Assembly (NCBI GenBank): GCA_013288235.1
Contig: JABDCF010000006.1
Coordinates: 1-64,000, forward strand
Reading direction: 5' to 3'
Source of the DNA: Bacteroidota bacterium
GTDB taxonomy: Bacteria > Bacteroidota > Bacteroidia > Sphingobacteriales > Sphingobacteriaceae
DNA: 64,000 nucleotides
The notes under the pieces were generated by a model. It was not told where the DNA came from. It did not search any database and worked only from the letters and a program-made list of their open reading frames with translations. Both the position numbers and the translations under genes were made by a program. Positions 1 to 64,000 of this stretch are shown in pieces. Positions within the stretch are counted from its first letter, which is position 1; every line of letters begins with the position of its first letter.

Positions 1-2430
1 GGCGCGGCTCCTACTATAAACTTTAGTGCAAGATACGGTGTAACACAACCCAAGTTGGTAAATGACCTGCTAAACAGGGATCAATTTGTACAATTACAAA
101 ATCTGGTTAACCCCCAATTTTTTACCGGTAAAACCCAAACAGATACATTGCCTAATGTAAATTGGGAAAATGTTTTATACCACAATGCCATCGAACAAAA
201 TTATAACCTTTCGGTTAACGGCGCATCTGAAAGAGTAAATTATCTTTTCTCGGCATTCTATAACGACCAAACAGGTTCGTTCATTAAAAACTCGTCAAAC
301 ATTGCAGGTATACGGGCAAATGCCGACTATAAATTAGGTAAATCTATCACGATAGGTGAGCAAATTGGTTTATCGCAACGTAGCACAGACCCAGTATTGG
401 TCGATTTGCATAACGCGCCTTTCCGTACACAGCCCATTATTCCTATATACAATCCAAATGGAGGTTATGGAGGAGACCCGTCGGGTTACAATATACAGTT
501 TAGCGGGCCAAACCCGTATGGAGCAGTATACACCACAACCGCTACGGATATTACCAACAACGTGCAAGCTAATGTTTATGCAGATGTAAAGCTTCCGTTC
601 CATCTTGATTTCCGCAGTACATTTGGTTATACCTATAATGTTTATACCAGGGATTATTTTCAGAATTCATACAGTTTTGGTGCTGTTGCCCAGGGGAATA
701 ACCAGCTTTTCGAAAACTATCAGGAATATAACCAGTTGTTGAGCAACTATGTACTAAGCTATAATCAAAGCTTTGGGAAACATAATATAAGCGCTGTAGC
801 AGGCTTTGAACAAACAACAGGCGCCAACAATAGCCTGTACACACAAATGGGTTCAATTGGGTTACCCGGTTATACTTATATCCCAACATCAGCCTCGGCA
901 CAGGAGACTACCCTTACAGGGGGAAATGACCCTAACCTGCTTATTAAATCAGAATTTGCCAGGGTAAACTACAATTTTAACGAACGTTATTTTCTGTCGG
1001 CTTCCATAAGACAGGATGCCAACTATACTGAATTCGGGTCTGCTAAAGTACAGGGTGTATTTCCGGGAGTGTCTGCAGGCTGGAACATTAGCGATGAAGA
1101 TTTTTTTGCGGGGGCGAAAAATATTTTTAACTCCCTTAAATTACGCGGTAGTTATGGTTCGCTGGGTAACAGCTCTTTCCCACAATATGAATACGCGTCC
1201 ACTTATACACAAAATCAGCTTCCCAACGGTGGTCTTCCTTCAGGCGGGTCGCAAGGCTTTGCCCCCGGCCAGCCGTTCCAGATTGCAAACACCGAAACCA
1301 AATTGGCCAACCCAGGTGTACATTGGGAAACCGTTACCGAAACCAATATCGGTTTAGATGGCGAAGCTTTAAATGGCCGCTTGAGTTTTACTGCCGAATG
1401 GTATAATAAAAACACAAATGGAATGTTATATCCGCTTCCCCTGGCACCAAGCGCGGGGTTCGCACAGCCTTATTATGCTAACGTAGGCATCGTAAATAAC
1501 CGCGGTTTCGACTTTTCTGTAGGCTACCATGATAAGGCTGGAAAATTGGGCTATGCCATAAATGTTAACGCCGGATTTAACAAAAACAATGTGGTTAGCC
1601 TAAGCGGCACAGCTACCGGTATAATTAACGATGGCTATAACTGGTACAACAATGGTGATACGGGTTTTAACATAATGTCCGGTCAAACCATTACCCAGAC
1701 CAAAGCAGGCACTCCATTTGGTTCCTTTTATGGTTATAAAGTTATTGGCATATTTCAAACAGATGCCCAGGCAGCAGGCCAAAAGGTTAACGGAAACGTA
1801 GCGCAGGCAGGCGACCTTGAATTTCAAGATGTTAACAAAGACGGTGTGATAGACCAAAATGACAAACAGGTAATAGGCAACCCAAACCCAAAATTAGTTT
1901 ACGGTATTAATATGAGTTTTAACTACCAGGGATTTGATTTACGCTTGTTATTTAATGGCGTACAGGGTGTTCAGCTTTTCAATGGTGTAAAAGCTTATGA
2001 ACAATCTCTTTTCGCGGATGGTAACAGTACAACCCAGGTATTTAACGATTCATTCCTGGGCAGCAACGGGCTTACTTCGCAACCCCGTTTAATGGGCGGT
2101 GCAGGAAATAAAGTACTCGATCCTAACAGCAACTATTCTTCGGTAAATAGCTATTTTGTTGAAAACGGGAGTTATTTAAAACTGAAGAACCTGCAGTTAG
2201 GCTACACATTTACGGGCAGTATTTTACAGCACTTAAGTATTAAAACAGCCAGGATATTTGTAATGGCCAATAATGTATTCACCATCACAAAGTATAAAGG
2301 GCTTGATCCGGAATTAGGCAGCGCTTATACTCCTTCAGGTTATGGAGCGGCTACCACCCAGGGAATAGATGCAGTTACAAATTATCCGCAAACAAAAATT
2401 TATTCCGCAGGCCTTGACCTTACTTTTTAA
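1..2430 (+). CDS. SusC/RagA-family TonB-dependent outer membrane receptor, C-terminal part (5' end outside window)
   Basis: Frame is open from base 1; beta-barrel-rich sequence, 'GLDPELG' and C-terminal aromatic 'YSAGLDLTF'; followed directly by SusD. Confidence 0.93.
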   Translation, partial: GAAPTINFSARYGVTQPKLVNDLLNRDQFVQLQNLVNPQFFTGKTQTDTLPNVNWENVLYHNAIEQNYNLSVNGASERVNYLFSAFYNDQTGSFIKNSSNIAGIRANADYKLGKSITIGEQIGLSQRSTDPVLVDLHNAPFRTQPIIPIYNPNGGYGGDPSGYNIQFSGPNPYGAVYTTTATDITNNVQANVYADVKLPFHLDFRSTFGYTYNVYTRDYFQNSYSFGAVAQGNNQLFENYQEYNQLLSNYVLSYNQSFGKHNISAVAGFEQTTGANNSLYTQMGSIGLPGYTYIPTSASAQETTLTGGNDPNLLIKSEFARVNYNFNERYFLSASIRQDANYTEFGSAKVQGVFPGVSAGWNISDEDFFAGAKNIFNSLKLRGSYGSLGNSSFPQYEYASTYTQNQLPNGGLPSGGSQGFAPGQPFQIANTETKLANPGVHWETVTETNIGLDGEALNGRLSFTAEWYNKNTNGMLYPLPLAPSAGFAQPYYANVGIVNNRGFDFSVGYHDKAGKLGYAINVNAGFNKNNVVSLSGTATGIINDGYNWYNNGDTGFNIMSGQTITQTKAGTPFGSFYGYKVIGIFQTDAQAAGQKVNGNVAQAGDLEFQDVNKDGVIDQNDKQVIGNPNPKLVYGINMSFNYQGFDLRLLFNGVQGVQLFNGVKAYEQSLFADGNSTTQVFNDSFLGSNGLTSQPRLMGGAGNKVLDPNSNYSSVNSYFVENGSYLKLKNLQLGYTFTGSILQHLSIKTARIFVMANNVFTITKYKGLDPELGSAYTPSGYGAATTQGIDAVTNYPQTKIYSAGLDLTF

Positions 2431-2451
2431 TTCAATTTAAAAACTATCAAA

Positions 2452-4278
2452 ATGATAAAGAAAATATATATATCAATACTGGCGGTTATGTTAATAGCCG
2501 GCTGTAAAAAAAACCCTATAAATGTCGGCCCAACCAATGCCTACAGTTCGGCAAACTATCCCTCAACGGTAGCCCAACTACAAACCGTATTGGTTTCGGC
2601 TTATGCTAACCTGCGCGACCCTGGCCTGTATGGTTTCTGGTTATTACCGAAGGCAATGTCAAACTCAATGCACCAGATTAACACGCAATACGGTGGGGAC
2701 GCTTCGTGGACTGAAATGGCAAACACCAACCTTAGTGTTGGTAATACATATGTAGGCGCCGCGTGGTTAGCCTTATATGTAGGGGTAAAAGATTGTAATG
2801 TTACTATTGCCGCGGCAGCACAGCTTGCGTCCATTAACCCTAATTTAAGCGCGGCTGATAAAGCTACGGTAAGCCTGATATTGGGCCAGGCATATTGTTT
2901 GCGCGGCTGGTATTATATGGAATTGGAATGCCTTTATGGCGAAAAATACATGACTGCCGGCGGAACCAATGGTAGCGCACAGGGGGTGCCCATCTTTAGC
3001 GCTTTGCCAACGGATCTTGCCTCTACACAGGTAGCGCGCTCATCTGTAAAGGATACCTGGGCCTTTATTATCAATGATTTTAAACAGGCTGAATCATTAC
3101 TTAAAGGAAATACCTGGGATGCTGCCGATGCAGCACGTGTAACCCAATGGACAGCCGAAGGTTTATTAGGAAAGGCATATGTGTATACCCAGGATTGGGC
3201 CGACGCGAAAACTGTGTTATCTGACCTGATGACCAACAGCGGAAAAACACTGATGCCTTATTCCACCTATTTTAACGCCTTTAATGGTCAAAATAAACTC
3301 AATTCTGAATCATTATTTGAGTTATATGTAGATCCTAATTCAAGTGGCTATGGTACTTATAGCCCTGGAGCAAATTCTTCAACTATTAACGGGCTTATTT
3401 GGTCGCCTTATACTTATGGCGGTCCTGCCGGTGGTGGCTTTAATGGAGTACAGACGCAGCCATTGGGTTATGGTAATTCCTTATTCCACGATAGAAATGT
3501 GCTGCGGTTTGGCTATTCGATCGGCCCTGCACCCGCTCCGGTAAACAACCCTAATTATAATCCGCTTGTCGGGCCACAATACTATAACCAGCAACAGGTA
3601 ATGGATCCTGTATATAAACAACAAGCTTTGGCTGTGCGTACCAATAAAACCGCCGACCCCCGTTTGTTTATTAATGCTTTGCAACCACGGTTAGATTCTG
3701 TACAGTTTGATGGTGTACACTGGGCCCTGGTTGCCCAGACAGGATATGCGCAGGATGTGTACGGCTGGGCCGTTAAAAAATACTCGCCTATCAATTACAA
3801 CGAAGGCACCGGCCTTGGCAATCCCTCCGGCATCCAACAAACAGCCGATGCCTGGGATTACTACATTTTACGTTTAGCCGATGTTTATTTATTGTATGCC
3901 GAGGCATGCATAGGCTCGGGCGATAATGTAAACGGGCTTGAATATATAAATAAAGTTAAACGCAGAGCGTATAACCTTCCCACCAACACGCCTTCGTCAA
4001 TTGATTATAAATCACTTACCGACAAAACCAGCGCGATTAATGATCCGGTTTTGGGCAACAACCCGCTTTATTATGAGCGTTGGGCCGAGTTGTTCAATGA
4101 AGGGTCATGGTGGTTTGACGTATGCCGTTGGCAAATAGGGCAGTCCGAAGCTACTTATTACGGGTATACCGATGTTCCCGGGCCTATTAATTTTGTTCCT
4201 TCAAAATCATATGTATGGCCGATCCCACAAAGTGAGATCAATAGTAATTCGAAAATAAAGCAAAGTACTGGTTACTGA
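2452..4278 (+). CDS. SusD/RagB-family starch-binding-like lipoprotein
   Basis: Lipoprotein signal 'MLIAGCKKNP'; SusD hallmarks 'LRLADVYLLYAEA' and 'YYERWAELFNEGSWWFDVCRW'. Confidence 0.94.
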   Translation: MIKKIYISILAVMLIAGCKKNPINVGPTNAYSSANYPSTVAQLQTVLVSAYANLRDPGLYGFWLLPKAMSNSMHQINTQYGGDASWTEMANTNLSVGNTYVGAAWLALYVGVKDCNVTIAAAAQLASINPNLSAADKATVSLILGQAYCLRGWYYMELECLYGEKYMTAGGTNGSAQGVPIFSALPTDLASTQVARSSVKDTWAFIINDFKQAESLLKGNTWDAADAARVTQWTAEGLLGKAYVYTQDWADAKTVLSDLMTNSGKTLMPYSTYFNAFNGQNKLNSESLFELYVDPNSSGYGTYSPGANSSTINGLIWSPYTYGGPAGGGFNGVQTQPLGYGNSLFHDRNVLRFGYSIGPAPAPVNNPNYNPLVGPQYYNQQQVMDPVYKQQALAVRTNKTADPRLFINALQPRLDSVQFDGVHWALVAQTGYAQDVYGWAVKKYSPINYNEGTGLGNPSGIQQTADAWDYYILRLADVYLLYAEACIGSGDNVNGLEYINKVKRRAYNLPTNTPSSIDYKSLTDKTSAINDPVLGNNPLYYERWAELFNEGSWWFDVCRWQIGQSEATYYGYTDVPGPINFVPSKSYVWPIPQSEINSNSKIKQSTGY

Positions 4279-4360
4279 TATAGTTGATTAATAAGTGTAA
4301 AGCAGGTGAGATGGCTTTACACTTTTTTTCCTTTTTATTCAAAATATTAGAAACCAAAGC

Positions 4361-6517
4361 ATGTATTTTATTTACGTTTCAAGAAAAACATTTATCGTCT
4401 TATTTAGCCTGCTAATATTTAGCGGGGCCCTGGCACAAAACCAGCAAACCATTCATGCTGGTATGAATAGCGTAAAGCTTGACTTTATGCTTAACGCTGA
4501 TGGCCGGCCTTCATACAAAGTTTATTTTGGTGACAAACCAATAATTAACAATTCATACCTGGGCATCAAATTAGCTAATGACAGTGCATTCGATAAACAT
4601 TTTAAGCTCACAAGTTCAGAAAAAACAGAGGTTGATGAATCATGGAACCCCGTGTGGGGTGAAGTAAAAACGATACGTAACCATTATGAACAGTTGACTG
4701 TCCATTTAAAGCAGCAGGATGCCCCTGGCCGGTTATTGACTATAGTATTCAGGGTATTTGCAGATGGTGTAGGTTTTAGGTATGAGTTTCCAAATCAACC
4801 CAACCTTAAATATTTTATCGTATCCGATGAGTTAACGGAGTTTAGCCTTACAGGCGATAATAAAACTTTTTGGATACCGGGTGATTATGACAGTAACGAA
4901 TATCCTTATACAGTTTCCACGATAAGTCAGGTGGATGCCTCGGTATTGGCAAAGTCAGCAACGGATATTGCTGTCCGCTATGTTCCAGATAAATACGGGA
5001 TACAAACCCCGCTCATGATGAAGACCACCGATGGCTTGTATATTAATATTCATGAAGCGGCTTTACAAAACTATACCTCCATGCAATTGCATGCGGATAC
5101 AAAGACCTACAAGCTAACGGCCAATTTAGTAAGCGATGCAGTTGGCAACAAAGCATATATGAGGGCGCCATGCGTAACCCCTTGGCGGACAATTATTGTA
5201 TCCGATAAAGCCACAGATATACTGTCATCAAAAATGATCCTCAATTTAAACGAGCCGTCAAAAATTGAAAACACATCGTGGATAAAGCCGATGAAATTTG
5301 TTGGTGTTTGGTGGGAAATGCAAACCGGCAAAAGCACCTGGAATTACACCGATAATTTGGATACGCTTGATGCTAATGGTAAACTTATCCCGAATGGCAA
5401 GCATGGGGCAACTACCGCCAATGTAGAAAGGTATATTGATTTTGCTGCAAAAAATGGTATACAGGGGGTTTTAGTTGAAGGATGGAATACAGGATGGGAA
5501 GAATGGTTTGGTAACTGGGCCGAAAAACCCTTCGATTTTGTTACACCATATCCCGATTTTGACATAAAAGCAATAACCGATTATGCTGCCTCAAAAGGGG
5601 TAAAAATGATTATGCATAATGAAACATCAGGGTCAGCTACCAATTACGAGCGGCAAATGGATACTGCATTCCGCTTTATGAAAAAATATGGCTATGTCTC
5701 GGTAAAAACGGGTTACGTAGGCAGGATCATCCCCCGCGGCGAACATCACGACGACCAGTGGATGGTAGACCATTATGTGCGTGTGGCACAAAAAGCGGCG
5801 CAATACCATATAATGCTGGATTCTCATGAGCCGGTAAGGCCTACAGGGTTACAGCGCACTTATCCTAACTGGATGGCATGTGAAGCAGGAAGGGGCAACG
5901 AATATAATGCATTTGGGAGCGGCGATAACCCTAACCACGAAACCATTATGCCATTTACGCGCCTGATGGGTGGCCCAATGGATTTTACACCGGGAATATT
6001 CAAGATAAAAGGATATACCGCTGACCCGCAAAGGCAGGTTAAGACTACGTTGTGTAAACAATTAGCGTTATATATAACTATGTATAGCCCGGTACAAATG
6101 GTTGCCGATATACCTGATAATTATGAAAAGCATATGGACGCCTTTCAGTTTATTAAGGATGTTGCGGTTGATTGGGATGATACCAAAATTATTGAAGCCG
6201 AGCCCGGTGAATATATCACCACAGCCCGAAAAGAAAAAGGTACCGGCAATTGGTTTATTGGCGCTATAACGAATGAAAATAGCCGAAGTGCAATAATACC
6301 ATTGGATTTTTTGGATAAGGGAAAAAAATATGTCGCTACAATTTATGCCGATGGCGATGATGCAGATTGGAAAAAGAACCCGGAATCCTATAAAATCACA
6401 AAATATTTAATTAGTGCAGGTACCAAGCTTAATGTGAAGCTGGCAAATGGGGGAGGTTCGGCAATAAGTATAAAACCAGCTACAGATGCCGATAGCGGAT
6501 TGAAATTTTACAAATAA
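4361..6517 (+). CDS. Glycoside hydrolase family 97 (SusB-like alpha-glucosidase, inverting-type motifs)
   Basis: Motifs 'MIMHNETSG', 'VKTGYVGRIIPRGEHH', 'DSHEPVRPTG', 'CEAGRGNEYN', 'GGPMDFTPGIF' typical of GH97. Confidence 0.9.
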   Translation: MYFIYVSRKTFIVLFSLLIFSGALAQNQQTIHAGMNSVKLDFMLNADGRPSYKVYFGDKPIINNSYLGIKLANDSAFDKHFKLTSSEKTEVDESWNPVWGEVKTIRNHYEQLTVHLKQQDAPGRLLTIVFRVFADGVGFRYEFPNQPNLKYFIVSDELTEFSLTGDNKTFWIPGDYDSNEYPYTVSTISQVDASVLAKSATDIAVRYVPDKYGIQTPLMMKTTDGLYINIHEAALQNYTSMQLHADTKTYKLTANLVSDAVGNKAYMRAPCVTPWRTIIVSDKATDILSSKMILNLNEPSKIENTSWIKPMKFVGVWWEMQTGKSTWNYTDNLDTLDANGKLIPNGKHGATTANVERYIDFAAKNGIQGVLVEGWNTGWEEWFGNWAEKPFDFVTPYPDFDIKAITDYAASKGVKMIMHNETSGSATNYERQMDTAFRFMKKYGYVSVKTGYVGRIIPRGEHHDDQWMVDHYVRVAQKAAQYHIMLDSHEPVRPTGLQRTYPNWMACEAGRGNEYNAFGSGDNPNHETIMPFTRLMGGPMDFTPGIFKIKGYTADPQRQVKTTLCKQLALYITMYSPVQMVADIPDNYEKHMDAFQFIKDVAVDWDDTKIIEAEPGEYITTARKEKGTGNWFIGAITNENSRSAIIPLDFLDKGKKYVATIYADGDDADWKKNPESYKITKYLISAGTKLNVKLANGGGSAISIKPATDADSGLKFYK

Positions 6518-6572
6518 AATTATAGCACGATCTATACCTGGACAAAACAGCTCAATAAATTTTATTAAGATA

Positions 6573-8297
6573 ATGAATATTAAGAATAATTGCCTGGTAG
6601 TAATGCTTATTTTAAACAGATTAATGTGTTCGGCGCAGGAACAAAGGGGGGCCGTTATTCCATGGACAACTTACGAGGCCGAGCGTATGAACACGACGGG
6701 AAGTATTATGGGGCCGAAATACGGCCCGTACGAGGTTGAAACAGAATCTTCCGGGCAAAAATGTGTAAAGCTGAACCGCAAAGGGCAATATGTTGAGTTT
6801 ACTTCATCTGGAAGTGATAACAGTATGGTAATAAGATATAGCCTTCCTGATGGTAAACAAGGTAACGGAAAAAGGACTACGCTTGCCATCTATAAAAACG
6901 GGAACCTGGTAAAGCATTGCAAAATATTGTCACGCTATGCCTGGCTTTATGGTAAATATCCTTTTACTAACGATCCAGCCGCCGGGGAGCCGAGGCACTT
7001 TTATGATGAAATGAGGGTGACAGGTTTGAAAATTGGGAAGGGTGATATTATCAGGATCCGGCGTGATGATCAAAAAGAAGACGATGCCGAATATTGTATA
7101 ATTGATTTGGTTGATCTTGAAAATATTGCACCTCCGTTAAAGGAGCCATCAAATTCGTTGTCCGTAACCGATAAAAGTTTTAAGGGAAATGATACCACTG
7201 ATGATTATACTGAAGCGTTTAGAAATTGCATAGCCAAGGCAGCGGAGACTGGGAAAAGTGTGTGGATTCCGGTCGGAATTTATAAAATTACCGGCGATAT
7301 AGTTCTCCCGGCAAATTTAACCATGCACGGTGCGGGGATGTGGTATTCACAATTAGTTGGCGATGAAGCACTTTATGTCAATGCAAATAACAGGGTGAGA
7401 TTAAAGGGAAATGGCGGTAACATTCATATTTCTGATTTCGCTATAATTGGTAAGCTGACTTATAGGAGCGACAAAGAAGCCAATGACGGCATTGTTGGTT
7501 CCTATGGCGCAAACTCAACCATATCAAACATATGGATCGAGCATACCAAAGTGGGTATGTGGATAGAAAACTCAGAGAATTTAAAAATTACAGGTTGCCG
7601 CATGCGCAACACGATGGCCGATGGTATAAATTTTTGTGTCGGCATGGCCGGATCGACTATTGAAAACTGCACCGCACGTGGTACAGGCGATGATTGTTTC
7701 GCCATTTGGCCCACTACATTTTTAAAACAGGTGTATTCGCCGGGACATAACCGTATAGTTCATTGTACCGCAACATTGCCTTTTCTTGCAAATGGCGTAG
7801 CTATTTATGGCGGAGATAGTAACATTGTACAAGATTGTTCATTAGTTGATATTTCCCAGGGCTCGGCAATCCTTATCAGCACTACTTTTCCTACAGAAAA
7901 CAATGATAAAAGCATAAATAATAACTTTAGCGGTAAAACGGTTATTGAAAATTGCGATATAAAAAGCAGCGGTGGCTTTGACCACGAGTGGGACTGGCGC
8001 GCCGCGGTAGAGATATGTATTGATAAGCGCAGCATTTTAGGACTTGAAATAAGTAATTTAAATATCACCAACAGTTTGTCAAACGGGTTAAGTGTAATTG
8101 CTAAAAACGGACCCGGCAAAATTGGCTCATTGTCTGATGCGACGGTGCAGCACATTAATATTTCAAATTCGGGGATTGGTGTAAAAGGAAAATACAGCCT
8201 CTTTATTAATGGCGATGCCCATGGTAGCTTAACTGTTAAAAAATCAGATATCCATGAAATTAAGAATGAATCTGAAAATTTTACTATTGTAAAATAA
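6573..8297 (+). CDS. Right-handed beta-helix glycoside hydrolase, probably GH87-type alpha-1,3-glucanase/mycodextranase
   Basis: N-terminal CBM-like 'TTYEAERMNTTGSIMGPKYGPYEVETESSGQKCVKLNRKGQYVEF', then beta-helix with 'GDDCFAIWP' and 'GVAIYGGDSN'. Confidence 0.72.
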   Translation: MNIKNNCLVVMLILNRLMCSAQEQRGAVIPWTTYEAERMNTTGSIMGPKYGPYEVETESSGQKCVKLNRKGQYVEFTSSGSDNSMVIRYSLPDGKQGNGKRTTLAIYKNGNLVKHCKILSRYAWLYGKYPFTNDPAAGEPRHFYDEMRVTGLKIGKGDIIRIRRDDQKEDDAEYCIIDLVDLENIAPPLKEPSNSLSVTDKSFKGNDTTDDYTEAFRNCIAKAAETGKSVWIPVGIYKITGDIVLPANLTMHGAGMWYSQLVGDEALYVNANNRVRLKGNGGNIHISDFAIIGKLTYRSDKEANDGIVGSYGANSTISNIWIEHTKVGMWIENSENLKITGCRMRNTMADGINFCVGMAGSTIENCTARGTGDDCFAIWPTTFLKQVYSPGHNRIVHCTATLPFLANGVAIYGGDSNIVQDCSLVDISQGSAILISTTFPTENNDKSINNNFSGKTVIENCDIKSSGGFDHEWDWRAAVEICIDKRSILGLEISNLNITNSLSNGLSVIAKNGPGKIGSLSDATVQHINISNSGIGVKGKYSLFINGDAHGSLTVKKSDIHEIKNESENFTIVK

Positions 8298-8361
8298 GAC
8301 GGACAAATTTCGGATTTTCGACCCGATAGCTATCAGGTTCGGATTTATAAAAAGCAGAAAA

Positions 8362-9687
8362 ATGAAAATTATAGGTCTGTTTAGTCGATCAGGTACCTTT
8401 CAGACATCTGGACTTCGCTGTCTTTCGAACTTCGTAATAATAGTTTTTCTTTGTTTGTTCGCCTTTAGCTGTAAAAAAAGTGGGGGAGGTACTGGTGGTA
8501 GCACCTCCGTCACAACCAAAAAAACCGATACAACGGTTATAACGCAAATACCAACCAATGCCAAACCGGTGGTAAAAACCAATACGCAAAAGGTATATGT
8601 ACACTATATGCCCTGGTTTGAAACCCCTGCAACATCGGGCAACGGCCAGTGGGGCCAGCATTGGACAATGGCTAACGAAAATCCCAACACTATACTACCA
8701 AACGGCCGCAGGCAGATCGCATCCTGGTTTTACCCTATGATAGGGCCTTATGATAGTGATGACAGGGATGTGATTGATTATCATTTATTATTAATGAAAT
8801 ATGCAGGTATTGATGGTGTGATCATTGATTGGTATGGTACGTTTAATGTTGATGACTATGCGCTTAATAAGCGCAATACCGATTCGCTGGTTAAACGTGT
8901 CCCAAATGCTGGCTTGCAATTTGGTATTTGTTATGAAGATGCTTCGCTTGCACAGGTAAAAGCAACTACTGGCACAGATACCGTAGCGGCAGCACAGCAG
9001 GATTTCGCCTATTTGCAATCGCAATATTTTAGCAGCGGCAATTATATTCGGATCAATAACCAGCCTTTACTGCTTGATTTTGGCCCGCAAAGTTTAAAAA
9101 CCACTACGGATTGGCAACGAGCATTTTCAGGCCTTTCAACAAAGCCCAGGTTGTTGTCATTGGAATACGCCGGCAGTGTAACTGGCAGCGAGGGTAGTGG
9201 CGAGTTTGCCTGGGTTGATGCCTCTGACCAGCAAAATCTGCAAGGTTTTTATCAAAATCGAGCGCCATCATTATCCACATATTTTGCTGCGGCTTATCCC
9301 GGATTCATGGATTTTTATAAACAAGGCGGTTGGGGAAATACCTTATTTTTGATCGGTTATAACGGTACCGCCACTTTGCAGAATTGCCTTAATCTTGCCA
9401 AAACCAGCGGCACGAATTATTTACAATTAATAACCTGGAATGATTACGGCGAAGGTACCATGATAGAGCCAACCCTCGATTTTAACTTCACATTTTTGCA
9501 AACCATACAGCAATATACCGGGGTTACTTACACTGTTACCGAATTGCAGCTAATTTATAAATGGTACATACTCCGAAAGAAATATGCAGGCAATACCACC
9601 GTTGAACAACAATTGATTGTTGCTTACAATGATTTGGTAGCATTGGATGTGGTTGATGCTACTACAATAATTTCGGCAATAAACTAG
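8362..9687 (+). CDS. Lipoprotein, glycoside hydrolase family 71/99-like
   Basis: Lipobox-like 'FAFSCKK'; 'VYVHYMPWFET', 'GVIIDWYG', 'LITWNDYGEGTMIEPT' typical of GH71/GH99-like proteins. Confidence 0.78.
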   Translation: MKIIGLFSRSGTFQTSGLRCLSNFVIIVFLCLFAFSCKKSGGGTGGSTSVTTKKTDTTVITQIPTNAKPVVKTNTQKVYVHYMPWFETPATSGNGQWGQHWTMANENPNTILPNGRRQIASWFYPMIGPYDSDDRDVIDYHLLLMKYAGIDGVIIDWYGTFNVDDYALNKRNTDSLVKRVPNAGLQFGICYEDASLAQVKATTGTDTVAAAQQDFAYLQSQYFSSGNYIRINNQPLLLDFGPQSLKTTTDWQRAFSGLSTKPRLLSLEYAGSVTGSEGSGEFAWVDASDQQNLQGFYQNRAPSLSTYFAAAYPGFMDFYKQGGWGNTLFLIGYNGTATLQNCLNLAKTSGTNYLQLITWNDYGEGTMIEPTLDFNFTFLQTIQQYTGVTYTVTELQLIYKWYILRKKYAGNTTVEQQLIVAYNDLVALDVVDATTIISAIN

Positions 9688-9724
9688 GCGCTATAACTTT
9701 TTTAATATCATTTATAAAATTTAT

Positions 9725-9754
9725 TTTGATATGAAATTTCCATTTCTAAATTTG
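9725..9754 (+). promoter_or_regulatory. Bacteroidota-type promoter candidate (-33 TTTG 9725-9728; -7 TAAATTTG 9747-9754)
   Basis: TTTG and TAnnTTTG separated by 18 bp just upstream of the MarR-GNAT gene. Confidence 0.55.
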
Positions 9755-9783
9755 CGTAACTAATTACGTAAGTTATTACTGAT

Positions 9784-10728
9784 ATGAACTTTTACGAAAA
9801 AACAGGTAAAATGGCCATCGGCAGCCGCCTCCGCAGGTTAAGCGAATTACTTACTGAACAGGCAAGCGAGGTTTACTCATTATATGAAGTTGATATACAA
9901 CCTAAATGGTTCCCGGTTTTTTATTTACTGGCAGCAAGTGGCGAAAAATCAATTACACAAATTGCGCAGGAGATCGGTCATTCACATCCTTCGGTAAGCA
10001 CCATAGTTAAGGAGATGATAAAAAAGGATGTTGTGATGAAAACGGCCGGCAAAAGCGATGGACGCGAAAATTATGTGATGCTTACGGAGAAAGGCCATGC
10101 TATCAATGAACGTATACAAATCCAGTACCAGGATGTAAACGCCGCAGTTGAAGCAGCACTTGCTGAAACACAAAATAATATATGGAAAGCCATTGGCGAA
10201 TGGGAGTACCTGCTGGAACAAAAAAGCCTGTTGAAACGTGTGCAGGACGAAAAAAAATTACGCGAGAGTTCATCGATTGAAATAGTCGATTACCAACCCA
10301 AGTACCTGGAAGCTTTTAAGCAGCTAAATGTGGAGTGGATTAATACCTGGTTTAAAATGGAAGAAGCCGATCATAAAATATTGGACCATCCGCAGGAATA
10401 TGTGCTGGATAGGGGTGGTTACATTCTGCTGGCATTGGATAACGGTAAACCCGTAGGCACCTGTGCGCTTATTAAAATCGGCAACGATACATTTGAACTC
10501 TCAAAAATGGCGGTTTCGCCAGAGGCTAAAGGCAAAGGCATTGGCTGGTTATTAGGAAACGCCGCTATTGAAAAGGCAAAAAAGACAGGCGCCAAACGGC
10601 TCTATCTCGAAAGCAATACTATACTGAAACCAGCTATAAACCTGTATTATAAATTAGGCTTTAAAAGGATTCCGGGGACACCATCACCATACGAACGGTC
10701 GAATATCAGCATGGAAATTTTATTTTAA
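9784..10728 (+). CDS. Bifunctional MarR-type HTH regulator / GNAT N-acetyltransferase
   Basis: N-terminal MarR wHTH ('SITQIAQEIGHSHPSVSTIVKEM'), C-terminal GNAT ('LSKMAVSPEAKGKGIGWLLGNAAI'). Confidence 0.88.
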   Translation: MNFYEKTGKMAIGSRLRRLSELLTEQASEVYSLYEVDIQPKWFPVFYLLAASGEKSITQIAQEIGHSHPSVSTIVKEMIKKDVVMKTAGKSDGRENYVMLTEKGHAINERIQIQYQDVNAAVEAALAETQNNIWKAIGEWEYLLEQKSLLKRVQDEKKLRESSSIEIVDYQPKYLEAFKQLNVEWINTWFKMEEADHKILDHPQEYVLDRGGYILLALDNGKPVGTCALIKIGNDTFELSKMAVSPEAKGKGIGWLLGNAAIEKAKKTGAKRLYLESNTILKPAINLYYKLGFKRIPGTPSPYERSNISMEILF

Positions 10729-10734
10729 GACGTA

Positions 10735-11241
10735 ATGGAAGAAAATACAATTATTTTCAGGGAGTTGCGACAGGGCGATAACCCCGCTGTAGCAAATATC
10801 ATCAGGCGGACGATGGAAGAATTTAAGATCAATAAACCCGGCACTGTTTACTTTGAAGCATCGACCGATCATTTGTTTGAGTTATTTCAGCCTGTTGAAG
10901 GCAGTTATTATTTTGTTGTGGAATTAAATGGGGAAATCGCCGGCGGCGCAGGTATTTACCCGACAAACCAGTTACCCGATGGTGTTTGCGAACTGGTGAA
11001 AATGTACATCAGTCCTTCGGCCCGTGGAAATGGTATTGGTAAAGAACTGATAAACCGTTGTGTCAACAAAGCGAGGGAGTTAAATTACCATAGCATTTAT
11101 CTTGAATCGATGTTCGAGTTGAAACAAGCGTTGAGGCTATACGAATACTTTGGTTTTAAATACCTGGATAAACCAATGGGAAACAGCGAACATATTACTG
11201 ATCTATGGATGTTAAAAACTATGGATAGTACAAAATTGTAA
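10735..11241 (+). CDS. GNAT family N-acetyltransferase
   Basis: 'ELVKMYISPSARGNGIGKELINRCV' acetyl-CoA binding motif. Confidence 0.88.
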   Translation: MEENTIIFRELRQGDNPAVANIIRRTMEEFKINKPGTVYFEASTDHLFELFQPVEGSYYFVVELNGEIAGGAGIYPTNQLPDGVCELVKMYISPSARGNGIGKELINRCVNKARELNYHSIYLESMFELKQALRLYEYFGFKYLDKPMGNSEHITDLWMLKTMDSTKL

Positions 11242-11290
11242 CGAGTGCCGAAACCATCATCTTAAAATCCTTAAATCCAAAAAATCCTGG

Positions 11291-12466
11291 TCAGGCTTTC
11301 CTTTGCGCTTTCTCCCAAACCGCACTTTGCTTTGTCGTAAAATAGCGGATGATCCCCATCAAAACAGCATAATTCATCACACAAAAATAATAAGGGATGA
11401 ACAGCACTTTGATGCGAATATGCCTTTTTTCCATAATAAAACCGAGTACGGCCAACAGGTAAAATAAAATCTGCGAAAAAAATATCGCCATGTAAAAGGC
11501 TTGGCCGGGCTCAAAAGCTAAAGCAACATTCAATATGAAGACCAATATCAGCAGGAAAGGAGTAACTGTCCACCTTAAAACACGATGACTGATGTATTGA
11601 AATGACAGGACAGGGTATTTGAAAGGGTTAAATAAGCTTTTTAAGCGGAGTATGGATTGCATACCGCCAGCGGCTATTCTGATTTTTCTTTTTAACTCTT
11701 CCGATACATTTTCCGATGCGGTCTCTATGGCATACGCTTCGGGCTCGTAAACTATGCGGTACCCTTTTGTTGCGATTAGCATCGAGATCATGAAATCATC
11801 CAGCACAGTGTCGGCAGGTACATCCTGGTAAAGCGAACGCCGTACGCTGAACAACTCGCCGGCTGCGCCAACTACGGAGTATAGTTCAGAATCCCATTTT
11901 TTTAATGTTGACTCATATTTCCAGTAAAAACCTTCACCGGCGGCGCTGGCATCAGCATTTTCATTTATTTGTACGCGTTTTTCGCCTGCTACCGCACCGA
12001 CCGTTTTATCGGTATAATGCCGGCAAATGCGGGTAATGGCTTCGGGATTTAAAAAAGTGTTGGCGTCGGTAAAAACTACAATTTCAGTATCCACATATTC
12101 CATGGCACGGTGAACAGCGGCGATTTTACCTGACCGCCCCTCCTGGTGTAAAAGTTGTATTTGCGGATAGCCGCTGATGATACCGGCCGTTCTATCGGTC
12201 GACCCATCGGCAACAAATAGTAGCTTTAATTTGCCCGGCGGATATTTTATCTGCAAGCTGTTAATTATTTTTTCCTCAATAAACAATTCTTCATTATAGG
12301 CGGCCACTACCAGGGTGCAATTTGGCAACAGGTCATTTATAGGGGTTATAATTGCTGGCTTACCTTTAAAATATCGCTTTATCTTAACCAGGAAATACAG
12401 AAAAACACCATATCCCATAAAGGTGTAAAAAACAATAAAAAGGCTTAGCCAAAATATAATTATCAT
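11291..12466 (-). CDS. Family 2 glycosyltransferase, membrane-associated
   Basis: 'VVAAYNEELFIEEKI', 'FVADGSTDRT', 'VFTDANTFLNPEAI', C-terminal TM helices. Confidence 0.9.
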   Translation of the reverse strand: MIIIFWLSLFIVFYTFMGYGVFLYFLVKIKRYFKGKPAIITPINDLLPNCTLVVAAYNEELFIEEKIINSLQIKYPPGKLKLLFVADGSTDRTAGIISGYPQIQLLHQEGRSGKIAAVHRAMEYVDTEIVVFTDANTFLNPEAITRICRHYTDKTVGAVAGEKRVQINENADASAAGEGFYWKYESTLKKWDSELYSVVGAAGELFSVRRSLYQDVPADTVLDDFMISMLIATKGYRIVYEPEAYAIETASENVSEELKRKIRIAAGGMQSILRLKSLFNPFKYPVLSFQYISHRVLRWTVTPFLLILVFILNVALAFEPGQAFYMAIFFSQILFYLLAVLGFIMEKRHIRIKVLFIPYYFCVMNYAVLMGIIRYFTTKQSAVWEKAQRKA

Positions 12467-13374
12467 GCTATTGTATTGATAAGGTATCCTAAATTTTTAC
12501 TGTTTTTTGAATGGGTTAAATTCCACCAGGTGGCTTTGAAAAGCATAGGTATAAAGCTGTAATTTTTATCTTTCAGGTAGGCAAGCACATTACGTGGCGT
12601 AACTAATAGAATAAAATAGACATAAAAAACTACCATCTTAAATAGCGGTGCATTGCGGCGAATAAACAATATTCGGTTACGGTTCATAAAATACTCTTTT
12701 AGCCTGCTTTTTTTACCTACCGAGACTGATTCTTTATGATAGATGAGGGCATCGGTACAAACCCAGGCCTGGTATCCGGCCTCTTTTATACGTTCGCACC
12801 AATCAACTTCTTCATAGTAAAGGAAAAAATTTTCATTCATCATGCCTGCTTTTTCAATGGCTTGTTTTCTTACCATCATAGCGGCGCCATGGCAATAAGC
12901 GGTTGGCCCGGTTATATGGTCGTATTGGCCGGTATCTTTTTCGCGCAAACCGATGCAGCTATTGCGGCATGTGTAAAAGTTCATTGGGGTATAGCCTGCA
13001 TATTGTATCAGGCTTTTATCATTATAGTATTTAATTTTTGGCGAAGCCAAGCCCACTTTGGGGTTTGCATCCATCACTTCAACCAAAATATCGGTTAAGC
13101 CTGTAGTAAATTCAGTATCGTTATTTACAAAAAACAAATAATCGCCGGTAGCTTGCGCTATACCCAGGTTATTTCCGCCTGCAAAACCCAGGTTTTGTTC
13201 AGAACGGATAAATTTGATATCGGGGTATTTTGTACGCCAATCAAGCGTATAGTCGGTTTTGCTGCCATTATCAACAACAATTATTTCAAGCCCGGTTTTC
13301 GGGATAGATGCCAGCAACTCTTCGGTAACTTTTGGCTGATTGAAGTTTACAGTTATAATGGATACGGTTTTCAT
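12463..13374 (-). CDS. Family 2 glycosyltransferase (rhamnosyltransferase-like)
   Basis: 'SIITVNFNQPKVTEELLASI', 'IIVVDNGS', 'FVNNDTEF', 'FFLYYEEVDWCERIKEAGY'. Confidence 0.9.
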   Translation of the reverse strand: MKTVSIITVNFNQPKVTEELLASIPKTGLEIIVVDNGSKTDYTLDWRTKYPDIKFIRSEQNLGFAGGNNLGIAQATGDYLFFVNNDTEFTTGLTDILVEVMDANPKVGLASPKIKYYNDKSLIQYAGYTPMNFYTCRNSCIGLREKDTGQYDHITGPTAYCHGAAMMVRKQAIEKAGMMNENFFLYYEEVDWCERIKEAGYQAWVCTDALIYHKESVSVGKKSRLKEYFMNRNRILFIRRNAPLFKMVVFYVYFILLVTPRNVLAYLKDKNYSFIPMLFKATWWNLTHSKNSKNLGYLINTIA

Positions 13375-14579
13375 TATTTAATTGCAACTCCAGGCTCAGT
13401 GTTTGCGCCGTGCGGTGTATGAATAAACTTTTTATTAGCGCCTTTCAACTTAAATAGTAATAACACCATCGTAAAAAATATAAGTGGTATTTTTAAAACA
13501 GCCCCCAAAAGTTTATCATTAAAAAACGCAGCAGGTACGGCTATTAGTATACCTGTATAGCAGCAGGCCGTAGCAGCCAGCCACAATTGCCAGCCCGGCC
13601 CAACGCCAGGCAACACCAACGAAATTATTAGCATAAACGGCATGAGCCCAAGCATTAAAATGCGCGGTAAAATTGCAGTCTGATATATCTCATTAAAATA
13701 GTCAAAATTGCCATGTTTAAAAAGTTCGCCGAAACCGGTGCTGCCATATTTTTTTAATAGATTAAATTGTGCCGATAGCCACCTGCGCCTTTGTTTTTTA
13801 AATACTTCGGGATTGCTCACTTTCTCGTCATAAATTAAAGCATTTTCGGCATAAGCAACGCCTATTTTATTACGGGTAAGCAGCAGGCCCATTTCTTTAT
13901 CAAAGCCGCCGACGGCATCAATTTGAAGCATAACTTCTTTAAATAAATTATACTCAAGTGCCATTCCCGAGCCAATAATGGCGGCGGAAAGGTTAAAAAC
14001 ACGTTGCGATTTTCGGAATATATGGTTATTTATCTCCTCGCTTATGGCATCGAGTACAGCAATCGGCGTATTGGTATTTTTTGCGACCCTGTGACCTTGT
14101 ACCACGCGGTTACCTGCTTTTAAATAGTTATTTATTTGGTACAAAAAATCAGGGGCGGCTATGTTGTCAATGTCAAAAACGATAGCGGCATCAAAGTTAC
14201 CTGTGGTATTTTCAATGGCTTTGTGTAAAGCTTTTGATTTGGTGCTGCTTTCAAAAATAACCTCCAATACCTGTATAGGCATTTTTTTTAATTTTTCAAC
14301 CGTTTCAGGCTTTAACGAATCGGCAATCACGCATATATGGAATAGGTCTCGGGGGTAATTAAGGGTGATAGCATTCGCCGCGGAGTTTAATATGATCTCA
14401 TCCTCTTTATAGGAACATATATAAATCACAAATTTCGACAGTGCGGAACTTTCAGGCGTTTTTTTAATCTTTATTAATTTACCTGCTACCGAAAATATAA
14501 ACAAGTATAAACTATATACGCCCAGGTATATAAAAAGTGAACTTGTAATTATTGCTGCAATAAATTTAATTATCTCCAT
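13374..14579 (-). CDS. Family 2 glycosyltransferase with TM helices
   Basis: 'VIADSLKPETVEKL', 'AIVFDIDNIAAPDFL', 'KQRRRWLSAQ' (Q/RxxRW-type motif). Confidence 0.86.
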   Translation of the reverse strand: MEIIKFIAAIITSSLFIYLGVYSLYLFIFSVAGKLIKIKKTPESSALSKFVIYICSYKEDEIILNSAANAITLNYPRDLFHICVIADSLKPETVEKLKKMPIQVLEVIFESSTKSKALHKAIENTTGNFDAAIVFDIDNIAAPDFLYQINNYLKAGNRVVQGHRVAKNTNTPIAVLDAISEEINNHIFRKSQRVFNLSAAIIGSGMALEYNLFKEVMLQIDAVGGFDKEMGLLLTRNKIGVAYAENALIYDEKVSNPEVFKKQRRRWLSAQFNLLKKYGSTGFGELFKHGNFDYFNEIYQTAILPRILMLGLMPFMLIISLVLPGVGPGWQLWLAATACCYTGILIAVPAAFFNDKLLGAVLKIPLIFFTMVLLLFKLKGANKKFIHTPHGANTEPGVAIK

Positions 14580-14636
14580 ACGTAAACAACTTATACGAAA
14601 GTGACGGCAAAAATGGTGGTGTTATGAATTATTTTT

Positions 14637-15863
14637 TTAGGCAGGCATTATTTTTCGGTCGTATTTTTTATCAAGATTTGCCTCTAACAAGTCTTTTATT
14701 TCAATTATCCTATGTTCCCAAGTGTTATCGGCTGCTATAGCAAGCCTCTTTTGCTGCAACTCGCAAGTATCCTGCAAAGAAATATTGAGTGCTTCTGTAA
14801 ATTCACTGGCATTTTTACAATACGAAACTGTATCAAAAGTAAAGTCCTTCAAATCCGAATTAAAATCGGTTGAAACCACCGGCCTCCCGGAACCAAGGTA
14901 TTCAAAAAGCTTTAAAGGGAATATATTATTGCTTACCTCATCCTTCTTAAATGGGATTATAGCTACATCAAACCCTTTTAATACCGATGGCATAAGCTCA
15001 TAAGGTACCGCGCCTTTTATGTAAACGTTAGGGGCTTTATAGTCCTCGTCTTTTAGATAATAACTGTCAACCGGCCCTATAAACACAAAACTTTTATCAG
15101 GATTAGCTGCAATAAGCTTTTTTACAAGTTCGTAATCGATACGCCGTTCAATAGCGCCGAAATAGCCTATTACTGGTTTTTTAATACCATTTAAAATTTC
15201 GGCTTCTGGCAGTTCAGGATTAAGCGCTTTTTGGCTATGGCTGATATTGGCCGCATTAGGTATAAAATAAGAATTTTTATTCAGCCGGGCCTTCCTGTTG
15301 CACAACTCTTTGCTGGTTGAAATAATAACATCAACGCTTTTTACCAGTATATCTTCGGATATTAAGCCATGTTTGGTTTGATAGGGCTCTATTATAGGAT
15401 CAACACAATGGTAAACCGTTAATTCCGGGTTTAGCAATTTATGAAGCGTAGGGAAGGAAAAATTATATGAATTGATATAAATGTAGTTGCCGATATTAAG
15501 ATTTTTAATAACTTTTTTTATGCGCGAACCTACAATCAGTTCGTTAATCTTTAATGCAAGCCTGTATAATTTACTTTCCGGCAATACATTTATCGACTGT
15601 ACAGGAGGGGTAATGATAATCTTTAAATTTGGATTATCAGTTTGAATAATGCAGTTTTTGGGTGAAAAGAAATGTGGCCTACGGGCACGAAAGCCAGGGG
15701 TGTTCCTGAATTGGAAATAATCGCGCCAGGTATAGGGCCTGTCAATATAGTAAACATAATTATCCTGTGCCAGGTGTTTTGCCATGGTGTAATTTGTCGA
15801 CTCCAGGCGGCCGTCAAATTGCATTTGCGAAAAAATAATTATGTTTTGATTTTTTAGGCTCAT
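14637..15863 (-). CDS. Glycosyltransferase, GT4-like (GT-B fold)
   Basis: 'KPVIGYFGAIERRIDYELVKKLI', 'FVFIGPVD', 'FPLKLFEYLGSGRPVVSTDF'. Confidence 0.87.
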   Translation of the reverse strand: MSLKNQNIIIFSQMQFDGRLESTNYTMAKHLAQDNYVYYIDRPYTWRDYFQFRNTPGFRARRPHFFSPKNCIIQTDNPNLKIIITPPVQSINVLPESKLYRLALKINELIVGSRIKKVIKNLNIGNYIYINSYNFSFPTLHKLLNPELTVYHCVDPIIEPYQTKHGLISEDILVKSVDVIISTSKELCNRKARLNKNSYFIPNAANISHSQKALNPELPEAEILNGIKKPVIGYFGAIERRIDYELVKKLIAANPDKSFVFIGPVDSYYLKDEDYKAPNVYIKGAVPYELMPSVLKGFDVAIIPFKKDEVSNNIFPLKLFEYLGSGRPVVSTDFNSDLKDFTFDTVSYCKNASEFTEALNISLQDTCELQQKRLAIAADNTWEHRIIEIKDLLEANLDKKYDRKIMPA

Positions 15864-15884
15864 TTTTTAGGGGTATTTTTTTAA

Positions 15885-15995
15885 GTCGAAAATCTTTAAT
15901 CTGAAGTCAGAATTTATAAGTTAATGTCAAAGGCATAGTTTTATTTGAAACTTTCGACTTCGGACTTCGGACTCCCGACTTCAGACCTCAGAGAC
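15885..15995. repeat. Imperfect inverted-repeat element of 'gactt(c)' heptamers
   Basis: aagtcgaaaatctttaatctgaagtcagaa facing gaaactttcgacttcggacttcggactcccgacttcagacc. Confidence 0.6.
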
Positions 15996-17323
15996 TTTCT
16001 TTTAAATCTATTTGGCAAATCAATCAATATCAGTTTTGTTTCAAGTACGCCTAATTTTAATATATCCATCATGGTAAAGTTCAGGTGCTTTTTAAGCATC
16101 CAATACCCATAAATAACACCCACTAAAAAGGTGAAAATTGATGAAAGCGCCACGCCATAAATATTGTGTGTAATATAAATGCCAACAAAATCACCCACCA
16201 CATTAACTATCAACATCAATATTACTTTAATCATATTTATATGCGGTTTGTTCAGGATGTCAAGCGATATGCCAAAAAAACGATCCACCGGCAATAAAAT
16301 AGCAAAGCACATAAATATCCTGAAAACATTGGCCGCTGAGGTAGCTACGAAATGCTGGCCGCCAATAATTTCAATAACCAGGTCGGCGCCAATAAATGCC
16401 ACAATTGAAACGGGTATTAAAAGTATAGTTAGTACCCCAGCATACTTTTTCATGATATAGGTCATATGCCTTTTATCATCCCGGTAAATAGCAGCCGACA
16501 TAGTAGGTAAGGCAGTAGCGACAAAACTCCGGAGCGGAATTTCTATCACTTCCCTTAACCGCTGCGCCAGGTAATATATACCCACTACAGCTGGGTCGGC
16601 AAACATGAATTTTATAATAAATGTATCAGACCCACTGAGCAGATAAGAACTGATGGAAGTACCGACGCTATATTTCCCAAAATGGGTTAATTCTTTAATG
16701 CACAACCAGCTTTTGTGCGTTATAGAGGTAATATTTGCCCACCCGGTTACTATTGTAAATAGGCTGGTAATTGCCGCTGACGCACAGTAAGCATAGATAA
16801 CGGCCTGGAAGTTTGCTTGATGTAGTATTATTAATAGAACGATAGCAATAAAAAAACAGCCCTGGCCGATTAAATTGAGTATGAACATACGGTCGAACCG
16901 TTCTTCGGCCTGCAGTATCCATAAGGCAATGCTTGAGGGAAACTGGCAAAAAAAGATTATACTAAACCATTTAATAATTATTGCCGTTGAAGGATTGCTA
17001 TGAAAAAATAAAAATGCACACAAGCATAACAATACTAACACAGATGTGAGGACAAACCCCAGGAACCAGGTTGAACCGGCCACATTTAATGCACGCTCCC
17101 TGCTTGCTCCCGAATAAAATTTAACCAACGAGGTTTGTAAAAAACCGCTCCTGAAAAAGCTCGCCAAAGTGTATGCGATAATGAAGAAAGTCCAGTACCC
17201 AAAATCGGCGCCTGATAAAGTGCGGGCCAGCATAGATACAGTTACCATCCCCATAACGGGCATAACTGCATTGCTTGCTAATGACAGCGTGTGTTTATTT
17301 GATAATTTTTTTAATACCTCCAT
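15941..17323 (-). CDS. Wzx-type flippase / oligosaccharide translocase
   Basis: Polytopic ~12-14 TM protein of MOP/polysaccharide synthase type inside a glycosyltransferase cluster. Confidence 0.85.
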   Translation of the reverse strand: MEVLKKLSNKHTLSLASNAVMPVMGMVTVSMLARTLSGADFGYWTFFIIAYTLASFFRSGFLQTSLVKFYSGASRERALNVAGSTWFLGFVLTSVLVLLCLCAFLFFHSNPSTAIIIKWFSIIFFCQFPSSIALWILQAEERFDRMFILNLIGQGCFFIAIVLLIILHQANFQAVIYAYCASAAITSLFTIVTGWANITSITHKSWLCIKELTHFGKYSVGTSISSYLLSGSDTFIIKFMFADPAVVGIYYLAQRLREVIEIPLRSFVATALPTMSAAIYRDDKRHMTYIMKKYAGVLTILLIPVSIVAFIGADLVIEIIGGQHFVATSAANVFRIFMCFAILLPVDRFFGISLDILNKPHINMIKVILMLIVNVVGDFVGIYITHNIYGVALSSIFTFLVGVIYGYWMLKKHLNFTMMDILKLGVLETKLILIDLPNRFKRKSLRSEVGSPKSEVESFK

Positions 17324-17937
17324 TACACTTTTTCCCAGCTGCTGGTTTCAAAATTATATTTTTTAATAACCCTTGCCGGATTCCCTACCGCTACCGAGTA
17401 GGCCGGTATATTTTTTGTTATCACACTGCCCGCGCCAATTACAGCATGTTTGCCAATAGTTACTCCTGCTGTAATAACACTATTGGCGCCTATCCATACG
17501 TTATCTTCAATAGTAATCTGTTTTGTCACCACGGGTTGCATTCGCGGCGGCTTACTAACATCGGCATAACCATGATTAAGCCCCGAAATAACAATGTTTT
17601 GTGCCAGCATTACATAGTCGCCTATTTTAACAGGGCCAATAATTACGTTACTTAACCCAATGCCTGTATTGTTGCCGACATACACATCGCCAACACCGTT
17701 ATTAATGGTCGCGAAATCTTCCACAATACTATTTGAGCCTATCTTAAAGTTTTTAAATGGAAACAGGTCCATCCGGGTATTATATCTTATAATGGTATTT
17801 CGGCCTTTTTTATGAATAAATGGGTTAACAAATAATCTCACCCATAATCTGGGCCTGGCCTGGCCGCGGGGTATCAGCAGCCAATGTACAAATTTTTTTA
17901 TCCGCGGGTTCGATTTAATTGAACGCTGTAAAAACAT
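17323..17937 (-). CDS. Left-handed beta-helix (hexapeptide repeat) acyltransferase
   Basis: 'VWIGANSVITAGVTIGKHAVIGAGSVITKNIPAYSVAVGNPARVIKKY'. Confidence 0.9.
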   Translation of the reverse strand: MFLQRSIKSNPRIKKFVHWLLIPRGQARPRLWVRLFVNPFIHKKGRNTIIRYNTRMDLFPFKNFKIGSNSIVEDFATINNGVGDVYVGNNTGIGLSNVIIGPVKIGDYVMLAQNIVISGLNHGYADVSKPPRMQPVVTKQITIEDNVWIGANSVITAGVTIGKHAVIGAGSVITKNIPAYSVAVGNPARVIKKYNFETSSWEKV

Positions 17938-17961
17938 TGGTTAATCTTTTAATCCTATTCA

Positions 17962-19458
17962 TTAAATCTCCCCTGTTGTAGCAGGTGTCAATTTTCTTTG
18001 TTGTAGGTCTAACCGCATCGTAATATTCAAAAGCGCCATCGCCAAATAAAATAATATGTTAGACGGGTATTGTACGAGTGCTTGCTGCGGATAGTTACCA
18101 ACATCAAAGGCGAAAATGATTAATATCATGCCCAGGCAATAAGATTTTAGCGCAGGGTCCTTAATTAAATAAAAATATTGAATGCCTTTATACATAATAA
18201 CAAAGTTAAATATGCAATAAAGCAATAGTCCTATCCATCCCATTTCAACAGCAACCCTCACATAGCCACTGTCTGGCGGGAATTTTGAAAGATAGGAGTT
18301 GGGGGCAAACCGCTGGCCCCAAATCCCGACCGAACCTAAACCGCCGCCAATTGGATGCGACAATATATAAGGCTTAATACGTTCCTGGTTACGGGCGCGT
18401 TCTTCAAATGAAGCGTCTTTTGATGGCCGGAAAGCGCTTTGAAACCTGGCCAGGGTGGGGTTGGAGGTAGGCATTCTTATTAGAACTCCAAGCATCACTG
18501 CGCATATTATACCAAACATCAATACTTTTTTATTGAAATTAAATATAAACAGCATGCTAAGCCCTGCCGGAATAATTACATAAGAAGCCCGGGTTCCTGA
18601 ATACAACATTACCGTAAAGAAAAACACGGCCATGCAACCTAAAATTACTTTTTGACGGGTTTTTAACGGGCCAAACATCAGGGCTATACATAACAAGGCC
18701 GCGGCAACCATATTGTAGGCATAAACCACAGGATCAGAAAAAATGCTCCACTTTCTGAGGTGCCCACCAATAAATAATAATTTGAACCTATCGGGATCCC
18801 GGTGCAGCCATGTACTTTCAAATCCGAATAAACCTAAGTGTTCCTGCTGAAACCCTGCAATGGCAGCTATAATTTCGAGTCCCAACCATACTTTGATCAA
18901 TAACTTGATAAATTGTTTTGTGCGTATGTGGTACAAAAACACAAAATACATCATCATAATAAAGCCAACAGTACGGACAGTGAAAACCCACTCCAGAATT
19001 GTCGGAGAATTAGGGTTAATGGCCTCTAATATGTTATAGCCCAGCCATGTAAGTGTGAAATAGGTTATAGGGTTGTCAAAATACGCCCATTGCTTGTCAT
19101 TTTTCATTTTTACGAAAAATCCCAGCAGCAGCAAATACGTCATGGCATCCATTACAAGGCCAATGGGTGTTTGCTCAGGCACAAACCTGGAAGCATAATT
19201 TATAAAAAATGAAATAATAAGCAAGGTTATTATACCAAATTTAGGATAGGCCACTGCAGCGTACGCTGCAGGCAGGGCGATGATGATAAATAAAATAATT
19301 ACCCCGGCGGCAAACCCTTCACGGGCTATGATAAAACTTACCGATAAAGATGCAAGGACTACAAACAGGATGACTGCCGGCGCAGAAAATTTTTGTACAA
19401 TTATCCTGTCCCAGAATGTTCTATAGGATACATTGTCTTTAACCTGATCATCCGGCAT
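17962..19458 (-). CDS. O-antigen ligase/polymerase (Wzy/WaaL-like)
   Basis: Polytopic protein with 'HPIGGGLGSVG' and 'PPDSGYVRVAVEMGWIGLLLY'. Confidence 0.85.
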   Translation of the reverse strand: MPDDQVKDNVSYRTFWDRIIVQKFSAPAVILFVVLASLSVSFIIAREGFAAGVIILFIIIALPAAYAAVAYPKFGIITLLIISFFINYASRFVPEQTPIGLVMDAMTYLLLLGFFVKMKNDKQWAYFDNPITYFTLTWLGYNILEAINPNSPTILEWVFTVRTVGFIMMMYFVFLYHIRTKQFIKLLIKVWLGLEIIAAIAGFQQEHLGLFGFESTWLHRDPDRFKLLFIGGHLRKWSIFSDPVVYAYNMVAAALLCIALMFGPLKTRQKVILGCMAVFFFTVMLYSGTRASYVIIPAGLSMLFIFNFNKKVLMFGIICAVMLGVLIRMPTSNPTLARFQSAFRPSKDASFEERARNQERIKPYILSHPIGGGLGSVGIWGQRFAPNSYLSKFPPDSGYVRVAVEMGWIGLLLYCIFNFVIMYKGIQYFYLIKDPALKSYCLGMILIIFAFDVGNYPQQALVQYPSNILFYLAMALLNITMRLDLQQRKLTPATTGEI

Positions 19459-19477
19459 TTGCTTGAACAGTTTTGTG

Positions 19478-19612
19478 TTAAAAAAATAATATCTTTAAAA
19501 ACCAAACGAAAATACCTGCAAAAGCAAGGATAATGGCCGCAGTGAGACATCGCTTTTGTAATGTGCTTAAATCTTTAAAAGGGTCGTTTGCTTTTTTATG
19601 TTCAATTTTCAT
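19478..19612 (-). CDS. Small 44-aa single-TM protein (absent from supplied ORF list)
   Basis: Translated by hand: MKIEHKKANDPFKDLSTLQKRCLTAAIILAFAGIFVWFLKILFF*; lies between Wzz-like and ligase genes on the same strand. Confidence 0.5.
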   Translation of the reverse strand: MKIEHKKANDPFKDLSTLQKRCLTAAIILAFAGIFVWFLKILFF

Positions 19613-19667
19613 CGCTGCAATAATCAAAATAAGTAAAATGAACTATCCGGGCAACCCGATCACTGGT

Positions 19668-21830
19668 TTAATTTCTTGGTTTTTTTGAATGATTATGTAC
19701 GATAGCTTTATTTAAAACCCACCCTGCAAATTTAGTATTAAGATGTTTAAGGTAATCAATATATTGGCCGTGCGACCTTGAAATACTTTTGTTTGCCTCG
19801 AAAACCGCTATTGTTTTATTTGTAAATAATATCCACTCTTTTGATTTATTTAATGAATCGAGCGGCGGCAGGTCAATCAATATGATATCGTACCTTGATT
19901 TTAACTCATTTATCTCGTTTTGAATATGCCTTTCGTCATTGATCTCCAGTAAGGAAACATCACCACCCCTGTTACCCAAAACACTTATGGCACTGGTGTC
20001 CCTTTCAATGTATGAGCTGCTCCTGAAATAGTCTTCAATAAATAGTTTTGGCTGTATTATTTTACTTAAAGTAGGATTGTTAAAATTGCCATCTATCAAT
20101 AAAACTTTTTTATTAATTGCCGAATATGAGTAGGCCAGGCTAGTCGCCAGCAGCGTTTTACCTTCGCCTTCGCCAAGGCTCGTGATGCCCAGAATTTTCT
20201 CGCCCTTAAGTTCCTGGTCAATTTCAAACCTTACTGAACGAAGCAACTCTTTAAACTGCTTCATCTTTTGCCTGTTTTCAACGTCCCAAAGTTTTCGCAG
20301 GTCGGGCTTTGGGCCGTGTATCAAATTTAACGAGCCAAGTAACGGTAATTGAGTTTTGTTAACCAGGTCGGTGGGCTCTTTTATATTATCATCAAGGTAA
20401 TAAAGTATAAACAGCACCAAAATGCAAATAACAAAGCTCACAATGCCGCTAAGTACTATCAGGAGCGCTTTTTTTGATGGTTCGGCAACATCAGGCGTGG
20501 CAGGTTCTACCTGCATCAGCTTTATCGAAAAATTTGATTGAAGGTTTATCGCGTTATATTGCTTTAAAACGTCTAAATACTCCTGGCTTGCCACCGCAAC
20601 ATCAGATTCATAAGTTTTAACAGTTGCATCAAAAGGCACCAGCCTTTTAAACTTTGCATCCAAATCAGAAAGCTCTTTATCAATAGCCTGCACACTATAT
20701 TTTGCAAGGTCTCTTGATACCTCAAGCTCCAGCTTTTTAGCAACAAGGTTATCTTTATTTACGAGGGGGTTAGTAATGTACTTATCCGAGGTATTGTTAA
20801 TTTCGGCAGTAAGTTGCTTTTGCAGCGAATCGAGGACCGGTTTATATGTCGGGTTAAAACCGCTGTGAACATATTGTTCATTTAGTGTCCGCAGTTGGTC
20901 TTCAGTACTTGTAATTGCCTGGTTATACTGGCTCACTGTCGATTCGATATATTGCCTGTCTTTTGGGTTAAACTTGTCGTTTATTGATTTTACAGCGCCT
21001 TCATAAGATGCAATGGTCCTTTGGGCTTCAAGTTTTTTATCCTTGTAAGTCAGTATTTGTGCATCGATGTCTTTTGCCTGGTCTTCAAGGTTTAAAATTC
21101 CATTTTTTATCTTGTATTGCTGTAGCGAATCCTTTTTCTCGCTCAATGCGTTTCGTTTTTGATCCAGTAATTTGGATAAGAAATCTATCGCATTTGATTC
21201 GTTTTGTTTAACGTTTACTGTATAATAATCCAGAAATTCCTTACAAATGGTATTTACAACAAAAGCTGACAATTGCGGGTTTTCGGAAGAATAGGTTATC
21301 GTAATAAAGTCACTTTCTCCGTCGCGGTCAACAGACAGGTCTTTCCGTAACGAACGCTCGTCGTATTTCATCGAAATAAGCAGTTCGTTCAATCCGCTTT
21401 CATCTTTATTATACAGGGATAAGGGCTCGCTGTTTTGCAGTTTATATTTATAAACTAACAATGCGTGGTCAACCGCAGGTTGACTTAGGTTTTTGAACTG
21501 ATGGTTTAGCTTTCTGAAAGGAGTAGGGCTGCTCAGGTCGTGAATGATCAACTGGTAAGAAACATTATCAACCAGTTTTTTCAGCTTAATGATCTCCGTA
21601 AGGTTGCTAAACTCGCGTGTGATCTCATCCTGCTGGGCGTTGGGCGTGTTGTCTTTATCTAAAAGGTGCCTTGATGCATCAACAATGCCTGTAGCAATCT
21701 GCGTGTTTGAAACATATTCACCCGGTAGGTTTTTGACAAGGAAGTACGAGGCAATCACCGTTGCCAAAACAACGAGGATTATTATATATTTATATTTGCC
21801 TAAAAGAGAAAAATAAGACGATACTTCCAT
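19668..21830 (-). CDS. Wzz/BY-kinase-like chain-length determinant with C-terminal CpsD-like ATPase domain
   Basis: Wzz-type N-terminus, coiled coil, second TM, Walker A-like 'GEGEGKTLLATSLAYS', 'VLLIDGNFNNPTLS', 'YDIILIDLPP'. Confidence 0.88.
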   Translation of the reverse strand: MEVSSYFSLLGKYKYIIILVVLATVIASYFLVKNLPGEYVSNTQIATGIVDASRHLLDKDNTPNAQQDEITREFSNLTEIIKLKKLVDNVSYQLIIHDLSSPTPFRKLNHQFKNLSQPAVDHALLVYKYKLQNSEPLSLYNKDESGLNELLISMKYDERSLRKDLSVDRDGESDFITITYSSENPQLSAFVVNTICKEFLDYYTVNVKQNESNAIDFLSKLLDQKRNALSEKKDSLQQYKIKNGILNLEDQAKDIDAQILTYKDKKLEAQRTIASYEGAVKSINDKFNPKDRQYIESTVSQYNQAITSTEDQLRTLNEQYVHSGFNPTYKPVLDSLQKQLTAEINNTSDKYITNPLVNKDNLVAKKLELEVSRDLAKYSVQAIDKELSDLDAKFKRLVPFDATVKTYESDVAVASQEYLDVLKQYNAINLQSNFSIKLMQVEPATPDVAEPSKKALLIVLSGIVSFVICILVLFILYYLDDNIKEPTDLVNKTQLPLLGSLNLIHGPKPDLRKLWDVENRQKMKQFKELLRSVRFEIDQELKGEKILGITSLGEGEGKTLLATSLAYSYSAINKKVLLIDGNFNNPTLSKIIQPKLFIEDYFRSSSYIERDTSAISVLGNRGGDVSLLEINDERHIQNEINELKSRYDIILIDLPPLDSLNKSKEWILFTNKTIAVFEANKSISRSHGQYIDYLKHLNTKFAGWVLNKAIVHNHSKKPRN

Positions 21831-21833
21831 TAT

Positions 21834-22520
21834 TTATTTTATGCTTTCCAGCTTGGCCCCCAAAAGCTCTTCAAGATTGGTTTTAGCAGTAAATACAGCC
21901 AGTTCGGCCTGTAGCCTGAATGAATTTTGATTATAAAGGTTTGTTAACGCTTCATTGTAAACAGTGAACGTAGTTTCGCCTCTTTCAAATGTATGTTTCA
22001 ACTGATTTACAGCCGTTGTTGCATCCTGTGTGGCATTTACCTTATTGCGTAAATCTGCCTGTGCTTCTATGTAAGCAAAGTAAAAGCGTTTTACATTTGC
22101 CTCAATCGTTAAAAAATATTGTTCTTGCTGCTCTTCGGCAACTTTAACCGCTTCTCTGGCATTGTGTACTGTGTATGGCCTTTCGAAAAGCGAACCCAAA
22201 CTTACTGAAGCCACCAATTGTAGCCCGTTAAAAATTATGGGGTTTGTTGCACTTGTTGTATTGGGGCCCTGCGGGCTGTAAATATACGATGCACTAAAAG
22301 CATCGAGCCAGGTAAAACTAACCTGGTGAAAAGTGCCCCTGGCGATATTGATTTGATCTTGCAGTATTTTAACTTGCGGATAGTTCTTTTTAGCCGTAGC
22401 GATCAATTTTTCAAGGTAAGGGTATGACAGGTCCTGGAACATGGTTTCCTGTGCATGAATATTAGCGGCAAAAGTTAAAATAAATAATGCGAGGCAAATA
22501 GTTCTAAATTTATTATTCAT
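21834..22520 (-). CDS. Short TolC/outer-membrane-efflux-like protein (228 aa)
   Basis: Signal peptide; long helices with 'ARGTFHQVSFTWLDAFSASYIYSPQG' and 'KHTFERGETTFTVYNEALTNLYNQN' typical of the OEP family, about half normal length. Confidence 0.68.
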   Translation of the reverse strand: MNNKFRTICLALFILTFAANIHAQETMFQDLSYPYLEKLIATAKKNYPQVKILQDQINIARGTFHQVSFTWLDAFSASYIYSPQGPNTTSATNPIIFNGLQLVASVSLGSLFERPYTVHNAREAVKVAEEQQEQYFLTIEANVKRFYFAYIEAQADLRNKVNATQDATTAVNQLKHTFERGETTFTVYNEALTNLYNQNSFRLQAELAVFTAKTNLEELLGAKLESIK

Positions 22521-22526
22521 CTGTTT

Positions 22527-23615
22527 TTAAACTTTTTCTTTCTGAAAAACAGCCGGCACAGTCCTTACCAGGATCTTCATATCAAGCCAAAAAGAATAGT
22601 TTTGAGCATAAAAGTTATCTAATTTTTTCCTTTCACGCTCCGACATATCTAATTTTCCACGTTTAGTTATCTGCCACAAACCTGTTAGCCCTGCAGGCCC
22701 TAAAAACCGCATCGACCACTCATTGGAAGTTAACATTTCAGCTTCATAAACGGGCAACGGCCTGTTACCAACTAATGACATATCTCCCCAAAGAATATTG
22801 AATAGTTGAGGGAGTTCGTCTAGGCTCGAATTTCGCAAAAATTTGCCGAGTTTAGTAACACGGGGGTCGTCTTTAATTTTAACAAATGCGGCTTTTGTGC
22901 CCCCATCCTCATTTGAATACTGATTTTGTGTGGATAACTCAAGTAGTAATTTATCAGCATCGATGCGCATCGACCTGAATTTGTAAAAATCAAACACTTT
23001 ATAACCTGTCCCAACGCGTTTGCTTTTGTAAATTACCGGCCCTTTTGAATTTAATTTTATCGCAATTACAATAGCGAGCATTATCGGCGAAAGAATTAAA
23101 AGCATAGCGCCCGATACAAAAAGATCGATAAGCCGTTTGCCAAACGGCATAGTGTATTTTATATCAACCTCCTGCGAAATGTCGGTCAATTTAGGCTTGA
23201 TCAATTTAAACTTTACAAGGAAATTTAACCGCTCGCGCAGGTCGGACATTGAAAAAGGATAGATATAAAAATCATGCACTTTTAGCCGCATGGCATTTAA
23301 TTTTAATCCTTTGTCATTTGACAGCGATATAAGCACAATAATAACGCCGTTAAATAAAAAGTTGCTTTTTAGCCGCTCTACCAGGGCAAAGCATTCTCCA
23401 TTTTCATCAACTTCTGCTAAAATTATTTCGGGGATGGTTAATATCGACTGGTTACCCAAATATTCTTCAAGCTGCACCAGCGAATTATTAAAAAAAATGT
23501 TAAAATAAGTATTGAGTTCGCCGGCTACTAAATCTTTTAATTCTAATCCGGCATACGCGATCCTGGTGTGCGAAGCTGCATTTTCATTCCATTCAGTTGC
23601 TATGGGTTGCGTCAT
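22527..23615 (-). CDS. Undecaprenyl-phosphate sugar phosphotransferase (WcaJ/PssY-type) with N-terminal receiver-like domain
   Basis: 'GKRLIDLFVSGAMLLILSPIMLAIVIAIKLNSKGPVIYKSKRVG', 'FYKFRSMRIDAD', 'SLDELPQLFNILWGDMSLVGNRP'. Confidence 0.92.
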   Translation of the reverse strand: MTQPIATEWNENAASHTRIAYAGLELKDLVAGELNTYFNIFFNNSLVQLEEYLGNQSILTIPEIILAEVDENGECFALVERLKSNFLFNGVIIVLISLSNDKGLKLNAMRLKVHDFYIYPFSMSDLRERLNFLVKFKLIKPKLTDISQEVDIKYTMPFGKRLIDLFVSGAMLLILSPIMLAIVIAIKLNSKGPVIYKSKRVGTGYKVFDFYKFRSMRIDADKLLLELSTQNQYSNEDGGTKAAFVKIKDDPRVTKLGKFLRNSSLDELPQLFNILWGDMSLVGNRPLPVYEAEMLTSNEWSMRFLGPAGLTGLWQITKRGKLDMSERERKKLDNFYAQNYSFWLDMKILVRTVPAVFQKEKV

Positions 23616-23982
23616 AAATGTTTAGTACTTGTATTATGGCTGATTTTAATGAAGTGGGATTAAATGGTTTTGGCATATAAGCATCAACTTGAAAAGGCAT
23701 GTTGCTAACCTGTTCATCCAAATCATGGGCGGCCGAAAGCATAATTATGGGAATATCGCGAAAAAGGCCGCTGATCTTTACATTCTTAATGAATGACTGC
23801 CCGTCAAAATAAGGCATTTGAAGGTCAGAAATTATCAATTCGGGGATATTACCATCTTCGAGCCATGAAAAAGCATCGATACCATTGTTTCTAACAACTA
23901 TTTCATATTCTTTTGAAAGAATAAAATTTAACAGCTTTAAAATGCTCAGGTCATCGTCAACAATCAGTATTTTTTTTTTCAT
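23593..23982 (-). CDS. Single-domain (CheY-like) response regulator
   Basis: 'KILIVDDDLSILKLL', 'LIISDLQMPYFDG', 'IPIIMLSA', 'YMPKPF'. Confidence 0.93.
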   Translation of the reverse strand: MKKKILIVDDDLSILKLLNFILSKEYEIVVRNNGIDAFSWLEDGNIPELIISDLQMPYFDGQSFIKNVKISGLFRDIPIIMLSAAHDLDEQVSNMPFQVDAYMPKPFNPTSLKSAIIQVLNIYDATHSN

Positions 23983-24271
23983 TTTCTGCCAATCCTGGTA
24001 TTGATTCCGGATTTGCCATGATTACGTATTTTTTCGGGAAAGGTTATAAAAAACTAAAATTGAACCCTTAATTTATTCCCAATAAAATATTGGTCTCGCT
24101 TTGCAGGGCAAATGATTTCTCCTTTCTTTTTTTTTCTAAAAATACTTTATTTTAATTAATAAAGTCATTTATTTAAGAAATTTTGTGATAAAGACAAAAG
24201 ATAACAGAAAATAAATACACGCCGGCCTGTTGCGGTATTATAATAATATTATTATGTAAAATAAATATTTT

Positions 24272-25015
24272 TTAAAAATAAATATCCCAAAACCTTGCCA
24301 AACCCATTTTCGGGTTGCTTGCTACGCTTGCTAAATATTGTCCGTTTATTTTAAACGTACTTACTAACCAGTCGTTAGTCGAGGATATGATATCGCTGTC
24401 AGCAAAATGATCGCCATCAAGGCAGGGGATTAATTTTAGGTCTTCATCCAGCCCCTTGCCGGTAGCTTTTGTCAATGCCTCTTTGCGGGTCCAAAGCATA
24501 AAAAAACGCTCAATTGACGAGGCCTGATTTATGTAGGTTATCTCTTTGTTACTAAAATTATCCTGCAACACATCCTTATAACCGTAACTGTTGTTTATAA
24601 ACTCAGTATCAGCGCCAATTTCCGAATTCGAAACGGCAAGCAATATCCAATCGCCGGAGTGTGAGAGGTTATAACAGAGGGTGTTGCCTGCATTGCTTTT
24701 TATATAAGGTTTTTTATTGGGCCCGACCTCAAACTCAACCGCCGAAGGTTGCAGGTTTAAATACTTTCCTAAAATATTTCTGAGGGCGCCGCGGCTAACG
24801 ATAAACCTGTTTTTGTCGCGGATATGAAAATACCTGTTGGCCCTGGCAATTTCGTCAGGGTGCATTATTGTTAAAAAGGTATTGAGAAAAGATAGGTTTG
24901 AAGTAATGTTGATCCTCCAGATATCCACATGGTTGCCCATAGCATAATCACAGCCGGAACCGCTTACCCAGTCTATATTATTTAAATACTGATTGTGAAT
25001 TTTAATAGCAGGCAT
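24272..25015 (-). CDS. 4'-phosphopantetheinyl transferase (Sfp type)
   Basis: 'FNLSHSGDWILLAVS'-like region (CYNLSHSGDW), 'IGADTEFI', 'FFMLWTRKEALTKATGKGL'. Confidence 0.92.
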   Translation of the reverse strand: MPAIKIHNQYLNNIDWVSGSGCDYAMGNHVDIWRINITSNLSFLNTFLTIMHPDEIARANRYFHIRDKNRFIVSRGALRNILGKYLNLQPSAVEFEVGPNKKPYIKSNAGNTLCYNLSHSGDWILLAVSNSEIGADTEFINNSYGYKDVLQDNFSNKEITYINQASSIERFFMLWTRKEALTKATGKGLDEDLKLIPCLDGDHFADSDIISSTNDWLVSTFKINGQYLASVASNPKMGLARFWDIYF

Positions 25016-25016
25016 T

Positions 25017-25110
25017 TTAAGTCGAAAGTCTGAAGTCTAAAGTCTTAAGTCCATGAAGAAATCAAAAAATAAACTTTTCGACTCAAGACTTAGACTTAAA
25101 ACTTTCGGCT
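25017..25110. repeat. Imperfect inverted-repeat element, same family as 15885-15995
   Basis: aagtcgaaagtctgaagtctaaagtcttaagtcc facing gactcaagacttagacttaaaactttcggc. Confidence 0.7.
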
Positions 25111-25113
25111 AAA

Positions 25114-28100
25114 TTACTTATTCACCGCCTCATCAAGGCATTTTTGCAATATATTGGCAAATATCTTATCGTTCGGGGCTTTGAATATGGTATTATGTTC
25201 TCCGGGGATATTATGAATATTTACACCTTTAAGTGCATAAGGTTTCCATCCAAGATGCTGGGCCTCATCAAGATAAAAAGTTTGATTCTCTGCCCGGAAT
25301 ACTTCTACCGTAATATTATATGGTTTTAGTACGTAATGTTTCTCGGCATATTCATTCATTTCATCAACTTTATTGGAATATCCGAAAATACCGGCCCTGG
25401 TTTGATTTTTACCATATTTTAGTTTCCAGTAAGCCCTGATGATCCGACGTTTTATGTTGGTACTACGTTCAACAATGGTATATTTAAAACCATTGGAGAA
25501 AGTGAATGTATATAACACACGTTTAATAAAAAACCTTCCCCTTTTATACAGCCTGATCAGCGTTGGGTCGTTATATGGCGAACGGTAGGCATAAGTATCA
25601 AACATGGCCAGCATTTTTACCTCCTTGCCCAATGCCTCAAACTGTCGTGCCATTTCAAAGGCAATTATGCCGCCAAAGGAATAGCCAGCGAGTGCATAAG
25701 GGCCCGTAGGGTTTTGCTCCATTATAGCTCCTATATAATAAGCGGCAATATCTTCAATATTATTTAACGGCTCATCAATGCCGTTAAGGCCTTTCGCCTG
25801 TAAGCCATATACCGGCTGGTCTGCATGAAGGCCCATTGCCAGTGTATTGAACAGCAATACATTTAAACCTGCCCCATGAACCATATAAAGTGGCATTTTG
25901 CTGCCTTTAGGCTTTATCGGTACCAGCGAATCCCAGGTAATTGTTTTACCGCCAAGTTCAAGTGTGCGGGCAAGTTGTTCAACTGTTGACGACTCAAAAA
26001 GGGTGGCAAGCGGCAAACGTTTGCCTGTCTCTTTCTCTATCCTTGCCATTACCTGTACGGCAATAAGCGAGTGACCGCCTAATTCGAAAAAATTATCGTC
26101 TACACTAACTTTTTCAACGCCTAAATATTCTATCCAGATATCTGCCAGCAGTTTTTCAATGTCGGTTCGTGGCGCCAGGTACCTGTTACTTTCTTCGGTT
26201 AAAGATTCCCCGTATTTTGCCAACGCTTTTTTATCAACCTTCCCGTTGGGGGTTAATGGCATTTCGTCAACTATTATAAAATTATCAGGCACCATATAGT
26301 CAGGCAGCGAGCTTTTTAACCTGTCTTTCCAGTCAAGTGCCTGACTTGCTGTGTCTATGGTTTCATCATGATAATTAACAACTACAAAAGCCACCAGTTT
26401 ATCAACGCCTAATCTATCGGGTTTGGCAATTACAACGGCTTCTTTTATATTATTTTCTTTAGCAAGCTGAAATTCTATTTCACCAGTCTCAATACGATAA
26501 CCCCTTATTTTTACCTGTGCATCAATCCGGCCCAGGCATTCAATCTCACCATTGGCCATAAATTTGCCCAGATCGCCGGTGCGGTACATTTTGCTGCCGG
26601 TTTGTTTGGTAAAGGGGTCATCAATAAATTTTTCGGCAGTTAATTCGGGACGGTTTAAATAACCTTTGGCTACGCCATCACCGCCGATATAAATTTCGCC
26701 TGCTACACCCGGTACCAATGGGTTTCCATATTTATCAAGGATGTATATCGATGTGTTATTAACAGGCCTGCCAATAGAGATAACCGTATCGGCAGCAGTT
26801 AATTGTTTTACCGTTGACCATACTGTAGTTTCGGTAGGGCCGTATACATTCCACAAGGAAGATGCACGGCTTAAAAGCCTGTTAGCCAGTTCTTGCGGCA
26901 AAGCTTCGCCGCCGCAAATAACTTTTATTGGGGTTGATGCATCCCAACCGGCCTCAAGCATTATACGCCAGGTATAAGGCGTGGCCTGCATCATGGTCAC
27001 CTGTTCTTTTTTAATAATATCAAGTAAAACACGGCCGTCTTTTGCATCGGCTGTATCAGCAAGTATTATTTCGGCGCCGGTCAGCAGCGGAAGAAATAAC
27101 TCCAGTCCGGCAATATCAAAGCTTATGGTTGTTACGGCAAGCAATTTGTCTTCAGCAGTAATGCCTGGGGCATTTTGCATGCTGTAAAGAAAATTTACCA
27201 GGTTTTTATGCGTAATCTGCACGCCTTTTGGGTTGCCGGTTGACCCGGATGTATAAAGGATATAAACGAGGTCATCACCTCTGACATCGACCTCGGGCTC
27301 AATTATTGCATGCTGCTGCAGGGTTGCCCATTCGTCTTCAAGTATTAATTCCTTAGCGTTTGATTCATAGCGGCCTTTATACTTTGCCGAAGTTAATAAA
27401 ACTACCGCCTGCGAATCATCCAGCATGTAGTTGATGCGGTTAAGCGGGAAAATAGGGTCGAGCGGTATATAAACGGCGCCCGTTTTCACTATCGCCAATA
27501 TGGAAGTAACCATTTCGGCAGACCTGTCGAGTGAAAACCCGACTTTATCGCCTTTTTTTACACCATTTTTTATAAGTAATGCGGCAAGTTGGTTGGCATT
27601 TTCATTTAGCTGTTTATAAGTTATTTTTTGTTCGCCAAATGTTATTGCTGTTTTGTCAGGTGTTTGCGCCGCTCGTTCAGTAATTAATTTATGTATGGGT
27701 ATATGCATTGGATAGGGGTATTTTGTGTTATTCCAGGCATCTAATTGTATTTCTAACTCTTTCGCATTTATTAAAGGTATATTTTTAATTAATATTTCAG
27801 GTTCATTTACCAATTCACGCAGTAAAAATTCAAATCCGTCCATCATTTGTTTAATGGTTTCGGGTTTAAATAAGGCTGTATTATATGACCACTCCAGCGT
27901 CGGAGCTTCATCATGCCCTGCAATGTTTAAAAATAATTCAAAGTTTTCATATTCTCGAGGATTACTAATTAATTTATGCTGCAACCCGTAAAATTCAACG
28001 TCATCATCAAGCCCCATATCAATATTAAACATCACAGGTACCAATGGCACTCTTGAAGGGTCACGCGCGATGTTTAATTTTTTTAATAAGCTACCAAAAG

Positions 28101-29349
28101 TATATAATTGATGATCGTATGCATCCAGTATATCAGTCCTCCGTTGTTTTAAGTATGATCTGAAAGAAAGATCTCCGGAAGGGTAGCTCCTTAATGCCAG
28201 TAAATTTACGCAATGGCCAACAAGCCTGTAATTATCTGTGGCCGGCTGACCTGCTGCCGGTAAACCAATTATAATTTCATCCTGGCCGGTTAACCGCTGT
28301 AAAAAAACTTCGAACGCTGCCAGCAGCGTAGTTACAAAACTGCTGCCTGCGCTTTTGCCAAGTTTTTTTACCTCGTTTGTTAAGCTACCATCCATCACGA
28401 AATCTTCGCGATGGCTTTTGTAAGTACGTAAAGCAGGACGGGGGTAATCCGTAGGAAGGTTTAAAAGGTGTTCGCTGCCTTTAAACTGATCTACCCAGTA
28501 TTGCTCGGTTTCTTTGTATTCCCGGCTTTCAGACAGGTTTAATTGTTGAAGGGCATAATTAGAAAAAAGTGGTGCTTCAGGTAAACTAACGGGCAGGCGC
28601 TTTACATAGCCCGAATATAGCTTGCTGAGGTCTTGCATCATGATGCCGATAGACCAACCATCGCAAATGATATGATGAGCAACAAATGTTAAATAATGCT
28701 CGTTGTTTGATAATTTATATAGTGATGTTTTAAAAAGCGGCCCTTTTTCAAGGTCGAAAGGTGTTAGTACATTTTTTTTGTTATCATCTTTTAAAAACAA
28801 CTGCTGTTTTTCGGCAGTCATTGATGACAGGTCCTGGTATTCAATATCGAGGTGTAATTCCCTATATACACAAATACTTGCACCATCTGCACTGAACGAA
28901 ATCCTGAGTGCCTGGTGCATATTCACTACGCCCTGTAATGCCAGCAGCATGGAGTCCTTATCAAATGCGCCTGTTAAAAGTAATGAAGCACATTCGTTAT
29001 AGGCACAGTTGGCTGGGTCTCCGCCGATAAGGCACGAGGTCCATATTTCTACCTGCGATTCGGTAGCCGGTGCGATCATAGTTATTTCGGGCCCTGCAAA
29101 CGGATCAAAGTCAACCTCACTTGTATGGTACACAGGTTTATTACTCTCCATGTTTAATTTAACCGCTTGGTCAACCCCCGAAATACCGGGATTTTCAAAC
29201 GGATCAAAGTTAACCGGCTTTATATCATATCCAGCTTTGTAGTTTTCCACAATAGGGTAAGCATCCATTACTGTGGGCGAAATTACTGGTTCAGCAAACG
29301 GATCAAATTCCACCGGGGTAGTATTATAAAGTGACGTTTTTGTTTCCAA
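25114..29349 (-). CDS. Non-ribosomal peptide synthetase, C-A-PCP-TE module
   Basis: C domain 'HHIICDGWS', A domain 'YILYTSGSTGNPKG', PCP 'DNFFELGGHSLIAVQV', TE 'GYSFGGIIAFEMA'. Confidence 0.96.
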   Translation of the reverse strand: METKTSLYNTTPVEFDPFAEPVISPTVMDAYPIVENYKAGYDIKPVNFDPFENPGISGVDQAVKLNMESNKPVYHTSEVDFDPFAGPEITMIAPATESQVEIWTSCLIGGDPANCAYNECASLLLTGAFDKDSMLLALQGVVNMHQALRISFSADGASICVYRELHLDIEYQDLSSMTAEKQQLFLKDDNKKNVLTPFDLEKGPLFKTSLYKLSNNEHYLTFVAHHIICDGWSIGIMMQDLSKLYSGYVKRLPVSLPEAPLFSNYALQQLNLSESREYKETEQYWVDQFKGSEHLLNLPTDYPRPALRTYKSHREDFVMDGSLTNEVKKLGKSAGSSFVTTLLAAFEVFLQRLTGQDEIIIGLPAAGQPATDNYRLVGHCVNLLALRSYPSGDLSFRSYLKQRRTDILDAYDHQLYTFGSLLKKLNIARDPSRVPLVPVMFNIDMGLDDDVEFYGLQHKLISNPREYENFELFLNIAGHDEAPTLEWSYNTALFKPETIKQMMDGFEFLLRELVNEPEILIKNIPLINAKELEIQLDAWNNTKYPYPMHIPIHKLITERAAQTPDKTAITFGEQKITYKQLNENANQLAALLIKNGVKKGDKVGFSLDRSAEMVTSILAIVKTGAVYIPLDPIFPLNRINYMLDDSQAVVLLTSAKYKGRYESNAKELILEDEWATLQQHAIIEPEVDVRGDDLVYILYTSGSTGNPKGVQITHKNLVNFLYSMQNAPGITAEDKLLAVTTISFDIAGLELFLPLLTGAEIILADTADAKDGRVLLDIIKKEQVTMMQATPYTWRIMLEAGWDASTPIKVICGGEALPQELANRLLSRASSLWNVYGPTETTVWSTVKQLTAADTVISIGRPVNNTSIYILDKYGNPLVPGVAGEIYIGGDGVAKGYLNRPELTAEKFIDDPFTKQTGSKMYRTGDLGKFMANGEIECLGRIDAQVKIRGYRIETGEIEFQLAKENNIKEAVVIAKPDRLGVDKLVAFVVVNYHDETIDTASQALDWKDRLKSSLPDYMVPDNFIIVDEMPLTPNGKVDKKALAKYGESLTEESNRYLAPRTDIEKLLADIWIEYLGVEKVSVDDNFFELGGHSLIAVQVMARIEKETGKRLPLATLFESSTVEQLARTLELGGKTITWDSLVPIKPKGSKMPLYMVHGAGLNVLLFNTLAMGLHADQPVYGLQAKGLNGIDEPLNNIEDIAAYYIGAIMEQNPTGPYALAGYSFGGIIAFEMARQFEALGKEVKMLAMFDTYAYRSPYNDPTLIRLYKRGRFFIKRVLYTFTFSNGFKYTIVERSTNIKRRIIRAYWKLKYGKNQTRAGIFGYSNKVDEMNEYAEKHYVLKPYNITVEVFRAENQTFYLDEAQHLGWKPYALKGVNIHNIPGEHNTIFKAPNDKIFANILQKCLDEAVNK

Positions 29350-29351
29350 AA

Positions 29352-32300
29352 TTAATTGCCATTAAGTTTAACCTGTAAATATTTACCGGGGTTATTAGTG
29401 TCGCTAATAAACCAGCCAGGGTTTCCGTCTTTATCGCGTCCAAGTTTAGCACCAGGGAAAGGGGATTCCATATAAGGGTTTACTTCTTCTTTTACTATAG
29501 TAGGTTCTGGTTTTTTTGAAGGGAGAAATCCTGAGGTTATAAGTTCATCAACACTTTCGCGGAAAGCGGTTATGATTTTATTAACATCATCGGCTGTATG
29601 GGCTGCTGTTAAAAAGCAAGGGAACAAATCCCATATATGGATACCTTTGTCGCGCATCAGCGTAAACAACAGTTCCCCATAAGGCAGTTCTTCCTTAAAT
29701 TTAATTTTCCACAACGAGCCGAACGACGGGCTATATAACGGTATGCCTTCTTTTTCGCAAATGGCATTTAATTCACCAGAGAGGTATTGGGTAAGTGCAT
29801 TTAAGCCTTGCTGTAATGCCGGCCCTTTGTTCTTCATAAACTGCAATGAAGCTTTGCCCGCAGCAAGTGCCAGCGGATGGCGCACAAATGTGCCTGCAAA
29901 ATAGGTAACACCTGCTTCGGGCTGCGAATCATCGCCATATTGCCAGGTGCCGCCGTCAAGCGCATCCATATACAGTTTTATGCCTGCAATAGCGCCGATA
30001 GGCATGCCGCCGCCAATTACTTTGCCATAGGTGCCGATGTCGGCTTTTATGCCAAACATGGCCTGTGCGCCGCCGGGGTGCATCCTGAAACCGCTGATCA
30101 CTTCGTCAAATATCAAAACAGTATTTGAGTTGGTGGTGATCTGCCTTACCTTTTTAAGGAAATCAACCGGCTGGAATTCGGGGCGCCTGCTTTGTACCGG
30201 TTCAACCAAAACGGCTGCAACTTCATGCGCCCTTTCCTGGATGATCCTCAACGATTCGTCAGTACCGTAATCTAAAATCAGCATATTTTGCACCACTTCT
30301 GGCATAATGCCAGGTGCTGCTGGAATGGTTTTTAATTTTTTTGTGCCGCGAACGATCACTTCATCATTAATACCATGGTATGAACCGCTGAAAGCAATGA
30401 TCAATGAACGGCCTGTAACTGTCCGCGCGATACGCATCGCGCCCAAAACTGCCTCGGAGCCTGTATTGCACAAAGCTGCCCGGTCGAAACCGGTTAACTC
30501 GCATATCAGCTTGCAAACATCGCCTGCAAGCTCGTGCTGCGGGCCAATTTCGTAGCCGTTTTCAACCTGCTGCAATACTGCCTGTTTTAAAACATCGGGT
30601 TGATAGCCCAGGAAATTTGAGCCAAAGCCATTTAAGGCATCGATGTACTCGTTACCATCAATATCCCAAACGCGGCTGCCTTTCGAACGGTTTACCACCA
30701 ATGGGTAAACAATTTCTTTTGTTAAAGGCCGGAAGCCGCTTACAACACGCGGATCCGCCATGTAATCACGGTGCTTTTGAGTATATGCCTTACTGCCGCT
30801 GGTTTTGATATTGTAACGAACGGTTAGTTTTTGTAAAAACGATTGCTGTTTTTCGCTTAAACCCTGTACCTGTTTTTCAATACGGGCGGTTGCGCCGAAT
30901 GGTTTTTTAACTTCAACCTGTTCTTCGGGTGTTAAGTCATATTGTATAGATGATTTTGCATGACCATTAACAGGCACAGTAGCAACAGGCGCTGCCGGTT
31001 GTGGCGCACTGCCATTTTGAAGGCTGGCCAGCTGGGTTGCAAGCATTTGTATTTGCTGCTGTATCAAATCCAGGGCTGGGTTAGCCTGGCTTTGGATAGC
31101 AGGGGTGGGGCTGTTATAAACCGGCTGACTTTGAGCGGGTGCAACCTGTGGGTTAAATGCTTCGGCAGGCAAATTGGCATCCAGATATGCTGCAAGGCTT
31201 TGAATGGTATTATATTCCTCAAATAATTTGCGGAAGGTAATAGGCACATTGAACTCTTTTTTCAAATTGGTTGCAATTTGTGTCAGCAACAGCGAATCAA
31301 ATCCTATCTCGATAAAATTCATATCCGCCGAAGCGCCGTCTATCTCAATGCCCGATGCATCTTCAAATAGTTCTTTAAGTTTACCTGTTAATAGTTCTTG
31401 TCTCATCAGGTTATGTTGTAAAATTGTTTGTTCTGTTTCTAATGGTGTTTTTTGTACTTCTAAAATTTCCGTTATAGGATTTGCCTGGGGTATCGGCTCA
31501 AGCCAGTAACGTTTATTATCAAATGCGTAAGCCGGTAAATTTATTTTTAATCTTTGCTGATTTTGATAAAAAGCCGTCCAATCAGGTGTTATACCATTGA
31601 GCCATAACTGGCCTAATGCCCTTAATACGGAATAGTACTCAGAAGATGTTTCATTTTTTTCGAACCCGGCTATAATAGGCGTTGATTTGATAGTTGCCTG
31701 TTGGCGGGCAAGCGTTGCCAGGGCATATCCGGGGCCTACTTCAAGCAACAGGCGGCCTTCATCTTCCTGCAAAGTATCAACGGCGTTTGCAAAGCGGACG
31801 GTTTTGCGCAGGTGTTGCGCCCAGTAGGCCGGGTCTGTCGCTTCTGCCTCGCTCATCCATTTGCCGGTAACTGTTGATACGATGGGTTTTACCGGAGGAT
31901 TTAATTTAACCGATCTTACCACATCCTCAAACGGTGCAACAATATCATCCATCATTGCTGAATGGAATGCGTGGCTTGTTTGCAATAGCTTGGCCGCGAT
32001 ATTTTTTTCGGCCAATTCGGCTTCAAATGCTGCAATAGCTTCAATTTCGCCCGCTACAACACATAACTTGCTGCTGTTAATTGCGGCTATGGATAAATCT
32101 TTCGGTAAAATGGCTTCTAATTGAGCGGCCTCAAGCCTTACCGACAACATGCTGCCTTTTGCAACTTCGCTTACCATTCTTGCCCTTGCAGATATTAATT
32201 TTAGCGCGTCTTTTAAATCAAGAACCCCTGCAAAATGTGCGGCTACAAATTCGCCGATGCTATGGCCTGTAAATACTGTAGGCTGTATGCCCCAGCTCAT

Positions 32301-35300
32301 CCATAGTTTTGCCATGGCATATTCTAAAATGAATATGGCCGGCTGGGTATAAAAAGTGTTTTTAATTTTTTCGCCTGATGTTTCGTCAACAACCGGGGGA
32401 TAGATGATATTGAATATGTCCGCCTGCGGGGTGTCTTTTAATAACCCGATACATTCATCTACAGCAATTTTAAAAACAGGTTCAATATCATACAATTCCC
32501 TGCCCATATTTAAGTATTGCGAACCCTGGCCTGGGAACATAAACACTACCTCGGATGCTTTTGAACTTAGTTTTTTTGATGTGGAGGCATCGATAGTTTG
32601 GGACGATAGTTTTGATAGCAGCTCATTGCTATCACCCGCAATTATAAAACGCCTGGTATTAAAATCAGCGCGTGTACTTTGTAGTGTATAAGCTATATCA
32701 GCTATATTAATATTTTCATTTTGCTGAACATAGCCCGCAAGTTTTTTAGCGTAAGCCGCAACACTTGTCTCCGTTTTTGCCGACCAGATGATGAGCGATA
32801 AAGGTTTTGAAGCTTCTGGTTGAGCCATTACATTTTCAAATTCCTCCAGTATTACATGCACATTTGTGCCGCCAACACCAAAGGAACTTACACCTGCACG
32901 CCTTTTTTTAGCACTTTGCCAAGCCTGTAAAGCTGCGTTAATATAAAAAGGACTATCATTGAGATCGATATTAGGATTAAGCTGGTTGAAATGTAACGAT
33001 GGCGGTATTTGCTGGTGGTGCAATGCCAAAGCTGTTTTTATAAGCCCGGCCACGCCCGATGCCGCTGTTAAGTGCCCAAGATTGCTTTTTACCGAACCTA
33101 TGGCACAATATTGTTTTTGTTCCTGCGTGCCAAAAGCAAGGCTAAGGCCTTCAATTTCAATTGGGTCGCCTAATGGGGTTGCGGTGCCGTGTGCTTCAAT
33201 ATAACTGATAGATGATGCATCTATGCCGGCATCGTTAATAGCCATAGCTATTGCGCCTGCCTGTCCCTGTGCGCTCGGGCCGCCGAAGCTGCCTTTATCT
33301 GCACCGTCATTGTTTATGCCTATACCTTTTATTATCGCATAAATGGTATCGCCGTCGCGTTCAGCAGCTTCGCGGCTTTTTAAAAGCACTACGCCTGCGC
33401 CATCGCTGAAAACTGTGCCGGTTGCATCAGCATCAAATGGCTTGCAATGGCCATCCTTGCTCATGATCGAACCTTCCTCGTAAAAATGCCCGCTTTTTAA
33501 CGGCGAGGTTATTGATGCCGCGCCGGCAAGCACCACATCACATTGGCCATCTCTTATACTGCTAACTGCCTGGGCAATTGCCAGCAAAGAGGTTGAACAT
33601 GCGGAATAGACCGCTACTGCCGGGCCGGTAAGGTTTAACTGGTAAGCTGTACGGGTAGCTATATAATCTTTTTCGTTTAGTAAGCGTACGTTAAAATGGC
33701 CATTTTTCTCTACCAAATCAGGGTGTGCCAAAACGTTATTGGTAAAATAAGTATTGTAACCACAACCTGCAAAAACGCCAACGGAACCTGTATATTTTTG
33801 CGGTAGATAACCGGTACTTTCCAATGCTTCCCAGGCTATTTCTAAAAATACACGCTGCTGCGGATCCATTAATTCGGCATTGCGCGGGTTGAAACCGAAA
33901 AAACCGGCATCAAACTCATCGGCACCATCAATTATACCCCGGGCTTTTACATATGCCGGATCGTTTTTAATATTCGATGAGATTGATGAGTCTATTTCAG
34001 CATCGGTAAAAAAGCTGATCGCTTCTTTGCCTGCTGCGAGCATGTCCCAAAATTCATCGATGGTATTTGCGCCGGGGAAACGGGCGGCCATGCCTATAAT
34101 AGCAATATCGCCGTTGCCGGTGTTTTCTTTTTTCTTTTTAACAGCTGCCACGGCTTTATTTACGCCGGTAATCAAATTGGCAATGCCGCTAATAGTAGGG
34201 AACTGGTATAATTTGGTAATTGGTACCTCGTAACCAAACCTTTGCTTTAACGCTGCAACAGCTTTTAAAGCAAGCAAGGAATTACCGCCTAACTGGAAAA
34301 AATTATCGGCAACGCCAATCTTTTCGATCAGCAATAACTCAGTCCATACGCCTGTTATATTTTTTTCAATAGGAGTTGATGGCGCCTTGTATAAAACACT
34401 TAGTTCCGGCCGCTTAAAATCGGGTTTTGGCAAATTTTTTCGGTCAACCTTGCCGCTGGTGGTTTTTGGCAATTCGCTTAACCAAACGTAGGCCGATGGG
34501 TGCATAAAATCTGGCAGTTGCTGCTCGATGCTTTTGCGCACATAATCAGTATCCGGGATGTTTTTCGCAGATACAAGGTAAGCTACCAGGCGTTTTTGTC
34601 CCGGTATATCTTCTCTTGCTACAACAATAGCCTGCTGAATATCATTTAGCCGGTTTATCAATACCTCAATCTCGCCCAGCTCAACGCGGTTGCCACGAAT
34701 TTTTACTTGTGTGTCGCGGCGGCCAAGATAATCGATGTTGCCATCGGGCATATAGCGGGCAAGGTCGCCGGTGCGGTATATCCTTGTTGTTTTATTTTCA
34801 GTTTCCTGCCAGTAAACAAATTTCTCGGCAGTCATTTCCGGGCGGTTTAAATAGCCATCCGCCAGGCTAAGGCCACTTACGCAAAGTTCACCGGTTTCGC
34901 CATAAGGTACTTGTTTTAATTCTTCATCAAGGATAAGTATCTCTGTCTCATCAATGGCCACACCAATAGAAGGTAGTGGTGGCCATAAGGCCGGGTCGCC
35001 GTCCAATATCAGTTGCGTTACCACATGGGTTTCAGTCGGGCCGTATTGGTTAAATAACTTACATCCCGGCAACGCCGAAAAAAAGCGGACGATCTGCGGG
35101 GTTATCTTTAATTGTTCGCCGGCAGTCATTACCTCTTTTAAACAAGCCGGGAAATGTTTTTCTGCGTCAGCCGCTTCGGTTAAATATTGCAGTACTACAA
35201 ACGGTAAAAATATCCGGTTAACGGTATGTTTTTCAATGTAATGCAACAGCCTGTTAGGGTCAACTCTTAAAGTTTCATCCACCAAAACCAATGTGCCACC

Positions 35301-35951
35301 GGTGGTTAAAGTGGCAAATATCTCCTGGAAGGATACATCGAAACTTAATGGGGCAAACTGTAAGGTATTAACGCCAATTGTTGATATGGAATGCTTTTGC
35401 TGCCACGACAGCAGGTTTACCATCGCCTGGTGCCCCATAGAAACACCTTTTGGCGTTCCGGTAGAACCGGAGGTATACAATACATAGCAGGCAGATTTTC
35501 CAGTTGTTATAGATTGGTTTGATGCCTGGTGTTCTTTATCAGAAAGTAATATATTGACAGATAATGGTTCGAAAAGATGTTTTTGTGCAGATACGGTTAA
35601 ACAAAGGTCAATGCCTGAGTCGGTAATAATTTGCTGCAGGCGGTCTTGCGGGTATTCAGGGTCGAGCGGTAAATATGCTTTGCCCGATTTTAATATCGCA
35701 AGGACACTTATTACAGTTTCGATAGTGCGTACGGTGCTAACGCCGGCAACTAATGAGGCAGGCGATTGTGCCAATATCGCGGAAGCCAAACTATCTGCCC
35801 TCTGGCCTAATTGGCTATAGGTTAGTTTTTCATCGCCAAAAACAACAGCAATTTCATCAGGGGTTTTGCTTTTTTGTTCCTCGAACAGCTGATGAATTAG
35901 TTTGCCATCAATATTGTTTTCCATAATTGTTTTGCCAGTAGAAGTATCCAT
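29352..35951 (-). CDS. Hybrid NRPS-PKS, A-PCP-KS-AT-ACP-aminotransferase
   Basis: A 'YVLYTSGSTGTPKG'; PCP 'DNFFQLGGNSLLAL'; KS 'VYSACSTSLLAIA'; AT 'TGHSIGEF' and 'HAFH'; ACP 'IEIGFDSLLLTQ'; PLP class III aminotransferase 'LIFDEVISGFRMHPGGAQ' and 'GTYGKVIGGGMPIGA'. Confidence 0.96.
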   Translation of the reverse strand: MDTSTGKTIMENNIDGKLIHQLFEEQKSKTPDEIAVVFGDEKLTYSQLGQRADSLASAILAQSPASLVAGVSTVRTIETVISVLAILKSGKAYLPLDPEYPQDRLQQIITDSGIDLCLTVSAQKHLFEPLSVNILLSDKEHQASNQSITTGKSACYVLYTSGSTGTPKGVSMGHQAMVNLLSWQQKHSISTIGVNTLQFAPLSFDVSFQEIFATLTTGGTLVLVDETLRVDPNRLLHYIEKHTVNRIFLPFVVLQYLTEAADAEKHFPACLKEVMTAGEQLKITPQIVRFFSALPGCKLFNQYGPTETHVVTQLILDGDPALWPPLPSIGVAIDETEILILDEELKQVPYGETGELCVSGLSLADGYLNRPEMTAEKFVYWQETENKTTRIYRTGDLARYMPDGNIDYLGRRDTQVKIRGNRVELGEIEVLINRLNDIQQAIVVAREDIPGQKRLVAYLVSAKNIPDTDYVRKSIEQQLPDFMHPSAYVWLSELPKTTSGKVDRKNLPKPDFKRPELSVLYKAPSTPIEKNITGVWTELLLIEKIGVADNFFQLGGNSLLALKAVAALKQRFGYEVPITKLYQFPTISGIANLITGVNKAVAAVKKKKENTGNGDIAIIGMAARFPGANTIDEFWDMLAAGKEAISFFTDAEIDSSISSNIKNDPAYVKARGIIDGADEFDAGFFGFNPRNAELMDPQQRVFLEIAWEALESTGYLPQKYTGSVGVFAGCGYNTYFTNNVLAHPDLVEKNGHFNVRLLNEKDYIATRTAYQLNLTGPAVAVYSACSTSLLAIAQAVSSIRDGQCDVVLAGAASITSPLKSGHFYEEGSIMSKDGHCKPFDADATGTVFSDGAGVVLLKSREAAERDGDTIYAIIKGIGINNDGADKGSFGGPSAQGQAGAIAMAINDAGIDASSISYIEAHGTATPLGDPIEIEGLSLAFGTQEQKQYCAIGSVKSNLGHLTAASGVAGLIKTALALHHQQIPPSLHFNQLNPNIDLNDSPFYINAALQAWQSAKKRRAGVSSFGVGGTNVHVILEEFENVMAQPEASKPLSLIIWSAKTETSVAAYAKKLAGYVQQNENINIADIAYTLQSTRADFNTRRFIIAGDSNELLSKLSSQTIDASTSKKLSSKASEVVFMFPGQGSQYLNMGRELYDIEPVFKIAVDECIGLLKDTPQADIFNIIYPPVVDETSGEKIKNTFYTQPAIFILEYAMAKLWMSWGIQPTVFTGHSIGEFVAAHFAGVLDLKDALKLISARARMVSEVAKGSMLSVRLEAAQLEAILPKDLSIAAINSSKLCVVAGEIEAIAAFEAELAEKNIAAKLLQTSHAFHSAMMDDIVAPFEDVVRSVKLNPPVKPIVSTVTGKWMSEAEATDPAYWAQHLRKTVRFANAVDTLQEDEGRLLLEVGPGYALATLARQQATIKSTPIIAGFEKNETSSEYYSVLRALGQLWLNGITPDWTAFYQNQQRLKINLPAYAFDNKRYWLEPIPQANPITEILEVQKTPLETEQTILQHNLMRQELLTGKLKELFEDASGIEIDGASADMNFIEIGFDSLLLTQIATNLKKEFNVPITFRKLFEEYNTIQSLAAYLDANLPAEAFNPQVAPAQSQPVYNSPTPAIQSQANPALDLIQQQIQMLATQLASLQNGSAPQPAAPVATVPVNGHAKSSIQYDLTPEEQVEVKKPFGATARIEKQVQGLSEKQQSFLQKLTVRYNIKTSGSKAYTQKHRDYMADPRVVSGFRPLTKEIVYPLVVNRSKGSRVWDIDGNEYIDALNGFGSNFLGYQPDVLKQAVLQQVENGYEIGPQHELAGDVCKLICELTGFDRAALCNTGSEAVLGAMRIARTVTGRSLIIAFSGSYHGINDEVIVRGTKKLKTIPAAPGIMPEVVQNMLILDYGTDESLRIIQERAHEVAAVLVEPVQSRRPEFQPVDFLKKVRQITTNSNTVLIFDEVISGFRMHPGGAQAMFGIKADIGTYGKVIGGGMPIGAIAGIKLYMDALDGGTWQYGDDSQPEAGVTYFAGTFVRHPLALAAGKASLQFMKNKGPALQQGLNALTQYLSGELNAICEKEGIPLYSPSFGSLWKIKFKEELPYGELLFTLMRDKGIHIWDLFPCFLTAAHTADDVNKIITAFRESVDELITSGFLPSKKPEPTIVKEEVNPYMESPFPGAKLGRDKDGNPGWFISDTNNPGKYLQVKLNGN

Positions 35952-36107
35952 TAGCTATTTGTGCTGCGTTTCAATAGTATTAACCGGTCAAACAGGGGTA
36001 TTAAGTTTAACTCAAAGATTTTTCAATCTTTTTATACGTTCGGTTTAATTATTTGGTTGTAGTGTTAAAAACAAAACGGCAGGTTATGCATTTAGGGATA
36101 AGCTGTT

Positions 36108-36191
36108 TTACCACGAAGAACACAAAGGTTTCACGAAGGACACTAAGAATTAACATGGTGAACTTAGAAGACTCTTAGGGGCCTTAGTGGT
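36108..36191. repeat. Imperfect inverted-repeat element, 'accac(t/g)aagg...' family
   Basis: taccacgaagaacacaaaggtttcacgaaggacactaag facing cttagaagactcttaggggccttagtggta. Confidence 0.65.
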
Positions 36192-36257
36192 AAATTATGC
36201 GCCATGCGGCTAATGCAAACCAGTCCCAATAAATTGTTTTAATATCTTTGAAGCGTA

Positions 36258-37739
36258 ATGAATAAAAAATACCTGCTGCCTTTTATATTTTTACTTGCCT
36301 GCGCCACTTCGGCAAAAGCAAACTTTAATTTCGATGCCAATTGTGTTGAGGCCTATAAAGCTATCCTTGGCTTAAGAATGGCCGAGGCAAAAACACTTAT
36401 CCAAAAGGAAAAGCAACAAGAACCAGGAAATGGCATTACGGTTTTGCTTGAAAATTATGTTGATTACTTTGGCCTGTTAACCTCGGAGAGTAAAGACGAT
36501 TACGAAAGGCTGAAGGATAATAAATCAACCAGGCTTTCTGCATTGGAAGAAAACGATAGCAAATCACCCTATTATCTTTTTTCGCAGGCCGAGGTTTATT
36601 TACAATGGAGTTTATTGAGAGCTAAATTTGGCGATTATGTATCTTCCTCATTTGATGCAAAAAAGGCAAGCGGATTGCTAAAGGACAATAACGAAAAGTT
36701 CCCTGATTTTTTGCCCAACCAAAAAAGCCTGGCTTTGGTAAATATTATTTTTGGTGCGATACCGGCAAGTTTTAAAGGTATAACCAGGTTTTTAGGGATG
36801 ACCGGTAATACCCAGGCAGGCATTAAACAATTAGAAACGCTACGGGCTGAGCTGCCAAAAACAAAATACAGTTTTTATAATAACGAGGTTATATTTTTTA
36901 TCTGCAATATTGATATCAGCATACTGCATAGTACCAACGACTATGCGAAGTTAACCAGCTATATGGCGGAAATGGACAACAATAGTTTATTAAAGGCTTA
37001 TTTGCAGGGCTATGTTGCTTCGAAAACAGGCCATAACGACGAGGCTATTGCCTTTTTAGAGGCCAGTCCGAAGTCAGGCCAGTATATAAAATTCCCGGCT
37101 ATAAATTATTATTTGGGATGCGCCAAACTTAACCGGCTGGATAGTGATACGCCTGCGGCTTTGTTTGATTATATAAAAGATTTTAGGGGAGTAAACTATA
37201 TAAAAGACGCTTACTTAAAGATAGCCTACTATTACCTTTTGCACAATGACCCGGAAAAATATGCCTATTATATAAAACAGGTTAAAACCCGTGGCAACGC
37301 CATTGATGAAAAGGATAGACAGGCGTTAAGCGAAGCAAATGATACCAAACCGGATATCGACCTGTTAAAAGCAAGGTTTTATTTTGATGGCGCCTATTAC
37401 AATAAAGCATTGGCGCAGCTATTAAACAAGGATGTAAACAGCCTTAAATTAACAAGGGACAAAACAGAATATTACTACCGCCTTGGCCGTGTTTATGATA
37501 AGACGGATAAATTTAGCGAAGCCGTTTTAAACTACCAGCGGGCAATAAATTTTGGCAAAACCACCCATTATTACTATGCTGCCAACGCTGCACTGAGCAT
37601 TGGCCGACTTTATGAAACAAAACGGGATTATAAAAAAGCAGCGGAATACTATAACCAGGCCATCGATATGAAAGATCATGAATACAAAAACAGTATTGAT
37701 GATGATGCAAAGGCGGGGTTGAAGCGGATAGGGGGGTGA
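36258..37739 (+). CDS. Secreted tetratricopeptide-repeat protein
   Basis: Signal peptide; C-terminal TPR-like repeats 'YYRLGRVYDKTDKFSEAVLNYQRAI' and 'ALSIGRLYETKRDYKKAAEYYNQAI'. Confidence 0.85.
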   Translation: MNKKYLLPFIFLLACATSAKANFNFDANCVEAYKAILGLRMAEAKTLIQKEKQQEPGNGITVLLENYVDYFGLLTSESKDDYERLKDNKSTRLSALEENDSKSPYYLFSQAEVYLQWSLLRAKFGDYVSSSFDAKKASGLLKDNNEKFPDFLPNQKSLALVNIIFGAIPASFKGITRFLGMTGNTQAGIKQLETLRAELPKTKYSFYNNEVIFFICNIDISILHSTNDYAKLTSYMAEMDNNSLLKAYLQGYVASKTGHNDEAIAFLEASPKSGQYIKFPAINYYLGCAKLNRLDSDTPAALFDYIKDFRGVNYIKDAYLKIAYYYLLHNDPEKYAYYIKQVKTRGNAIDEKDRQALSEANDTKPDIDLLKARFYFDGAYYNKALAQLLNKDVNSLKLTRDKTEYYYRLGRVYDKTDKFSEAVLNYQRAINFGKTTHYYYAANAALSIGRLYETKRDYKKAAEYYNQAIDMKDHEYKNSIDDDAKAGLKRIGG

Positions 37740-37844
37740 TTTCGGATTTGGGAATTTCGATTTCGGATTTGAGAAGTTTGTATAAAAAATGAAATAAAAG
37801 AAATGTTTGTCTATTTTCTCCGTTTGATGTAATATTACTTAATT

Positions 37845-38654
37845 ATGAGAAATATCCTAACCTTAGCTATTATTTTTTTTAGCCTTAAATGCATAGGGCA
37901 AACCTATTCGCAAAGTGATTTTACAGAATACCCAATTCCTAAAGTAAATTCAGATGCATGGCTTAAGTTAGATACCTCGTCAAAAGGATCGTTTATGGTT
38001 TTAGAAGTTAACGGACAACTACGCATTACTAAAGATTCGACTTTAGCTGGTAAGGAATATGCAATATCTGGTGGGAGACTTTTAGCACTCGATTTAGGGG
38101 AGTGGGGAGGGGGCTTGTTTTTTAAACCGGATGATAGCCTTCGACAATCCTTTTTAGTTAACAATAAACCAGTAAATGTCGACAATCAACTTGAGCATTA
38201 TGATTGGATATTGCATAATTATCCTGTTTATGTAAGAAATTTAATCAAAGGCAAGCATCTTTTGATAGCAGGGGCAAATACTCAGTCCCTTGTCCCATGC
38301 AAAAAGGAATGGCTATTTACCCAAGGGATGCTCGTTGGGCCAAACCATGGTTGGTTATCACAACTCGTTATGCAAAATGACTCTTTTACGGTTACTAAAC
38401 TTGTAGATTTAGACGCCGCACCCAAAGTGATAACTGTATATAATGATAAAGTTTTTGTTGTAACCGATAATGGATTTTACCGTATTTCCGGAGGCAAAAA
38501 AGAAACAGTATTGGATAATTTGTTTTGGGCAGGCTTAAATCCAAACTCAATCGCTGTTGTTGACGAAAATCATATTTATGTAGGTATGCATTGCGGATAT
38601 GCAAAGGCAGATTTAGTCAAGAGAGAGATCAAATTTTACAGGTATAACAAGTAA
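37845..38654 (+). CDS. Secreted protein of unknown function, possibly beta-propeller-like
   Basis: Signal peptide 'MRNILTLAIIFFSLKCIGQ'; beta-rich sequence. Confidence 0.6.
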   Translation: MRNILTLAIIFFSLKCIGQTYSQSDFTEYPIPKVNSDAWLKLDTSSKGSFMVLEVNGQLRITKDSTLAGKEYAISGGRLLALDLGEWGGGLFFKPDDSLRQSFLVNNKPVNVDNQLEHYDWILHNYPVYVRNLIKGKHLLIAGANTQSLVPCKKEWLFTQGMLVGPNHGWLSQLVMQNDSFTVTKLVDLDAAPKVITVYNDKVFVVTDNGFYRISGGKKETVLDNLFWAGLNPNSIAVVDENHIYVGMHCGYAKADLVKREIKFYRYNK

Positions 38655-38824
38655 ATTTAATCAATAAACGAGTGTAACGATCAATGAGCATTTCTATTGC
38701 ATTTTACCAAAGTAAATAGTTTAATCTTTAATCCAAATGCTATCAGGGAAATTATTTTTTTCATTTGATGTCGTCAAAAGCTGTAGGCTTAATCAAAAGA
38801 GCTTGATAATGAATATTCTAAATG

Positions 38825-39355
38825 TTATTTTGTAAGTTTTATGCTATTTAGTACGTCACTCAAAATACTCGTTGCATTGTCATAGTCAGATTTGTCAAAT
38901 TGTAATCCCCCAGTTATTGCATTTTGAATTAGCGCTGTTAAAACAATAAAAATCATAATACCTTACATCCCCCGACCATAACTAGTAACAAGGACTTCGT
39001 GATTATTAACAATTTTGATGTTCGATGAATAGTTTTTATCTTTTTTAGATGTTTCATCTAAGCCCTTTTTTCATTTTACTAAATGATTCTCTTCAGTATT
39101 TCCAGCAGAAGTAAAAAATGATATGAAAACATTATCTACCTTATAAAGGTGAGGCGTATGAGTATTTGCAATAGTATTTAAAGCTATTTTATCATTCTTA
39201 AACCGTTTATTTGTGAAAGAGGATACCTGTTCTTTACTCAATTTTTCTGCCCTTGCAGGCAGGCTTATATTTACTGCATCGCTTAAAACGATCTGCTGAC
39301 CTAAACAGGTAAGGGTGTAAATTATGCCAACTATTAGAAAAATTATTTTTTTCAT
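38825..39355 (-). pseudogene. Decayed paralog of the neighbouring gene 39424..39963
   Basis: Same frame continues past TGA after 'ENHLVK' with 'KKGLDETSKKDKNYSSNIKIVNNHEVLVTS' and ends 'LQFDKSDYDNATSILSDVLNSIKLTK*', matching the paralog; internal stops and a length difference. Confidence 0.8.
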
Positions 39356-39423
39356 TTTGATGCCATAAAAAGGTGACACCCTTAAGTTTAACTTAAATAG
39401 ACTAAAGACAATATTTTAAATGT

Positions 39424-39963
39424 TTATTTTGTGAATTTTATGCTATTTAATATGTCATTCAAAATGTTTGTTCCATTATCGTGATCTGTTTTGTCGAATT
39501 GCAAACAGCCAGATATTGCCGTTACATTACTTGTATTTGTATTACTAAAACAGAAAAATCGATAATATTCAACGTTTCCGACTATATCATTTGTCACCAG
39601 AATCCGGGTATTATTAATTACTTTAATACTTGATGAATAACTTTTATCTTTTTTAGATGTTTCGTCCGACCCTCTTTTCAACTTCATTAAATGATCTTCT
39701 TCAACACTTCCAGTTGTAGTGAATAATGAAATAAGGACATTATCTATTTTATAGATATGAGGAGTATTAAAAAAATTGACAGTATTTAAAGCTATTTTAT
39801 TATTATTAAACCTATTACCTGCAAATGATATAGCTTGTTGCTTATTCAGTTTTTCTGCCCTTGTAGGCAAGTCAATACTTGTTGTATTACTTAAAGCAAT
39901 CTGCTGCCCTATACTTGTAAGGCTGTAGATTACACATATTATCAGTAAAATTATTTTTTTCAT
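39424..39963 (-). CDS. Small secreted protein of unknown function
   Basis: Signal peptide 'MKKIILLIICVIYSLTSIGQQ'; tandem paralog downstream. Confidence 0.7.
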   Translation of the reverse strand: MKKIILLIICVIYSLTSIGQQIALSNTTSIDLPTRAEKLNKQQAISFAGNRFNNNKIALNTVNFFNTPHIYKIDNVLISLFTTTGSVEEDHLMKLKRGSDETSKKDKSYSSSIKVINNTRILVTNDIVGNVEYYRFFCFSNTNTSNVTAISGCLQFDKTDHDNGTNILNDILNSIKFTK

Positions 39964-39990
39964 CTTGATTTAAATTTATAATGAATAAAG

Positions 39991-41712
39991 TTATAGTTGC
40001 GGGCATTGTAAATTAGCTACTTTTTTGTTGCCATTAGCATCAGTTGTTAATGTTAAAGGCGTATATGTAGTTGAACCTTTTGGCGCCTCATATATATTGA
40101 TCGAATCCCCGAATACCGTCATAAGTGCATATGCACCAGCCTCGCTATCTGACGCTAAGGGATTGGCAGTTTTATAATCGCCACCTATTTTGGCATAGTT
40201 TTCATCAAACGCGTTTAAACCAGTAGTAGGATCTACCGGGCTGGCTTTAAATGTAGTTAAAAGGGTTTGAATAGTACTCCAGTTACTAACGGTAACGATA
40301 AAGCTAACTGTACTGGTAACGACCCCTACTGAAACCTTATTTTTATAAAACTGAATAGCAGATGCGCCGGCAGCCTGAAGGGTTGTATTACTTAATTTAT
40401 CAGGCATAACAAGAACATCGTCCGGAGATGGGGCGCTTCCCCCGGGGTGCCCATGTGACCATCCAACAGTAAACCCATTAGTTGCATCCCATGTAAGAAC
40501 CGGAATAAAACTATCGGTAGAGGCATTAGTCCCCACAGCAGTGTTAACATAAGTACTTCCTGTTAAGCTTTTTAGATTTTGATTAGCCCCATACTCCTTT
40601 TGTGAAGAGTCTGTTTTTGCTAAAATTTGAGTGTTTTGAGCCGCAATTGTTGAATTTTGAGCTACAGAGTCAACATGGCCCACCTGCGAACATGGCGTTT
40701 TAGTCGTATCAACAACCACCGGCTCTGTCACGCTGCAAGGCTCCGTAGTTGGCGGTGGCATCCCGCCATCGCCGCCAGGCGGTAGTGGTTGGGCAACATT
40801 TATAATTATGTTTCGTACTGCATCATCGGAACTCCCGCCTGAAGATGGGGTACATGTAGGCGGTACCGGCGGGGCAGCGCCACCAGGGCTGCCTGTTCCG
40901 GTGCTACCATCGCTGCCGCCGCTCGGTGGGGCCGAGGTATCGCATACATAGTAAATAAGTACCTGGCTAACAATATTGCCGTACCCATCAATTGTAAGAT
41001 CCCAGTAAAAAGTACAAGTAACTGTAGGTGGGTCTAATTCCGCTGTTTTCAAATAAGAAGTACCCACACTTTGGATTGTTTTACCATTTGATTGGGTGCC
41101 TGGTGCTGCAGGTGTTAAAAGCTGGCCGTTTTTAAATTCATAGCCGCCGCTATACTGCCCTTTTGGTGTAAAATAAAATACAAAGCCCGTAAAAGTACTG
41201 TCACGCTTGCGGTAAGTATTTTTCGCGAGTTTACTTAAATCACCTTTCAGGTAGCTTGGGTCAGCCATTATGGTCATGATAAAAGCGCTATATTTTTTGC
41301 CGTCACTTAACAAAATAAAAGAACTCCTGCTGTTTTCTTTGGGATAAATTCCTGTACTTCCACCACTTGATAAGGCAGAGTAAATAGGGGAACTTGACGG
41401 GTCAATCGGCATTTCGATCACATTTTTACCAAGCCTGGTATAAGTTGCGGCATGGTTCCAGTCGGGTTTAGTTACCTGGCTGTAATCATAATTGCTATTT
41501 ACACCCTGAGTAGTAAGCTTGCCGCCATTTGCATTAACAGGATAGGTATTTTCATACCACGCCTTTGCCTGGCTAACGGCAGCGCTTGTTATCGTTGACT
41601 GGGCTTTTGAGTTATCTTTTTTACAACTGTTGATGATAAACGCTATTCCTACAAAAATCAGTGAGGAGACGATTAAACGAATATTTAAACTTTTTAAATA
41701 GAGGTATTTCAT
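39991..41712 (-). CDS. Lipoprotein of unknown function with JAMM-like HxH...PSxxD motif
   Basis: Lipobox 'FIINSCKKDN'; Gly/Pro-rich linker; 'GWSHGHPGGSAPSPDDVL'. Confidence 0.65.
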   Translation of the reverse strand: MKYLYLKSLNIRLIVSSLIFVGIAFIINSCKKDNSKAQSTITSAAVSQAKAWYENTYPVNANGGKLTTQGVNSNYDYSQVTKPDWNHAATYTRLGKNVIEMPIDPSSSPIYSALSSGGSTGIYPKENSRSSFILLSDGKKYSAFIMTIMADPSYLKGDLSKLAKNTYRKRDSTFTGFVFYFTPKGQYSGGYEFKNGQLLTPAAPGTQSNGKTIQSVGTSYLKTAELDPPTVTCTFYWDLTIDGYGNIVSQVLIYYVCDTSAPPSGGSDGSTGTGSPGGAAPPVPPTCTPSSGGSSDDAVRNIIINVAQPLPPGGDGGMPPPTTEPCSVTEPVVVDTTKTPCSQVGHVDSVAQNSTIAAQNTQILAKTDSSQKEYGANQNLKSLTGSTYVNTAVGTNASTDSFIPVLTWDATNGFTVGWSHGHPGGSAPSPDDVLVMPDKLSNTTLQAAGASAIQFYKNKVSVGVVTSTVSFIVTVSNWSTIQTLLTTFKASPVDPTTGLNAFDENYAKIGGDYKTANPLASDSEAGAYALMTVFGDSINIYEAPKGSTTYTPLTLTTDANGNKKVANLQCPQL

Positions 41713-41844
41713 ATACGGATAAAGTTTTAGGATTTATCTTTAAAAAGGCCTATGCCTGATTGGGTGGAAAGCTGCCAATTAAAATCGGATTTCCAAAAAA
41801 AATTTTATTTTAATTATGATTTTGCCAGGATCAATGATTAAATC

Positions 41845-42495
41845 CTATGGTTCTTCAGTGAACCTCACATTATCCTTCATCGCCTGCAAATGATGCCTAT
41901 TCACTTTTTTCTTCACCGCATCAAAATCAAAGTTGTGGTTAGTGCCGCAGTCAAGCATGGTCATATACGCCGAGGGTTTGGTGCTTTCAAAATATTCGAT
42001 GAGGTTACTGCTCCAGATGAGCTGGCAGTTTCCTTTTGTGCGGGTGGCTATTTCGTAAATGCCTTCTTTAAATTCAATATGCCTGATGTGCTGTGATTCC
42101 AGGTTGCCCTGGGGGTAGTAAATGAGGATATTGCCGGCCTCATTTAACAGGGACGCGGCATAATCCAAACTTTCATTGATGGAGCGGGTGCCGGGATCGA
42201 CCGAAAAAGAGCCTGCATGCTTTAGCCACCAATTTTTTTGCATCTGTTTTTTTACCGACATAGTATATAAGCCTTTTAGCGGTTGCTGTTTGTTGATGTA
42301 TTTAAAACACAAAAAAATAGCAAAAAAACCATCCAGAAAGCCAAAATGGTTACACATTAATATGTACGAATGGTTTGGTTTTATATCAACGCCTTTAATA
42401 ACCATTTTATTAAAACGTCGCCGGAAAAACCAAATAAGGAACAAGGCGCCCCGTTTGATAAAGAAAAATGGAAGCGGTTTTGCCTTTATGATCAT
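41845..42495 (-). CDS. PlsC-like 1-acyl-glycerol-3-phosphate acyltransferase
   Basis: HX4D motif 'MCNHFGFLDGFF' and 'YYPQGNLES'. Confidence 0.82.
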   Translation of the reverse strand: MIIKAKPLPFFFIKRGALFLIWFFRRRFNKMVIKGVDIKPNHSYILMCNHFGFLDGFFAIFLCFKYINKQQPLKGLYTMSVKKQMQKNWWLKHAGSFSVDPGTRSINESLDYAASLLNEAGNILIYYPQGNLESQHIRHIEFKEGIYEIATRTKGNCQLIWSSNLIEYFESTKPSAYMTMLDCGTNHNFDFDAVKKKVNRHHLQAMKDNVRFTEEP

Positions 42496-43313
42496 TGTAA
42501 TACCTTAGTTAATGCGGATACAAAGTCCCTTTTTATCATTTCGTGCCCTTCGTCCAATACTATTACTTCGGGCTGCTTAAGTTGCGCAATAAAATCCCGG
42601 CCAATAGTTGGCGGAAAAGTTTTATCGCGTTTGCCAAATATAAATATGCTTTTGATGTTTTGCTGCTGCAGGGCCTGTAATAAACGGGCTTCATCAGTTT
42701 CTAAAAAACGGAGATAAATAAAACAGGCATAAAAATTAAACCTTAGCTCGGGGGTGCCGATCTCTTTGTACAAAATTTCATAAGCCTCGGCATTGATAAA
42801 CCGCAGTTGCCTGAATAATTTTAGCAGGCTGGTCAATCTTTTTTCGGGGAGGATCAGCTTTTCTAAAATTTTATTGCCGGTTTTGTTTCTGCTAAAGAAG
42901 GTGATGAGGCTGCCTGGTTGTAAGCAGGAAGGCGCTGCAACTATATATTCATCGATCATTGGCGCCAATTCCTCGGTAATAATGGTTGCATAATGTGTAC
43001 CCATTGAATAGCCTATTACCGAGAAACGAGCTATACCCTGATTTTGACAAAATTCGGCAAATAAGGCTGCCACTTCTTTTTTGCTGATGCCTTTTTTTAT
43101 GGTTGGTAAACTTTGGTCTTTTAGTTTGGTTTCTTTATGAAAAAAAAGGTCGAACCCCCAGAAGGTATATGTTGAACCGAGGTTGCTTTCTAAAATTTTA
43201 AATTGCTTGCCATGCATCCCGTAGCCATGAAAACACAGCATATGTTTAGGCCCGCTCCCAAATTTGTAGTAATGGAGGTTAACCAGGCCGTTCTCAAAGT
43301 AATGATCGGTCAT
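42492..43313 (-). CDS. Alpha/beta hydrolase
   Basis: 'MLCFHGYGMHGKQF' oxyanion loop, 'VIGYSMGTHYATI' nucleophile elbow, 'DEGHEMI' His. Confidence 0.88.
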   Translation of the reverse strand: MTDHYFENGLVNLHYYKFGSGPKHMLCFHGYGMHGKQFKILESNLGSTYTFWGFDLFFHKETKLKDQSLPTIKKGISKKEVAALFAEFCQNQGIARFSVIGYSMGTHYATIITEELAPMIDEYIVAAPSCLQPGSLITFFSRNKTGNKILEKLILPEKRLTSLLKLFRQLRFINAEAYEILYKEIGTPELRFNFYACFIYLRFLETDEARLLQALQQQNIKSIFIFGKRDKTFPPTIGRDFIAQLKQPEVIVLDEGHEMIKRDFVSALTKVLQ

Positions 43314-43720
43314 GGTGCTGTAGGTTTAGTGTCGATAAAGGCAGCCGCCCATACATAATCGCCATCGTGGGAAATAGTAAGGCTTATTTTTAAATTAAAT
43401 GTCTCTTTATGGATGATTACCTGTGGTTCGCCTGCGATTTTATTGCGGACAATTTCTATCTTTTTCCAGCCTAACGGCGAAGGATCGACTTGTTTAATGG
43501 CTTTATAAACGGCTTCTTTAGCTGCCCATGTGGATGCATAGCGTAACAGGAAATCATCAAACTGCTCGCAATAAACTATTTCGCCGACTATATAAACTTT
43601 TTTTTTGAAAAGGTCATTGAAGGACGCTATAAAATCAGGGACAAACACCAGGTCGTTGCCAACTGCAAATGTTTTGCCTGTGGTAATTTCATTTAGGGTT
43701 TTTAATAATTCATTCTCCAT
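43310..43720 (-). CDS. AcpS-like holo-ACP synthase (start moved to internal Met MENELLKTLN)
   Basis: 'GNDLVFVPDF', 'RYASTWAAKEAVYKAI', 'ISHDGDYVWAAAF'. Confidence 0.85.
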   Translation of the reverse strand: MENELLKTLNEITTGKTFAVGNDLVFVPDFIASFNDLFKKKVYIVGEIVYCEQFDDFLLRYASTWAAKEAVYKAIKQVDPSPLGWKKIEIVRNKIAGEPQVIIHKETFNLKISLTISHDGDYVWAAAFIDTKPTAP

Positions 43721-44522
43721 CAATGCCAATCCCCATAATATTAAAGCCGCCATCGACAAAATGGATATTCCCGGTTATTTTTTTTGAAAGATCAGAGAAA
43801 TAGTAAAGAGCAGTATCAGCAACATCGCCGGCATCAACATTGCCAAGCGGCGCCGTCATCTTTCCAATTTTTCGCAATTTACGTACACCTGTAACCGCTC
43901 CCGATGAAGTGGTCATCACCAACCCTGCAGAAATGGCGTTTACACGCACATTTATATCCCTGAAATGATTAGCCAGGTAAAGCATGATATTTTCAAGCGC
44001 TGCCTTATTAATGGCCATGCCGGCGTAATCAGGGAAAACCCGTTGCGACGCATTGTAAGTGAGTGTTAAAATAGATGCATTTTTTGCCAGCAACGGCTTT
44101 GCAACCCTGCTGATGCGGAGCAACGAGTAAGCGCTGATATTGAACGAATCCATCAAATCCTCAAAAGGGATATCAAGGTAGGAGGGGGCGGGTTCACTGC
44201 TGCCGGGCAGGCTGTAGCACATCACTTGCTGGTTGCCAAAAGCGATGCCGTGTAAAATGTAGTCAATTGGCCCGGCTGTTTGGTTTACCATTTGCAGAAA
44301 GGTGGCTATTTCAGCTTCGTCCCTTACATCAACTTGCGCTGATAAACGGTTGTCCATGCCATTTTTTTGCATCAGGAATAGAACTTCCTCTTTCGTGTCG
44401 GCAACATAACTCAACGCAACTTTACACCCTGATAGATGCAGCTTTACCGCAACAGCATAAGCAATGGAACTTTCGTTACGAACGCCAAATACTACAGCTA
44501 CTTTGTCTTTGTTGTGGATCAT
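43710..44522 (-). CDS. Enoyl-ACP reductase (FabI-like SDR)
   Basis: 'VFGVRNESSIAYAVAVKL' nucleotide-binding region, 'YAGMAINKAALE' (YX6K), 'ITGNIHFVDGGFNIMG'. Confidence 0.88.
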   Translation of the reverse strand: MIHNKDKVAVVFGVRNESSIAYAVAVKLHLSGCKVALSYVADTKEEVLFLMQKNGMDNRLSAQVDVRDEAEIATFLQMVNQTAGPIDYILHGIAFGNQQVMCYSLPGSSEPAPSYLDIPFEDLMDSFNISAYSLLRISRVAKPLLAKNASILTLTYNASQRVFPDYAGMAINKAALENIMLYLANHFRDINVRVNAISAGLVMTTSSGAVTGVRKLRKIGKMTAPLGNVDAGDVADTALYYFSDLSKKITGNIHFVDGGFNIMGIGIDGE

Positions 44523-44565
44523 TTACTGATGTTGGGCCTAATAGGCAAAATTAAATTCTTTTTTG

Positions 44566-44595
44566 ACCCTCTTTGCCGCATGCGGCAGAGAGGGT
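44566..44595. repeat. 30-bp near-perfect palindrome ACCCTCTTTGCCGCATGCGGCAGAGAGGGT
   Basis: Self-complementary except one symmetric mismatch pair. Confidence 0.85.
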
Positions 44596-44665
44596 GATCC
44601 AGCGAAGCGCAGATCGGGTGAGTAAACTCGTCGCGATGCATTTGCGCTAATGCCGCTTTAATAAG

Positions 44666-44985
44666 TTTCGTACCTACGGCACGAGAAATGGTTTTATTTA
44701 TTTTTTCTACAAATGTTTCGTACCTACGGCACGAGAAATGGTTTTATTTATTTTTTCTACAAATGTTTCGTACCTACGGCACGAGAAATGGTTTTATTTA
44801 TTTTTTCTACAAATGTTTCGTACCTACGGCACGAGAAATGGTTTTATTTATTTTTTCTACAAATGTTTCGTACCTACGGCACGAGAAATGGTTTTATTTA
44901 TTTTTTCTACAAATGTTTCGTACCTACGGCACGAAAAATGGTTTTATTTATTTTTTTCTACAAACGTTTTGCACCTACGGCGCAT
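44666..44985. repeat. 50-bp tandem repeat array, 6 copies plus degenerate partial copy
   Basis: Unit tttcgtacctacggcacgagaaatggttttatttattttttctacaaatg; starts at 44666, 44716, 44766, 44816, 44866, 44916. Confidence 0.97.
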
Positions 44986-44998
44986 TTTGATTGGTGGT

Positions 44999-46351
44999 TT
45001 ATATATCCCTTGAAACCGAAATTGCACTATTAGTGCCGCCAAAGCCATAATTGAGGCAAGTAACAGTATTTATCTCTTTAGCAAAGCTTTCCTTCGGGAT
45101 CAAATCCCGATAAGCTTCCAGCGGTTTTTCAGGGCCGGTCCAGTTATCAGCTTTTTGAAAAGGTTCCAGTTCAGGGTTTAGTTTTTCGGAATTTAAGCAG
45201 GGCAGTACTTTTTGTTCCTGCAGCATCAATAAAGCTGTAATAAACTCAACCGAACCCGCAGCACCAAGCATATGGCCGAACTGTGATTTAGGCGCAGTGA
45301 TATGATAACCACTTTCTCCCAAAACGTCAACAACGCTCAATAATTCAATAGAATCACCGGCGGGGGTAGAGGTGCCATGCACCTTAACGACATCCGGTTT
45401 TTTGCCCGAACTATCTAAAATACCTTTCCATAATCTTTTTTGACCAGCGAACGATGGGTAAAACATATCACCATCGCCATCCGAATTATTAAAATATTCA
45501 TCAATTACGGCTATAATGTTTGCGCCACGGGCTTTTGCCAGTTCGTATTCTTCAAGGGCTACGATGCCGCTGCCGAATGAGCATACAAAACCATTCCGGT
45601 TTACATCAAAGGGGCGAGAGCTCTCTTCGGGACTAAATCCGCGGCTTAGTACCTGCATCCCATCAAAACCGATAAATGTTTCCAGTGATGTGCCTTCAAC
45701 GCCGCCCGCAATGATGCGGTCTTGCAGGCCAAATTTTATTAGACGATAAGCATAGCCGATGTTTCCCAAACCTGTTGCACAGGCCGAGCCGATCGCCTCA
45801 CAAACGCCCCTGTTTTTTATTAAACATGATACATTGGCAGCTTCGCGGTAAACCATGGTACGGTCAACAGTATGTGAACCTGCCAGGCGGGTTTTTTTGC
45901 CTAATTCGTAAAAGTTATGCCAGGCAATACGTAAAATAACATTCCCTGCACCGCCGGAGCCAATCACAACACCGGTTTGTTCGGATTGCACTTCTTTGCT
46001 ATCCCAGCCCGCCATTTTTATGGCTTCCTGCGTGCCTAACATAGCCCATATGCAACCTATGTCAGCAGTGGCCAGGTTGCCATCGGGTATCCGGTTCAGC
46101 TTATCGATATAAGTTTCAGGGTAATTATTTTCAGCAAGGGGCGAATAAATAGCCTCCAGCCCCATTTCTTCTTCGGTAATAAAACCCGATACAGACGACC
46201 GGATATTTTTACCATAAGCCAGCGCCTTGTCCCATTCCCGTATTAAGCTTTGGTTGGCAAATAGCTTTTTGCTGAAATCGGGCAAACCGGTACAGGTTGG
46301 GAAAGCCCCTCCCATGCCAACAACTGCCACTTTTCTGCCTGGTATTTGCAT
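44999..46351 (-). CDS. Beta-ketoacyl-ACP synthase (FabF-like)
   Basis: Cys-His-His motifs 'GSACATGLGNI', 'VHGTSTPAGD', 'KSQFGHMLGAAG'. Confidence 0.93.
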   Translation of the reverse strand: MQIPGRKVAVVGMGGAFPTCTGLPDFSKKLFANQSLIREWDKALAYGKNIRSSVSGFITEEEMGLEAIYSPLAENNYPETYIDKLNRIPDGNLATADIGCIWAMLGTQEAIKMAGWDSKEVQSEQTGVVIGSGGAGNVILRIAWHNFYELGKKTRLAGSHTVDRTMVYREAANVSCLIKNRGVCEAIGSACATGLGNIGYAYRLIKFGLQDRIIAGGVEGTSLETFIGFDGMQVLSRGFSPEESSRPFDVNRNGFVCSFGSGIVALEEYELAKARGANIIAVIDEYFNNSDGDGDMFYPSFAGQKRLWKGILDSSGKKPDVVKVHGTSTPAGDSIELLSVVDVLGESGYHITAPKSQFGHMLGAAGSVEFITALLMLQEQKVLPCLNSEKLNPELEPFQKADNWTGPEKPLEAYRDLIPKESFAKEINTVTCLNYGFGGTNSAISVSRDI

Positions 46352-46614
46352 TATTGTTCTTTTTCCTTTGTTTTTATAATCAGGTCAACAACATCCTTAA
46401 CCTTTGAGCCTAAACCATCAATATCGTCATCATCAAATTCAACGTCAAATTTTTGTTCAGTTTTAGCAACAATATTTATCATTTCTGTCGACGGCGTGTT
46501 TAAATCTTTTATAAAATCTGTATCCTCAGTTACGCCAACTAATTTTTCCTGGTTTATCGTCCTTACAGTTTTTAAAATTTCAACCAGGCCGTCAATTATT
46601 TCTTGTCTTTCCAT
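46351..46614 (-). CDS. Acyl carrier protein
   Basis: 87-aa acidic protein with 'DFIKDLNTPSTEMINIVAKTEQKFDVEFDDDDI'; Ser is in a DLNTPSTEM context instead of the usual DSL. Confidence 0.8.
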   Translation of the reverse strand: MERQEIIDGLVEILKTVRTINQEKLVGVTEDTDFIKDLNTPSTEMINIVAKTEQKFDVEFDDDDIDGLGSKVKDVVDLIIKTKEKEQ

Positions 46615-47177
46615 TATAGTTGTGATAGTTTATCAATAAGTTCTTTTTTAATGGCCCTGCCGGTTATATCGCTTAAGTCGGCAATCAGCGTAAAATCGGG
46701 GCTAATATCATATGCCAATAGCCGCTCTTCATTAAAGTCGCTAAAGTAATCATCTAAATCCAATCCGGCAGGCACTTTGTAAATTCTTCCATCGCACACC
46801 ATTTGCCTGAATTTATAAAACTTGATATTGCCTATGCTGATAAATGTATCATCCACCTCTAAATAGTTATGAAAAATCACCTGCCCAACGCTTATGAATC
46901 GCGGCAGAAACACTTCCATCAGTTCAACCGGCGTAAGTCCTTGTTTTTCGCATTCTAAAAAAACGTTGCAGGTGCCCGTAGTCGCCTGGGCAAATGCCTC
47001 AATTTGGTCGACCCCCCTGAAAACCCCGAAATGATCTTCCACGTCTCTCGCTGTGGGGGTATAGCTTGCGACTATGCCTACCCTGGGCGAGTGCCAATGG
47101 TATTTATTTACAAGCAATTTTGTAGGCCCATGTTTTACCAGTACGTCTTTTGGCTCCCAGCCTAAAAAATTATCCAT
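46614..47177 (-). CDS. FabZ/FabA-like hotdog-fold 3-hydroxyacyl-ACP dehydratase
   Basis: 'DVEDHFGVFRGVDQIEAFAQATTG' resembles the FabZ His...Glu active site. Confidence 0.72.
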   Translation of the reverse strand: MDNFLGWEPKDVLVKHGPTKLLVNKYHWHSPRVGIVASYTPTARDVEDHFGVFRGVDQIEAFAQATTGTCNVFLECEKQGLTPVELMEVFLPRFISVGQVIFHNYLEVDDTFISIGNIKFYKFRQMVCDGRIYKVPAGLDLDDYFSDFNEERLLAYDISPDFTLIADLSDITGRAIKKELIDKLSQL

Positions 47178-47210
47178 TCAATTATTATTGCTTTTAAATA
47201 AATATGCTGA

Positions 47211-47338
47211 TTAAGAACCAAGAATCAGGAAAAGATAAAAAGTTTTTCATTTATGATAATTATTCAAATTTCTTGTTGGTATCCAAATTTCGATTTTTTA
47301 CTTGATTCTTGACTCTTGGTTCTTGATTCTCGACCCTT
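47211..47338. repeat. Imperfect inverted-repeat element, 'aagaaccaagaatca' family
   Basis: aagaaccaagaatcaggaa facing cttgattcttgactcttggttcttgattctcgac. Confidence 0.65.
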
Positions 47339-47341
47339 ACT

Positions 47342-48064
47342 TCATGTTAACCCGCCATCGATATGAATGTTTGTTCCATTTATATAGGATGCTTTGTCAG
47401 ATAGCAGGAATGCAATAGTATCGGCGATATCCTCAACATTCCCAAACCGTTTTGCGGGGATCAAATTAAGGTATTTTTCCTTGACAGCGTCGGGTAAACC
47501 GGCGGTCATATCGGTCTCAATATAACCTGGCGCTACGCTGAGTACCCTGATATTATGGGTATCGTTAAGTGCTGCCGCCTCCTGTGCCAGTGATTTTGAA
47601 AGTGCGATCAATCCCGCTTTAGCAGCCGCATAAACCGATTGAAATGCGTTGCCCCGTTCGGCCACTACCGAACTTATGTTAATGATCACCCCGCTTTTGC
47701 TCAGCCCGAAAATTTTCATCGCCGTTTTGCATATCATTATCGGCGCCCTTAAATTTACATTTAACATGGCGTCGATCTCGCGCTCAGGTTGAAAATTTAG
47801 TGGTTTATCATAAGTAAGTCCGGCGTTGTTGATCACTGCATAAAGGGTATCGCCGTGTTCCTTTTTTAATTGTTTGCAAAAATCGGACAGTTGTTCATTG
47901 TCCGAGAAATCAGCGCATAAAATGTGGCTTCCGGGCTCAATATGTGTGAAACTTTCTTTTTTTGAGGCATGTAAAATCAAGGTGTACTCGCCTGAAAGTT
48001 TCTTTGAAATAGCTAAGCCTAAGCCTTTACTGGCGCCTGTAATCAATACCTTTTTTTTCTCCAT
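47342..48064 (-). CDS. 3-oxoacyl-ACP reductase (FabG-like SDR)
   Basis: 'VLITGASKGLGLAISKKL', 'INNAGLTYD', 'SVYAAAKAGLIALSKSLA', 'GTNIHIDGGLT'. Confidence 0.92.
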   Translation of the reverse strand: MEKKKVLITGASKGLGLAISKKLSGEYTLILHASKKESFTHIEPGSHILCADFSDNEQLSDFCKQLKKEHGDTLYAVINNAGLTYDKPLNFQPEREIDAMLNVNLRAPIMICKTAMKIFGLSKSGVIINISSVVAERGNAFQSVYAAAKAGLIALSKSLAQEAAALNDTHNIRVLSVAPGYIETDMTAGLPDAVKEKYLNLIPAKRFGNVEDIADTIAFLLSDKASYINGTNIHIDGGLT

Positions 48065-48306
48065 CAGGAACGAAACTTTAATATAATAAAGCGGCCTGCA
48101 ATATAATAATATTAAAATAAATGGATGATGGGTGTTTGAAATTACGGGACTGGCTGCTTTTGGTAGTAAATTTGTTTACGGGAAATATGAATTTAAAAAA
48201 ATATCTTTAACAATGTCCAATCCCAAAAGCCTCGCTTGTTATTGGGGTATAAAACAAATATTTATTAACGTGTCTGCCGAAAGGCGGACAATTAAAATCA
48301 AAAAAC

Positions 48307-48660
48307 ATGGACGAGTACATTTTAATTTTCAGACACGAGGATGGTACAAAAGTAGCATCACCGGAACAACTGCAAATCTGGATGAAACAGACAATGGATT
48401 GGATTGGCGGCATTGCTGCGCAAAACAAATTTGTTAGCGGCACAGGTTTGCCTTTTGCAGATTCCAGGGTGGTAGGGCACAATAATGTGGTTACTAACGG
48501 CCCTTTTGGCGACATTAAAGAAACCATTGGCGGCTTTATAATTGTAAAAGCCGGTTCGGTTGACGAAGCTGTGGAATTTGCAAAAGGCAGCCCCGTTTTA
48601 GTTGGCGAAGGCAACACTGTTGAAGTGAGAAGGATTGCTAAAAACGACGGGTCGCATTGA
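48307..48660 (+). CDS. YCII-related (DGPF) domain protein
   Basis: 'MDEYILIFRHEDG', 'VVTNGPFGDIKETIGGFIIVKAGSVDEAVEFAKGSP'. Confidence 0.87.
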   Translation: MDEYILIFRHEDGTKVASPEQLQIWMKQTMDWIGGIAAQNKFVSGTGLPFADSRVVGHNNVVTNGPFGDIKETIGGFIIVKAGSVDEAVEFAKGSPVLVGEGNTVEVRRIAKNDGSH

Positions 48661-48675
48661 ACTCACCTGTATTTA

Positions 48676-48778
48676 AGACTAACCACAAAGGTCACCAGGG
48701 TTTCACAAAGGTCACCAGGAAAAAAACATAAAACTTAGTGTACTTAGTGAAATCTTAGTGCCCTTAGTGGTAACTTTT
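48676..48778. repeat. Imperfect inverted-repeat element, same family as 36108-36191
   Basis: aaccacaaaggtcaccagggtttcacaaagg facing cttagtgtacttagtgaaatcttagtgcccttagtggtaa. Confidence 0.65.
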
Positions 48779-48791
48779 TTATGAGTAACCC

Positions 48792-50024
48792 ATGAACGAG
48801 CAAGAATTAATACCGCATTTATTCCGTACAGAGTTTCGTAAGATAACAGCTGTATTGTGTAAGCTGTTTGGTATTGAAAATGTGAACGTTGCAGAAGATA
48901 TTGCGGGGGAAACGTTTTTATCGGCGCTGGAGACATGGCCTTACAAGGGAGTACCCGAAAACCCGGTAGCATGGCTTTATGCCGTCGCGAAGAACAAGGC
49001 GAAAAACCTGATCATCCGCAACCAGGTTTTTCACGGTAAAATTACGCCGCTTATCCAACAATGTGATGATGGCTATGAAATAGAGATCGACCTGTCTGCA
49101 AAAAATATAGCCGACAGCCAGTTACAGATGTTGTTTGCTATTTGCCATCCCTGCATCCCGGTCGAGGCGCAGATCGGCCTGGCGCTGCGTATCCTTTGCG
49201 GTTTTGGTATTGATGAGATAGCAAATGCTTTTTTAACGAACAAAGAAACCATTAATAAGCGTCTTTTCAGGGCTAAGGAAAAATTGCGAAGCGAAAAGGT
49301 TGCTATCGAATTTCCCCCTGAAAATGAGATCAATAACCGCTTGCAGCCTGTTTTAACCATCTTATATCTATTATTCAATGAAGGTTATTATTCGGAAAGC
49401 CAGGACACGGTTTTACGTAACGACCTTTGCCTGGAGGCCATGCGGTTAACCTATATGCTTATCGATAATAAACAAACCGATCAGTCCGATGTTAACGCGC
49501 TGCTTGCCCTAATGTGTTTTCAGGCATCGAGGTTTGAGGCCCGGAAAAATGAGAATGGCGAAATGGTTTTATATGATGACCAGGATGAATCACTTTGGAA
49601 CCGTGAATTGATTACGAAAGGGGCTTACTACTCAAACCGCGCAGCCAAAGGCGATAGCCTGTCAAAATACCACCTGGAAGCAAATATAGCCTATTGGTAC
49701 ACCATCAAAGAGGATACAGCCGAAAAATGGGAGAATATTTTGCATTTGTTCAACCAGTTATTAATGAGCGCTTATTCGCCAATCGCGGCCCTTAACCGCA
49801 CCTATGCACTTTCGAAAGTTAGGGGGAATGAAGCAGCTATTTTAGAAGCCGAGAAGCTGAACCTCAGCAGCAATCATTTTTATTTTACACTCCTGGGCGA
49901 ATTGTATAAAGACATTGATGGAGAAAAAGCGAAAAAAAATTTATTAAAAGCGCTGCAACTGGCGAAAAGCCAGGCCGATAAACAAACAATACAGGTTAAA
50001 ATAGACAGGCTTTTAAAATCTTAA
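48792..50024 (+). CDS. ECF sigma factor with C-terminal extension (ECF42-like)
   Basis: 'FRTEFRKITAVLCKLFGIENVNVAEDIAGETFLSALETW', 'TKGAYYSNRAAKGDSLSKYHLEANIAYWY' C-terminal region; DGPF partner upstream. Confidence 0.9.
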   Translation: MNEQELIPHLFRTEFRKITAVLCKLFGIENVNVAEDIAGETFLSALETWPYKGVPENPVAWLYAVAKNKAKNLIIRNQVFHGKITPLIQQCDDGYEIEIDLSAKNIADSQLQMLFAICHPCIPVEAQIGLALRILCGFGIDEIANAFLTNKETINKRLFRAKEKLRSEKVAIEFPPENEINNRLQPVLTILYLLFNEGYYSESQDTVLRNDLCLEAMRLTYMLIDNKQTDQSDVNALLALMCFQASRFEARKNENGEMVLYDDQDESLWNRELITKGAYYSNRAAKGDSLSKYHLEANIAYWYTIKEDTAEKWENILHLFNQLLMSAYSPIAALNRTYALSKVRGNEAAILEAEKLNLSSNHFYFTLLGELYKDIDGEKAKKNLLKALQLAKSQADKQTIQVKIDRLLKS

Positions 50025-50079
50025 GTCTGTAATCGAAAGTGTTAGTCCGATTGTTTTTGGCCTGAAACTATAAGGATAT

Positions 50080-51219
50080 TTAACCGATTACGTTAGTAAT
50101 AAAAGGAATAGCATCAACGGAATGCAATGCATCTGATGATGCTAATGAATCTTTTGCAGCTTCGGAAGCCCTTTTGCGCATTTTTTTCTCATAAGCTGCG
50201 ATAGCTGTTTGTATATCATTAAAACCTTCGCCGGTAAGGTATTCACTTAATTCTAATGCATCCAGCATGGCCATATTTACGCCTTCACCGGCAAATGGCG
50301 ACATCAGGTGCGCCGCATCACCCAGTATGGTGAGGTTTGGCAGGGCTTCCCAGGTTTGGTCGAAAGGCATACTATATATCGGGCGGGGAACAAAAGGTAC
50401 AATGGCATTTTCAAATAATTCCAGCCACACGCTGTCCCAGTTGGCATATTCCTTTTTGAACCAGGCAAGCACCTGCGCTTTATCGGAGAAATCTATGCCG
50501 CTTTCACGACTCCAATACTCATCCGTTTTAAAACTGGTGTAAAATACCAGGCTGCCATCGCCTTTGGAGCTTACGATCAATGTTTTTTCATCGCCCAGGG
50601 CAAATATCTTTCCGCCGTTTAATAGCTTATGCATTTTGTGGCTTGCTGTTTCTGAATTATATACAGCCCCTTCAACTGCTGTAACTCCTGAATAGAATGG
50701 TTTAATAGCAGTAATGTAAGGGCGGATCTTAGAGTTTCCCCCATCAGCTGCAATCACTATATCTGCCGTAGCAAAAGAGCCATTTTTAAATGCTAATTTC
50801 CACGATTCCCCTTGCGGCGAAAGTGTATCAAAATGGCTATCCCACACAACTGTACCAGGTTCTAATGAATCCAGTAAAATTTGCTGCAAAGGCCCACGGT
50901 CAATTTCGGGCCGGGAGATTTCATCCTCTGTTTTAGGCTGATCTTCAAATACTATATTTGCGTTCTTATCTGCAATACGCAACAATTCGGCGCCTGGCCG
51001 GTAGTTAGCTTTAAAAGCCTCCATCAACCCGGCTTGTTGCAGCGCCCTTAACCCCGATTCCTCATGCAAATCAAGGGTTGCGCCTTGCATCCGGGCATCT
51101 TTATTTATATCCCTTTCATATACCTTTACATCTGCGCCGCTTATTTGTAAAAGCCTTGCAAGCGTTAGCCCTCCGGGGCCTCCGCCTACAATAGCTATTT
51201 TTTTGTTTTTAATTACCAT
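50080..51219 (-). CDS. FAD-dependent monooxygenase, Tet(X)-like
   Basis: 'AIVGGGPGGLTLARLLQ', 'ARMQGATLDLHEESGLRALQQAGL', 'LGDAAHLMSPFAGEGVNMAMLDALELSEYL'. Confidence 0.86.
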   Translation of the reverse strand: MVIKNKKIAIVGGGPGGLTLARLLQISGADVKVYERDINKDARMQGATLDLHEESGLRALQQAGLMEAFKANYRPGAELLRIADKNANIVFEDQPKTEDEISRPEIDRGPLQQILLDSLEPGTVVWDSHFDTLSPQGESWKLAFKNGSFATADIVIAADGGNSKIRPYITAIKPFYSGVTAVEGAVYNSETASHKMHKLLNGGKIFALGDEKTLIVSSKGDGSLVFYTSFKTDEYWSRESGIDFSDKAQVLAWFKKEYANWDSVWLELFENAIVPFVPRPIYSMPFDQTWEALPNLTILGDAAHLMSPFAGEGVNMAMLDALELSEYLTGEGFNDIQTAIAAYEKKMRKRASEAAKDSLASSDALHSVDAIPFITNVIG

Positions 51220-51305
51220 CGTGTTTTTTCTACCAAAGTATTTAATAGCTGAGACGATTGAAGTTTAAAAACATTTTAAGGGTGCATCAATAATTGAAAT
51301 AGAAA

Positions 51306-51329
51306 GCAGGCGGCCCGGTAGCCGCCTGC
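51306..51329 (-). terminator. Rho-independent terminator candidate after the isochorismatase gene
   Basis: Perfect 9-bp stem GCAGGCGGC/GCCGCCTGC with T-rich tail on the minus strand. Confidence 0.75.
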
Positions 51330-51352
51330 TAACTTCATTCTTTCCAATTATT

Positions 51353-51913
51353 TTATATTTTACTCCATTCTTCAAGGGTAAGCACATCTGCCTGGCGCGG
51401 GAAAACCTTGGTGGTTAGTATACGGTGTACTTCTTCGTCTCCATCGGCACAACAATCTGACAAAACGGTTAAGCGGTAATCTTTATCAGCAGCTTCCCGC
51501 AAGGTCGACAATACAACTCCGCTGGTAGCAATGCCCGTAAGTATCAAATGTTTTGTGCCAAAAGCCCTTAGTACTACCTCAAGGTCGCTGCCTGTAAAAG
51601 CACTTACGCGGCGTTTTATAACAGTAACTTCGCCTGGCAGTGGGGCTATATCAGGGTGTACCTGCATAAACTCATCCATATTCATTTGTGCAAACCGTTC
51701 TTTGCCGCCACCGAAGCTTTTGTTACTCATACTCACTTCGGGCGCCCCTGGCCTGAAACCTACAGTTACATAAATAACCGGTATTTTGTTGGCACGTGCG
51801 TTTGCGATGGCTTTTGTAAGATTGCCTAAAAGCGCAGCGCCATCAGGGAACATGCCGAGTATCCCTGTTTGCATATCCATTACCAATAATGCAGTTTCTG
51901 TGTTTTGTTCCAT
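51353..51913 (-). CDS. Isochorismatase-family cysteine hydrolase
   Basis: 'ALLVMDMQTGIL', 'KRRVSAFTGSDLE', 'LTGIATSGVVLSTLREAADKDY'. Confidence 0.9.
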   Translation of the reverse strand: MEQNTETALLVMDMQTGILGMFPDGAALLGNLTKAIANARANKIPVIYVTVGFRPGAPEVSMSNKSFGGGKERFAQMNMDEFMQVHPDIAPLPGEVTVIKRRVSAFTGSDLEVVLRAFGTKHLILTGIATSGVVLSTLREAADKDYRLTVLSDCCADGDEEVHRILTTKVFPRQADVLTLEEWSKI

Positions 51914-51948
51914 TTTATTTATTTTTTATTATAAATGTTCAATTAAAT

Positions 51949-53217
51949 TTATTCGGTCACTAACTCCTCCACTTCTTCCAGCTGTCCGGTAGTTGTTTTG
52001 TTAGGTTTATCTTTACTTAAAAACTTAAAAAATATGGCGGCAATAATCACGGCCAATATGCCCTGCCAAAGTATGGTAGCAGGTGCGCCAACATGCTTTG
52101 ATATAACACCAATAAGCAAGCTACCCACAGGCAACATCCCGAAGTAAGCCATGGCAACGTAACTGATCATCCTGCCCCTCATATGCGGTCCGGATTCCAC
52201 CTGTATCGTAGTAATGCAAATGGTTGTTAAACAAACGGTTGCGAAGCCGGTCACAGTGGCAAACACCATAGCCAATGGAAAACTGACTATGTAAGAGAAA
52301 AATACCAGACAAATACCCAAAATAATGGTATTGATCAACATTATAACTTTAAGATCAGTCCCTGGTTTTAATGATGCCAGATAAAAAGTGCCGGCCAACG
52401 CGCCTAAACCTACAAAGCTGCTGATGTAGCCGAAGGTGGCGGCATCGCCTTTGAAAACCACTTTTGCAAATACAGGGAAAAGCGTGTTGTATGGCAACAC
52501 CAGGAAGCTTACCAGGATAAGCACAAGTATCATCATGCGTATTGGGGGCGTACTTTTGAGATAGGTAAAACCTTCAACAAGCTCTGCCTTCACCTTCGTT
52601 TTCAACGGCGAAGGTTTATATGGCGGCACTTTCATTAATGCGAGGGCAATGATCATGGTTACAAAGCTGGCGGCGTTTAAAAGAAAGCAAATACCAGCGC
52701 CAAATTTTACCAGCACTATACCCGATAAGGCCGGCCCTATGAGCCGGGCCAGGTTGTTCATGGACGAGGTGAGGGCAAGTGCGTTAGGCAGGTCGGCTTT
52801 ATCACCTACCATTTCGTGTACCAGTGGTTGCCTCGCAGGGGTGTCAAAAGCGTTGATGATACCAAGTATTACGCTAAGGGCCAGGATTTCCCAAACGGCG
52901 TAATGGTTTGTAAATATTAATATGGCAAGCAAAACGGCCTGCACCATGGCAGCACTTTGCGTGATGAACAATATTTTATAACGGTTATACCTGTCGGATG
53001 CGATGCCGCCCAACAAAGAAAACAGGAACGATGGAAACTGGGACGCGAATACGGTAAGCCCCAACATAAGCGTTGAATGCGTAATAGTATAAACGACCCA
53101 GCTTACACTGGTACGCTGCATCCAGGTTCCAATTTGCGAAAAGCCCTGCCCGGCAAAATAAAGGGTATAGTTACGGTTACGAAATGCCCGGAAGGTGTTT
53201 GTCTTTTTGATTGCCAT
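51949..53217 (-). CDS. MFS transporter (EntS-like)
   Basis: 'FRNRNYTLYFAGQGFSQIGTWMQRTSVSWVVYTIT', 'GIASDRYNRYKIL', ~12 TM helices. Confidence 0.92.
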   Translation of the reverse strand: MAIKKTNTFRAFRNRNYTLYFAGQGFSQIGTWMQRTSVSWVVYTITHSTLMLGLTVFASQFPSFLFSLLGGIASDRYNRYKILFITQSAAMVQAVLLAILIFTNHYAVWEILALSVILGIINAFDTPARQPLVHEMVGDKADLPNALALTSSMNNLARLIGPALSGIVLVKFGAGICFLLNAASFVTMIIALALMKVPPYKPSPLKTKVKAELVEGFTYLKSTPPIRMMILVLILVSFLVLPYNTLFPVFAKVVFKGDAATFGYISSFVGLGALAGTFYLASLKPGTDLKVIMLINTIILGICLVFFSYIVSFPLAMVFATVTGFATVCLTTICITTIQVESGPHMRGRMISYVAMAYFGMLPVGSLLIGVISKHVGAPATILWQGILAVIIAAIFFKFLSKDKPNKTTTGQLEEVEELVTE

Positions 53218-53281
53218 TTACCATTGCAAAGATGGTACAAAGATATGGCAATGGCCTGTGACCAAAATCACAAACGGCAAT

Positions 53282-53809
53282 TCAATGGTTTTTTTTGCGG
53301 ATCCGGCTCAACGTTTCGCGGGCTACGCCAAGGTACGAGGCTAATTGCGAAAGAGGTATGCGTTGTAATAACAGAGGGTGATTTTTTTCGATAAGCCTGT
53401 ACCTTTCGGTTGGGGTGTAAATTTTAAATAAATTACTATGCTCCTCGGCCGCTAAAAGGATGCGGATGGCCAGGCGGCGTATAAATATGTTGATCTCGGG
53501 GGATGGGTTAGGTTGTTTGGTCATGCTATCTAAATCAAATACCCATACAGAAGTATCCTCGCCCGCTTCAATAATCAGGTTCGACGGCCGCTTACTTTTA
53601 ACGCTTTTTAAATTTGATATAAAATCACCCTCAAATGTAAAACTCAAATTAATCTCTGCCCCGTTCTTATTATACCAGGTACGTAAATAGCCCTTGTCAA
53701 CAAGGTAAAAAGCGCGGCACACTTCACCTTCATTTAATAATACTTCACCCTTTTTTAATTCACGGCCTGTAGCATAACTAACCAGCGAAGAAAGGTCTTC
53801 GTTAGTCAT
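53282..53809 (-). CDS. Crp/Fnr-family transcriptional regulator
   Basis: Cyclic-nucleotide-binding-like fold; C-terminal HTH 'IPLSQLASYLGVARETLSRIRKK'. Confidence 0.92.
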   Translation of the reverse strand: MTNEDLSSLVSYATGRELKKGEVLLNEGEVCRAFYLVDKGYLRTWYNKNGAEINLSFTFEGDFISNLKSVKSKRPSNLIIEAGEDTSVWVFDLDSMTKQPNPSPEINIFIRRLAIRILLAAEEHSNLFKIYTPTERYRLIEKNHPLLLQRIPLSQLASYLGVARETLSRIRKKNH

Positions 53810-53956
53810 TTTTTAGGAAACTTGTTTGATGGAGCCGGCCAGTTTTTTATGTTCCATTAATTAAAGACATAGCTGTGCAAATATCCTTATTTGGGATAGG
53901 ATCGGAGAAAAAATTGTTTGGTAATGACATTTAGCAGGAAATTGCGGCCATACGCT

Positions 53957-54000
53957 CCCCACGAGTTACGCCCGGCTAAATTCGCGGCAGCGATGCGGGG
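53957..54000. repeat. REP-like palindromic element, copy 1
   Basis: CCCCACGAGTTACGCCCGGCTAAATTCGCGGCAGCGATGCGGGG; related copy at about 54219-54268. Confidence 0.65.
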
Positions 54001-54218
54001 GTATTTTATCGATCAGCTTGAAAATGGTTTGCTTGTCGTCGTCTCATATTTTTGGTTTTTTATAAAGCGTTAGTTTTCCTGTTTTTAATCGAACGCCAAA
54101 ATATAATCATTGATTATCAAGCATTTGCATATAAATTGCTTTGTGTGTTGTTGTGAAGTGAACGCTGAACGCTGAACGCTCATTAACCAGGACGCTTTCG
54201 TGTAGTTGAAAGCTGATG

Positions 54219-54268
54219 CCATGCCGCACCACGAGTTACGCTTTGCTAAACTCGCGGTAGCGTACGGC
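54219..54268. repeat. REP-like palindromic element, copy 2
   Basis: CACCACGAGTTACGCTTTGCTAAACTCGCGGTAGCG matches copy 1 core; CGAGTT...AACTCG stem. Confidence 0.65.
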
Positions 54269-54336
54269 TGGGTTTAGGATAAACAATTTCGTTATTATCG
54301 AAAAATAAATTGTTGCCGGGCCGACAATTGCACCGG

Positions 54337-55875
54337 TTATTTACTATGCCCGATAAACTGATCGGCCCATTTTATAAAATATTTAACATTAGGAGCATCG
54401 GTATGCCCGCCATCATGCTGGCGCCAGGCTAACTGGCCGTCGAGCAATCCGGTATTTACGAGGGGCATTTTTTCGGCACGGTAGTCATTAGATACGCCCA
54501 AATCTTTTGCGCCAAGCAATTTAAATACCGGGCCCGCAGCAACAGCAGCCATATAACTGCCCTGGTGGTCGAGCCATTTTGCATCGCCTTGTTCGGGTAC
54601 ACCATAGCTGATAAAAGTTAAACGGGGCGCGCATAATGCAATCAGTTCGTGTGCATCTGCTGGCAGGTCGTTGGCCGTTTTAGGGCCAAATGTGGCTTCC
54701 GACGCGCCATATTTCATAAAGTTTCCGGCCATCCAGTAATATTCGCCGCCGGTAAGGCTTTCTACAGCTTCGCCAAAGTTACGCCTGTGCAGCTTGGCGC
54801 CACCTTCGCCTGATGATCCAATCAGCCCCATTGCAAAACGGGGCTCGAACGCTAAAGTGACCAAAGCTGCTTTCCCGTACCGTGATACGCCCTCGATGCC
54901 CACATTTTTGGCGTCAACCATAGGTTCGTTGGCCTCCAGGTAATCCAACGCCCTTGCCGCTCCCCATGCCCAGGCACGTAATGCACCCCAGTCATCCGGC
55001 TTGCGCGGTTGGCCTTTGTTTACCAACCCGATGATGCCCCTTGTCAATCCTGCGCCGTTATCTGCCTGGATGCTGTTGGGCTCTATCAAAATATAACCCC
55101 ATCCATCGGCAATCAACTGTTGCGCCGTTGGCGGATCGCCGGGCCCATGCGGGGCAAAAGGATTGTAACCATAGTTTTGTGCGGCGATAGGGGTATATGC
55201 CGGGTAGCGGTCAAATATCTCCTTTAACTCGGGATGCGCTTTGATCAGCACATCTTTCATCGCATCATTTATTTTTTCAAGTTCTTCTTTTGAAGGCTGG
55301 GCCGGCGCAGGCAAGGCACTTGGCGCAAACATCATCAACAAAGGGACTGACTTTTTAGCGTTGGCGGGTATTACCAATGTTGCCTGTATATTAACATCAA
55401 TTAAAGGGTACGACGAATTATCAACATGGCCGATTAACTGTTTGGCAATAACCGGGGTGAAGCCCATAAACTCTTTATCGGTTATCTTTACCCTCCATGT
55501 AACTTTAGGCACATTATTAGGGACGCGGCCGTATATCTCACGCTCAAAATCTTCCACTATCTCCGGCCTGCGCAGTTTCCACCACATTTCGGGTGTTGTT
55601 ACTTTTTTGCCATTGTTAAGTGTGAGTACATCAGGTAAATTGGGGTAGGGGGTTGCCAGCGCTTCATCGTAATTGGCGTGGTTGGTGGCGTTGTTATCGC
55701 CGCTCGGCCCAGGGCGCAACGCCTTGATGCCAAGTTGTTTCATCATGTTGTTATGGTCTTGCTGCGCTGTAAAAGTTACGAGTGGGGGATAGGTGGCTGT
55801 ATCAACGGGCTTTTGCTGTGCAAAGGCGTAACTGGAAAATGCGAGTAGCAGGATCAATGGTTTATTGATTTTCAT
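54337..55875 (-). CDS. CE15-like (glucuronoyl/acetylxylan) esterase, secreted
   Basis: Signal peptide; 'GIEGVSRYGKAALVTLAFEPRFAMGLIGSSGEGGAKLHRR' (GxSRxGK nucleophile motif). Confidence 0.83.
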   Translation of the reverse strand: MKINKPLILLLAFSSYAFAQQKPVDTATYPPLVTFTAQQDHNNMMKQLGIKALRPGPSGDNNATNHANYDEALATPYPNLPDVLTLNNGKKVTTPEMWWKLRRPEIVEDFEREIYGRVPNNVPKVTWRVKITDKEFMGFTPVIAKQLIGHVDNSSYPLIDVNIQATLVIPANAKKSVPLLMMFAPSALPAPAQPSKEELEKINDAMKDVLIKAHPELKEIFDRYPAYTPIAAQNYGYNPFAPHGPGDPPTAQQLIADGWGYILIEPNSIQADNGAGLTRGIIGLVNKGQPRKPDDWGALRAWAWGAARALDYLEANEPMVDAKNVGIEGVSRYGKAALVTLAFEPRFAMGLIGSSGEGGAKLHRRNFGEAVESLTGGEYYWMAGNFMKYGASEATFGPKTANDLPADAHELIALCAPRLTFISYGVPEQGDAKWLDHQGSYMAAVAAGPVFKLLGAKDLGVSNDYRAEKMPLVNTGLLDGQLAWRQHDGGHTDAPNVKYFIKWADQFIGHSK

Positions 55876-56032
55876 TATATGATTTAGTTGTTATCAGGTC
55901 AGAAAACGTCGTTGCCATGGGTGTTTCTGTTATATCATTGATTACTAACAAAGCTATTTATTTATTAGTTAAAATGCAATCGATTGCATAGAAATAAATA
56001 TGTTTGCAGGACTGATTTGCTTAATTACTTTT

Positions 56033-56186
56033 GAACCCCAAAAAAACTGGCCTGCGCGCGGACATCCTTCATATTGATGAAGACACATTTGTAAACGGTA
56101 AATGGCTGCCCGGAAGATGGATGAATGAGGGCCGTCACCTGCGGATACCCGGGGGAATATCGGATACAGACGGTAAAATTGTATAG
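56033..56186 (+). pseudogene. C-terminal remnant, possibly of a DUF5597/GH35-type beta-galactosidase
   Basis: Hand translation NPKKTGLRADILHIDEDTFVNGKWLPGRWMNEGRHLRIPGGISDTDGKIV*; no upstream body. Confidence 0.5.
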
Positions 56187-56274
56187 TTATTAATAGATGC
56201 GGGAATACTAATAAGGTTCCTCAAATATAGTTGACCGGGATTTGCAATTCACGGCCTAAACTAAGGTGCATTTA

Positions 56275-56547
56275 TTATTCTGCTGTCGTCGGGTCAATGG
56301 TTGTCATTACCTCGCTAACACTGTTCGCAGGGAAACCACCCTGACTGGCGTGCTCACGGATCATATCTTCATTGGGTGCAATATAAATGCAGTAAATTTT
56401 ATCAGCTGTTACGTAGCTGTTAACCCACTGGATCTGCGGGCCCATGTTTCTTAAAACCCCGCAGGATGTTTGTGAAATTGATTTTAGTTGGTCTGCAGAG
56501 AGCTTCCCAGCCCCGGGAATTTCCCTTTCAATTACATATTTAGGCAT
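56275..56547 (-). CDS. DUF4242 (nickel-binding SCO4226-like) protein
   Basis: 'MPKYVIEREIPGAGKLS', 'VNSYVTADKIYCIYIAPNEDMIREHASQGGFP'. Confidence 0.82.
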   Translation of the reverse strand: MPKYVIEREIPGAGKLSADQLKSISQTSCGVLRNMGPQIQWVNSYVTADKIYCIYIAPNEDMIREHASQGGFPANSVSEVMTTIDPTTAE

Positions 56548-56695
56548 GTTTTTAGGTTTAAAGGGTGAAATAAATCTTGAACTAACCTGATTATTAGCTT
56601 TTTATGTTAATCAAAGTTAAATCTTCTTTGCAATATTGCAACTGTTTGCTAACTATTTTTAATAGATTTCTTGGCTTGCGAGGCCATAAATGTTT

Positions 56696-57226
56696 TTACT
56701 GTGCCGGGCAATCCGGGAATATCCTGATCGTTTTGATATACCTGGCTTCATAGTATGGCGTATAAAAATCGGTCTCTACAACGCCTCTGTGTTTCCCGGA
56801 AGTGGAGTGGATAAAGCGCAACGGTTCGCAGGACGTGGAGGAGATGATACCCATATGTCCAACAATGCGGTTGGTGCTGTCGGTGCCGGTAAACAGGATT
56901 ATGTCACCTGGTTTAGCCTGTTGCAACGGTATTGGGTGTTCAACGGGTGTGAAATCTAAGGACGTTCGCGGCACCATAATTCCAAAGTGGTTAAATACGT
57001 AGGTCACAAAACCCGAACAATCGAAACCTTCCTTAGGGTCGATGGAGCCATATTTGTAAGGCGTGCCGGTTAGCGAGCAGGCGAAGTTTACCAGCTCATC
57101 CGGGTTTGTTTTCCCGGTTTTAATATGGGTAATATGCTCTGCTTCATAGGGCGCCAACGGTTTATTATGCCGGCACGAAATGCATATCAGCAGGCTGAGC
57201 AGGATGTATTTACAACGGATATTCAT
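56696..57226 (-). CDS. NlpC/P60 (C40) family peptidase, lipoprotein
   Basis: 'GTPYKYGSIDPKEGFDCSGFVTYVFNHFGI', 'PGDIILFTG', 'GHMGIISS', lipobox 'LLICISC'. Confidence 0.92.
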   Translation of the reverse strand: MNIRCKYILLSLLICISCRHNKPLAPYEAEHITHIKTGKTNPDELVNFACSLTGTPYKYGSIDPKEGFDCSGFVTYVFNHFGIMVPRTSLDFTPVEHPIPLQQAKPGDIILFTGTDSTNRIVGHMGIISSTSCEPLRFIHSTSGKHRGVVETDFYTPYYEARYIKTIRIFPDCPAQ

Positions 57227-57380
57227 GGCACACTGTAGGTTACAAACAGCGGGCTAAAGTGTTTCGATCGGTGCGGGGTTATCGCCACATTTATCTTTTT
57301 TATCTACACATTTATCCTTCCTGTCTGCACCGGGCAATCTTTACAGCCCCTATTGCTATCTTTGGGTATCGATCCGGTCA

Positions 57381-58403
57381 ATGGCAATTAAATTAAATAC
57401 AAAATACATCACCATCTTATTGCATATCGCAGTGTGGTGTATACTGCTTGTATTGCCGCATTTTTTTATCCCGGGAGGCAGCAGGGATGTCACACGCGGT
57501 TTTCTTCCGGGTTCATTTTTTATTATTACCAATATTTATCATGTCGGTTTATTTTACTTTACCGCCTTTGTTCTTTATCCCTTGTTTTTTAATAAAAAAA
57601 ACTGGTGGCTCTTTATATTGTCTATCGGGGCTATCATCGTCGGATCATTTTACTTAAAGCTATTTATAGCACGGAATTGGTACCCTGACGTTATTCTGCA
57701 TGGGTGGGCCAACCTGCTCCTCTTTTTTCCAACACTTATTTTTCTTGTGGTAAGCATCATATACCGGCTTATAATCGATAAAATAGAGAATGATAAAAGG
57801 CAGAAAGAAATTATCGCCGAGCAGTTGTCCATCAAATTAAAATTTTTACGATCACAGATCAATCCTCATTTTATTTTCAATGTACTTGCCAACCTGGTTT
57901 CTTTAGCAAGGAAACGATCTGAGCAAATGGAACCGGCACTGATTATGCTATCGGATTTAATGCGATATATGTTGTATGAATCTGATGAGAAAAGAGTAAC
58001 CCTTTCAGCGGAGATCGATTATTTGAAAAGTTATATCGAACTGCAAAAATTAAGGTTTGGCAACGATATGAAAATAAGCATAGATATGGATTTGCCCCCA
58101 ACACAATTGGAATTCAGCATTGAGCCAATGCTGCTGATTCCGTTTGTAGAGAACGCATTTAAGCATGGTATGGGTGTTGATGATCCCTTTATCGAAATAA
58201 AATTACAGGTTAATAATGGCCGGCTTGAATTTGATGTAAAAAATAAATTTACAGATTTGGACGAAAGCAAAGATGAACGGGCGGGCATAGGATTGGAAAA
58301 TGTACGGTCAAGATTGACGCTTTTATATCCAAAAGAACATGAGCTTGTAATCAAAAAAGTAAATAATTTGTTTCATGTTCAATTAACCCTGCAATTAAAA
58401 TGA
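57381..58403 (+). CDS. LytS/YehU-type sensor histidine kinase
   Basis: 'LRSQINPHFIFNVLANLVSLARK', 'PMLLIPFVENAFKHG', 'GIGLENVRSRL'. Confidence 0.94.
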   Translation: MAIKLNTKYITILLHIAVWCILLVLPHFFIPGGSRDVTRGFLPGSFFIITNIYHVGLFYFTAFVLYPLFFNKKNWWLFILSIGAIIVGSFYLKLFIARNWYPDVILHGWANLLLFFPTLIFLVVSIIYRLIIDKIENDKRQKEIIAEQLSIKLKFLRSQINPHFIFNVLANLVSLARKRSEQMEPALIMLSDLMRYMLYESDEKRVTLSAEIDYLKSYIELQKLRFGNDMKISIDMDLPPTQLEFSIEPMLLIPFVENAFKHGMGVDDPFIEIKLQVNNGRLEFDVKNKFTDLDESKDERAGIGLENVRSRLTLLYPKEHELVIKKVNNLFHVQLTLQLK

Positions 58404-59095
58404 TGAATTGTATTGCTGTTGACGATGAAAAGCTGGTGCTTGACCTGTTGGTTGATAATATAAGCCAGGTGCCTTACCTGCACCTGGTAAAGGCATGCAA
58501 AAATGCCATGGAAGCCATTGAAGTACTGCAACACGAAAAAATCGACCTGCTTTTTTTGGATATACAAATGCCAAAACTTAGCGGGCTCCAGCTTATACAA
58601 ACACTACAGCACCCACCAATGATCATCCTGGTGACCGCTTATGAAAAATATGCCCTGGAAGGTTATGACCTGAATGTAGTAGACTATTTGCTTAAGCCGG
58701 TTTCGTTCGAAAGGTTTTTAAAAGCATGTAATAAAGCGAAAGAACTATTTGATTTGAAGAATGAAACAACCACAGAACAAGCCTCCGGCCACTTGTTCGT
58801 GAATGTGGAATATACCCTGGTAAAAATTTCATTTTCGGATATCCTTTTTGTAGAGGGATTGAAAGATTACCTTAAAATACACCTGGCCTCATCACCAAAA
58901 GCGGTACTTACCAAAATGAGCCTGAAAGCGATGGAGGAAAAATTGCCGGCCGGGAAATTTATCCGTGTACATAAGTCTTTTATTGTTGCGATGGACAGGG
59001 TAACCATTATTAAAAGAGATTTTGTATGCATTGGAAGCCAGGAAGTTCCGGTGAGTGATTTTTACAAAGAAAATTTATCACGGCTCACTAAATAA
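58400..59095 (+). CDS. LytTR-family response regulator
   Basis: 'LLFLDIQMPKLSGLQLI' receiver; 'ILFVEGLKDYLKIHL' and 'FIRVHKSFIVAMDRV' LytTR domain. Confidence 0.95.
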   Translation: MMNCIAVDDEKLVLDLLVDNISQVPYLHLVKACKNAMEAIEVLQHEKIDLLFLDIQMPKLSGLQLIQTLQHPPMIILVTAYEKYALEGYDLNVVDYLLKPVSFERFLKACNKAKELFDLKNETTTEQASGHLFVNVEYTLVKISFSDILFVEGLKDYLKIHLASSPKAVLTKMSLKAMEEKLPAGKFIRVHKSFIVAMDRVTIIKRDFVCIGSQEVPVSDFYKENLSRLTK

Positions 59096-59369
59096 GTTCT
59101 CTCGTTCGGCTCAATTTCCCTGAATTCATGAGTTTTTAAGGCTTCGGGCATTGCCAAAAAAGCCCCGGTCTTCATCTTTCGGGCATTGGTCGAAACAAAT
59201 ACCCATCCTGTCTACTCTCCAATTTTCGTATTAATAATCGCGATAATTTGGTACTAACAAAGGGTTCAGAAACCACTTTCAAAAATCAGGAGTGATTAAA
59301 TTTTCTGTAACCAATTAAGTGATCGTGTGGCCGTATTAACTAAAGGTTTAAAAATTAAAATTTAACAAA

Positions 59370-59741
59370 ATGAAAAAGTCAATAAAATTAAAAGCAATAC
59401 TCTTATTGGTAAGTGTATGCACAATTATGATAGGCGCCCAGGCAAAACCAATCAACCCAAATCCTCCGGCAAAAAATGTGGTCAATTTTTCTTTATTGCA
59501 ATCAAATGGCGGCGTTGGTGTGAAGGTAGAAAAAAACACCCCCGGTAAAGTAGTTGTAATAATTTCGGATGAATATGGAAATGTGATGTTAAAGCAAGTC
59601 CTGTCAACCGGCAAAGAATTGGAGAAAGATTATATTTTAAATAGACTGGATAACGGCGATTATACTATCAACGTTACGTCGGACAAAAAGGTGATAGAAA
59701 AAAACATCAGGGTTTTTGACGGACAATGCAGGATCCTGTAA
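59370..59741 (+). CDS. Small secreted protein (DUF3244-like)
   Basis: Signal peptide; Ig/sorting-domain-like 'GDYTINVTSDKKVIEKNIRVF'. Confidence 0.65.
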   Translation: MKKSIKLKAILLLVSVCTIMIGAQAKPINPNPPAKNVVNFSLLQSNGGVGVKVEKNTPGKVVVIISDEYGNVMLKQVLSTGKELEKDYILNRLDNGDYTINVTSDKKVIEKNIRVFDGQCRIL

Positions 59742-59804
59742 TAGCATGGGTCATAAGATCAATTGGAAACTTAATAGGATAAATTAATATAACTGAATAA
59801 AATC

Positions 59805-60176
59805 ATGAAAGAAAGAGTTTCATTATCTCCTGCCGGTAAATTGATGGCAATAGGCTTAATTACTGCGGCTGCAGGAGTGACAATTCAAATTGCATCAGGT
59901 CATCATTATCCAAAGGTGCCGCCCGTATTTTTTATCCTGCTGATACCTGCAGCGCTGTTAATGTTCGGGCGCTGGCGCTGGACTTCGATAGTTATCGCTG
60001 TTGCGGGATTATTTCTCGTTTTAGGGCTTATTGCAAGCGGGGCCTACGTACGTTTGTTTAGTACAGTAAACTTTGGCGATTTTGCTGGCTTGTGGATACA
60101 AACAATTGGCGATTTCATAGCTACCATGGCCGCCATAATTGCTATTATTCAAAACTATTTTATCCGCACTGCATGA
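59805..60176 (+). CDS. Small polytopic membrane protein
   Basis: About four hydrophobic helices; ATGA overlap with next gene. Confidence 0.7.
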   Translation: MKERVSLSPAGKLMAIGLITAAAGVTIQIASGHHYPKVPPVFFILLIPAALLMFGRWRWTSIVIAVAGLFLVLGLIASGAYVRLFSTVNFGDFAGLWIQTIGDFIATMAAIIAIIQNYFIRTA

Positions 60177-60844
60177 CAACAGTAAAAGTACTGGCCGGGC
60201 TTATGCGGGCTATCACTGTAATTGTAGTTATGCTGGTACTTATTGCACTTGTGGTTGCAACGAGGCGTGCATTGAGCCTTGCGGGTGTTATAAAGACTTA
60301 TGTAAACCCGAGGTTTGGCGCTTTTGACAAAGGTTTTGGCATTCGTCCTGTTTTAACTTTTGTTCATATCGTCCCCGGAACGTTATTTGTAATACTGGCG
60401 CCGTTGCAATTTATACCGAAAATTCGCTCACACTACCTTTGGTTTCACCGATGGTCAGGACTTTTTTTGGTGGTCTTAGGGCTGATTATTGGCGTTTCAG
60501 CTTTAATTATGAGCTTTACAATGGCCATAGGCGGTGCAAATGAAACAGCGGCGACTACTGTCTTTGCCGTTCTCTTTTTGGTTTCGCTTTGCAAAGGTTT
60601 CTATCACATCCGCAGGCATGAAGCAGCGCTTCACCGCGAATGGATGATCCGGATGTTTGCAATTGGCCTGGCAATTGCCACCGTGCGCCCTATTGTTGGG
60701 ATGTTCTTTGCCTTTTCTAAACTGTCCCCGCATGAATTTTTTGGCATAGCGTTTTGGCTTGGCTTCACCATTCAGCTTTTGGTGGCTGAAGTTTGGATAA
60801 ATTATACCCGAAAGCCCCCCAGCAACGCTGAAAGGCTTTTGTGA
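60173..60844 (+). CDS. DUF2306-like membrane protein (start moved to overlapping ATG)
   Basis: 'HIVPGTLFVILAPLQFIPKIRSHYLWFHRWSGLFLVVLGL', 'RRHEAALHREWMIRMFAIGLA'. Confidence 0.82.
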   Translation: MTTVKVLAGLMRAITVIVVMLVLIALVVATRRALSLAGVIKTYVNPRFGAFDKGFGIRPVLTFVHIVPGTLFVILAPLQFIPKIRSHYLWFHRWSGLFLVVLGLIIGVSALIMSFTMAIGGANETAATTVFAVLFLVSLCKGFYHIRRHEAALHREWMIRMFAIGLAIATVRPIVGMFFAFSKLSPHEFFGIAFWLGFTIQLLVAEVWINYTRKPPSNAERLL

Positions 60845-60867
60845 CCTGAGAGAGGAGCGATCTCTTT

Positions 60868-61302
60868 TTATTTAATGAGCTTCTTCAAATCGGCAGTTGT
60901 TATGATAATATCAACTCCTTTTTTAGCTAAACCTTTGGATAGTACTTTATCGCCTGTCCATAATTTCGCGTTAAGTTCAATCCCGAGCGCTATAAATGGG
61001 GTATCGTCTTCATCAATATCTTTTGTCCAGGCAAAAGCCCGAATCCATGATGCGTCACTGATCGATTCTTCCGGAACAAAATTTATTGCTGATAATACCA
61101 ATTCTTCGATATCAGACAATGTTTTTGAGTCAAGCCTGGAGTAAGCTTTTATTTTCGGGGCGTATCTTTTTTATTCTTCCTTAAGAAGTTCGGATGCAAA
61201 GAACGTAAACTCATCCTGTATATTCATCAAAATTTCGCCAATGGCAGAATGGGGATTTAACAGCGTACTAAATACAATGTTAGTATCAACGATTAAATTC
61301 AC
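60868..61302 (-). pseudogene. PIN-domain toxin (VapC-like) gene with in-frame stop
   Basis: GTG-started frame MNLIVDTNIVFSTLLNPHS...SELLKEE(TAA)KRYAPKIKAYS...DIDEDDTPFIALGIELNAKLWTGDKVL; same frame on both sides of TAA at 61171-61173. Confidence 0.82.
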
Positions 61303-61502
61303 TTGATGAATTTTGCTTTATTTTCGGCCCACCAACGCTTTTTAGACTCGTCAGCGAGTTTATTGGCCTGTTCCTCAGTACCCTCACTTTTTCTGATGGC
61401 TTCCTTGTATTTAAAGTATTTAACTATTCGCTGAAATCCGGTCGTGTCGATATCTGCCGGCAAGCGGAATATGATTTCGTCATTTGTTTTCTCAATCACC
61501 AT
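61299..61502 (-). CDS. Antitoxin-like small protein upstream of the PIN gene
   Basis: 67-aa protein; its stop overlaps the GTG start of the PIN frame, typical TA arrangement. Confidence 0.68.
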   Translation of the reverse strand: MVIEKTNDEIIFRLPADIDTTGFQRIVKYFKYKEAIRKSEGTEEQANKLADESKKRWWAENKAKFIK

Positions 61503-61736
61503 ATAACAAAAATACTAAACTATTGCGACAAACAAAAAAGCCCCCCAGTAACGCTGAAAGGCTTTTCGTGACCCCAAAAGTACATATGTCGAACTCTTTT
61601 ATTGAGGATTGTAAGAGGATTGTGGCGTTGAAATCCTTAAGGTAGCATTATGATTTATTTTATTAAGTTTATGTTATTGTTCTTTTAGGTATTAATGCAT
61701 AAGTTAGCTAATAATACCAATTGTAGATTCTGATAA

Positions 61737-62849
61737 ATGAGTATTTCAACATTTAATGCATTAATTGCTAGAGGGGTAGATAGTAATAAAGCTAACCAAC
61801 TTCTTAGCATCGGACACAACTTAACAACCCTAAAACAACTCTCAGTAGAAGATTTAAGAAAATTAAATCTTAGGGATACATTTATAGAAACGATACAAAA
61901 GGAAAATCGCCCCCCTATACCTCCTGAAACAGTTATTACTCTTTTATATAAATCAAAAAGAACATGTTGTATTTGTCGCGACAACTCAAGGTCAATAATT
62001 ATTCATCATATTGAAGAATGGCATATTTCTAAAGATCATTCAGAAAATAATCTTGTAGTCCTTTGTCTTCAACATCACGATGAGGCACACACTCAAAAAG
62101 ATCTAAGTCAAAACTTATCTAAAAGCCAATTACTCGCTTTTAAAGAAAAATGGATTTCATATGTTCAAACTGATGATGCAAAGGTGGTACTTGGCCTTAT
62201 GCAATATTATTCTAGATGGGACTATATAAATATAAAGCGTGTGTTTGAATTATTTATTAATCAACGAATTATGTATAATGACATTGAATCTTATTTAACA
62301 TTGTTGAACTTGAATATTTTGGATCAGCGTGGTATCCCTCATCCAATACAAGAATGGAAAATTCCGGAAAAACCGGAATGGCACTTATGCGATTTTGGAA
62401 GTGGAATATATTATATGCACTATTTAAAAACAATTATCGAACGAATTGTTGAGAAATTACCTTTAATCGATCTGACAAATAATCTCAGTATATCTTTTAT
62501 AAAATCAATAGTCAACCCCGGTTCGATTATTACGGCTCAACTTGGATTTTATTTTTCAGATATCGACAAATTTGAACGCTCACAGCAGCAATTAAGAAAA
62601 GCTCATTATAAAGGAAATTCAATAAAAATAGAATTTGTTTTTAATGCCTGGGAATGCACTAGTTCATCAGGACGTTTTGACGCATTATCAGGGCATAAAG
62701 TAGCAGTCCCCATTCTTTTTGTTAGAAGTGTACTAGAAGACGAGGAAAATAATTTAGTAATAAGTGGTTCTTGTTTGGCGATTGGAACTTGGTTTGAAAA
62801 TCACAGACAAAAAGACGATATAGCAATAAGCAATGAAAATATTGATTAA
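61737..62849 (+). CDS. HNH endonuclease domain protein with uncharacterised C-terminal domain
   Basis: 'CCICRDNSRSIIIHHIEEWHISKDHSENNLVVLCLQHHDEAHT' HNH/CxxC motif. Confidence 0.8.
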   Translation: MSISTFNALIARGVDSNKANQLLSIGHNLTTLKQLSVEDLRKLNLRDTFIETIQKENRPPIPPETVITLLYKSKRTCCICRDNSRSIIIHHIEEWHISKDHSENNLVVLCLQHHDEAHTQKDLSQNLSKSQLLAFKEKWISYVQTDDAKVVLGLMQYYSRWDYINIKRVFELFINQRIMYNDIESYLTLLNLNILDQRGIPHPIQEWKIPEKPEWHLCDFGSGIYYMHYLKTIIERIVEKLPLIDLTNNLSISFIKSIVNPGSIITAQLGFYFSDIDKFERSQQQLRKAHYKGNSIKIEFVFNAWECTSSSGRFDALSGHKVAVPILFVRSVLEDEENNLVISGSCLAIGTWFENHRQKDDIAISNENID

Positions 62850-62866
62850 CCCTGCATTTAAATTAT

Positions 62867-62898
62867 AAAAGCCCCTCAACTCTCGCTGAAAGGCTTTT
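62867..62898 (-). terminator. Terminator hairpin downstream of tRNA-Lys
   Basis: Minus strand AAAAGCCTTTCAGCGAGAGTTGAGGGGCTTTT; AAAGCC/GGCTTT stem with T run. Confidence 0.7.
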
Positions 62899-62899
62899 G

Positions 62900-62972
62900 T
62901 GACCTGGGAGAGGATCGAACTCTCGACCCACTGATTAAGAGTCAGTTGCTCTACCGGCTGAGCTACCAAGTC
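62900..62972 (-). tRNA. tRNA-Lys (anticodon CTT)
   Basis: GACTTGGTAGCTCAGCCGGTAGAGCAACTGACTCTTAATCAGTGGGTCGAGAGTTCGATCCTCTCCCAGGTCA folds as a cloverleaf; acceptor stem GACTTGG/CCAGGTC; anticodon stem ACTGA/TCAGT. Confidence 0.95.
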
Positions 62973-63011
62973 ATATTGTTTTTACCGGGCTGCAAATAAA
63001 CGGATTTTTTT

Positions 63012-63122
63012 TGATTTCGGAAGTCGGAATTTCGATTTCGGAATTAGTATGCCGTAAAAACTTTAAATTAATCGTTTTCTCTTTTTTTAAATCCGAAATC
63101 CAACGTCCCAAATCCGAAATAG
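63012..63122. repeat. Imperfect inverted-repeat element, 'atttcggaattt' family
   Basis: gatttcggaagtcggaatttcgatttcggaatt facing aaatccgaaatccaacgtcccaaatccgaaat. Confidence 0.65.
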
Positions 63123-63129
63123 CGCAGGC

Positions 63130-64000
63130 CTACGCCAGGGAATACATTTCCTCCCTTTGCTTCTGCACTACATCGCTGTTGATATACTCATCATAGGTCA
63201 TCAGCTTATCGATAGTACCGCCGGGCGTAATTTCGATAATGCGGTTGGCTACGGTTTGTACCAGCTCATGGTCACGCGAAGTGAACAGGATAGTGCCACG
63301 GAAATCTTTCATGCCGTTGTTAAGGGCGGTGATGGATTCCAGGTCGAGGTGGTTGGTTGGCTCATCAAACATCAGCAGGTTAGCCGATTGCAACATCATG
63401 CGGCTGAACATGCAGCGCATTTTTTCGCCACCCGATAGTACATTGCTTTTCTTTAGCACCTCCTCGCCGCTGAACAGCATCCTGCCCAAAAAGCCGCGGA
63501 TAAACTGGTCGTCTTTGTCGCCGGTGGAGTATTCGCGCAGCCAGTCGATCAGGTTGTCATCTTTACCTTTAAAATATTCAGAGTTATCAATAGGTATATC
63601 GGCAGGGTTTATTGTTACGCCCCATTTAAATTCGCCTTTGTAATCTGTATCACGGCCTGTCAATATGTTGTAAAATGCCGTTGTAGCTAAGCTGTTTTGC
63701 GACAATACGGCAATTTTATCACCCTTATTCACCATCAGGCGCACATTGGCAAATAAAAGCTCCCCGTTTAATTTCTTGCTTAAATTTTCAATCTGCAATA
63801 CCTGGTCGCCGGCTTCACGGCCCTGGTTATTGAAAATAATGCCGGGATATTTACGGTTTGATGGTTGTATCTCGTCAATATTGATCTTATCCAGCGCTTT
63901 CTTCCGGCTGGTGGCCTGTTTTGATTTGGAAGCATTGGCGCTAAAACGACGGATAAATTCCTGTAACTCTTTTACGCGGTCTTCGGTCTTTTTATTCTGA
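63130..64000 (-). CDS. ABC-F family ATP-binding protein, C-terminal part (5' end outside window)
   Basis: 'VLSGGEKMRCMFSRMMLQSANLLMFDEPTNHLDLESITAL'; frame stays open from 63798 to 64000 (QNKKTEDRVKELQEFIRRFSANASKSKQATSRKKALDKINIDEIQPSNRKYPGI...). Confidence 0.93.
   Translation of the reverse strand, partial: QNKKTEDRVKELQEFIRRFSANASKSKQATSRKKALDKINIDEIQPSNRKYPGIIFNNQGREAGDQVLQIENLSKKLNGELLFANVRLMVNKGDKIAVLSQNSLATTAFYNILTGRDTDYKGEFKWGVTINPADIPIDNSEYFKGKDDNLIDWLREYSTGDKDDQFIRGFLGRMLFSGEEVLKKSNVLSGGEKMRCMFSRMMLQSANLLMFDEPTNHLDLESITALNNGMKDFRGTILFTSRDHELVQTVANRIIEITPGGTIDKLMTYDEYINSDVVQKQREEMYSLA

Follow-up and report, generated by a model that had tools for sequence, protein, structure and literature searches.

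An NRPS-PKS assembly line with an embedded aminotransferase beside an exopolysaccharide operon in a Bacteroidota soil bacterium

In the mycosubtilin synthase MycA, a fatty acyl ligase domain starts the assembly line, a class III PLP aminotransferase embedded in the PKS part lies between an ACP and an NRPS condensation domain, and the product is a beta-amino fatty acid. Bimodular NRPS-PKS lines that end in a thioesterase (TE) usually yield free products. In the DltA/DltC systems, an adenylation (A) domain and a carrier load a small amino acid that is destined for a surface polymer. The layout A-CP-KS-AT-CP-PLP stands in a 2013 table for Pedobacter heparinus (PMC3870968). The protein in question, C6XWU5, is listed as A-CP-KS-AT-CP-PLP1 with the prediction Nrp-Mal-Gly-Pk, glycine being predicted after malonate, and in that table it is a sequence entry only, with neither product nor polysaccharide context given (PMC3870968).

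The stretch of DNA analysed here (64,000 nucleotides, the window) comes from a soil bacterium that is placed by inference in Mucilaginibacter, and counts for "the genus" refer to the genus of the window. It carries two synthase genes, P1 and P2, and a phosphopantetheinyl transferase (PPTase) gene, directly upstream of and on the same strand as a Wzx/Wzy-type exopolysaccharide (EPS) operon. P1 shares its layout with C6XWU5 and its embedded aminotransferase with MycA. Unlike MycA, P1 starts with an A-PCP pair for an amino acid and is predicted to form a diamino acid, and the P1/P2 line stops after a single residue. The synthase has a fused TE, and beside it no DltB/DltD-like transfer genes were seen; the aminoacylation of cell-wall polymers by DltA/DltC-type systems is used below as an analogy only, for the role proposed for A-PCP-TE genes. 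What is new here is the genomic context, the association with polysaccharide genes; the architecture itself was already known.

Domains, active sites and substrate codes of the synthase

The synthase genes and their domains are the following.

29352-35951, minus strand: P1, A-PCP-KS-AT-ACP-aminotransferase, 2199 aa (ORF, Pfam, motifs)
34449-35885, minus strand: P1 adenylation domain (A1), proline-type signature (Pfam, signature)
34152-34355, minus strand: P1 peptidyl carrier protein (Pfam, GGNSL)
32640-34109, minus strand: P1 ketosynthase with C-terminal extension (Pfam, motifs)
31644-32546, minus strand: P1 acyltransferase, malonyl-type (Pfam, GHSIGE/HAFH)
31182-31382, minus strand: P1 acyl carrier protein (Pfam, GFDSL)
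29631-30707, minus strand: P1 class III PLP aminotransferase domain (Pfam, motifs), catalytic lysine in YGKVIGG at 30009-30029
25114-29349, minus strand: P2, C-A-PCP-TE, 1411 aa (ORF, Pfam)
27757-29070, minus strand: P2 condensation domain (Pfam, HHIICDG)
26239-27681, minus strand: P2 adenylation domain (A2), glycine-type signature (Pfam, signature)
25960-26151, minus strand: P2 peptidyl carrier protein (Pfam, GGHSL)
25150-25893, minus strand: P2 thioesterase (Pfam, GYSFGG, D, H), a homologue of the A-PCP-TE thioesterase in related EPS operons
24272-25015, minus strand: Sfp/HetI-like 4'-phosphopantetheinyl transferase, ACPS/Sfp-type (Pfam)

The Pfam order is AMP-binding, PP-binding, ketoacyl synthase, acyltransferase, PP-binding and Aminotran_3 in P1, and Condensation, AMP-binding, PP-binding and Thioesterase in P2, with E-values of the main domains between ~1e-11 and 1e-94. 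The active-site motifs are intact: ACSTS, EAHGT and SNLGH in the ketosynthase (KS), GHSIGE with HAFH (which we take to be malonyl-specific) in the acyltransferase (AT), the serines of all three carriers, the YGKVIGG lysine and FDEV in the aminotransferase, HHIICDG in the condensation domain and GYSFGG with its D and H in the TE. The locus is a hybrid NRPS-PKS assembly line, and these E-values together with the intact motifs rule out chance or artefact as the origin of the architecture. The domain order given in the initial annotation, with a 2-bp gap between P1 and P2, is borne out by the ORFs, Pfam and motifs, and the absence of KR, DH and ER that it had noted is confirmed by 0 matches to these families in a Pfam scan of the synthase proteins. 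At the N-terminus of P2 (29085-29349) an xFDPF-type motif occurs three times, compared to once in most orthologues and twice in close relatives, and resembles a linker or docking motif that has been duplicated. A scan for the Bacteroidota promoter motif found 6 sites against 5.0 expected by chance, with none before P1.

Starting such a line with an amino acid had been called unusual. This view is not upheld, as the same layout stands in the 2013 Pedobacter heparinus table and is widespread: together with that table, scans of the order and of GTDB rule out an unusual architecture (PMC3870968). The architecture is carried by ~120 of 401 genomes of the order (124 with a strong match, mostly in reading frames of ~2200 aa), and the GTDB-wide scan returned at least 586 relatives in Bacteroidota, Lysobacter, Rhodanobacter, Dyella, Variovorax, Rhizobium and others. 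Most of the Bacteroidota loci share the P1/P2 layout.

The substrate codes, which go beyond the initial annotation, read as proline-type followed by glycine-type. They were obtained by alignment to GrsA, with a reference region anchored on GrsA motifs, and the tenth residue, Lys, is assumed in both domains from the conserved GKVD motif. This gave DVQFMAQVV(K) for A1 and DILQIGVVW(K) for A2. The A1 signature is one residue away from DVQFVAQVVK, which is listed as Pro for Tem22 (PMC9113097). In a survey, Val236 and Gln239 were typical of proline domains and DILQLGMIWK was used for glycine (PMC12283262). A1, with Val236, Gln239 and DVQ..A.VV(K), has the features of a proline domain and its substrate is most likely proline, and A2 follows the glycine pattern DILQLG..W(K) save for Ile at the fifth position, which suggests glycine.

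Across the loci that were fetched, A2 is glycine-type in most, and A1 varies, being proline-type in many Sphingobacteriaceae. Lysobacter-like bacteria have a DALW.GGTF signature in A1, which is Val-type.

The exopolysaccharide operon and its co-occurrence with the synthase

The operon downstream of the synthase genes contains the following genes.

23593-23982, minus strand: single-domain response regulator, first gene of the operon
22527-23615, minus strand: initiating sugar-phosphate transferase (PF02397; PGT), co-occurs with P1 in the genus
21834-22520, minus strand: outer-membrane efflux (OEP) protein
19668-21830, minus strand: Wzc-like chain-length/tyrosine-kinase protein (AAA_31)
17962-19458, minus strand: Wzy-type polymerase/ligase (PF04932)
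17323-17937, minus strand: hexapeptide-repeat transferase
15941-17323, minus strand: Wzx-type flippase
14637-15863, minus strand: glycosyltransferase (GT4-type)
13374-14579, minus strand: family 2 glycosyltransferase GT2c, directly followed by an A-PCP-TE gene in relatives
12463-13374, minus strand: family 2 glycosyltransferase GTx, with orthologues next to the synthase in Pedobacter and relatives
11291-12466, minus strand: family 2 glycosyltransferase GT2b, the terminal glycosyltransferase of the operon

The OEP gene occupies the position expected for a Wza-type export protein and encodes a short TolC-like protein (228 aa) with an OEP domain.

The association was examined in 150 genomes of the genus, the counts from which are not phylogenetically independent. 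P1 and the initiating transferase were found together in 61 genomes, P1 only in 4, the transferase only in 19 and neither in 66 (p=5e-20). The control, a ketosynthase gene neighbouring P1 in the window, was associated with neither P1 nor the transferase in the same 150 genomes (p=0.86). In three genomes (G010, G007 and G291) the synthase and the EPS operon are unlinked, yet both are present, and right after GT2c the operons of these genomes carry an A-PCP-TE gene whose signature is glycine-type like that of A2. Most EPS operons of the genus have such a second, glycine-type A-PCP-TE gene, which is absent from the operon in the window. The counts for A-PCP-TE versus P1 were 57/8/6/79 in the 150 genomes (p=2e-25) and 56/5/5/14 among those that bear the operon (p=6e-8). 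In the Wzc tree, three separate lineages (G018; G017 and G297; G162, G329 and G360) have the operon and lack both the synthase and the A-PCP-TE gene, and these independent joint absences partly offset the phylogenetic non-independence of the counts. The synthase and the Wzx/Wzy-type operon are thus associated beyond chance.

A natural empty site was observed in G217 (L163, 9806-12486), where a homologue of window positions 36258-37739 is followed by the PPTase, and P1 and P2 are missing; this genome has kept the EPS operon, the PPTase and the A-PCP-TE gene. In G021 (L164, 7506-16793) the synthase locus is decayed and partly inverted, with fragments of P1, P2, the PPTase and the sugar transferase, and the EPS operon next to these fragments looks intact. 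Positions 39424-48064 of the window form a second block, which encodes a ketosynthase and an acyltransferase along with two SDRs, a hydrolase and a small PPTase of the ACPS type; it resembles a flexirubin/aryl-polyene or fatty-acid-type cluster and is unassociated with P1 in the genus.

Polysaccharide genes beside the synthase in other lineages

In 121 genomes of the genus of G310, which includes loci that match named Pedobacter, GT2b orthologues versus P1 gave counts of 51/1/22/47 (p=2e-15), and in 48 of the 52 genomes that bear P1 a GT2b orthologue is at most 12 kb away from the synthase. Pfam GT2 domains were found in 17 of 140 proteins flanking the synthase and in 3 of 130 proteins from random regions. 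HMMs that were partly seeded from the neighbours themselves detected polysaccharide genes within 5 kb at 16 of 30 diverse Bacteroidota loci, compared to 1 hit among 20 random regions and 1 among 10 other NRPS clusters; about half of the 30 loci thus had no polysaccharide gene at this distance. Because the enrichment seen with these HMMs is partly circular, the argument is carried by the Pfam tally and the co-occurrence tests.

XrtA/PEP-CTERM exopolysaccharide loci are found in Proteobacteria, and such a locus houses the P1/P2 relatives of Lysobacter concretionis. In an NCBIfam scan of the Lysobacter relative only, the synthase was located between an EpsB_2 XrtA/PEP-CTERM transferase and hydr1/hydr2_PEP-like hydrolases with a glycosyltransferase. 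The EPS operon in the window differs from these loci in the type of transferase and in its gene set. Relatives in Rhizobium are located near a polysaccharide pyruvyl transferase, a DegT gene and a glycosyltransferase-like gene.

Two further kinds of neighbours were observed. Cupin_8/JmjC-like proteins recur beside the synthase in Pedobacter, Daejeonella and Proteobacteria (e.g. L049, 7786-8628, and L117, 2943-3887), and it is possible that they are hydroxylases of the synthase product. Additionally, five Pedobacter loci (L037, L043, L065, L066 and L119) have a Core-2/I-branching-type glycosyltransferase and an FdtA-like protein next to the synthase, and mostly a DegT aminotransferase as well, which suggests a dedicated amino sugar as a possible acceptor.

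Predicted chemistry and proposed role

We favour, with moderate confidence, the reading that P1/P2 is an NRPS-PKS associated with the polysaccharide of the adjoining operon, and that its product is a basic pseudo-dipeptide which would be attached to this polysaccharide as a substituent. The A domain of P1 would adenylate an amino acid, most likely proline, and load it on its own carrier, the KS would add two carbons from malonate and the embedded aminotransferase would replace the beta-keto group by an amine. The result would be a beta,gamma-diamino acyl unit, which for proline is 3-amino-3-(pyrrolidin-2-yl)propanoyl. The condensation domain of P2 would then link this unit to glycine, and the TE would release or transfer the product, with the carriers being primed by the PPTase. 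For proline, malonate, amination at the beta carbon and glycine, the predicted unit is 3-amino-3-(pyrrolidin-2-yl)propanoyl-glycine. This assembly logic, from loading through beta-amination to TE release, is that of the initial annotation and is supported by the domain order, motifs and homology. The linked EPS operon, which that annotation had missed, makes a polysaccharide-associated unit a likelier role than a free metabolite, and the TE or a partner may put the basic amino-acyl substituent on a sugar of the Wzx/Wzy-type polysaccharide. The glycine-type A-PCP-TE enzyme of related operons would probably carry out simple glycylation. Since the EPS operon also exists without the synthase (G217, G017, G297 and others), the polysaccharide can do without the synthase, and the decoration would be accessory.

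The main alternative is that the product is a free, secreted specialised metabolite, either the diamino-acyl-glycine or a lactam or other cyclised form, and that the polysaccharide genes are adjacent through recombination hot spots. We consider this less likely, though it agrees with the usual fate of products from bimodular lines with a terminal TE, and the TE could merely hydrolyse or cyclise the product. The operon without the synthase in G217 and G017/G297 also fits it, as do the synthases located away from any polysaccharide gene (G102, G006, L067, L079 and L083), and the four P1-bearing genomes without a transferase of the window's type count against a polysaccharide role. Arguing against a free product, the co-occurrence persists in the unlinked cases and is not seen for the truly neighbouring control gene, the glycine-type A-PCP-TE gene lies inside the operon and is absent together with the synthase in three lineages, and other NRPS clusters of the same genomes seldom have polysaccharide neighbours.

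The second alternative, that the aminotransferase acts at another step or on another substrate, so that the product (e.g. a keto or tetramic-type compound) is not a beta,gamma-diamino acid, is very unlikely: GSA-type aminotransferases are further matches, but the best solved relative is the beta-aminating embedded domain of MycA (6kfm, E=3e-121, ~447 residues), 15 homologues show no variation in the residues that surround PLP, and the domain directly follows the ACP that would bear the beta-ketoacyl unit in a line without a KR. The catalytic lysine of MycA and the PLP-site residues, the loss of which would have spoken against the initial annotation, are kept, and the domain has the features of a MycA-type enzyme, being a class III PLP domain of fold type I that directly follows an ACP. 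In the published literature we found no described system or product for these synthase signatures, for NRPS in polysaccharide loci or for diamino acids, and in the open-access literature no product for the P1/P2 architecture.

More tentatively, at somewhat less than even chances, NRPS-PKS enzymes with embedded aminotransferases may form a widespread class (Bacteroidota, Proteobacteria and perhaps other phyla) that makes amino acid-malonate-amine-glycine units covalently attached to exopolysaccharides. Many antiSMASH-type NRPS-PKS matches with the P1/P2 layout have presumably been scored as cryptic antibiotics. If a polysaccharide role is true, the family of at least 586 relatives would belong largely to surface-polysaccharide biosynthesis. 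Bacteria would have a route to put basic, non-proteinogenic residues on exopolysaccharides, with the chemistry of specialised metabolites leading to cationic surface polysaccharides. A polysaccharide role, if true, would also explain why in several complete genomes no condensation-domain enzyme other than the synthase was detected. A single condensation domain was detected in several near-complete genomes (G346, G372, G386, G102, G058 and G194), in which the synthase locus appears to be the sole condensation-domain NRPS.
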